Shown one piece after another: positions 1 through 35,248 of a stretch of 35,248 nucleotides of DNA. The position numbers were made by a program, and so were the translations under genes. The notes below the pieces were generated by a model. It was not told the DNA's origin and made no database searches. It saw only the letters and a program-made list of their open reading frames with translations. The stretch comes from an uncultured Bacteroidia bacterium (GTDB lineage Bacteria > Bacteroidota > Bacteroidia > Bacteroidales > Prolixibacteraceae): contig CAINLJ010000245.1 in the NCBI GenBank assembly GCA_903850335.1, positions 1-35,248 on the forward strand, written 5' to 3'. The first letter of the stretch is position 1. Each line of letters begins with the position of its first letter.

Positions 1-131
1 ATAAGAAATTGTCATATAAATAGTACCTATCAAATCGTTTAAAGAAAATTAATGTCCACAACTTTTTTATCTGATCCACTTTGAGTTGCGCCTGGATCAT
101 TATCATTTTGATCATGATTAGGATAATTGTG

Positions 132-181
132 ATGAAGAAATTGTAGGGACAGGTCGCGACCTGTCCCTACAATTTCTTCAT
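132..181. repeat. 50-bp perfect palindrome
   Basis: Bases 132-156 are the exact reverse complement of 157-181, with no spacer (centre GTCG|CGAC). The core reads TGTAGGGACAGGTCG and then its complement. Short palindromes tipped with TGTAGGG/CCCTACA recur as dispersed intergenic elements in many bacterial genomes, so this is probably a REP-like or MITE-like unit. As RNA it would fold into a 25-bp hairpin. It has no T-tract, so it is not a classical intrinsic terminator. Confidence 0.85.
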
Positions 182-322
182 AAACGCGATCCGTTTTATC
201 ATCATCGCGATCCGTTCCATTTTTATTATGATCCGTTCCACCATCATCAATAATACCAAAACAACATACCCGATCATCAACGCATATATTAACAAAATAC
301 TTATTATCCGAAGAATAATCAT
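167..322 (-). CDS. Possible 51-aa small membrane protein (heptad tail)
   Basis: An ATG ORF starts at 322 after an AT-rich leader and ends in a TAG inside the palindrome. The first ~27 residues are strongly hydrophobic (one membrane helix). The rest is a basic tail with a seven-residue period in which E/K-R-I recurs, produced by the 21-bp DNA repeat. No family is recognised. The frame may be an accident of low-complexity DNA, because another frame on the same strand is also open here. Confidence 0.2.
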   Translation of the reverse strand: MIILRIISILLIYALMIGYVVLVLLMMVERIIIKMERIAMMIKRIAFMKKL

Positions 323-403
323 ATTAAAAAATGATTTTCAAAAGCATTTTTGTAGAAGTCAATTTTAAACCTGCTCACGGGATTTTTGAAATCTTTGTAT
401 TTC

Positions 404-796
404 TCATTTCATATACCCAAGTTCTTTCCATTTTTCGATCCCGGCTTTTAATACAGCCTGAAGTTCCTTTTCATCTACCTGTTCTTCTTTTTTGAAATGA
501 AAACAGGTTTTTCCTTTTAAATATTTAATCATCGAAGGCATGTATTCGTTGAGTTTGGAATCGAGATATATAGGGAAAAAATGCAGAGTGACACTGTCTT
601 TACAGAGCTCAATTGATGCAAAGAACATTCCAGGCACAATCTTTTTGGTGTAACCATATGGGACTGGCTTGTTGCCAATTAGCTCAAACGATGTCTTCGT
701 TGGGTTCTCTTTCGATACCATCGGTGGAGCAAAATATTCTAAATTCTTTTTTAGCTTATTGTATATTTCAAGTTTCGTTTCTTCGGTAATAGCCAT
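404..796 (-). CDS. DUF1801 (YdhG-like) family protein
   Basis: A 130-residue soluble protein without signal peptide or membrane segment. The central stretch, with GMFFASIELC followed by HFFPIYLD and a K-G-K-T-C-F-H-F segment, and the C-terminal helix matching E-W/K-W-K-E-L-G-Y, are typical of the DUF1801/YdhG-like fold common in Bacteroidota. The length fits a single-domain member. Some relatives are described as iron-chaperone-like, but nothing here shows a metal site, so no function is assigned. The ATG at 796 follows an A/T-rich leader. It stands alone, 563 bp from the next minus-strand gene. Confidence 0.75.
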   Translation of the reverse strand: MAITEETKLEIYNKLKKNLEYFAPPMVSKENPTKTSFELIGNKPVPYGYTKKIVPGMFFASIELCKDSVTLHFFPIYLDSKLNEYMPSMIKYLKGKTCFHFKKEEQVDEKELQAVLKAGIEKWKELGYMK

Positions 797-1101
797 ATTT
801 TACAATTTAAATGATGTTATTCATTTCTCTTATATTGCAATAACTTAAGGAACAATTATCTGAATGATTTCAGAGATTTACTTCTTTGCGAATCTAAGGA
901 ATTAAAGTAAAGGTTATGATATGTAGGAGGTTAATTTTTAAAATGAGGTCGAATCAAAAGTAAAAAATCTGCGGTACAAGACTTTTGATACAGCCTTTGG
1001 ATGTTTTTTAAATCAGATTTTGCCGATAGGATAATGCCGAATTGATATTGAATCAGCCACTTTGGTGCCCGGACTAAACAAGGTTCTGGCTATAAGAATC
1101 G

Positions 1102-1133
1102 AAAAGGACGGAACCGGGCGGCTCCATCCTTTT
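1102..1133. terminator. Imperfect hairpin, terminator-like
   Basis: The outer stem is AAAAGGA (1102-1108) with TCCTTTT (1127-1133). An inner stem follows a C/A mismatch: GGA with TCC, then CC with GG, closing on a four-base GGGC loop. The 3' side ends in four T. It could terminate transcription in either direction, but no gene ends just upstream on the plus strand. Confidence 0.4.
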
Positions 1134-1176
1134 ACTAAAACTAACCAAACTAACTAACCTAACTAAACCTAAACTT

Positions 1177-1239
1177 ATGAAAAAAAATGTAATACAAAAA
1201 TACGCGTGTCCGCCATCCCCTCCAAATTTTTTAGGTTAA
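1177..1239 (+). pseudogene. 20-codon ORF, possible remnant of a SusC gene start
   Basis: The ATG lies after a CTAAC-rich leader. The peptide begins MKKNVIQKYACPP and stops after 20 codons. Many SusC-like genes begin with a similar Lys-rich, Pro-containing pre-signal segment before a hydrophobic signal. Here no hydrophobic segment follows in any frame. This suggests a degraded 5' fragment or a leader peptide. The recognition rests on pattern memory only. Confidence 0.25.
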
Positions 1240-1359
1240 CTAATTGTAAAAGAAGTGTAAGAAAATGTTAAATCGATCTCTTATTTTATATCTGACAGGT
1301 AAATACACAGATTTTCAGCTCTTTATATGTAAATAATATTCTTATTTGGAAATTTAAAG

Positions 1360-2064
1360 TTATTCCTTCTCAAATAACAATTTGCCTGCACCACAAATAG
1401 GGCAGGTCCAGTCGTCCGGCAAATCGAGGAATGTTGTTCCGGGGACTATTCCGGAGATAGGATCTCCTTTCTCTTCTTCATATTCATAATGACATAACTG
1501 GCACTGCCATACATCCATTATTTTTTTCTGATCTGTAATCAGTGTGTCGATATGTTCTTTCCCGATATATGTTGGAGCGTTCTTAGGTGAATATCCCTTA
1601 AATACTTCACGATAGTAATTATAAGTCAATGATTTAATCTTTTCGTCGATAGAACCATGATCAATCACTTCACCAATAAACATCACATGACTTCCCACAT
1701 CATAGGATTGTGTTACCTTGCATTCGAACCAGGCCACAGACGAGTCAGTTACTATTGGACTTCCTGTCTTGCCAGTGAAGTAATTTACCCCCGCGAATTT
1801 GTCAAAATCACGTCCACTCTTGTAACCAAAATTGCCGATCAGAGTCTGACTTGCTTTTTCACTCAACACCGAGAAACCAAAAACTCCGCTCTCCTTTATT
1901 AAAGCAGTAGTGTAATTATCTTTATTACAGCTTACTGCAAATTGTGGAGGTGTGGCCGTAACCTGAAAAAGTGTATTAGCAACATATCCTGCTTTTTTGT
2001 TGCCCGATTGAGTTGTTACTATATAAAGACCATAACTGATTTTAAAATATGTTTCAAAGCTCAT
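1360..2064 (-). CDS. Flavin reductase-rubredoxin fusion protein
   Basis: A 234-residue cytosolic redox protein. Residues ~1-160 form an FMN-binding flavin-reductase-like split-barrel domain (early YGLYIVTT segment, a middle FGFSVLSE segment, then GEVIDHG). After a linker, residues 186-230 form a rubredoxin domain with paired cysteines C188/C191 (CQLC) and C221/C224 (CPICG), which would bind one iron. This architecture matches the 'high-molecular-weight rubredoxins' of anaerobes, which pass electrons from NAD(P)H to oxygen- or NO-reducing flavodiiron proteins. No flavodiiron protein is nearby. The ATG at 2064 begins directly at the barrel, so the start looks right. It appears monocistronic. 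Confidence 0.9.
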
Positions 2065-2554
2065 TTGTTGGAGTATTTGGTGAGTACAAGTTGTAAATAT
2101 ATTGAAAATAGTTCTAAAATGTTGAATTTGCTGTAAATATATTCAGGTATTGGTTGACGACGAAATATTTTTTAAATGAACTTTATATTATTTGGAATTG
2201 TTATAAATAAAAAACAGCCAATACTATTCCAGTTTTGTGGGCCAAACCCACCAACCCATTTTAAAGATTTAAAATTTAGGTAATTGCATCTTGTTTGATT
2301 GAGAGATATCAACCTTTAAATGTTTTACTAATCATTGGAAAGGAGGGAAATATGAAGAGAAATTTATGGTATATTAAAGGACCACTGTTCTGTCCTATAA
2401 GTTAGGTTAAGGAGTATTTATCTATGGTTCAATTCCTGATACGCTAATGAGCACAGGGTATTTCAAGTTATAAGTATCTGATAACTATCACTAAATTGCT
2501 GTTTAAACTCCGGCAAACATAATCTCTTTTTTGCATTTCTAAAATTCATTCATT
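2065..2554. other. 490-bp AT-rich spacer, largely featureless
   Basis: This divergent spacer separates the flavin reductase (minus) from a secreted protein (plus). I found no clear promoter element. It contains a weak 5-bp hairpin (GTGGG/CCCAC, 2237-2251) and a 17-codon ORF at 2352-2405 behind an unusually strong Shine-Dalgarno-like sequence. Nothing else is recognised. Confidence 0.5.
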
Positions 2555-3343
2555 ATGAAAACATTATTGTCATTGGCTTTAGTAATTCTTTTGAGCCTTG
2601 GTACGAAGGCCCAGGAAAAATCTCCTTCATTGTATTTACTATTTGAATTTATGCATGTTGATGGCCCGAATGGGAACGATTACTGGCAGGTTGAACAGTT
2701 CTGGTCTGGTATCCATAAACAGCGGGTTGCAGATAAGTCTATTCTGGGCTGGGACTTGTGGTCACTAACCCCTTCAGGAACCAAACAGGGTTCACAATAT
2801 CTTACTGTTACACTTTTTCCCACTCTTCAGAGCATGCTTCAGGCTGTAAATTCGCTTGATGTTATGGCATTAGCCAAAAAAGCCTATCCTAAAATGACCG
2901 AAAAGGAGCTAGGTGCCATGTTTGACAAAACAATGAAGTCGCGCGAAATGGCTAATCAGGTGCTCCTTAAGCAGGTTGATAAAACCACCGGAGAGTTTAC
3001 GATGAAAGTTGGGACTACGATTACAATGGATATTATGAAACAAGTTGATGATAGTTATGAAAAAGTTGAATCTGAGATTTTTAAACCATGGCATCAGGAT
3101 CTGGTAAATAAGGGCAAAAAGGGTAGCTGGCAACTTCTTAGAAGTATTTTACCTGCAGGTTCTCAGGCATATGGGTCTCACCTTACAGTTAGTATGTATA
3201 ATGATGTTAACCAGTTATCTGCATTTCTTGAAGGAACAGATTTCACAATGGATCTAAAAACTGAACTGGCAGTCAAGGAAGGCTTGAAAACACGTGACTG
3301 GAAAGAGGTAAAGTTTGGAACCTTACAAATGATGGTACGGTGA
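2555..3343 (+). CDS. Secreted protein of unknown function, internally duplicated
   Basis: A 262-residue protein whose first ~19 residues are a classical signal peptide ending in TKAQ, so it is probably exported to the periplasm or beyond. I do not recognise the family by name. The two halves resemble each other: residues ~70-105 (GWDLWSLTPSG, GSQYLTVTLF) align with ~190-220 (SWQLLRSILPAG, GSHLTVSMY). Each half has the strand-loop-strand look of a small alpha/beta-barrel (NIPSNAP/dimeric-barrel-like) domain, which is an inference. The ATG is preceded by an AT-rich leader. A hairpin terminator follows 42 bp after the stop. Confidence 0.75.
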   Translation: MKTLLSLALVILLSLGTKAQEKSPSLYLLFEFMHVDGPNGNDYWQVEQFWSGIHKQRVADKSILGWDLWSLTPSGTKQGSQYLTVTLFPTLQSMLQAVNSLDVMALAKKAYPKMTEKELGAMFDKTMKSREMANQVLLKQVDKTTGEFTMKVGTTITMDIMKQVDDSYEKVESEIFKPWHQDLVNKGKKGSWQLLRSILPAGSQAYGSHLTVSMYNDVNQLSAFLEGTDFTMDLKTELAVKEGLKTRDWKEVKFGTLQMMVR

Positions 3344-3385
3344 AAAATAATTCAAAACTCAAAAGTTTAAATTAAAAAATATATA

Positions 3386-3420
3386 AAGAGCCGACCGGTT
3401 TCATTAGCCTGCCGGCTCTT
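3386..3420. terminator. Intrinsic terminator hairpin
   Basis: AAGAGCCG (3386-3393) pairs perfectly with CGGCTCTT (3413-3420), followed by further T. It sits between convergent genes (secreted protein on plus, URO-D-like gene on minus), and the A/T flanks on both sides would let it work in both directions. Confidence 0.75.
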
Positions 3421-3487
3421 TTCAAATATTTCTGAAATGCCGGATTATCGAATCGTTGATTTTGAATTTTGATTTTTGAACTTTTAA

Positions 3488-4654
3488 TTAAATAGAAAGG
3501 TCAAATTCTCCGAGGTTCAACGGATATTTCCCATATTCACGAACCAGCTTAACTATATAATCGTATGTTTTTCCCGATACGCCGCTCGACACGGAATGAT
3601 CCGACTGGAATATAAACCCCCCGTGTTTAGCGGCATTTAATTTTCTCAGCGTTTCCTCTTTGATAAGTTCAAGATCATTCGTTTCCCAGACCTGGATATT
3701 GTTATTACCACAATAGCCGATTTTATCGCCGTAAAGTTTTTTAAGATTGATCGCGTCCATGTCAGCCTTTACCTCGAGCGGATTATAGGCATCAAGTCCC
3801 ATTTCGATAAAGTCTTCGAAGATAAGACTCACATTTCCGCAACCATGATAAATAACGGGCAGGTTATGTTTATGGCACTCTTCAATCATGGCTTTAACCC
3901 AAGGTTTGAAATATTCGCGCCAATATTCGGGATCAAAAAGCATGGTTTGTTTGAAGGCCACATCGCCCCATATAACAAATCCATCAAGCAATCCATCGGC
4001 AGCAGCTATTTGTGCTTTAGTACAATCGAGGTAAAACTGACCTATTTTCTGAATACAGGCACCTAGCTCATCGGGATACATCCCCATCCAGAAAAGTGTA
4101 TTTGCCTGTCCCACAAGTCGGGTCAGGCATTCGGAACATTCAATAATACTTCCATAAACAGGAATATCAGGATAATAAGATCTTACTGTATTGATCCAGG
4201 GTGGTGAGTTTCTTTCAAATCCGTCACCGACACCGGCAATCTGGTTGTCACCTGCTTCGAAATACCGGCGACGGTCGTAGGGGTCATCAAACTCAAAAAC
4301 CTGAAGTTTCCCGATTGTATCGATATCAAAGGTCATAAATTCAGGCATCTGAAAATCGAATCGTTTACGTAACGTTGCGCCGAAACCCGTCTTGACAACG
4401 ACTTCAATATCGTCCTCGCGGATCGTTTCAAATGGACGGATTATCGGATCCATGTTTGGTGTGGTCACGATCCAGTCGAGATCGTAATAACTGTAAGGCT
4501 CTGCTGTTTCAGGCAGGCCAAGGTCTTTTCTCCAACGTTTTACAAAACTACCCCAAAAGAAATCACTTATCGGAACGCGGTCAGGTTCTTCATGCTTCAA
4601 CGCTTTGTTCATGCGATCAAGCTTTGCAAGGCAGTTATCGGTTCGGGTCCTCAT
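3488..4654 (-). CDS. URO-D superfamily protein (MtaA/CmuA-like), cluster copy 1
   Basis: The 388-residue product starts at the ATG at 4654. A longer open frame reaches 4783 but would overlap the upstream mutarotase gene. The early H-E-E-P-D-R-V-P-I motif is typical of COG0407 URO-D-like proteins. It lacks the N-terminal RPVWxMRQAGR-type signature of true uroporphyrinogen decarboxylase (HemE). Residues H270-G-C272-G-N match the His-x-Cys zinc motif of the corrinoid/thiol methyltransferase branch (MtaA, MtbA, CmuA). Near the C-terminus, where those enzymes have the third ligand Cys, this protein reads QSDHSV (H353). It is the last gene of the rhamnose/fucose cluster, 32 bp after the mutarotase. 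The reaction is unknown; a metal-dependent sugar or methyl-transfer role is inferred. Confidence 0.85.
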   Translation of the reverse strand: MRTRTDNCLAKLDRMNKALKHEEPDRVPISDFFWGSFVKRWRKDLGLPETAEPYSYYDLDWIVTTPNMDPIIRPFETIREDDIEVVVKTGFGATLRKRFDFQMPEFMTFDIDTIGKLQVFEFDDPYDRRRYFEAGDNQIAGVGDGFERNSPPWINTVRSYYPDIPVYGSIIECSECLTRLVGQANTLFWMGMYPDELGACIQKIGQFYLDCTKAQIAAADGLLDGFVIWGDVAFKQTMLFDPEYWREYFKPWVKAMIEECHKHNLPVIYHGCGNVSLIFEDFIEMGLDAYNPLEVKADMDAINLKKLYGDKIGYCGNNNIQVWETNDLELIKEETLRKLNAAKHGGFIFQSDHSVSSGVSGKTYDYIVKLVREYGKYPLNLGEFDLSI

Positions 4655-4686
4655 TGTCAGAAATTTTAAGGGATATTCTTCACTTA

Positions 4687-5010
4687 TTAATCCAGATGAA
4701 AAACTTCTTCCATGTTCGCCCACCATTCTCCATCTGATCGGGTGGATAGTGGTTTTTGCATTGGCATCATGACATCCCACCATTCGAGTGTCTTTGGGTC
4801 TGCTGCCATTTTTGCCATATCCGCCCCAAAATCTTCCCCGGTATATTCCATGTAAGCAAACAGAAGGTTATCCTTATGGTAGATTGAATAGTTCTTTATG
4901 TTGCAGGATGTGATCATCTCAAGTACTTCAGGCCACACGGCTGCATGGTACTGTTTATATTTCTCAAATTGTGATGGATCGACACCAATAATCTGTCCAA
5001 ACCTTTTCAT
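4687..5010 (-). CDS. rhaM: L-rhamnose mutarotase (RhaM/DUF718) family
   Basis: A 107-residue protein of the normal length for this family. It shows the conserved pattern K-R-F-G near the start, H-A-A-V-W-P-E-V, then N-I-K-N-Y-S-I, and a W-W segment near the C-terminus. These proteins interconvert the alpha and beta anomers of 6-deoxysugars such as L-rhamnose, and some relatives act on L-fucose, feeding the isomerase of the catabolic pathway. It lies 25 bp after an alpha-L-fucosidase and 32 bp before a URO-D-like gene, so it belongs to the same transcript. L-fucose is a plausible natural substrate given that neighbour. No isomerase, kinase or aldolase for rhamnose or fucose is in the window. 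Confidence 0.85.
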   Translation of the reverse strand: MKRFGQIIGVDPSQFEKYKQYHAAVWPEVLEMITSCNIKNYSIYHKDNLLFAYMEYTGEDFGADMAKMAADPKTLEWWDVMMPMQKPLSTRSDGEWWANMEEVFHLD

Positions 5011-5035
5011 TTGTATAATTTATTTCTGAGAGTTA

Positions 5036-6334
5036 TCAATTTAATTCTGATGTGATTTCGACAGGCTGTATATTCATTACATTTCCGGCTGTCAGTATTT
5101 CCAAAATGGTATCAATGGGTTGTAAGACGTTTTTATCCAATTCGATCGTATAGGAATTCCTTCGTTTTGTTACCTTAACGTCACCTCCTGACGCGAGACG
5201 AATACCCATAATATTCATTCCGGCAGATGGAAAAACGATTTTTGGGGATTCACCCTTCCAGTTAAGAATGTGCAGATAAATTGTTTTATCATTTCTGGTA
5301 CTTACACACCAGGAAGTTGGTTTGAAAGGGCCTCCCCGGGTGCCGAAGATGGAATAGCCATATTTCTTAAGCCATTCTCCCATTTCCCTTAACCTTGTCA
5401 CCTGTAGTGGTTCAATCCGACCATCAGGCATTGGCCCGACATTGAACAGAAGGTTGCCGCCGCCACCTGCTGAACGTATCAGACTATGGAGACATTGTTC
5501 AGGAGATTTCACCTGATCATTCGGTTTCCAGGCCCACTGATTAGCGATTGTCATGCACGTTTCCCAGGGACGATCGATCTGAAAATCTCCTACTCTTTGT
5601 TCAGGTGTGTCGAAATCTCCTTTTGCCCCTGTACGGTTGTTAACAATAATATCGGGTTGAACCTTTCGGATTTCATCGATTACGCTTTGGCCCCTTACTG
5701 CATCAAATTCCATAGGAACATCGTACCACATGACTAATAATGGTCCGTACTTTTTTATGATCTCAACTGACTCATTCTTTAAATAGGTGGTGTACCTATC
5801 CAGATTTGATGTTGGACGTTTAACTTTACCCCCTGGGCTTGTGAGTGGGAAATCAGGGTGGTGCCAGTCACAGGTTGAATGGTAGAAACCAAGGGCCATT
5901 CCTTGTTTTTTGCAGGCATCTGCCAGTTCTTTCATTACATCCCTCTTAAAAGGCGAGTTCATGATATTGTAATCGGTATACTTAGTGTCCCACATGCAAA
6001 ATCCGTCATGGTGTTTCGATGTAAATACGATATACTTCATACCCGCATCTTTTGCCAGTTTCACCCATTCGTCTGCATTAAAGTTTGAAGGATTAAACTG
6101 TTTATAAAGGTTATCATATTCTTCTATTGGCACTTCGCTTCCGCGTGACCAGCCAATCTCTGTTCCTTTGAGACTTACAGGTCCCCAATGGATAAACATC
6201 CCAAAACGGGCATCCTGCCACCAGTTTAACTTTTGCTGCAATGATGGATCATTTCCACAAAATGCATTCAGGCTTAAGATGAGGAATGAAATCTGGAATA
6301 TTGCTTTCTTCATAGTCAAAGTTCTATTAATCAT
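5036..6334 (-). CDS. GH29 alpha-L-fucosidase
   Basis: A 432-residue secreted glycosidase with an N-terminal signal sequence (hydrophobic to ~residue 26). The GH29 barrel is clear: WWQDARFGMFIHWGP at 38-52, KHHDGF at 107-112, and MWYD at 202-205, where D205 is the expected nucleophile. A GDFDTPEQ segment (E245) and GGGNLLFNVGP at 290-301 are further GH29 landmarks. It should release terminal L-fucose from glycans in the periplasm. The ATG at 6334 overlaps the TGA of the upstream URO-D-like gene (ATGA), which suggests translational coupling. An internal ATG at 6313 would give a more compact signal peptide. The C-terminal ~90 residues are a beta-sandwich-like appendage. Confidence 0.93.
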   Translation of the reverse strand: MINRTLTMKKAIFQISFLILSLNAFCGNDPSLQQKLNWWQDARFGMFIHWGPVSLKGTEIGWSRGSEVPIEEYDNLYKQFNPSNFNADEWVKLAKDAGMKYIVFTSKHHDGFCMWDTKYTDYNIMNSPFKRDVMKELADACKKQGMALGFYHSTCDWHHPDFPLTSPGGKVKRPTSNLDRYTTYLKNESVEIIKKYGPLLVMWYDVPMEFDAVRGQSVIDEIRKVQPDIIVNNRTGAKGDFDTPEQRVGDFQIDRPWETCMTIANQWAWKPNDQVKSPEQCLHSLIRSAGGGGNLLFNVGPMPDGRIEPLQVTRLREMGEWLKKYGYSIFGTRGGPFKPTSWCVSTRNDKTIYLHILNWKGESPKIVFPSAGMNIMGIRLASGGDVKVTKRRNSYTIELDKNVLQPIDTILEILTAGNVMNIQPVEITSELN

Positions 6335-7593
6335 TTTGAATTAAATTCTTTTACTGCCTCATACATCGCAATAATATTTTCAGGCGGAACGTCTGGTAGG
6401 ATATTGTGTACGGTATTGAAAACGAATCCGCCACCCTTCGAGAATATTTCAAGACGTTCGAGTACCTGCTCTCGTATTTTTGCAGGCGATCCAATGTTTA
6501 GAGTCCCAACAGTTTCAATTCCTCCTCCCCAGAAAGTACACTGTTCTCCAAATTCTCTTTTTAGGAAGTCCGGCTTCATCTGGTAGGCATTTGTCTGGAC
6601 TGGATTAAAAATCTCTATTCCGGCATCAATAAGATCGGGCATCAGAAGTGATATGGATCCGCATGAATGGATAAATGTATGCATTTTACTATGAGTCTTA
6701 ACATAGTCGCACAAGATTTTGTGTCGCGGTTTGAACAATTCCCGATAGGTATTTACATCCATAAAGGGTCCGGAGCTCATTCCAAGGTCGTCACCAAAAC
6801 GGATTATATCAACGAGATCGCCAATGGCAGCACAGACTTTTTCGAGTGTGGCCAGATGTCTTTTCAGTAGTTCATCCAGTAATTTCTCAACGTTGTAAGG
6901 GTCACAGATCAAATCCATAAGAAAATTATCCATTCGTCTTAGAAAAGTTCCCCATTCAAAAAGATTGCAACCGCAAACGACAAGCAGTGCCTTATCCGTA
7001 CTTTGCTTTAGTTTGATTGTATTTTCGCGCAGAGTTTGCCAAAATCCCGGATCTCCTGCATGGTCCCAGGGGCTGTGTACGTGTCGTGCCCACATGATCC
7101 TGCCCATCTCTTTATCAAGATTCCCGTAATCATCGGGATAACCATCCACATAAGGAAAGTATGTCTGGTCGAAAAATGTTGCACCAACAGGCATTCTCGA
7201 CAAATTTATTTTGCCGGACCTGTCATAGGTGTTGTACGAACCATCTGGCATAAGAATTGGATTAAACCATTGAGGATAAAAAGCCTGCGAACCGTTTGAC
7301 ATTGTAACCGGACGCCAGTCTTCCGGTTTTGTGTTGAAAGTCCTTCCAATATCCAGAACATCAACACCAAACTGATTCAGAATAGTCATGTCAGGTTGTG
7401 CAAGTTGTTGTACAACATCATAAATCCGGGTCTGCAAGTCGCCGCGTCCGAGCTTATTTATTAGATTACTGTAGGCTATGGCCGAAATACCTGAACTGGG
7501 TGTGGCACTCAGGTCAACAGGCACCTTGTCGGGTTGCTGATGGTTTATTGTTGCGATTATCCGTTCTCTGGAATTCATTAAAGGTTCTGCCAT
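6331..7593 (-). CDS. URO-D superfamily protein (MtaA/CmuA-like), cluster copy 2
   Basis: A 420-residue soluble protein; the start could also be the ATG at 7578 (MNSRERI). It has the opening R-E-R-I-I-A-T-I-N-H-Q-Q-P-D-K-V-P pattern of URO-D-like proteins, and no HemE signature. H309-S-C311-G-S corresponds to the His-x-Cys metal motif. The position of the third ligand reads FNTVHNILPDVPPENI, giving H396 instead of Cys. It is ~30 residues longer than copy 1, with an insertion at ~95-165 rich in aromatic residues and Asp. The gene lies between the RhaT-type permease (52 bp upstream) and the fucosidase (4-bp overlap), which ties it to deoxysugar use. Function is otherwise unknown. Confidence 0.85.
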   Translation of the reverse strand: MAEPLMNSRERIIATINHQQPDKVPVDLSATPSSGISAIAYSNLINKLGRGDLQTRIYDVVQQLAQPDMTILNQFGVDVLDIGRTFNTKPEDWRPVTMSNGSQAFYPQWFNPILMPDGSYNTYDRSGKINLSRMPVGATFFDQTYFPYVDGYPDDYGNLDKEMGRIMWARHVHSPWDHAGDPGFWQTLRENTIKLKQSTDKALLVVCGCNLFEWGTFLRRMDNFLMDLICDPYNVEKLLDELLKRHLATLEKVCAAIGDLVDIIRFGDDLGMSSGPFMDVNTYRELFKPRHKILCDYVKTHSKMHTFIHSCGSISLLMPDLIDAGIEIFNPVQTNAYQMKPDFLKREFGEQCTFWGGGIETVGTLNIGSPAKIREQVLERLEIFSKGGGFVFNTVHNILPDVPPENIIAMYEAVKEFNSK

Positions 7594-7644
7594 ATTTTTA
7601 TTTTTTACAGAGCGTATATTTTAAATCAAAAGCTTTGGTATGAA

Positions 7645-8688
7645 TTAATTCGATCCGCTGATACCAATGATAAACGACGAAAGGATTATTATCAGCAGGG
7701 AAAGGGCCATAAGAACGTAAATTTTCAGAGGTGTTCCTCTCCATTCATTGCGTATCAAACCCCAGACTGTCGCAAAAACAATTGTCAATGCCATAAGGAT
7801 ACCCCATGAAGTAAATGTAAATGGCCCCATTTTGCTTTTACCCATTCCATAAACTATGAACTGACCAAACCACAGAAATCCTGCTAAAATCGCATACAAA
7901 TAATTTAACGCCAGGGTCTTCCGGGATTTTGAAGTTATATAGTTTTGCAGTGATCTGTTTTTTGCACCGAGGTAAACACACCAAATTATTGTAGTAATGA
8001 ATGTGCCTGAAAAAAGGACAAGAAGGACTGGCATCATGGTAAATAGCGGATCTACACCCTGTTTGGCAGCCATCTCCGAAATGGGTAATCCCTGCTCGAA
8101 TCCAAGTGACATTGCAGAGCCTGTAACTCCGACAACAAGAGCCGAGATTAATCCTTTAATGAGATTAAACTCACTGATTGTTAATTGCTTATTAGCAGTC
8201 GGAATATTCTTGTCCTTAAGAATTCCAGCCCATGAGGAGAGAGCAATTCCAAAACATGCAACAATAACTCCCACAATTAATTGCATGCCACCCGAGTGTT
8301 GCATCATCATGCTTAACCTACCGTCGATTGCCGGAGGAATCAGGGTACCGATAGCAAGCATCAAGCCTAACGAAAGTGCGTAACCTAACGATAACCCAAG
8401 ATATCGCAATGCGAGTCCAAACGACAAATTACCAATTCCATAAACACCTCCAAGAAGGAATACAATTAGTAAGGTTTTGCCTGAGGTCATTTGTATAATT
8501 TCGGCATAACCAGGAGCAAAGATCAGACAGGCAGTGACCGGGAATAAGATATACGCACCGAAACTGAAGACCATCCAGTAAGTTTCCCATTTCCAGTCTT
8601 CGATTTTTGTAAATGGAACCGCAAAACTTCCTGACGAAAAAGCACCAAGTGCAATAAGCAGAATACCAAAAAGTACAGCCGTATTCAT
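7645..8688 (-). CDS. rhaT: RhaT-type L-rhamnose/H+ symporter family permease
   Basis: A 347-residue integral membrane protein with about ten hydrophobic helices and the RhaT hallmarks: GAFSSGSFAVPFTKI near the N-terminus, W-K-W-E-T-Y-W, and a long Gly-rich stretch (GGVYGIGNLSFGLALRYLG) in helices 3-4. Characterised members carry L-rhamnose across the inner membrane with protons. With an alpha-L-fucosidase and a mutarotase in the same operon, the cargo here may be L-fucose, rhamnose or a methylated derivative. It is the first gene of the five-gene minus-strand cluster and diverges from an AraC regulator. A TATGTTTG -7-like element lies 23-30 bp upstream of its ATG. Confidence 0.88.
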   Translation of the reverse strand: MNTAVLFGILLIALGAFSSGSFAVPFTKIEDWKWETYWMVFSFGAYILFPVTACLIFAPGYAEIIQMTSGKTLLIVFLLGGVYGIGNLSFGLALRYLGLSLGYALSLGLMLAIGTLIPPAIDGRLSMMMQHSGGMQLIVGVIVACFGIALSSWAGILKDKNIPTANKQLTISEFNLIKGLISALVVGVTGSAMSLGFEQGLPISEMAAKQGVDPLFTMMPVLLVLFSGTFITTIIWCVYLGAKNRSLQNYITSKSRKTLALNYLYAILAGFLWFGQFIVYGMGKSKMGPFTFTSWGILMALTIVFATVWGLIRNEWRGTPLKIYVLMALSLLIIILSSFIIGISGSN

Positions 8689-8710
8689 AAGTTCCTGAGA
8701 TTAGTCTATA

Positions 8711-8718
8711 CAAACATA
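8711..8718 (-). promoter_or_regulatory. Candidate -7 element for the rhaT operon
   Basis: On the minus strand this reads TATGTTTG and matches the Bacteroidota -7 consensus TAnnTTTG. It would start transcription roughly 15 bases before the rhaT ATG. No good -33 TTTG lies at the normal distance, which would fit dependence on the divergent AraC activator (inference). Confidence 0.4.
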
Positions 8719-8777
8719 TCCAAAACGATTAAAATCCACTTGAACTAATCAGTCAAATAATTGCACAATTCCGTTAT

Positions 8778-8806
8778 TAAGTTTGTAAATTTATTTCTTA
8801 ATTTTG
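8778..8806 (+). promoter_or_regulatory. Candidate -7 elements for the araC-family gene
   Basis: Two TAnnTTTG matches occur on the plus strand, TAAGTTTG at 8778-8785 and TAATTTTG at 8799-8806, 58 and 37 bp before the regulator's ATG. Either could be the -7 element; the spacing to an upstream TTG is poor for both. Confidence 0.35.
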
Positions 8807-8842
8807 ACAACTGCTGAATTTAAACTCCTCATTAAAAATTAA

Positions 8843-9703
8843 ATGATTTCAGAGCAAATAGGTGAATCATTTACCTTTCATCTTCGAAATATAGCATTAT
8901 TAAGTTTTGAAAATGATGCAGACTACACGGATATTATCAGTCCGTTTTCAAGAATTTATCTTATTACTGCGGGTTCCGGTTACCTGATTACGGGAAATCG
9001 AAAAATAGTACTCGAAGCAGGAAACCTCTATCTGGTTCCGGCATTTATCTCATGTTCCTATCATTTTGGTAAAGGGTTATGTCATTATTATATTCATTTC
9101 AGTATTGATCAGCCCAATGGGTTAAGTGCTTTTAGTATCTATTCGGTTAACTATTCGGCATCTTCCAGCGATCTGGATCAGAGTCTGTTTAGTCGTATTC
9201 TGGAGATTAATCCTGATTTACAACTTCCTCACCATCATCCTAAAATTTATCAGAATAAGTTGTGGATGAATAAAAAGGTGACATATAGTTCTGTAAGTCA
9301 GCATATTGAGACGATAGGTATTTTGAAACAACTTTTCTCCCGTTTTCTTAAACCGGATCAGGACCATGCGATAAATAGTATACTGAAATACAATATACAA
9401 CCTATATTGCTATATATTCAGGACAATCTGGGGCAGGACATCTCTGTGGATCAACTGGCGGAAATAGCCTGTTTTTCGAAGGATCATTTTTCAAGGATCT
9501 TCAAGAATATAATTGGTTTGGCTCCCTGTGAATACATAATCCGGAAACGCATTGAGAAGGCCCAGTTTCTATTGCTTGCCACTGATCTGACACAGGAGCA
9601 GATCATTGACAAGACAAATTTTAAGAGTGATTCCTATTTCTGTCGCATTTTTAAGAAATATACATCCTTTACTCCCGCCAGGTATCGTAAACAGAGAGGA
9701 TGA
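8843..9703 (+). CDS. AraC-family transcriptional regulator
   Basis: A 286-residue cytosolic regulator. Residues ~20-110 look like the cupin-type sensor domain (YLITAGSGYLITGN, LYLVPAF, HYYIHF). The last ~94 residues hold the double helix-turn-helix, with ISVDQLAEIACFSKDHFSRIFK as the first (split across residues ~200-222) and a second ending SYFCRIFKKYTSFTPARYRKQR. It diverges from the rhaT-led cluster across a 154-bp spacer, the usual arrangement for a local sugar-responsive activator. The likely effector is the transported deoxysugar or its derivative. The gene is followed by repetitive DNA with no clear terminator. Confidence 0.92.
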   Translation: MISEQIGESFTFHLRNIALLSFENDADYTDIISPFSRIYLITAGSGYLITGNRKIVLEAGNLYLVPAFISCSYHFGKGLCHYYIHFSIDQPNGLSAFSIYSVNYSASSSDLDQSLFSRILEINPDLQLPHHHPKIYQNKLWMNKKVTYSSVSQHIETIGILKQLFSRFLKPDQDHAINSILKYNIQPILLYIQDNLGQDISVDQLAEIACFSKDHFSRIFKNIIGLAPCEYIIRKRIEKAQFLLLATDLTQEQIIDKTNFKSDSYFCRIFKKYTSFTPARYRKQRG

Positions 9704-9710
9704 GAGTTTT

Positions 9711-9874
9711 TGAAGGGGCGACGGGACGAAGGGGCGACGGGGCGCTGGGGCAAGGACGACTTAACGACGGAACGACTGAACGACGGAACGACGGAACGAC
9801 TGAACGACGGAACGACGGAACGACTGAACGACTGAACGACTTAACGACGGAACGACTGAACGATGGGGCGACGA
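9711..9874. repeat. Octamer tandem array (AACGACGG/AACGACTG)
   Basis: From 9763 to 9866 there are 13 consecutive 8-bp units, nearly all AACGACGG or AACGACTG, with single variants ending TT and one AACGATGG. Degenerate G-rich octamers (GGGACGAA, GGGGCGAC, GGGGCGCT, GGGGCAAG) continue on the left to about 9711 and on the right to about 9874. It begins a few bases after the araC-family stop codon. There are no spacers, so it is a microsatellite-like array and not CRISPR. Confidence 0.9.
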
Positions 9875-9895
9875 GATGACTGAAAGGGGTATCTA

Positions 9896-9937
9896 GTCCT
9901 GAAATAGGTTTACAGAAAAGTAAACAAAAATCAGGAC
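9896..9937. repeat. 42-nt nested hairpin, possible IS-end remnant
   Basis: The outer stem GTCCTGA/TCAGGAC (9896-9902, 9931-9937) and the inner stem GTTTAC/GTAAAC (9908-9913, 9920-9925) are separated by a symmetric 5x5 internal loop, with loop AGAAAA. The left arm CCTGAAATAGGTTTAC looks like terminal inverted repeats I associate with IS3-type elements of Bacteroidota, so this may be two insertion-sequence ends brought together. That reading is inference. Confidence 0.5.
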
Positions 9938-10069
9938 AAGTCAAATTGTTCAGTCAAAACGTCGTCGTTAAGTCGCTCCTTCATCCAGTCGTCATCCCGA
10001 CGTCCGTTAGGGGAGTTTGATCTTTTGCGAGACTTTACTGGCGGACAGGTTACAGGCATATACGTTTTT

Positions 10070-10173
10070 CCCCCGGTTCCGTTTCACTGCACTTGGGATC
10101 ACAATCATTTCACCCATTCTGGGTTTTTAGTTCAATCTGAATAACCCCCGGTGAAGAGAAACGGAACCGGGGG
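10070..10173. repeat. 16-bp perfect inverted repeat with 72-bp loop
   Basis: CCCCCGGTTCCGTTTC (10070-10085) is exactly complementary to GAAACGGAACCGGGGG (10158-10173). The arms are GC-rich in an AT-rich genome. As RNA this closes a ~104-nt stem-loop with further pairing possible inside (CCCCCGG at 10144-10150 can compete with the right arm). It could be a structured RNA, the leader of the SPFH gene, or a mobile palindromic element; I recognise no known family. Confidence 0.7.
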
Positions 10174-10381
10174 TAGGGATGCGGTTACATCATCAGCCCC
10201 GCGGGTTGAACCAGGCTTGGGACTGTAATTCTCCCGGACAATTTACTGGCATTGTACCCTCACCTGGCTTAGTAAATAAACTTTATATACATCCATCCAA
10301 TCCATCTAAAAATGCAGATTATTATTGGTAAATTTACAGTGTAATATTCACTAAGGATATTCATCTCTAAATCTTAAAAAC

Positions 10382-11278
10382 ATGATACTGGTTATTATTG
10401 GAATTGCCGTTGTTGTATTTGGTTTTGTATTGGCTAAATCGGAATCGCCTCTCAATGAATACCTGGGAGCCTTCAGGATTGTTGGATTTCTTTTAGTGCT
10501 GATCGGCTTGGGGTTGTCAGCCGTAAAGCAGATTGAGCCCGGTGATGTTGGTGTACAGAAACTTTTCGGTAAGGTGAATTCATCAATCCTTGAGAGTGGT
10601 TTAAATGTAATTAATCCGTTGATGGAAGTTGTGACTTTTGATGTCCGTACTCAAAATTACACCATGTCAGGAGTTCATGACGAAGGGGATAAAGTTGGTG
10701 ATGATGCGATAAGGGTATTATCTGCCGATGGACTTGAGGTCATTATCGATTTGACGGTTCTTTATAAGGTTATCCCTAACGAAGCTCCAAGAATTTTAAA
10801 AGAGATCGGTACGGATTACAGGAATGTTATTGTTAGGCCAATTTGTCGCACGAAAATCAGGGATAACGCGGTGTATTATGACGCTGTCGCCCTATACTCA
10901 ACGAAAAGGGACGAATTTCAGGCTCGTATTTTTAAGACTATAGAAACAGATTTTAAGAGTCGCGGATTAATCCTTGAGCAGCTGCTTGTAAGAAATATTA
11001 CGCTTCCTGCTTCCGTAAAGACTACTATTGAATCAAAAATAAACGCCGAGCAGGATGCTCAGAAGATGACCTTTGTTTTGCAGAAAGAGAAACAAGAAGC
11101 TGAGCGTAAGCGAGTTGAAGCTCAGGGTATTGCCGATTATCAGAAGATTCTGAGTACAGGCTTAAGCGATAAGCAGTTACAGTACGAAATGATCAAAGCA
11201 ATCGCTACTTCACCCAATGCCAAGCTGATCATTATGGATAGTAAAAAAGGATCTCCGATCATCGTGGATGGTAAATAG
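10382..11278 (+). CDS. SPFH/band-7 (prohibitin-like) membrane protein
   Basis: A 298-residue protein with two N-terminal hydrophobic segments (residues ~1-18 and ~33-48) and then the band-7/SPFH domain (~50-230). This starts with the motif Q-I-E-P-G-D-V-G-V and a P-L-x-E-V-V-T-F-D-V-R-T-Q strand. Residues ~215-265 are a charged Gln/Glu/Lys helix (EKQEAERKRVEAQG), the coiled coil through which these proteins form ring oligomers. Family members organise membrane microdomains and modulate membrane proteases such as FtsH. No NfeD partner or protease is adjacent. It stands alone and converges with the CBM9-like gene 25 bp downstream. Confidence 0.9.
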   Translation: MILVIIGIAVVVFGFVLAKSESPLNEYLGAFRIVGFLLVLIGLGLSAVKQIEPGDVGVQKLFGKVNSSILESGLNVINPLMEVVTFDVRTQNYTMSGVHDEGDKVGDDAIRVLSADGLEVIIDLTVLYKVIPNEAPRILKEIGTDYRNVIVRPICRTKIRDNAVYYDAVALYSTKRDEFQARIFKTIETDFKSRGLILEQLLVRNITLPASVKTTIESKINAEQDAQKMTFVLQKEKQEAERKRVEAQGIADYQKILSTGLSDKQLQYEMIKAIATSPNAKLIIMDSKKGSPIIVDGK

Positions 11279-11303
11279 GAGAGCGGCCAAATAAGTTCTG
11301 CAG

Positions 11304-12395
11304 TTAATGGTTCTTTTCGGCCCAAACCTTTCCGGATTCATTGATATGCCATATTTTGTCTGATGCGGTTTGTTTTGCGGTAACCTCGTAACCACCGGAA
11401 GTTAACTTAATTTCAGGATTGAATTTCAATTCTGAAGATTTGTAATCGTCCATGCCGTCCAGGTCAGTAATAGCTGAGGCATATCTCTGATAACTTATAT
11501 GGTGTCTTTTTTGACTGTAATACAAGATTCGGAGTTCATCTTTTACTTCATCTTCGAGGTTAGAGATAAATGCGGCTGTTCCTTTACCACAAATAATATC
11601 CGAAAACTGGACATACCCCCATTTATCCGGGATATGCATATTTACTGATCCCTGAGGCGACCATACCCAGTTATCTTCCGGCAGACGTTTGCCGGTTTTT
11701 GGATTTACTTTTTTAAAATACTGACCATTTTGAACCGAGGCCTGCCACTCAACCCTTGAAAAGTTGACTCTCCACTGATCTCCCTGTCTGACAGGTACAA
11801 CTGCGGATGAGTCACCAAGTGATTTCAAAGGAAAGGCTATTTCGACACCCCACATCCGATCCGTATCGGAAGGATTATTTATAGTGCCGTCGATGCTGAC
11901 AGCAGAAATCATTTTGTCGAAATTCCATGTAGTAATCGGAATGCCTCCATCACGATAGGGTTTAGTAAGTAGAAGGTCCCATTGGGTGTTGAGTGCGTTG
12001 ACTTCAAATTCAAAATATTTATGCGTATCCCCATCCGGATCAATAAATACTTCAAAATCGTTATTAAGATAAATTACTGTATCACGCTGTCTTAGGTTTG
12101 CCCAGATATGTGGCTCATAAATTTCGGCAAAAACGTAGAAATATTTTGTATCCCACAACATTTTGGTGCGTGTCCGAAATCTTGGAGGACTTTGTTGATT
12201 ACCTGTTATATCCACGAAGTCGTCTGTCCAGTCGGCCATCTGCCAACTTTTCTCATCGGCTTTTCCATCAATTTTAAGGGATGAAGCAGCCTTATAACAT
12301 ACATAATGTTTAGGCAAACTTATCTTTTGACCCTGGACATTTAAAGCCAGACAAAGCAAAAAGCCACAATTAAAGAAAATCGTTTTAAAATCCAT
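11304..12395 (-). CDS. Secreted CBM9-like carbohydrate-binding protein
   Basis: A 363-residue exported protein with a signal peptide ending near residue 22 (LNVQGQ). Residues ~30-240 form a CBM9-like (DOMON-type) beta-sandwich: LKIDGKADEKSW, the strand TKMLWDTKYFYVFAEIYEP, the motif NNDFEVFIDPDGD that typically binds a metal, and YFEFEVNALNTQWDLLL. Such proteins bind sugar chain ends or act as accessory subunits. The C-terminal ~120 residues are of unclear type, with a long charged helix then beta strands. It is the last gene of the epimerase-GH38-URO-D operon, 22 bp after the URO-D-like gene. Confidence 0.85.
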   Translation of the reverse strand: MDFKTIFFNCGFLLCLALNVQGQKISLPKHYVCYKAASSLKIDGKADEKSWQMADWTDDFVDITGNQQSPPRFRTRTKMLWDTKYFYVFAEIYEPHIWANLRQRDTVIYLNNDFEVFIDPDGDTHKYFEFEVNALNTQWDLLLTKPYRDGGIPITTWNFDKMISAVSIDGTINNPSDTDRMWGVEIAFPLKSLGDSSAVVPVRQGDQWRVNFSRVEWQASVQNGQYFKKVNPKTGKRLPEDNWVWSPQGSVNMHIPDKWGYVQFSDIICGKGTAAFISNLEDEVKDELRILYYSQKRHHISYQRYASAITDLDGMDDYKSSELKFNPEIKLTSGGYEVTAKQTASDKIWHINESGKVWAEKNH

Positions 12396-12417
12396 AGATT
12401 AAGCAGTTACATATTAT

Positions 12418-13437
12418 TCAAAAACTGCGTGCTGTTCTGATCATCATCCTGATATTTTCTTCAGGCGTCATCGATGGAATAGCGCATCCGGCATTAAGAA
12501 TAAACCGGTTGTTTTTTTCAAAGGTATGAAGCAATTCCAATGTCTTTTTTTCTACAAGTTGAGGAGTCCCCAGGGCGAGCACCCCGCTTGGATCTATATT
12601 CCCAATTAAACATGCTTTACCGTTGAATATTTCCAGAGCTTTTTTGGCGCCTGTTTTATAGTCAAGCTCAAACGCATCAGAGCCTGTTGTTAGCATATCC
12701 TCAAGGATTGTGTCTGTATTCCCACAAATATGAAGTGTGTAAGGCAGGTTTACTTTATGAGCCTCTGCGACAAGAATTTTTTCCGAAGGCAGGGCGAACT
12801 GCCTGTACATATCAGGCGAGATCATCTCAGGTCCTGCAGGACTATCACCGTTCGATACCATGTGGCAGCCCGTCTGGGCCATAAGACGGATAAACTGGCA
12901 ACTTATATCGGTTGCTACTGAGAGTAATTCATCAATAAGTCCAGCTTCACCAATCATTAAATCCAGCATCCATTCCTGACTGCCGCGCATCATACTCGCT
13001 AATGAAAAAGGAGCCTGATCGCAGTTGCCTCTAACATAAACCTCATCCTTAAAATGATTTTTTATCCGATAGACTGCCTCAAGCCAAATCCCGGCATATT
13101 TGTAGTTTTCGACTCTTATCTTTCCTAAATTCCGGATATCAGACAATTCAGCCAGGTTTCCCTTTCCTGACCTGGCAGGTTCATTTTCAGGGAAATCGAC
13201 AGGCACTCCTGCGGAACCTGCTAAAGTCACTGTATCCAGGTCGACAAGTATCCCATCTAAATCATATTTTTCAACCGAACGGATAAATGTTTCGGCCATG
13301 TTCTGAGCACTTTCCCGGAACTGATGCATTGTGAAACCAGCTTCGACAGCAGCCATCATAAAATTATGCAGCATAATTGGAGTCTTGTCTGGCTTTTGGC
13401 CATTCAGTGCTGCGTTGATTCGTTCAAATCCGTTCAT
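12418..13437 (-). CDS. URO-D superfamily protein with full HxC...C motif, copy 3
   Basis: A 339-residue cytosolic protein, the same length as MtaA/MtbA-type methylcobamide:thiol methyltransferases. It starts with the family pattern F-E-R-I-N-A-A-L-N-G-Q-K-P-D-K-T-P. H236-I-C238-G-N-T is the zinc His-x-Cys motif, and C318 in N-A-G-C-A-I-P-S-M-T-P-E-E-N supplies the third ligand, giving H-x-C-x79-C as in MtaA-like enzymes. G-N-I-D-P (279-283) is also conserved in that branch. The haem-enzyme signature is absent. It lies between a GH38-type mannosidase and a CBM9-like protein. A methyl-transfer role on methylated mannosides or another sugar is inferred; no corrinoid protein is nearby. Confidence 0.88.
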   Translation of the reverse strand: MNGFERINAALNGQKPDKTPIMLHNFMMAAVEAGFTMHQFRESAQNMAETFIRSVEKYDLDGILVDLDTVTLAGSAGVPVDFPENEPARSGKGNLAELSDIRNLGKIRVENYKYAGIWLEAVYRIKNHFKDEVYVRGNCDQAPFSLASMMRGSQEWMLDLMIGEAGLIDELLSVATDISCQFIRLMAQTGCHMVSNGDSPAGPEMISPDMYRQFALPSEKILVAEAHKVNLPYTLHICGNTDTILEDMLTTGSDAFELDYKTGAKKALEIFNGKACLIGNIDPSGVLALGTPQLVEKKTLELLHTFEKNNRFILNAGCAIPSMTPEENIRMMIRTARSF

Positions 13438-13515
13438 GACTTATAAAACAAATGATTAATAGAGGACTATAAATTGACTACCTGTAAAATGATTTATTGT
13501 AAAAATATAAAAAAT

Positions 13516-16500
13516 TCAGAAACTAATCTTAACCGTTTCAATTGCGTTATGGCCCAGGTTCACAGTAACGCCTGACTCCTTCGAATTTATTGGTTCTCCG
13601 TCAGCCTCAATAAGACTGGTGTGTTTTGCATTTTTGATTTGCCGGAAACTCTGAAGTACTATTTCCTGCTCTTTACCTTCCATTTCAGCTACCCGGATTA
13701 TTAAACAATCACTATCCTCTCCCTTTTTTATCGTTGAGACAATAACGTTTGATCCGTTTGTTTTAAAAAAACTACACGATTCAGGAAGTGAGGCATTATC
13801 AAATCTGTGAGCGGGAAGAACAGCGATGAGTTTTTCGTTAGATTCATGACCAAACGATGCTCCGTTTTTCCATCCGGGTTTGTGGGACGTGAAGGAAAAG
13901 CTGAAGGAGTGATTACCGGTTTGAAGATAATCATTACCCTCCCAGTGACAACTCTTGCGGGATGCGAGGAGGATAGGCTGTAAGACCTGGTTCTTAATAG
14001 GGTTATCTGTAGGATCGATCCAGTCTGCAACTACTACTGATGAACTAAGTGTAACTCCAAATCTGGAATTGTCTGAGCCAATCCAGTTTTGTATTCCCCG
14101 GGGATGTACGTTTTTACATTCTGTCCGATAACGCTCGCCTGCAGCACCCTGAATCTCATCTTTTCCTACTTCAACAACACCAAATGGTACTTCGTATGCA
14201 ACCTTACCATCTGTCATATTCAGAGGAAGTGCCATCCTGTATTCATGATAAAGAACACCTTCCCAGTTTAGAATTTCAGGTTCAAAGTCAATCCTCTTCT
14301 GATCATGAAAGACCTTGATATGCTGTTGGATTACTGCAAATTTGATGTGTTGCCGGAATTTGTACTTTGTAAAAACTGGCCCATCTTCTTCAATTTCCCA
14401 TTTTGTCTGATAATTTCCTGTTTTGTCAAAATCCTTCATGTCGGGTTTTTGAATATCGGCAAATTCTCCTGCTCCATTTCCTTCTGAATGCATCGTAAAG
14501 ACCTCACCTGCCTTAAACTTACCCCCATCAATAAGTTCCTCTCCCAATTCTTTATCATAGACTGAGGTGAGGCCACCATCGCCAAAGGTTATCCTGTAAA
14601 ACTTATTCTCAGCCTGATTACGAAATTCAGGTGCCGGTTTCTGCTCAGTTTTTTTAGCATTTTTCAAATAATAGGTTGTAAATCCGATGGAAGGGACCGT
14701 GTCTGCCAAAAAATGCAGATCGGCCGACTTTATAGAACCATCCTCGTAATATTGAGCAGCACCTAACTGGGTGGAAAGTGCTTTTCCTGAAATGTCAATT
14801 AATTCTATTCCAAAGATTTCAGCCTTATTAAAGTTAAGTGGAACGACCACTTTATCTGTGCGTGACTGGTTCATACTGTTGAAAACAACAACAGGCCTTC
14901 CTTTTTTATTGTTTGTTTTAATTTTTGAAGCCAGTTCATTCAGACTCTTGTCAACAATTTTTTCAGCTTCTGATTTCGCAAATTCATACTTTGACTGAAA
15001 GAAAGCATCTGTTATATCGCCATGTTTTCCGCCCCATCCATGATCCGGAAAGATTTTCGCTTCCCAGGCATTCGTCAGTTTTGTCTGCGGATAGTTTGTA
15101 AAAGAACCGTCAATTATTGAATTTATAGCCGAGAATTTTTCAGCGATTGTAAGAAGTATATCTGCTTCTCTGCTGGCTTTGAGTGCTTTTTGATGTGATG
15201 GGCCATGTATATAAAGCCAAACAGCCGGTCGTTCGCCCTTTATCACGGGTAATTGAGGGTTCTGTTTCAAAAGGGATTCAAAAAATTCTGGAGTTGTTGC
15301 TACCTTAAACCGGGGAAGGTTTAGAAGGATATTCTTCCCTTGTTCATTAGGAAGTTCATGAATATTCTCCCAGTTATTGATCAGGTGGCTGTAATCTTTT
15401 GAAGGACTCATATCCCAGTCTGAAAGAATCGGAATGACTGGCGAAGGTGATTTTGCAGTATAAAACTTCTCCCAATCCATTGATGTCTTGGAAATAAACT
15501 GAGCAGCCTCATTAAAATTCCTGTTCAGCGACATAAATGCATCGCCGTAATGACCCGGTGAAAAAACAGTAACATATGATCCATCAGGACTATACCAATT
15601 AAATATGCCTCTGTTATGACGGCTTATCATTAATGATTTCGTTCCTGCTTTTCGCATAAGCTGAGCCATTTGCAACGTACGTCCCGGGACGTCCTCATTC
15701 CAATAGACTGTGGCATCATAGTTAAATTCATCTTTCAGCCATTTAGCCCCAAAATAAAACTGGCGGGCCAGGGCTTCGCCGGAATACATCTCCTCATAAG
15801 GCTGAATAAAGGTTGATCCGCATGAAAGACGCCCGTCAGCAAACATCTGCTTTAGTAAAGGTTTCTTGTCTGGATGACGTTGAAAGAATTCCCTTATCAT
15901 GAGTGCATCCTCAATATCGAAACGATAATTCTTGTCCTGCCCTGCAAGCCTGAATAATGGGGTAAGCAACATTGTGTCGCGTTCAATCACACATTTCTCA
16001 GGAGAATCCATCCAGGCAATATCCTGATGACTCGAGTTCATAAGCAGAATCTGACCCTTTCCAAGTATTGAATTTGAGAGGGTGAACAAACCTGCGACCG
16101 TATTGGGATCATAGGTCCGGTTTGCCTCGATGATGATTCTTCCATCAGTTACTGATGATTGATTGGAAAGGACTGCCTTATTTAAAAACCTTGTCGATTT
16201 GGTTGCTTCACCGAATGATTTGACACCAATAATTTCACCCTGAAGGTCCGAAAGTGTGAATGGTTTATTTCTTGCTTTTAAAGGCAAATTAAATACTGCC
16301 AAAGAACCTTTGGCATCCTGTTTTAACTGGATCTTTTTTGTTTTTCCAAGTGAAGAGAAACTAATTTCATTTCCATTCAGATAGCTATCTCCAATAATCC
16401 GGCATTCAAGTGATCCCTCCTTTTCTGAGGCTTCCAACTTCAGGTTGAGGTCGTACTTTAATGAATTTTGTAAATATGACAGGGCATCACTTGCCTGATA

Positions 16501-17067
16501 AACAATAACCCATACATTGTTTTTGTTGGCTCTTCCGGTGATACTGATTTTTTGGGATACCCCTTTTTTAAGCCAGGATGCCGGAGCAATGAGTGACATA
16601 TAGCCATGATTTCCTTCCTGATCGTCAGCTTGAACAGTTGTAAATGAAAGTTTTCCTCCATCTGCTGACGTAACCTCCCATTCCTTGTTCAGTGAGGAGA
16701 CGATCTCAAACCGCTTTACACCATTTACAAATACGTCAAAAATATTGGGGTCCTTAATGCGGTTTACAGAGGCAATCCAAAGGAATCCAGCCTGTTGTCC
16801 GGTAAAAGTATCCTGCAAAGTTTGTGTTTCCCACTCGATTGCCATTGTCCCATCCGAACATCTTGTGATCATTCCCTCCGTTACATCAGTCCTAAAATTG
16901 TGGTAGGAAAATGCATTTTGGCCGGTATTCTTTTGAAAACCTTCGAGCCAGGATTTCGATTTTTCTGCAAGATTATATAATCCCTGCCTGTTAATTTCTG
17001 TAGCAGAGACTTTAGATACTGTAATGGATACAAGCAGGGACAGTATGAGCAGTCTGAATTTGTTCAT
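13516..17067 (-). CDS. GH38-type alpha-mannosidase (secreted)
   Basis: A large secreted protein of 1183 residues with a signal peptide (~22 residues). The N-terminal ~330 residues are an extra beta-rich part not found in minimal GH38 enzymes. The GH38 barrel begins near 338 with ILLMNSSHQDIAWMDS, where H347 and D349 are zinc ligands. It continues to YWNEDVPGRTLQMAQLMRKAG, where D459 is the likely nucleophile, and a helical section (~630-690) precedes the C-terminal beta domains. It should cleave alpha-mannosides in the periplasm, though the exact linkage cannot be told. It starts 8 bp after the epimerase-family gene and precedes the URO-D-like gene by 78 bp, so all are probably co-transcribed. 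Confidence 0.9.
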   Translation of the reverse strand: MNKFRLLILSLLVSITVSKVSATEINRQGLYNLAEKSKSWLEGFQKNTGQNAFSYHNFRTDVTEGMITRCSDGTMAIEWETQTLQDTFTGQQAGFLWIASVNRIKDPNIFDVFVNGVKRFEIVSSLNKEWEVTSADGGKLSFTTVQADDQEGNHGYMSLIAPASWLKKGVSQKISITGRANKNNVWVIVYQASDALSYLQNSLKYDLNLKLEASEKEGSLECRIIGDSYLNGNEISFSSLGKTKKIQLKQDAKGSLAVFNLPLKARNKPFTLSDLQGEIIGVKSFGEATKSTRFLNKAVLSNQSSVTDGRIIIEANRTYDPNTVAGLFTLSNSILGKGQILLMNSSHQDIAWMDSPEKCVIERDTMLLTPLFRLAGQDKNYRFDIEDALMIREFFQRHPDKKPLLKQMFADGRLSCGSTFIQPYEEMYSGEALARQFYFGAKWLKDEFNYDATVYWNEDVPGRTLQMAQLMRKAGTKSLMISRHNRGIFNWYSPDGSYVTVFSPGHYGDAFMSLNRNFNEAAQFISKTSMDWEKFYTAKSPSPVIPILSDWDMSPSKDYSHLINNWENIHELPNEQGKNILLNLPRFKVATTPEFFESLLKQNPQLPVIKGERPAVWLYIHGPSHQKALKASREADILLTIAEKFSAINSIIDGSFTNYPQTKLTNAWEAKIFPDHGWGGKHGDITDAFFQSKYEFAKSEAEKIVDKSLNELASKIKTNNKKGRPVVVFNSMNQSRTDKVVVPLNFNKAEIFGIELIDISGKALSTQLGAAQYYEDGSIKSADLHFLADTVPSIGFTTYYLKNAKKTEQKPAPEFRNQAENKFYRITFGDGGLTSVYDKELGEELIDGGKFKAGEVFTMHSEGNGAGEFADIQKPDMKDFDKTGNYQTKWEIEEDGPVFTKYKFRQHIKFAVIQQHIKVFHDQKRIDFEPEILNWEGVLYHEYRMALPLNMTDGKVAYEVPFGVVEVGKDEIQGAAGERYRTECKNVHPRGIQNWIGSDNSRFGVTLSSSVVVADWIDPTDNPIKNQVLQPILLASRKSCHWEGNDYLQTGNHSFSFSFTSHKPGWKNGASFGHESNEKLIAVLPAHRFDNASLPESCSFFKTNGSNVIVSTIKKGEDSDCLIIRVAEMEGKEQEIVLQSFRQIKNAKHTSLIEADGEPINSKESGVTVNLGHNAIETVKISF

Positions 17068-17075
17068 TCTGATTG

Positions 17076-18335
17076 TTATTTATTGTTTATCAGGGAATTG
17101 ATTCTTGTAATAAGTTCCATCATGGCGCGTCCGTTATGGTATGGGCATTTCCATGGATCAATTTTCCAGTCATTGCGGTAATAAGGAGACGGATCATCTG
17201 CCGGTTCTTCCAGGTAAGGAACACCAAGCCGGCTGACTTTTGTGAACCATTCACCATGTTTATGATCGATCAAACAGGTGTCTATGAAATTCCAGGATAG
17301 TTTTAGTTTCTCCCAGTAGGCTGTATCTGAAGTCATTTGGAGCCCATTCATGAGTGCGACAAGAGTTTCGGCTTGAGGCCACCAATGTTTATTTGTTCGC
17401 AGATGACTACCAAAACGTGTTGATTCGAGGAAGAGACCTCCGTCCTTGTCTATTCCAACCCGTTCAACCGCCTGGAGCATTTTGATTGACAGAGGTTTCA
17501 TCTTTTGGATAATCTCCTGATCTCCCAAAATTTCAGCTGCTTCCCATAGCAACCACGATGCTTCGATATCGTGTCCAAAGGAGCACGTGCCTTTCGAAGC
17601 TTCAGCTTCTGTAAATTGTTCATCAAAGAAAATGCCCAGATGACCGCTTTTACGAATGATTTTGTCGATAAACAATTCGAGTAATTCCTTTAACCGGTGG
17701 CGTACAAGGTCGTCTTTGCATACTTTATAAAATGCAGCATAGGCTTCCATGATATGCAGGTGTGTATTCATCGAACGGGGTTCATTGTTATCTGCCATCC
17801 GGTTTTCGGAATACAAATGCCAGTCGCGGGTAAAGGCCTCAAAATAACCTGGATTGTGCGGATCTTTTGTTTTTTCCTCCAGTAAGGAGAAATATTCTCT
17901 GAGCAGTTGTAAAAGCTCAGGATTTTGGTTCAATTCATAATACTTACTTAACGAATAGAGGACGAATGCCTGAGCATAGGTATGTTTTATGTCGTCGAGA
18001 GGTTTGTTTTCAGAGTCGACGCTCATCAGATATCCCCCGTTTACCGGATCTGAAAAGTATTTCATAAGAACCTGGTAGGCGCGGTCGGCAATTAGTGCAT
18101 ATTGGGCATTGTTAAAATTTTTTGCTGCTTCGGAGAAGGTCCACAGGATTCGTGCATTCAGGACACAGGATTTTGGTGCGCCGGCTATTGGATTACCCTC
18201 AAGGTCCACTGCACCATAAAAGCCGTCTCCATCTTTTTCGATGGAGTATTTCATCCAAAATGACAGGATATCTTCATGTAATTCATGCCCGAAAATATTT
18301 GAATATTCTAACAACTGGCTGTTCATTGATTCCAT
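17076..18335 (-). CDS. AGE-family epimerase, cellobiose 2-epimerase-like
   Basis: A 419-residue cytosolic (alpha/alpha)6-barrel enzyme of the N-acylglucosamine 2-epimerase superfamily. The motifs fit the cellobiose 2-epimerase branch: N-x-H-L-H (H192, H194), SFGHDIEASWLLWEAA (H255), KHWWPQAE (316-323) and KCPYHNGRAM (H400). In that branch such histidines act as the general acid/base. It would interconvert a beta-linked glucose and mannose residue at the reducing end of a disaccharide. Beside an alpha-mannosidase, a mannose isomerase or mannoside epimerase activity is also possible. It has no signal peptide and is the first gene of its operon, diverging from the cytochrome gene. The start may be the ATG at 18335 or at 18326. 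Confidence 0.88.
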   Translation of the reverse strand: MESMNSQLLEYSNIFGHELHEDILSFWMKYSIEKDGDGFYGAVDLEGNPIAGAPKSCVLNARILWTFSEAAKNFNNAQYALIADRAYQVLMKYFSDPVNGGYLMSVDSENKPLDDIKHTYAQAFVLYSLSKYYELNQNPELLQLLREYFSLLEEKTKDPHNPGYFEAFTRDWHLYSENRMADNNEPRSMNTHLHIMEAYAAFYKVCKDDLVRHRLKELLELFIDKIIRKSGHLGIFFDEQFTEAEASKGTCSFGHDIEASWLLWEAAEILGDQEIIQKMKPLSIKMLQAVERVGIDKDGGLFLESTRFGSHLRTNKHWWPQAETLVALMNGLQMTSDTAYWEKLKLSWNFIDTCLIDHKHGEWFTKVSRLGVPYLEEPADDPSPYYRNDWKIDPWKCPYHNGRAMMELITRINSLINNK

Positions 18336-18470
18336 AATTTTAAAGGATAGAGTTATCTCTTACAAACATCGAAAATTTTTATTACTCAGTTAAGAAAAAT
18401 CTGGATTTTGTAAGTTATTAATAATCAATTTAAATTATTGGAATATTTTTTATTTATGAAAGTTGTTATA

Positions 18471-18478
18471 TAGATTTG
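18471..18478 (+). promoter_or_regulatory. Candidate -7 element for the redox operon
   Basis: TAGATTTG matches TAnnTTTG exactly. It would place the transcript start around 18484, upstream of the ATG at 18506 and downstream of a TTG at 18476. This supports the ATG as the true start of the cytochrome gene. Confidence 0.5.
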
Positions 18479-18505
18479 CCGTACAACTTACTAAACAAAC
18501 TCACC

Positions 18506-19015
18506 ATGCCACAACACATCAAGCGCCTGATAGGCGTGTTTGCTATTTTTATAGTATTGTTTCTGGTTATGCGCCAGGTTTTGAAACCAAGCTCATTTGG
18601 AGAGCTAGGACATTTTAGGGCAAAGGCTATTTATGAGAATACCTTAAGGCCGATGCATTATACGATTGCGGATAGTTGCACGAAATGTCATAAGTCTATC
18701 CGGGCAGACAAAGACCAGGGATTTCACAAAAAGCTCAAGTGTGAGGTTTGCCATGGCCCGGGATTGAAACATTCACTTTTTGCGAATCAGTTTAAGGGGA
18801 AGGAATTGCCAGACTCCCTCATATTGTACAAGCCCGGAGAACGTAAGGATTGTGCAATTTGTCATCAGATTAACGCAGCCAGGATTAAAATACTCTTCGA
18901 CACTATCAATAATACAATGATCAAACAGATTGATGTTGCCGAACACAATCCTCCCGATTTAAAGGCCAATGAACCTGCCAAATGTATTGATTGTCATAAT
19001 CCTCATCAGCCATGA
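18506..19015 (+). CDS. Membrane-anchored tetraheme cytochrome c
   Basis: A 169-residue protein with an uncleaved N-terminal membrane helix (~8-24) and a periplasmic part holding four CxxCH haem c sites: CTKCH (58), CEVCH (79), CAICH (116) and CIDCH (160, close to the C-terminus). Further histidines (H51, H74, H90, H146) may be axial ligands. I chose the ATG at 18506 over an in-frame TTG at 18476 because the promoter element covers the latter. The stop overlaps the next start (ATGA), so it is translationally coupled to the ferredoxin subunit. It probably passes electrons between the quinone-linked membrane module and a periplasmic partner. The size and haem number recall NrfB/NrfH- or Tmc-like small multihaem proteins, but the family is not certain. 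Confidence 0.85.
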   Translation: MPQHIKRLIGVFAIFIVLFLVMRQVLKPSSFGELGHFRAKAIYENTLRPMHYTIADSCTKCHKSIRADKDQGFHKKLKCEVCHGPGLKHSLFANQFKGKELPDSLILYKPGERKDCAICHQINAARIKILFDTINNTMIKQIDVAEHNPPDLKANEPAKCIDCHNPHQP

Positions 19016-19782
19016 AAAACGAAAAAAATAGTCTTACAAGAAGAGATTTCTTCAAAGCTGGTACGATTCTGGCCAGCGGCGTTGCTATTGCCGGATCAGC
19101 AGTCATCCCTTATGACGGCGTACTTTTTGCAGCCGAAGCACCCGGAGCAAAAGGAAAATGGTATGGCATAGGTATCGATATCAATAAGTGTATCGGTTGT
19201 GGAAGATGTGCAAACGCCTGTAAACAAGAAAATAATGTACCCAAGGATCCGTTTTATTTCCGTTCATGGGTAGAGCAATATACGATAAAGAATGATGGTT
19301 CTGTCCTCGTCGAATCTCCCAATGGCGGCATTGACGGATTTAAACAATCTGTGCCTGACAAGGAAATTTTCAAATCATTCTTTGTCCCAAAAATGTGTAA
19401 CCATTGTGCTAAATCCCCTTGTACCCAGGTGTGCCCGGTGGGAGCAACTTTTGAAACAGAGGAAGGAATTGTTCTTGTTGATGAGAATTATTGCATTGGC
19501 TGCAGGTATTGCGTACAGGCATGTCCTTATGGTTGCAGGTATATTCACCCGGATAAGGGAACTGTTGATAAGTGCACCTTATGCTTCCACAGACTTAAAA
19601 AAGGGTATCAGCCTGCCTGTTTTGAAATATGTCCTACCGAGGCAAGAATTTTTGGTGATCTGAATGATCCTGGAAGTAAATTGAACTACTTCCTTAAAAA
19701 TCATACCTGTATGGTTGTTAAGCCGCATTTGAATACTGGTTCAAAATTATTTTATAACGCAATAAGTCCGGAGGTCAGATAA
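19012..19782 (+). CDS. Tat-exported four-[4Fe-4S] ferredoxin subunit (NrfC/DmsB-like)
   Basis: A 256-residue electron-transfer subunit. It opens with a Tat signal, T-R-R-D-F-F-K-A-G (9-17), followed by a hydrophobic stretch. Sixteen cysteines in four groups would hold four [4Fe-4S] clusters: C60/63/66/70 (CIGCGRCANAC), C129/132/137/141, C161/164/167/171 (CIGCRYCVQAC) and C188/191/203/207. This is the standard arrangement of NrfC, PsrB, DmsB and the Hmc/Qrc/ACIII iron-sulfur subunits. Overlap with the cytochrome gene and a 1-bp gap to the NrfD-type gene imply a stable periplasmic complex. No molybdopterin catalytic subunit is in the window. Confidence 0.92.
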   Translation: MKNEKNSLTRRDFFKAGTILASGVAIAGSAVIPYDGVLFAAEAPGAKGKWYGIGIDINKCIGCGRCANACKQENNVPKDPFYFRSWVEQYTIKNDGSVLVESPNGGIDGFKQSVPDKEIFKSFFVPKMCNHCAKSPCTQVCPVGATFETEEGIVLVDENYCIGCRYCVQACPYGCRYIHPDKGTVDKCTLCFHRLKKGYQPACFEICPTEARIFGDLNDPGSKLNYFLKNHTCMVVKPHLNTGSKLFYNAISPEVR

Positions 19783-19783
19783 T

Positions 19784-20983
19784 ATGGAAGAACATTTACA
19801 AAATTTATACGAAGTTTTATCCAAAGTTGAAGGATATGTTTATCCGAATGAGGTAGAACTAAACTGGAGCATTCTAATCGTATTGTATCCTTATATTACC
19901 GGATTGGTAGCGGGTGCATTCATACTTGCTTCACTTGAACGCATCTTTAAGATCAAGATACTAAAACCTACTTATGGGCTTGCCTTACTGACTGCTTTTT
20001 CTTTTATGCTTGTCGCTACAATGCCTTTGGTCAGCCACCTGGGCAAACCAATGCGCGCCTACGAGATTATGATTACACCGCATTCAAGTTCAGCGATGGC
20101 TATCTTTGGATTTGTCTATTTGTGGTATCTGATGGTTGTTCTGTTTCTTGAAATCTGGTTTGATTATCGGCGGGATATGATTATTTGGGCGAATGAGTCG
20201 AAAGGGGTCAAACGATTTTTATATAAAATGCTGTCACTCTGGACAACAGACATATCACCCAAGGCAGTAGCCTTGGATGACCGGATAGGCTATATCGTAA
20301 CTGTTATTGGTATTCCTTCTGCTTTTTTGCTTCATGGATACGTCGGGTTTATTTTTGGATCAATTAAGGCAAATCCATGGTGGTCAACTGTATTGATGCC
20401 TGTGATCTTTTTATTCTCGGCCATGGTATCGGGTATTGCATTGGTTATGCTTGTGTATATCGTTTTGACAAGAATCAGAAAACAAGTGCTGGATATGGAT
20501 TGTCTGGACACCATAGCCAAATACCTGTTTTATATCCTGATCATTGATTTTACACTCGAAGGATTGGATCAGATTCACAGGATCTATGTTGCAGAGGAGT
20601 CTTTTGAGGCGTTGCATAAACTCGTCTTTGGCAAATTGTTTTATTCGTTGTTTATCTATCAGGGCATTTTTGGCACCCTTGTTCCACTTGCGACTTTGGG
20701 TACCCTTCAGTTTTATAAGCCTAAGGCAAAAATCCGGAGGGTAATTTATACTGTACTTCCGGTTTTGGTCTTAATGGGGATCTTTTTTATGCGCTGGAAT
20801 GTTGTAATCGGTGGTCAGCTGTTCTCTAAGAGTTTCTACGGTTATACAACTTTCAAGACCAGTCTGATCGGTGCTGAGGGTTATTTAATGGCTATCACCT
20901 GGTTAATAATTCCGTTTCTGATATTGTCCTTTCTATTGTGGCTCTTACCACCCTGGAAAAAGATTGAAACTAATCATGATTAA
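19784..20983 (+). CDS. NrfD/PsrC-type quinone-reactive membrane subunit
   Basis: A 399-residue polytopic inner-membrane protein with about ten hydrophobic helices; helix 1 begins at W28 after a soluble start. The P-Y-I-T-G-L-V-A-G-A-F-I-L-A segment and, in the next helix pair, LVSHLGKPMRAYEIM match the NrfD/PsrC family, where this region forms the quinone pocket. It would exchange electrons between menaquinol and the ferredoxin subunit. The ATG is 1 bp after the ferredoxin stop. A charged cytoplasmic or periplasmic loop (~125-165) separates two helix bundles. Confidence 0.92.
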   Translation: MEEHLQNLYEVLSKVEGYVYPNEVELNWSILIVLYPYITGLVAGAFILASLERIFKIKILKPTYGLALLTAFSFMLVATMPLVSHLGKPMRAYEIMITPHSSSAMAIFGFVYLWYLMVVLFLEIWFDYRRDMIIWANESKGVKRFLYKMLSLWTTDISPKAVALDDRIGYIVTVIGIPSAFLLHGYVGFIFGSIKANPWWSTVLMPVIFLFSAMVSGIALVMLVYIVLTRIRKQVLDMDCLDTIAKYLFYILIIDFTLEGLDQIHRIYVAEESFEALHKLVFGKLFYSLFIYQGIFGTLVPLATLGTLQFYKPKAKIRRVIYTVLPVLVLMGIFFMRWNVVIGGQLFSKSFYGYTTFKTSLIGAEGYLMAITWLIIPFLILSFLLWLLPPWKKIETNHD

Positions 20984-20997
20984 GGGAGGCTCTAATC

Positions 20998-22641
20998 ATG
21001 GACGCAGACGAAAATAACAAAAATGAAATCAATGAAATTCTGACACGGTTAAGTGTTCTTGAAGAACGAATTGCAAAACTCGAATTGGGCAAGGTTCAGC
21101 CGGCTAAAGTTCAGGCTTTTATTGATGCAGAACAGGATGATGAAGGAGTCGAATTTTCTGACCTTAATATTTCGATTAGTTCCATCTTTGAAACCAAACT
21201 TGGTGAATATGGGTTAGCATGGCTGGGGAATGTAGTGCTGTTTTTTGCAATTGCGTTTCTTTGGCAATACTTTAATGATCAGGGCAAGCCTTTGGTTTCC
21301 CTTATTGTCGGATTAATTAGTGTCTCAGGAGTATTTATATTGGCCCGTAATTTCCGGAACAGCTTTGCTTACATGTCGAAGATGTTTAACCTTTTCGGGT
21401 ACATCATCCTCTATTTTATTGTACTTCGACTCCATTTTTATACGGGTAATCCGCTCCTTGGGAGTGAGGCAGTTACTCTGATCTTACTATTAATTCTTGT
21501 AACGGTTCAATTTTATAATGCAGTCAAAAAACAGTCAACTGCCCTCCTCAAAATTGCGTTCACGCTTGCAGTAATCACTGCTTTTGTCAGTGAAACAACC
21601 CATACGTTTTTCCTCATTTCAATGATTACGGCCGGTTTGGCAGTTTACTTATTTTGGAAGTATAACTGGTGGAAGTCGATGATATATGTGTTGAGTATCA
21701 CATTTCTGGCTTATCTGATCTGGTTGCTTAAGGACCATGCGTGGCTGACGAAAACGCCCGGAGATTTTACCTTTCAATATGCTTTCACCTATTTTTCACT
21801 GACAACCGCTATCTATTCCTTAGTGGCTTTCCGCAAGCCTTCAACCCATTTCCCTGATCATACAATCCTCATGACGATACTGTTTGCTGGTATGGGTTAT
21901 TCGGCTTTAATGCTTTCGCTTGTTCTTCTGAGGTTCCAGCAGGCATACATACCATTTTTTACTGTGATATCGGTCTATAGCATTGGATATTCCGTTTTGT
22001 TGAAGCTTTATTCTCCCTGGAAATATTCACCGGCATTATACGCTTTATTCGGATTCTTCGCTATCAGTGTGACAATTACAGGAATATATCATTTCCCGGA
22101 TTCGTTCATGCTGTTGATTTGTCAGAGTTTTCTGGTTTTGATCCTTGCACTCTGGTACAGGTCTCACATCATTACTTTAATCAATACTTTCCTCCTATTG
22201 TTTCTTGCAATTGGGTATTATGCAACATCAGGTGAATTAAATACAGTGAATTTTACGATTCCGGCAGTTGCATTTTTATCGGCTCGTCTGATAAACTGGC
22301 AGAAGGAACGACTAAACATCAGAACTGATTTTATACGGAATATCTATCTTTTCACGTTATTTTTCTCCTTGCTTTATGCTACTCATAAAGGATTACCTGC
22401 CCAGTATATCACTGTAACCTGGTTATTTATTGCAGGTGTCTATTTTGTCCTTAGTGTCCTGATAAAAAGTATCAAGTACAGGTGGATGGGAATGGCTAAT
22501 TTGCTGGTTTCAGCTGTTTATCTGTTTATTGTCGATCTGGCAAAGACTGATCTTATTTTCAGAATACTGGCATTTCTGGCATTTGCCATTATATCAATAG
22601 GTATCTCTGCCTACTATGTCAAGAAACTTAAGAAGAGTTAA
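20998..22641 (+). CDS. DUF2339 predicted multi-pass membrane protein
   Basis: A 547-residue protein. Residues ~5-35 form a charged coiled coil (NEINEILTRLSVLEERIAKLEL), then a linker, then about 14 membrane helices. The E-T-K-L-G-E-Y-G-L-A-W-L-G-N-V-V-L-F-F segment before the first helix is typical of DUF2339 proteins, whose function is unknown. It is somewhat short for the family, which often exceeds 700 residues. A GGGAGG Shine-Dalgarno-like sequence, unusual in this phylum, lies just before the ATG, and the gap to the NrfD-type gene is 14 bp. It is therefore co-transcribed with the redox module, though no direct role in electron transfer can be read from it. Confidence 0.8.
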   Translation: MDADENNKNEINEILTRLSVLEERIAKLELGKVQPAKVQAFIDAEQDDEGVEFSDLNISISSIFETKLGEYGLAWLGNVVLFFAIAFLWQYFNDQGKPLVSLIVGLISVSGVFILARNFRNSFAYMSKMFNLFGYIILYFIVLRLHFYTGNPLLGSEAVTLILLLILVTVQFYNAVKKQSTALLKIAFTLAVITAFVSETTHTFFLISMITAGLAVYLFWKYNWWKSMIYVLSITFLAYLIWLLKDHAWLTKTPGDFTFQYAFTYFSLTTAIYSLVAFRKPSTHFPDHTILMTILFAGMGYSALMLSLVLLRFQQAYIPFFTVISVYSIGYSVLLKLYSPWKYSPALYALFGFFAISVTITGIYHFPDSFMLLICQSFLVLILALWYRSHIITLINTFLLLFLAIGYYATSGELNTVNFTIPAVAFLSARLINWQKERLNIRTDFIRNIYLFTLFFSLLYATHKGLPAQYITVTWLFIAGVYFVLSVLIKSIKYRWMGMANLLVSAVYLFIVDLAKTDLIFRILAFLAFAIISIGISAYYVKKLKKS

Positions 22642-22675
22642 AGTCCCGGCCCGACTTTGAGTCTGGCCGGGACTT
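22641..22675. terminator. Strong bidirectional intrinsic terminator
   Basis: AAGTCCCGGCC (22641-22651) and GGCCGGGACTT (22665-22675) form a perfect 11-bp stem with a 13-nt loop, A-rich on the left and T-rich on the right. It separates the plus-strand redox operon from the convergent minus-strand alpha-galactosidase and should serve both. Confidence 0.9.
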
Positions 22676-22687
22676 TATTCCGGACAT

Positions 22688-24733
22688 CTACTTAAGCATG
22701 TGATATCTGATCAATAGAGATGCCGGTTTTTGGGGAATTGTCAGTTCTATTCCGTTGATCAACTCCTGTCCGGTTTTGGTGATGTGCAGTCCGTAATCTT
22801 CAAAAAACAGATCATAGTTCGCCTTGAGTTCGATGCCTGATAGTCTGGCAGAGATTGATTCTGTGTTACTTCCGCCCCTGCGAAATGCGATAATTATACC
22901 ATCTTTTTTTTCGGGCCGGTTCATCTGGTAAGCAAGCCATACATTATCCCCCGTGTTATTTCTGCTTTCGGTCAGAGGGTAATAGTCGCAATAGTAGTAA
23001 TTTCTGAGGATCTTAAAATCCTCCATTCTTTTCTGAATTGCCGGAATAGGTTCGGAGGCTTTACCTGTAACCTCCCAGTTCATTACAGCCGTGGCACCTA
23101 AGCCTGATCTCAATACATACTGATCGGTTTTATAAATTGCAGTGCCATGGATGGGAAGGTAAAAGTTCAGTCCGTACGTATGACACTGGTACCCGTTCGG
23201 CTCACCATATTGATAATCGGTACGCCACAAGGGGGCACTTCGTGATGTAGTCTCAAGATCCAGACGACGGCCGCCACTGGCGCAATTATCGATCAAAAGA
23301 TTTGGAAATCTTGCCAACAGGCTGTCCCAAAAGGCGTAAAGGCCTTCTATATGCCTGATTTCGGAGATTCCGATACGGCCCGGCTTATCATTTGCTTCCC
23401 AATAGGGCATCGGATCAAAATTAAAATCCTGCCTGTAGTTATCAATTCCTTCATTTTGAATTAGATCACCAATAAGTTTTGTCAGCCAGGTTCGGGCGTC
23501 CTTGTTTCCAAGATCGAATAGGAAGTTATCATTTCCTTTTAGTTTGATCAGCCACTCGGGATGATCGTTGTCGATCATAGAACCGGGACTCACCCGTTCA
23601 GGCTCAAACCAGACCATAAATTTAGCACCTGTTGCATGAACCGCATCGGAAACTGGTTTTAATCCATGCGGAAAACGTTCCTTATCAACGGTCCAGTTGC
23701 CTACATTCTGCCACCATCCTCCCCTGGCCTTATCCCATCCACATCCTGTGTACCAGCCGGCATCGAGCCAGAATACCTCAGGAAGGATCCGAAATTGCTT
23801 GTAACGTTTGACAAGGGCAATGGCAAATTCTTCAGTAAGACAATTGTATTCACCACAGGGTTCGGGATCACCATAATCGAAGCTGCCTGATAATGGATAC
23901 TCAGCATAATTTCCGTTTATTTTTCTTGAATGATGTGCCAGTATGAACTTTCTGAACAAATTGTGACCAATCATCCTATCTTCACCGTTCCAGAATAGCA
24001 GAGCAATTTTAGGGCTTCTGATCTCCTCAGAAGGGTTTAGGGAAAGTTGCATTCTCTCCATTCCTGATTTAAGTGTGATTGTTCTTTCATCGGTCTGAGA
24101 AACGTCGGCATACCATTTGCCTGTCCAGCCAATTGCGACTACAATTCCCTGTTTTCCAGGTGTTTCAATATTAAAAAACGGAAATGCTGTATTATCGGAT
24201 GAACGACCACCGGATGGTGTCAAATATACAGACTTACCTATCTTTAATTTTTCATCTGTCGGTTGAAAATCATTACGCTGGGCGTCGCTTCCACGACTGT
24301 GATGAAGGATGAAAGTTCCTATATCCGATTTGAAAGACTGATCTGCAACAGCGGCTTTTTCAATCAGAGGAGTCCTGATTGATGAAGTATTTATAAAGTT
24401 CAGGACCCATTCAACAGCAGGGAAATCCGTAAAGATTGTAACTTTACATTTTACAACCAGACTGCCTTGAGGGTCGGAAAAAGAGTACACTACTTCTTCT
24501 GAATTTGTTTCAACCGGATTCAGTTTTTCGGCATTGAAAATCCAGTTTCCGATGAATTCCTCCGATTTTTTACCATCAAAAACAAATGAAAAAGGAGGGA
24601 CCTTACCTTTTCCAAAATGTTGACTGACCCACAATTTTACATCCGGAATGTTGCGTGGAATTCCTCGTTCAGTCTGACCATTTGCAATTATTGCGAAAAT
24701 TGTTAGTAGTAAAGCCAGGCAGTTTTTTTTCAT
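22688..24733 (-). CDS. GH36-type alpha-galactosidase (secreted)
   Basis: A 681-residue exported glycosidase with a ~19-residue signal peptide. Residues ~25-300 are the N-terminal beta-supersandwich. The barrel then shows FWLDAGWYTGCGWD (321-334), the W-F-E-P-E-R motif (375-380), and D-N-Y-R-Q-D-F-N, where D436 is the probable nucleophile. IDNCASGGRRLDLE (481-494) follows, then APLWRTDYQYGEP with D506 as candidate acid/base. This order is that of GH36/melibiase enzymes, which release terminal alpha-galactose. The C-terminal ~80 residues form the small beta domain. It lies 117 bp downstream of a sulfatase on the same strand, pointing to a sulfated galactan-like glycan. Confidence 0.92.
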   Translation of the reverse strand: MKKNCLALLLTIFAIIANGQTERGIPRNIPDVKLWVSQHFGKGKVPPFSFVFDGKKSEEFIGNWIFNAEKLNPVETNSEEVVYSFSDPQGSLVVKCKVTIFTDFPAVEWVLNFINTSSIRTPLIEKAAVADQSFKSDIGTFILHHSRGSDAQRNDFQPTDEKLKIGKSVYLTPSGGRSSDNTAFPFFNIETPGKQGIVVAIGWTGKWYADVSQTDERTITLKSGMERMQLSLNPSEEIRSPKIALLFWNGEDRMIGHNLFRKFILAHHSRKINGNYAEYPLSGSFDYGDPEPCGEYNCLTEEFAIALVKRYKQFRILPEVFWLDAGWYTGCGWDKARGGWWQNVGNWTVDKERFPHGLKPVSDAVHATGAKFMVWFEPERVSPGSMIDNDHPEWLIKLKGNDNFLFDLGNKDARTWLTKLIGDLIQNEGIDNYRQDFNFDPMPYWEANDKPGRIGISEIRHIEGLYAFWDSLLARFPNLLIDNCASGGRRLDLETTSRSAPLWRTDYQYGEPNGYQCHTYGLNFYLPIHGTAIYKTDQYVLRSGLGATAVMNWEVTGKASEPIPAIQKRMEDFKILRNYYYCDYYPLTESRNNTGDNVWLAYQMNRPEKKDGIIIAFRRGGSNTESISARLSGIELKANYDLFFEDYGLHITKTGQELINGIELTIPQKPASLLIRYHMLK

Positions 24734-24850
24734 AATTCGCTTATTGAAAGAGTTTATTATTCAGCACTTAAGTTGATAAAAAATATTCTCGCCACCAAAA
24801 CTCAAATTGGTTAGTTGACGGACAAAAGTGCACCAAAGGCATTCTCTGTA

Positions 24851-26428
24851 TCACTGAAGTTTAACAGGCTTTAAGGGATCATCAGGCCATGGTGCCGGCT
24901 TCCCTGACGATTTCAAAAATGGTCGTTGAGCATCTACACTTCGAAGATAATTTCCAAGGATTTTTGACAGCTCTTTAACTTTCTCAGGATGTGCTGATGC
25001 CAGATCAGATTTCTCTGCAATATCTTCCTTAATATTGAAAAGCTCGGCTTTTTGAAACTTGTACCACCAAATAAGTTTCCAGTCACCACTCCTGACGGTA
25101 CTTGTAGCGCCAATACCAGGACCGGTGGGACCCCATTTATTTGGGAAATGCCAGAACAAGCTACGGTTCTTCGATGTCGTACCATTTTGCAACAACATAG
25201 GAACAAAGCTTTTACCGTCAGTTTCTTGGAGAGTTTTGTAATCTTTTATCCCCGCCAGTTCAAGGATAGAAGGAAAAAAGTCTTCGATAATGAGGTAATC
25301 ATCGCATTGTGTACCTGGTTTAACTCGTCCGGGCCACTTTACGATCATAGGTTCGCGAATTCCACCTTCATAAGCTGATCCCTTACCACTGTTCAGGGGG
25401 CGATTATGCGTATGAGGGATTCCACCCCGTGCCTCCGCGCTTAATCCTCCGTTATCTGACATAAACAGGATGATTGTGTTTTGTGTAATTCCCTTTCTGT
25501 CGAGATAGTTCAAAAGGTCACCCAGACTCTTGTCCATGGATTCAACCATCGATGCATAACGTGCTTCCGGTTCCTCAAGACCCATTGCCTTGTATTTTGG
25601 ATAGAATCGCCTGTCCGCAGTTATTGGCGCATGAACAGCATAATGGGCCATATACAGGTAAAACGGTTTCTTTTTCTCAAGGGCCTTATCCATTGCAGAT
25701 ATTGCTTCGAGTGTCAGCGCCTCAGTAAGGTTGATTGTATCGCCATGATATTTTTCGAGACCGGGTACGCCCCAGGGTAATGTATGTGAACCTTTTTCAG
25801 TATTACCAAAATTTTTCTCACCAAGATAACTGCCGGGACCTCCGGCAGCATGTCCTGCAATATTGATATCAAAACCAAGGTTTAAGGGATTTGCTGCAGG
25901 AGTATTCATTGCTCCATAATGTGCCTTGCCGCAGTGAATAGTGAAAAACCCATTATCGTGCAGAATCTGCGGGAGGGTCGTAGCCCGGACCGAATATTCA
26001 ATAGAATCAACGGGTTGCATTCCATTAAAGTTCCATTTAGGAAATTCAAGAATACTGTCTTTGGGATCTACAGGTAAATTACGCTGCAGTGTCCAGTTTG
26101 TAACGCGGTGATGTGCAGCGTTCATCCCTGTCATAAGACTAACCCGCGTCGGAGAACAAACTGAGGAAGCATACGCCTGTGTAAACTTCATCCCCGATGC
26201 TGCAAGTCTTTCCATTGCAGGGGTTTGATACAGATTGTTAAATTGCGTTTTCTGAGTCCAGAATGGGACCGATGTATCCTGCCACCCCATGTCATCGACA
26301 AGAAACAGGATGATATTTGGTTTATTTTCGTCTTTTTGCTGCTGCGCCCGGAGGGGTAAATTACTATTTAGAACTGAGGTGAAAAATACTAGTCCTACCC
26401 AATTTTTTATATATCTTAGATTTATCAT
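24851..26428 (-). CDS. Sulfatase, formylglycine-dependent (S1 family)
   Basis: A 525-residue exported sulfatase starting at the ATG at 26428; the open frame extends to a TTG at 26458, which a promoter-like element overlaps. The hydrophobic N-terminus ends at ~A28-Q. Calcium ligands appear in L-V-D-D-M-G-W (D45, D46), and V-C-S-P-T-R holds C91, the cysteine converted to formylglycine. H-R-V-T-N-W-T-L follows, then G-K-A-H-Y-G and, further on, M-S-D-N-G-G. The H-R-V-T-N-W pattern resembles the S1_16 group, several of whose members act on galactose or GalNAc 4-O-sulfate, so a galactose sulfate target is plausible beside a GH36 enzyme. The maturase that makes formylglycine is not in the window. 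Confidence 0.92.
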   Translation of the reverse strand: MINLRYIKNWVGLVFFTSVLNSNLPLRAQQQKDENKPNIILFLVDDMGWQDTSVPFWTQKTQFNNLYQTPAMERLAASGMKFTQAYASSVCSPTRVSLMTGMNAAHHRVTNWTLQRNLPVDPKDSILEFPKWNFNGMQPVDSIEYSVRATTLPQILHDNGFFTIHCGKAHYGAMNTPAANPLNLGFDINIAGHAAGGPGSYLGEKNFGNTEKGSHTLPWGVPGLEKYHGDTINLTEALTLEAISAMDKALEKKKPFYLYMAHYAVHAPITADRRFYPKYKAMGLEEPEARYASMVESMDKSLGDLLNYLDRKGITQNTIILFMSDNGGLSAEARGGIPHTHNRPLNSGKGSAYEGGIREPMIVKWPGRVKPGTQCDDYLIIEDFFPSILELAGIKDYKTLQETDGKSFVPMLLQNGTTSKNRSLFWHFPNKWGPTGPGIGATSTVRSGDWKLIWWYKFQKAELFNIKEDIAEKSDLASAHPEKVKELSKILGNYLRSVDAQRPFLKSSGKPAPWPDDPLKPVKLQ

Positions 26429-26445
26429 TATTCCCGTTTTTATTT

Positions 26446-26453
26446 CAAAGATA
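26446..26453 (-). promoter_or_regulatory. Candidate -7 element for the sulfatase operon
   Basis: On the minus strand this reads TATCTTTG (TAnnTTTG), about 18 bp upstream of the chosen sulfatase ATG. The resulting leader would be short. No -33 element is evident. Confidence 0.35.
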
Positions 26454-26640
26454 TTCAATAAAGATATAAGGAATCCACCTGCTGTTTAATTATTTATTTT
26501 ACCTGATTTAGCTGGTAGCAGTGAACAACCAATGTATTTATATTCTAATTTCGCACCATAAGTGTAAATAATACTTTTAAAAACTAACCTGTCTGCTGAG
26601 TGCTCTTGCACTATTAAATAAAGATTTTGACAAGACTATT

Positions 26641-29600
26641 ATGAACCGCAAACTGTTTTGTGCTCTAATGTTGTTTATTCTCGTCCACGGATTGAAAGGT
26701 CAGGAAGTAAACCTGCGTTTTCAACACATCACGAGTGAGCAGGGATTGTCTCAAAATACAATTGGTTGTATCTTGCAGGATAGCCGGGGATTTATGTGGT
26801 TTGGAACCTGGAATGGCCTGGACCGGTATGATGGGTTTAATTTCCTTGTTTTTAAATCGGAGAACAATCAGGGAGGACTATCGAATAATTTCATCTATTC
26901 CATTTGTGAAGATAAGGAAGGGAACATTTGGGCAGGAACAAAGAATGGATTGAATAAGATTGATCACCTGACAAATGAAATTACAACGTTTTATTCTTTC
27001 CCGAATGATACAAATTGCATATCTGGCAATATAATAAATGCGTTGTATTGCGATAATCAAGGCTCTATTTGGGTTGGTACTGCAGGGAACGGAATGACAC
27101 GAATCCGATATGATGCTAAGGGTGGTAAGTACCAGTTTACAAGGTTTCTTAATGACAGAACAAATTCGGGTTCCATTCCCGGAAGTGAAATAAATACGAT
27201 TCTTCAGGACAAACAAGGTTTTTTGTGGGTTGGAACCAGTACGGGGCTGGGTCGTATGGATCCCGGTACCACAAAATTTGCAGTGTTCAGGAACGACAAT
27301 TCGAAAAATAGTTTATCATCCAACGGTATACTTTCTGTTTTTGAAGACAAGGAGGGAATACTCTGGATTGGGACTACAAACGGATTGAACAGATTTAATC
27401 CTTTTTCGAATGATTTTGCGCGATTCCTTCCCGACCCTGATAATCCAAACAGTATTTCACATCTAACAGTTAAATCTGTCACTGAAGATCTGGAGGGTCA
27501 CCTTCTGGTTGGGACTCTTGGGGGCTTGGACAGATTTAATCAGGAGAATGGGAGCTTTTATCATTTTCCGGTTGGGCAAAACAATAATTATGGACTAAAT
27601 AATGAGTTTATAAATGCACTATTTGCTGATAAACAGGGAAATATCTGGATAGGAACAGACAAGGGGGGAATTTCGAAATATAACAGTAATCAAAAAGGAT
27701 TCGGATATTATACCTCTAATGCTTCAAACCCTAATAGCTTAAGCAATAATACTATAAATTCGGTTTATGATGATCCTTCTTTTTTGTGGATTGGGACGGC
27801 AGGAGGGGGGCTAAACCGGTTCAATAAGTCAGAAGGGAAATTTACACACTATCATAATTCAAGGCATGATCCAGGCTCCATAAGCAGTAATTTTATTTCA
27901 GCTATTTGCAAGGATTATAATGGAGATATGTGGGTAGGAACGTGGGGTGGCGGTCTGAATCAGATTGTTTCGCAAAACGGCATTGGCCGGTTCATGTCAT
28001 ACCGGGAAAATTCGGGAGCTACAGGTATTGTAAGTGATTTTGTTTCCTCTGTGTGGGCAGATCCTGCAGGTTTCTTGCTGATTGGAACTCTGACAGGACT
28101 CGATTTGTATGACCTTAAAGAACAAAAATTCAGGCATATAGCGAATCCACCCGGTTGGAAAGCCCGGATTTCGGAGGTCGGTTGTATACTCAAAGACACT
28201 CGTGGAATTTATTGGATTGGAACCCGTATTGGACTCTATCGGCTTGATTCGCGACTACTTTCAGGAAACCTCAAGGATCAGGATATTACAAGGTACACAG
28301 TGGAAAATGCAGTAGCTAACTCACTTCCTGGTGATTATATAATCTCATTGTGCGAGGATAGTCAGGGTGATATTTGGGCCGGTACATACGGGAGTGGGGT
28401 GAGCCGCATTCACGTTTCAACAAATGGTAATTTGACTTTTAAGAATTTTAATCAAAATGATGGTTTATGTAACAATGTTATTTATGCAATTCAAAAGGAC
28501 CGGAATAATAACCTATGGCTGAGTACGGATAATGGTTTATCAAGGCTGGATTTAAGGAGTGGTCAGTTTAGGAATTTTTATGCTTCAGATGGATTGCAAT
28601 CCAATCAGTTTTACTGGACAGCATCCTGTTCAGGAGAAGATGGACGCCTTTATTTTGGAGGAATGGAGGGCCTGAATTATTTTGATCCTGAAAAAATCAG
28701 GGACAACACTTTCACTCCTAAGGCAGTAATAACTGACTTTAAGGTTTTTAACAGTTCTGTTAAGGTTGGAAATTGGAATGGAAAGAAGGTCTTGCTCGAC
28801 AAGGTTATCAATGAGAAAAGTAGTCTTAATCTAAGCTACAGGGAGAATGTTTTCTCTTTTGAGTTCTCTTCACTCGATTATTTCCTCCCCGAAAAAGTTC
28901 AGTTTAAATATCGCATGCAAGGGGTTGATAAGGGTTGGGTAACCGTTCCATCCTCCCGAAGATTTGTCACCTATACCAATCTGGAAGGTGGAGATTATAT
29001 TTTTGAGGTAAAGGCGTGCAACTCGGATGGTATCTGGAATAATGTTCCAACAACCCTGATGATTCACATATCTCCACCCTTTTGGGCAACATTATGGTTC
29101 AGAATATTGTTTTTAATTTTCGTGATTGCCCTTGTTCTGGCTTATATCAGATATCGTACAATCAGTCTTCACCGTCAAAAACTTGTTCTTGAAACACTCG
29201 TGAAGGAACGTACAAGTATGATTGAGGAACAGAATGAAACGCTTCATTTTCAGGCTAAGAGTCTCCTGGAATCGAATGTCCTACTCGCTTCAGGAAAGGA
29301 ACTTATCGAGGGACAGAAGACACAACTAGAATTTCAAAATCAGGAGATCTCTGAACAAAGAGATAAACTTATCGAACTGAATAACCATGTCAAACTGGTT
29401 AACCAGTTCAAATTACGATTTTTTACAAATATTTCGCATGAATTCCGGACGCCGCTTACGCTGATTCTCGATCCGCTCGAGTCACTTATCAAAAAGCTGG
29501 AAGGAGATAAAGATAGCATACATACCCTGAAACTCATAAACCGTAATGCACAGCGACTTCTGCATCTGATTAACCAGCTCATGAATTTCAGGAGGATCGA

Positions 29601-31011
29601 AACCGGAAAAATCGAACTCCGGGTTACACAAGGTGATCTCACAGGATTTTTAAACGAAATTTTTGTCTCCTTCCAGGATTTGGCAAATCATCAGAATATT
29701 CGTTATTCGTTTGACACTGAAGATATTCACCAGCTGTGCTGGTTTGATCCGGAGAAGATTGAGAACATCTTCTACAATTTGCTCTCGAATGCTTTTAAGT
29801 TCACTCCTGAAAACGGACTGATTTCGATGAAAGTCAGGTTCTGCGAACCGCATCAGAATCTGCCTGAATTTTCATTTCCGCATATTTCCATCGAAATCAG
29901 TGATACTGGTAAAGGTATTGCTGCAATGCACCTTCCGTATTTATTCGACCGTTTTTACCAGGCTGAAAGCACCACCGAAAACCGTCAAAAAGGTTCGGGA
30001 ATCGGGCTGGCCCTGACTCAGGAACTGGTGAAAGCAATCCATGGACTAATTTCCGTTGAGAGTAAGATCAATCAAGGAAGTACTTTCACAGTTTTATTAC
30101 CTTACCGGAGGGAAGATTTTGCAGAAAATGAGATTGATCTGAGTGCAGATATTCAAATTGTTAGTCTTCAATCTAAAGTTGATGTCATCAGTGATGAGAT
30201 TTTACATGCCGATCTGCCCGAAGATTCGGATCCACTGCATGCGGACAAATCAAAACCCTTAATTCTGATTGTTGAAGATAATTATGATTTGCGTAATTTT
30301 ATGTTGCATTCCCTGAAGCAGGATTATCGGATGATTGGAGCTGAAAACGGGAAAGAAGGATTTGAACTAGCTAAGAAATATACGCCTGATTTGATAATCA
30401 GTGACATTATGATGCCTGTAATGGATGGACTTGAACTTTGCAGCCGCTTGAAAAAAGAACTGCATACCAGTCATATTCCTGTTATCCTGCTTACTGCAAA
30501 AGTGATGATCGAACATTGGATTGAAGGTTTGGAAACAGGGGCAGATGATTATATTCCGAAACCTTTTAATTTGCAGGTTTTGCAGGTGCGTATTCAAAAC
30601 CTGATTGATGAACGCCGGCGACTGAAAAAGATGTTCAGCAGCCCTCAGGAAACTCCGGGTTCAAACTTGGCCGGGAGTTCGATCGACGAAGAATTCATGA
30701 GTAAAGCAATTGCCATTGTTGAGAAATCCTACTGGAATCCTGACTTCTCGGCCAGTCAGTTTGCTTCAGAAATGTTTGTCAGCAGAAGCTTGTTATACAA
30801 AAAAATTAGGGCTATCACCGATTTAAACATTACTGATTTTATTAATTCGTTTAAGCTGAGAAAATCGGTTGAGCTGATTCGTGAGAATAAGCAGCCGATA
30901 ACTGAAATTGCATTCAATGTTGGTTTCAATGATCCGAAATATTTCAGCCGGATTTTCCGAAAATTCTATGGGATGAGTCCTTCCGAATTTCAGTCTCAAA
31001 AATCTAACTAA
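26641..31011 (+). CDS. Hybrid two-component system regulator (HTCS)
   Basis: A 1456-residue one-protein signalling system. It has a signal peptide (~1-20), then Reg_prop propeller repeats (~25-690) recognised by repeated W-x-G-T and N-G-L-x-R pairs, then the Y_Y_Y immunoglobulin-like domain (~735-810), all periplasmic. A membrane helix (~815-836) and coiled coil (~845-915) lead to the histidine kinase, with H933 in ISHEFRTPL, the N-box around N1050 and the D-T-G-K-G box at 1088. The receiver domain has phosphoacceptor D1255 in SDIMMP and K1307. The C-terminus is an AraC-type DNA-binding domain (~1355-1450). Such regulators sense an oligosaccharide and activate their own utilisation locus. Here it diverges from the sulfatase-GH36 pair and precedes the SusC region, so both are probable targets. 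Confidence 0.96.
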   Translation: MNRKLFCALMLFILVHGLKGQEVNLRFQHITSEQGLSQNTIGCILQDSRGFMWFGTWNGLDRYDGFNFLVFKSENNQGGLSNNFIYSICEDKEGNIWAGTKNGLNKIDHLTNEITTFYSFPNDTNCISGNIINALYCDNQGSIWVGTAGNGMTRIRYDAKGGKYQFTRFLNDRTNSGSIPGSEINTILQDKQGFLWVGTSTGLGRMDPGTTKFAVFRNDNSKNSLSSNGILSVFEDKEGILWIGTTNGLNRFNPFSNDFARFLPDPDNPNSISHLTVKSVTEDLEGHLLVGTLGGLDRFNQENGSFYHFPVGQNNNYGLNNEFINALFADKQGNIWIGTDKGGISKYNSNQKGFGYYTSNASNPNSLSNNTINSVYDDPSFLWIGTAGGGLNRFNKSEGKFTHYHNSRHDPGSISSNFISAICKDYNGDMWVGTWGGGLNQIVSQNGIGRFMSYRENSGATGIVSDFVSSVWADPAGFLLIGTLTGLDLYDLKEQKFRHIANPPGWKARISEVGCILKDTRGIYWIGTRIGLYRLDSRLLSGNLKDQDITRYTVENAVANSLPGDYIISLCEDSQGDIWAGTYGSGVSRIHVSTNGNLTFKNFNQNDGLCNNVIYAIQKDRNNNLWLSTDNGLSRLDLRSGQFRNFYASDGLQSNQFYWTASCSGEDGRLYFGGMEGLNYFDPEKIRDNTFTPKAVITDFKVFNSSVKVGNWNGKKVLLDKVINEKSSLNLSYRENVFSFEFSSLDYFLPEKVQFKYRMQGVDKGWVTVPSSRRFVTYTNLEGGDYIFEVKACNSDGIWNNVPTTLMIHISPPFWATLWFRILFLIFVIALVLAYIRYRTISLHRQKLVLETLVKERTSMIEEQNETLHFQAKSLLESNVLLASGKELIEGQKTQLEFQNQEISEQRDKLIELNNHVKLVNQFKLRFFTNISHEFRTPLTLILDPLESLIKKLEGDKDSIHTLKLINRNAQRLLHLINQLMNFRRIETGKIELRVTQGDLTGFLNEIFVSFQDLANHQNIRYSFDTEDIHQLCWFDPEKIENIFYNLLSNAFKFTPENGLISMKVRFCEPHQNLPEFSFPHISIEISDTGKGIAAMHLPYLFDRFYQAESTTENRQKGSGIGLALTQELVKAIHGLISVESKINQGSTFTVLLPYRREDFAENEIDLSADIQIVSLQSKVDVISDEILHADLPEDSDPLHADKSKPLILIVEDNYDLRNFMLHSLKQDYRMIGAENGKEGFELAKKYTPDLIISDIMMPVMDGLELCSRLKKELHTSHIPVILLTAKVMIEHWIEGLETGADDYIPKPFNLQVLQVRIQNLIDERRRLKKMFSSPQETPGSNLAGSSIDEEFMSKAIAIVEKSYWNPDFSASQFASEMFVSRSLLYKKIRAITDLNITDFINSFKLRKSVELIRENKQPITEIAFNVGFNDPKYFSRIFRKFYGMSPSEFQSQKSN

Positions 31012-31117
31012 CAGTTGATCAATTATATAAATATATTTCGCAAGCATGAACTAAATGAATTCCCGTTTTGTCCACTTCATTTCTTTTTAAGTCCTCCTGC
31101 CTCTGATTATTCCGGTT

Positions 31118-31125
31118 TACCTTCG
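31118..31125 (+). promoter_or_regulatory. Possible promoter for the downstream SusC region
   Basis: TACCTTCG differs by one base from the TAnnTTTG element and lies about 36 bp before the small secreted ORF. The region between the HTCS stop and this point (31012-31117) is AT-rich with no clear terminator. This is a weak call. Confidence 0.2.
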
Positions 31126-31160
31126 TAGAACACAATCAAAGAAGACAAACTAAACGTATA

Positions 31161-31388
31161 ATGAAACTAAAAGAGGATGTTTTGCACCTGCTTTTTGCTT
31201 TCGCAGGTGTTTTATTTATTGTACATGCAAATTCGCTTATCGTACAAAAAATCATACTTAAAACAGACATTGATCCGCAGATTGGCGAGAGTTACAGGAA
31301 AGGACCGCCGGGAATATTAACTGTGGATTTTCCCATATCAAGAAACTTAATAAGTGTGTTGGTTACAAGACTTACAACCCGGAAATAA
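31161..31388 (+). CDS. Small secreted protein, DUF3244-like and perhaps truncated
   Basis: A 75-residue ORF with a clear signal peptide (hydrophobic residues ~9-22, then HANS). The mature part carries K-I-I-L-K-T-D-I-D-P-Q, P-P-G-I-L-T-V-D-F and L-I-S-V-L-V-T, a strand pattern reminding me of DUF3244 proteins, small secreted sandwiches often encoded near HTCS genes. Those are usually ~110-130 residues, so this one would lack the last strands. It ends at TAA 12 bp before the next ATG. It could be a complete short protein, a truncated remnant or a frameshift. Confidence 0.45.
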   Translation: MKLKEDVLHLLFAFAGVLFIVHANSLIVQKIILKTDIDPQIGESYRKGPPGILTVDFPISRNLISVLVTRLTTRK

Positions 31389-31400
31389 TTATAAAAAAGA

Positions 31401-33143
31401 ATGAACAAGATTAAATTTAAATTTATGAAAACAACTAAACTGATGAGAAGCGCTTTGTACGCTGCAGTTTTGATAGTAGTTTTTGCAGCATTTGGCTTAG
31501 GTGGGTGCGATAAGATGGATCATTATTTAATTAATGCTCCCTCTAATCTGCAGAGCAGGATCGACTCGATTGCGGCTGCGAAGCCAAATACAGGTGATAC
31601 TACCTATGTCAATATCACAACCGCAATAGTTGGAGCCGAAGATAACAGTTCCGGTTGGTGGACTGCATTCTCAGATTACTTTAAGATTCCATCAAATAAG
31701 CTATTGCACATGGAGTTTACCAACTACACTTCAGGTGTTAATAACTGGAACAACTGGAATCTTGCCTTGACCAATTTGGGAGATCGTGCTGCCGCCGACT
31801 ACAAGGAATACTTTGTCCTACGTTCTGATGCTTTCGGCTGGGGTGGAAAAATGGCAGAGACTGGTTCTGTTTTCGATATAAAAATGATCACCCAGGACTA
31901 TCCCAAAACCAGCGATGGTAAAGTTGACTGGGACACTTTCCGTACTACAATGCAAGGTGCTAAAGTGACGATCGAAATTGACCACTCTGCTACGGGTAAT
32001 GTATTTGTAACGGCTACTGCAGTTGGAACCAATGGTATTACAATGGTCGAAACATATCAACAGCCGGTTTCAGCTACTGCTGATATCGTGGCTTTCTTAA
32101 TTTGCGACGGCAGCCATTTTAAGATGAAAAAAGCATACCTGATACCTTCTAAAGTCACTGCTATTCCAGATGAAAATCCCGTTTCAATCGAAGTCACCGG
32201 AGCTCCTGCCTTTCTTGAATTTGGCAACAAAAACTTCTGGGGAAGTGCAAAAGCTACTGTTACCTTCGCTGACGGATCTTCTGCTCAAGCTGATTCTACG
32301 GATATATCATTCACCGTAATTCCGGATATGACTACATTGGGAGTCAAGACAATTATAGTAGCTTATAGCAAAACCAAGCAAGGCGCATACGGCAAAGCAG
32401 TATCTAACTATTACAAGCTTGAAGTTACTAACCCTGTTGTAAGCCTTGAGGTTACTAAATTGCCAAATATAACCACATACTATTACTATGGCACCGACCC
32501 GATCCTGTTCAATACTACTGGTATTGTCGTAACAGGAAAATATTCGGATGGTACAACAGGTGTCATCCCCAATGCAACTCTTAAGTTTGGTAAGATTACA
32601 GCTGCCGATGGTGCTCAGACCGCTCTCATTTCTTATGTTGGTGCAACAAAAACAGTTACTGCAACCTGCCCTCTGACTCTTGTAAAGGGTCTAAGTCAGG
32701 TAGGTGCCAATGACTTTTCTACCGCCTGGTGGACGGCATTCTCTGCTGACTATCCAGTCGCATCAGGTTCAAGCAAGACAATTACAATGTACTGCTACTC
32801 CGATAATCTTGCTAACTGGCACAGTCCGTGTACGATACTTCGAAAAGCCGACAAGACCGAATATGGTGTTGTCCGTATGGATAACTTCGGATGGGGCAAC
32901 GGCTACCCAACAGCCACCCGCACATCTGACTGGAACTGGGATCTATTCCAATCAGGCATAAGTGGTTCTAAGGTGGTCATCACAGTTACAAACAATGGAA
33001 ACAATACTGCTGATATACTTTACAATGTTACTTATGCCAGCGGCGAAACGCATTTTCAAAAGTATGCAGGTGTAACTGTAGACAGTTCTGATTTGAATTG
33101 CGCACTCGTAACAGAAGAGTCTTATCTCGTAATTACTCAATAA
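31401..33143 (+). CDS. Duplicated-domain surface lipoprotein of unknown function
   Basis: A 580-residue lipoprotein; the signal ends in G-L-G-G-C (C36), and an ATG at 31425 is an equally good start. I do not recognise the main domain. It occurs twice, at ~70-245 and ~430-580. Each copy has a W-W-T-A-F motif (86-90 and 443-447), an N-W segment, a D-x-F-G-W-G motif, a W-D-x-F segment and a strand with V-x-I-x-x-x-x-x-G-N. Between the copies lie two bacterial immunoglobulin-like domains (~260-428) with F-A-D-G-S-S and Y-S-D-G-T-T turns. The tryptophan-rich repeats suggest glycan binding. It precedes SusC by only 26 bp, where the usual order is SusC, SusD and then surface binding proteins. Confidence 0.75.
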   Translation: MNKIKFKFMKTTKLMRSALYAAVLIVVFAAFGLGGCDKMDHYLINAPSNLQSRIDSIAAAKPNTGDTTYVNITTAIVGAEDNSSGWWTAFSDYFKIPSNKLLHMEFTNYTSGVNNWNNWNLALTNLGDRAAADYKEYFVLRSDAFGWGGKMAETGSVFDIKMITQDYPKTSDGKVDWDTFRTTMQGAKVTIEIDHSATGNVFVTATAVGTNGITMVETYQQPVSATADIVAFLICDGSHFKMKKAYLIPSKVTAIPDENPVSIEVTGAPAFLEFGNKNFWGSAKATVTFADGSSAQADSTDISFTVIPDMTTLGVKTIIVAYSKTKQGAYGKAVSNYYKLEVTNPVVSLEVTKLPNITTYYYYGTDPILFNTTGIVVTGKYSDGTTGVIPNATLKFGKITAADGAQTALISYVGATKTVTATCPLTLVKGLSQVGANDFSTAWWTAFSADYPVASGSSKTITMYCYSDNLANWHSPCTILRKADKTEYGVVRMDNFGWGNGYPTATRTSDWNWDLFQSGISGSKVVITVTNNGNNTADILYNVTYASGETHFQKYAGVTVDSSDLNCALVTEESYLVITQ

Positions 33144-33169
33144 TCGCTAAGATAAAAAATATTTATACT

Positions 33170-35185
33170 ATGAAATATTCATATTTAATCCTGTTGGGAT
33201 TGCTGGCATTCGCACCGGCAACATATGCAGAAGGTACTGGCAAAGCTGACCAGTTGATAATTACTCAACCGGGCAACATAACGGTAAAAGGTAAAATCGT
33301 CGACGAAAAAGGAGAATCGGTTCCAGGTGCATCCATAAAACAAAAAGATACAACAATAGGCGTCATTACCGATATAAATGGTAACTTCACTCTTGCAGTT
33401 CCTTCAGATGCAACATTAATCGTTTCTTTTATAGGTTACAAAGGTGTTGAAGTAAACATTGGAGGAAAAACTGAACTTGGCAACATCATATTGATTTCTG
33501 ATACAAAAGAACTCGATCAGGTAGTCGTAGTCGGTTACGGTACACAACGCAAGGTTGACCTCACAGGTTCGGTTGCCATCGTCAACACCGAAGAGATGAA
33601 AAAAGTTTCACACTCCAACATCTCAACAATGCTTGAAGGAAAAGTAGCCGGAGTTCAAATTACATCCGATGGACAGCCGGGAGCCGACCCAATTGTACGT
33701 ATTCGCGGTATTGGTTCATTCGGTAGTACCGCACCTCTTTATGTTGTCGACGGAGTGCCAATGGGAACTACAATACGCGACTTCTCGCCAAATGATATCG
33801 AAAGCCTTCAGGTACTTAAGGATGCTTCTGCTGCCGCAATCTATGGTTCACGTGCTGCCAACGGCGTAGTTATCATCACCACAAAGCAAGGCAATAAGAA
33901 CAAACCAATGAAGATCGACTACAGCGGTTACTTAGGTGTCGACCAGGTGAAGAAAGGGGTATACGATGTTATGAATTCTACGCAATATGGTAAATACGTC
34001 ACCATGGCATATTCCAACAGTGGTATGGATGTTCCTGCCGGATACGATCCTGCCAGCCCAAAATATATCGATCCTGCCCAGGTTAACACAAATTGGTTCA
34101 ATGAAGCGTTCAAAAAAGGTATTCGTCAGAATCACAACATCAACATGTCTGGAGGCGGTGCCAACAATACGTACAACATCAGTCTTGACTACTACAGCCA
34201 GAAGGGAACAATGGTAGGTGCCGGTCCTAATTTCGACCGTTACACGGCCCGTATCAGCAATACAATGGATGTTAAGTTTATCAAAATCAAAACAAACATA
34301 GTGTATAGCCATAGCCTTCAGGACAATATGGCTCTAAGTAATGCAAACGAATATGTGCAGGGACTTTATGGCGCACAATTTCCTGTGATGGCTTCGGTAC
34401 TGCTTTTACCTCCAACTATTAAGGCTTACGATAAATCAACATGGGTTCTCGATGATAAGATTTCAGCTGCATCAGAATACAAATACGACTCTTATGGTTT
34501 TGGTACTTACTATGATGATGTTCATGGAGATTTGCGTGTAACGAACGTTCTGCTCGAAAATAGTTTACTAAAAAGAAACTCAACCGTAGACCGTATTGTT
34601 GCCTCCGGTTCTGCGGATGTGGACCTCATAGGTATGGTTGGTCTCAAGAGCAGCAATAGCAAGTTAAGTTACAAGTTAAATTTATCGTACAGTAAGACCA
34701 ATGTAAAGGACTTAACATTCGTGCCGGCATTTATACAAAGTACTACAAACTACCTGTCAAAGAGCAATGAGAACCTGTCAGAAGGCTATCGTAGCTATAG
34801 CGATGCACTTGTAGAAAACACTTTAAACTACGATGGTAAATTTGGACGCAATCACCTCAACGCTGTTGTTGGTCAAACATTTGAACGCGAACTGTATCAT
34901 ACACTCACCGGAAAAGGCGTTAATCTGCCTGAACCATACTATCTGGAGGTAAACAATGCAACAACGACATCATCCGCAAGCTACGAAACCGAACACGTCC
35001 TGGCATCGTATATTGGTCGTGTCAACTACGATTTCGATGAGAAATACCTTATTTCAGCAACAGCACGCCGGGATGGTTCAAGCCGTCTTTCTGCGAATGA
35101 CCGTTGGGGTGTATTTCCATCTGTATCAGCAGGTTGGCGTATCGACCGCGAAAACTTCTTCTGCAGATCCTGTAAGTGTCGCTAA
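33170..35185 (+). pseudogene. SusC-like TonB-dependent transporter, broken at 3' end
   Basis: The start is the ATG at 33170 (signal peptide of ~20 residues ending T-Y-A-E). The product shows an N-terminal carboxypeptidase-regulatory-like domain (~35-115), the V-V-V-V-G-Y-G-T-Q TonB-box region, the plug domain with R-I-R-G-I-G-S-F and Y-V-V-D-G-V-P, then D-A-S-A-A-A-I-Y-G-S-R-A-A-N-G-V-V. The outer-membrane barrel follows as far as V-S-A-G-W-R-I-D-R-E-N-F-F. SusC proteins usually have ~1000 residues. This one changes to unrelated sequence near residue 664 and stops at 671. The sequence beyond base ~35161 is an antisense piece of an aminopeptidase gene, so the gene is either truncated by rearrangement or misassembled. 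No SusD is present. Confidence 0.92.
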
Positions 35186-35248
35186 ATCTATAATATAGTC
35201 AATATTTTTTAGTGTTTCCGAGAATCCAAAAGCATCTGCCATAATGAT
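35162..35248 (-). pseudogene. Fragment of M17 leucyl aminopeptidase
   Basis: Read from the right edge on the minus strand, the frame gives 29 codons that match the M17 signature region: I-I-M-A-D-A-F-G-F-S, then D-Y-I-I-D-L-A-T-L-T-G-S-A. This aligns with the L-x-D-x-L-x-Y and I-D-V-A-T-L-T-G-A segments that follow the D-x-E-G-R metal/active-site loop in PepA-type enzymes. The similarity ends at ~35162, exactly where SusC begins on the other strand. The gene would continue beyond the window to the right on its 5' side; its 3' part is missing here. Confidence 0.75.

Follow-up and report, generated by a model that had tools for sequence, protein, structure and literature searches.

Gene content of the deoxysugar operon

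The window, i.e. the whole analysed stretch of 35,248 nucleotides from an uncultured member of the Prolixibacteraceae (contig CAINLJ010000245.1), carries on its minus strand a five-gene operon (positions 8688–3488) in the order RhaT, UROD2, GH29, RhaM, UROD1, with a divergent regulator gene ahead of it. Pfam searches confirmed the five families that the initial annotation had placed in a single operon:

8843–9703, plus strand: AraC-family regulator, divergent (PF12833/PF00165)
7645–8688, minus strand: RhaT-family sugar:H+ symporter (PF06379, 194.8 bits)
6331–7593, minus strand: UROD2, candidate sugar-O-methyl:corrinoid-protein methyltransferase (MT-I) (PF01208, 73.9 bits, cut-off 23.9)
5036–6334, minus strand: GH29 alpha-L-fucosidase with an N-terminal signal-like segment (PF01120, 296.6 bits, cut-off 25.2)
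4687–5010, minus strand: RhaM-family mutarotase (PF05336, 117.6 bits)
3488–4654, minus strand: UROD1, second sugar-linked UROD, probable second demethylase (PF01208, 69.4 bits; start moved from 4783)

The best PDB matches of the GH29 protein (9eu4, 9eu1 and 6gn6) are all fucosidases. The ATGA overlap described for UROD2 and GH29 does exist in the DNA (6334–6331), but it may not reflect the start in use, because a second in-frame ATG of GH29, 21 nt downstream, would suit the signal-like start. As originally listed, UROD1 comprised 431 aa and overlapped RhaM; since its relatives start at what is its 44th codon, we place the coding sequence at 3488–4654, 32 nt after the RhaM stop.

Family assignment, motifs and predicted folds of UROD1 and UROD2

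Both proteins pass the PF01208 cut-off for the URO-D superfamily, and neither reaches the equivalog cut-off of HemE (TIGR01464, 302.95 bits; UROD1 24.5, UROD2 19.8) or the subfamily cut-off of MtaA/CmuA (TIGR01463, 235.4 bits; UROD1 27.4, UROD2 44). We rejected a HemE identity on these scores and on the presence of a HemE-like gene elsewhere in the same genome (C111, 334 bits with PF01208), and membership in MtaA/CmuA on the scores and on a triad that ends in His, not Cys.

The His-x-Cys motif previously noted in both proteins is indeed there, as HGC in UROD1 and HSC in UROD2. In UROD2 the triad is H309-x-C311...H396, and a GDD occupies positions 267–269. Both proteins have the arrangement His-x-Cys...His, as opposed to the His-x-Cys...Cys of MtaA/CmuA, and the H-C-H triad is present in 98 of 136 URODs. 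The third motif of UROD1/UROD2 (VHNI/DHSV) aligns with the conserved His of HemE. The earlier statement that the two proteins lack HemE features thus holds for the family scores, which are far under the HemE cut-off, but not for this third motif, nor for single-sequence PDB searches, in which both proteins matched HemE entries alone, and these weakly.

The UROD2 model (pLDDT 96.7) finds its best PDB fold match in MtaA (4ay7), whereas the UROD1 model (pLDDT 93.9) is closest to HemE structures with MtaA close behind, and both are predicted to have the UROD fold of the first methyltransferase in corrinoid-dependent O-demethylation. The PDB contained no close solved relative of UROD2: in a profile search all matches were weak, with MtaA at the top (E 0.0005), followed by HemE (0.0012) and the chloromethane methyltransferase CdmB (9rui; 0.0076). 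The methylcobamide:thiol methyltransferases MtaA and MtbA share the fold and His-x-Cys with UROD2, but the third ligand of MtaA is Cys where UROD2 has His, and MtaA is a second-step enzyme. CdmB, like the candidate role of UROD2, combines a UROD-fold first methyltransferase with a corrinoid partner; it differs in its haloalkane substrate and in being zinc-free.

Conserved neighbourhoods in related genomes

Neighbouring genes were labelled by their best phmmer matches to proteins of this genome and its relatives, many of them by eye, with Pfam scans for some. In a survey of these UROD clades with GH29 and RhaT, we found the order RhaT-UROD2-GH29 in five other fetched genomes (loci L088, L089, L090, L093 and L068); because it recurs in this way, the arrangement is not due to chance. 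RhaM comes next in L089, L093 and L068, the three of these five contigs that reach far enough, and among the five loci only L093 has UROD1 at the operon end. An AraC regulator occupies the same position beside RhaT in L088, L089, L091 and L068. Among the 37 loci of close UROD2 relatives, seven include RhaT and 11 include RhaM, while UROD1 relatives lie beside RhaM or UROD2 in L093, L095, L103, L104 and L116.

The same survey revealed a corrinoid operon in Carboxylicivirga sediminis (L091), with the order RhaT-UROD2-RhaM-corrinoid protein (MtaC)-MtaA-like UROD-CobW-MetH-activation-like protein. Its UROD2 is 77% identical to that of the window, and the two belong to a clade of eight with a support of 1.0. 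C. sediminis carries the same corrinoid cassette a second time, with a galactokinase and another UROD (L223), and the galactokinase/UROD cassette, accompanied by RACE, is also found in two other genomes (G042 and G132; L080 and L081). No MtaB was matched in any of these four cassettes. The approximately 14 kb around L223 contain genes similar to those for GH16 agarase, GH86 agarase/porphyranase and 3,6-anhydro-L-galactonate cycloisomerase. According to PMC10033563, 6-O-methylgalactose is a constituent of porphyran, and this sugar is expected at such an agar/porphyran locus.

Corrinoid genes and their co-occurrence with URODs

A search of this genome for corrinoid proteins and RACE-type activators, as envisaged in the initial annotation, recovered both. 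A MtaC-type corrinoid protein, MtaB and a RACE reductive activase (PF14574, 206.3 bits) are encoded together at C136, outside the operon, in a hub that is flanked by two GH78 rhamnosidases; the genome also encodes CobW. The corrinoid protein at C136 is the one clear MtaC-type protein of the genome; L091 has one within the operon. The sugar demethylation proposal had been declared open to refutation by a lack of corrinoid or folate methyl-transfer genes combined with another proven reaction of the URODs, and the C136 genes run counter to such a lack. For folate methyltransferases the case is weaker than the initial annotation implied: PF00809 matched two frames in this genome, one of FolP size and MetH, and no dedicated methyl-folate:corrinoid methyltransferase. 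The relative G007 encodes a PF00809-type methyltransferase together with MTHFR, formate-THF ligase and a formate/nitrite transporter.

RACE is present in 43 of the 50 tested genomes that carry UROD2 relatives (80 loci found). Within Bacteroidota, it occurs in 12 of 18 carriers versus 13 of 296 genomes of the phylum sample. In the window's order (149 genomes), 11 of the 18 genomes with at least three URODs encode RACE versus none of the 131 others (p 2e-12), with a maximum of 12 UROD candidates scored per genome (G000 has 12 in this count and 16 in a separate one). Counted by family, the same order gives eight of 14 versus none of at least 104, the family total of 118 being a lower bound. The count of divergent URODs was confined to entries under 150 bits and excluded one of 22.5 bits. 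RACE is missing from seven of the 50 carriers; among these seven and G006, five have an MtaC-like gene near a MetH-activation-like gene and one has no PF02607 match. In Verrucomicrobiota, RACE is common regardless (70 of 194 genomes).

Proposed pathway and its significance

We consider it likely that UROD2 acts on O-methylated fucose or rhamnose as a corrinoid-dependent O-demethylase that draws on a distant corrinoid hub, and the same probably goes for UROD1. A sugar demethylation system, as first suggested, has strong support of a genomic rather than a biochemical kind, from the C136 genes, the L091 operon and the RACE distribution among carriers. The deoxysugar genes fit O-methylated fucose or rhamnose as the substrate, although which sugar it is cannot be read from sequence.

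From the observed gene content and order, homology, predicted folds and co-occurrence we infer the following reactions, sugar, metal, methyl acceptor and shared hub. The operon would release, import and demethylate an O-methylated 6-deoxyhexose without oxygen: GH29 would free the sugar outside the cytoplasm, RhaT would take it up and RhaM would equilibrate its anomers. In UROD2, a metal coordinated by His-x-Cys...His would bind the oxygen of the methoxy group, and the methyl would then pass to a corrinoid in the Co(I) state, carried by a small protein of the MtaC type. UROD1 would probably perform the same chemistry for another position or isomer. The demethylated sugar would enter ordinary fucose or rhamnose catabolism. 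The corrinoid protein and activase at C136, the putative cognate partners of UROD2 and UROD1, would serve many of the URODs in this genome, with onward methyl transfer by MtaA-like URODs, a homocysteine methyltransferase homologue or MetH.

With somewhat less assurance, we favour a modular, oxygen-independent sugar O-demethylation in Bacteroidota, Spirochaetes, Verrucomicrobia, Planctomycetes, Acidobacteria and Lokiarchaeota, in which sugar-specific His-x-Cys...His URODs, each accompanied by a glycosidase, transporter, mutarotase or kinase of its own (fucose/rhamnose, agar/porphyran galactose and mannose types), would share a B12 hub and the methyl group would end up in methionine, folate or formate.

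Many algal, plant and microbial glycans are capped by O-methyl sugars, and the sole route of sugar demethylation met in the literature searched is oxidative. In marine Bacteroidota, a P450 likewise removes the methyl group from a methyl sugar, 6-O-methylgalactose, for catabolism, but it belongs to another protein family, depends on redox partners and yields formaldehyde (PMC10033563). Our search, whose scope excluded subscription papers and most preprints, found no report of anaerobic or corrinoid-dependent sugar demethylation among the matches listed, nor is any mentioned in the accessible portions of PMC10805028 and PMC10880615. If real, a B12-dependent route of the anaerobic kind would account for the way in which O-methylated glycans are finished off in the absence of oxygen, give roles to a large set of genes annotated as 'uroporphyrinogen decarboxylase' and add a source of methyl groups to anaerobic food webs. 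The galactokinase- and agarase-linked cassette of a named strain, C. sediminis JR1, makes the idea directly testable.

Alternative explanations

It is unlikely that the sugar-linked URODs carry out some other, corrinoid-free sugar chemistry (as lyases, epimerases or decarboxylases) and that the hub serves methanol only, via MtaB. Such a view agrees with the direct linkage of UROD2 relatives to a corrinoid gene in just one of 80 loci, with the HemE-like third motif and the HemE-like fold of UROD1, and with the position of the hub MtaC, which adjoins MtaB or sits one gene from it both here and in L180–L183, so that the C136 MtaC may indeed serve methanol. The L093 genome, which holds all five genes of the operon, has RACE (L184) with no MtaC or MtaB near it. 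However, corrinoid-free chemistry would leave without reason both the co-occurrence with RACE and the single-operon linkage in the four cassettes in which no MtaB was matched.

Still less likely, the URODs could be corrinoid O-demethylases of methoxylated aromatic aglycones derived from rhamnosides or fucosides. Members of GH78, the family that flanks the C136 hub, can act on plant glycosides. Corrinoid methyl-transfer demethylation is already known for aromatic compounds, and the UROD-superfamily enzymes OdmB, VdmB, MtvB and MtoB act on methoxylated aromatics (PMC13222342). Judged by their description, these systems resemble ours in having a UROD-superfamily first methyltransferase, a small corrinoid protein and an activator; here, however, the UROD usually has no corrinoid genes next to it, and its partners, namely RhaT, RhaM, GH29, galactokinase, lyxose isomerase and agar catabolism, are sugar genes. 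Inspection by eye of 11 loci, in which many frames were unscanned, recognized no aromatic gene.

That the URODs are mere passengers in an ordinary fucose/rhamnose utilization operon is very improbable, even though GH29, RhaT and RhaM already cover the release and import of a deoxyhexose. UROD1 and UROD2 occur together in loci of Spirochaetes and Verrucomicrobia with other transporters (ABC in L095, L104 and L116; SSS-type in L112), RhaM accompanies URODs in L095, L103 and L112, and because UROD1 and UROD2 stay together despite the different transporters, they look like part of a module.

Demethylation of methyl-sulfur or methyl-selenium compounds, proposed for the type 1 mlp clusters, which likewise combine several URODs with a corrinoid protein and RACE, has hardly any likelihood here, given that the S/Se triad described in PMC10418091 is His-Cys-Cys (Mlp2 and Mlp3) against His-Cys-His in UROD1 and UROD2 and that the identified neighbours are sugar genes. 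A point against our own reading comes from the same paper: according to PMC10418091, the O-methyltransferases of the superfamily replace the Cys with carboxylates or non-ligands, and the third His of UROD1 and UROD2 fits neither.

A third UROD in the window

The window encodes a third, MtaA-like UROD (UROD3), missing from the list in the initial annotation, in a separate operon with GH38:

17076–18335, minus strand: N-acylglucosamine 2-epimerase-family protein (PF07221, 162.2 bits)
13516–17067, minus strand: GH38-family alpha-mannosidase (PF01074, 82.4 bits)
12418–13437, minus strand: UROD3, candidate second-step methyltransferase, triad His-x-Cys...Cys by alignment (PF01208, 216 bits)
11304–12395, minus strand: CBM9-like protein, end of the operon (PF06452, 42.5 bits)

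The MtaA-like URODs form no single clade in the tree, so their unity is unproved. Like UROD1 and UROD2, UROD3 passes the PF01208 cut-off and stays under those of TIGR01464 (92.3 bits) and TIGR01463 (169.4 bits).

Corrinoid methyl transfer and the deoxysugar operon

There is good support for assigning UROD2, one of the three URO-D-superfamily (PF01208) proteins in the window, to a corrinoid methyl-transfer system, and its gene partners are best read as pointing to an O-methylated deoxysugar as the substrate. They do not narrow the choice between fucose and rhamnose, although GH29 favours fucose; the names RhaT and RhaM refer to rhamnose, but families of this kind do not have strict specificity. 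The genes concerned are as follows:

8688–7645, minus strand: RhaT permease, first gene of a five-gene run
7593–6331, minus strand: UROD2
6334–5036, minus strand: GH29 fucosidase
5010–4687, minus strand: RhaM mutarotase
4654–3488, minus strand: UROD1, start reset from 4783
8843–9703, divergent to the RhaT–UROD1 run: AraC regulator
18335–11304, minus strand: second operon, encoding an epimerase-family protein, GH38, UROD3 and a CBM9-like protein

Successive genes of the run are separated by 51, −4, 25 and 32 bases, the start of UROD1 having been moved to 4654 because its relatives start there. The ATGA overlap of UROD2 and GH29 reported in the initial annotation is present in the DNA, although the GH29 start may lie 21 bases downstream. 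Elsewhere in the window, multihaem cytochrome-like, 4Fe-4S and NrfD-type membrane proteins form one run (18476–20983), a redox module, and a rubredoxin is fused to a flavin reductase (1360–2064).

Family, triad and fold of the URO-D-like proteins

UROD1 and UROD2 are not HemE, both falling below the HemE cut-off. Membership in MtaA/CmuA was ruled out, both being under that cut-off as well. In an alignment of 54 UROD2 relatives, the invariant columns include G267, D269, H309, G312 and H396, and C311 is kept in at least 90%. The 1709 frames of the fetched loci gave 149 UROD matches, of which 136 (300–560 aa) were aligned, leaving out shorter and longer matches and the duplicate locus L224; 98 of these 136 carry a His-Cys-His triad. 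The 14 MtaA-like URODs have His-Cys-Cys (n = 6) or Phe-Cys-Cys (n = 8), with Phe replacing the first triad His, and the sole HemE has Leu-Lys-His at these sites. S-methyltransferases of the superfamily are described as His-Cys-Cys and O-methyltransferases as having carboxylates or non-ligands instead of Cys (PMC10418091). The absence of the third Cys from the UROD1/UROD2 type fits an oxygen substrate, but their third-site His is neither a carboxylate nor a non-ligand and so differs from the O-methyltransferases described there.

For the AlphaFold models (pLDDT 96.7 for UROD2 and 93.9 for UROD1), the top solved fold was MtaA (4ay7, E 1.1e-12) in the case of UROD2, with HemE ranking behind, and HemE (2eja) in the case of UROD1, where MtaA (4ay8) came sixth with an E-value close to it. 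Single-sequence PDB searches with either protein gave only HemE entries, as weak matches; a profile built from nine relatives ranked MtaA first. The comparison of the window URODs with OdmB, VdmB, MtvB and MtoB, known corrinoid O-demethylases of methoxylated aromatics, is drawn from published descriptions.

Corrinoid machinery of the same genome

The initial annotation had called for a search of the genome (G000) for corrinoid, reductive activase (RACE) and folate methyltransferase genes. The first two are there, an MtaC-type corrinoid protein and RACE on contig C136, but no dedicated folate:corrinoid methyltransferase was found, the PF00809 search of G000 returning only a FolP-size frame and MetH. 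Searches with PF02310 and PF02607 matched MetH, one clear MtaC-type protein (C136), a 218-aa B12-binding protein (C251) and, weakly, a 310-aa frame (C135); PF02310 additionally matched a 722-aa frame (C160). The C251 protein (L028, 4423–5079), a candidate methyl carrier or sensor, has ExHxxG (ENHQVG) in place of DxHxxG.

On C136, MtaC, MtaB (PF12176, 526 bits), CobW and RACE form a single run, with a Gfo/Idh oxidoreductase next to it. This hub (L027, 5652–18569) has a GH78 rhamnosidase on either side, plus an AraC regulator; the order GH78-Gfo/Idh-RACE-CobW-MtaB-MtaC-AraC is seen again in L180. We infer that the hub serves UROD2, as we do the destination of the methyl group; UROD1 would be a second demethylase. 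A UROD2-type UROD and an MtaA-like one share contig C143 with a homocysteine methyltransferase homologue and a MetH-activation-like protein.

There are 16 PF01208 matches in G000, HemE and one broken copy included; three lie with GH29 and GH95 on C180. A UROD2 paralog on C85 (L030, 1549–10270) accompanies GH38, D-lyxose isomerase, a PfkB-type kinase, mannitol dehydrogenase and DUF4432. Paralogs in L120, L121 and L124 likewise accompany GH38-type, isomerase, kinase and dehydrogenase genes, and all four possibly belong to a methylated mannose pathway. On C265 (L034, 9008–9807), a UROD is split into two overlapping frames beside genes resembling those of hydroxyproline catabolism.

Conservation of the module and co-occurrence with RACE

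The best 80 UROD2 relatives were taken from a scan of 84,980 species; neighbour counts at these loci are minima because many contigs are short. GH29 and RhaT are present in at least 10 and at least 7, respectively, of the 37 closest loci (L088–L124), along with RhaM (at least 11), UROD1 (at least 7) and a corrinoid protein (at least 1). The 43 more distant loci have RhaM in at least 1, GH29 in at least 2, RhaT in at least 1, UROD1 in at least 2 and a corrinoid protein in none. The five-gene order of the operon is kept in full in L093, and L089 and L068 share its first four genes but not UROD1. At spirochaete loci, UROD1 adjoins UROD2 (L095, L103, L104, L116); RhaM joins them in L095 and L103, and L095, L104 and L116 have ABC transporter genes. 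Within the Bacteroidales, UROD2 is rare (4/149 genomes, E 1e-60). At 13446–13883 of L068 (G006:C15), beside the UROD2 operon, a weak corrinoid-protein match precedes a stop-containing UROD fragment, which looks like a decayed cassette; the G006 genome is without RACE.

RACE occurs in 11 of the 149 Bacteroidales genomes, all 11 with at least three PF01208 matches: 11/18 such genomes against 0/131 with fewer (p 2e-12), or 8/14 against 0 when counted by family. MtaA-like URODs are expected alongside RACE anyway; when only URODs below 150 bits were counted, RACE was present in 7/8 genomes with at least four and in 4/141 others. Among 50 tested genomes holding UROD2 relatives (carriers), which cover 50 of the 80 loci, 43 have RACE; the proportions are 12/18 against 13/296 in the sample for Bacteroidota (p 5e-11; phylum assigned by record title) and 8/8 against 70/194 for Verrucomicrobia plus Lentisphaerae (p 4e-4). 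All of these tests, within the order and across phyla, correct only in part for kinship. A PF02607 search of the seven carriers without RACE and of G006 found an MtaC-like gene and, close to it, a MetH-activation-like one in five of the eight (G446, G475, G478, G006, G468), short frames in G466, longer frames only in G458 and no match in G472.

RACE neighbourhoods were fetched from 20 carriers, many on short contigs, and eight have an MtaC-like gene nearby (L180–L183, L185, L190, L191, L197). L180–L183, from the genomes holding L088, L089, L090 and L092, combine MtaC, MtaB and RACE as C136 does, the last genome adding an MtaA-like UROD and a MetH-activation-like gene; in L184, the RACE stretch of the L093 genome, neither MtaB nor MtaC was matched. 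No MtaB was matched in Marispirochaeta (L185) or in a Sphaerochaetaceae genome (L191), where RACE stands with MtaC and an MtaA-like UROD. In G007 (L072, 7050–15332), MtaC and RACE accompany a pterin-binding methyltransferase, MTHFR, formate-THF ligase and a formate/nitrite transporter (Pfam), and G131 (L084, 4590–11704) has a similar set, as judged by eye; these clusters suggest a possible oxidation of the methyl group to formate in Bacteroidota.

Cassettes of Carboxylicivirga sediminis

In Carboxylicivirga sediminis, one operon (L091) reads RhaT, UROD2 ortholog, RhaM, corrinoid protein, MtaA-like UROD, CobW and MetH-activation-like gene, with a GH29 gene adjoining on the opposite strand; the ortholog and the window's UROD2 share a clade of eight in the UROD tree (support 1.0). 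The cassette recurs elsewhere in that genome (L223), there with a galactokinase (TIGR00131, 288.7 against a cut-off of 226.65) and another His-Cys-His UROD. Within about 14 kb lie homologues of GH16 agarase D (4asm, 307.7 bits), a GH86 agarase/porphyranase (8h97, 664.5 bits) and 3,6-anhydro-L-galactonate cycloisomerase (5xd7, 624.9 bits), alongside KDPG aldolase-type, PfkB-type kinase, aldose epimerase and aldehyde dehydrogenase genes. This galactokinase-UROD-corrinoid cassette in an agar/porphyran locus (L223/L235) is a candidate anaerobic 6-O-methylgalactose demethylase. The 6-O-methylgalactose of porphyran is demethylated oxidatively by a P450 (PMC10033563), a reaction for which the cassette appears to offer an anaerobic alternative. 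Two Bacteroidales genomes, G042 and G132 (L080, L081), have both the galactokinase cassette and RACE. The MtaA-like URODs of four of these loci carry a thioredoxin-like C-terminal stretch scoring near the Pfam cut-off.

Thioredoxin-like C-termini of MtaA-like URODs (Pfam cut-off 24.8)
L091, 12319–13680: 26.6
L081, 8511–9866: 24.1
L223, 7891–9258: 23.9
L080, 4527–5885: 23.1
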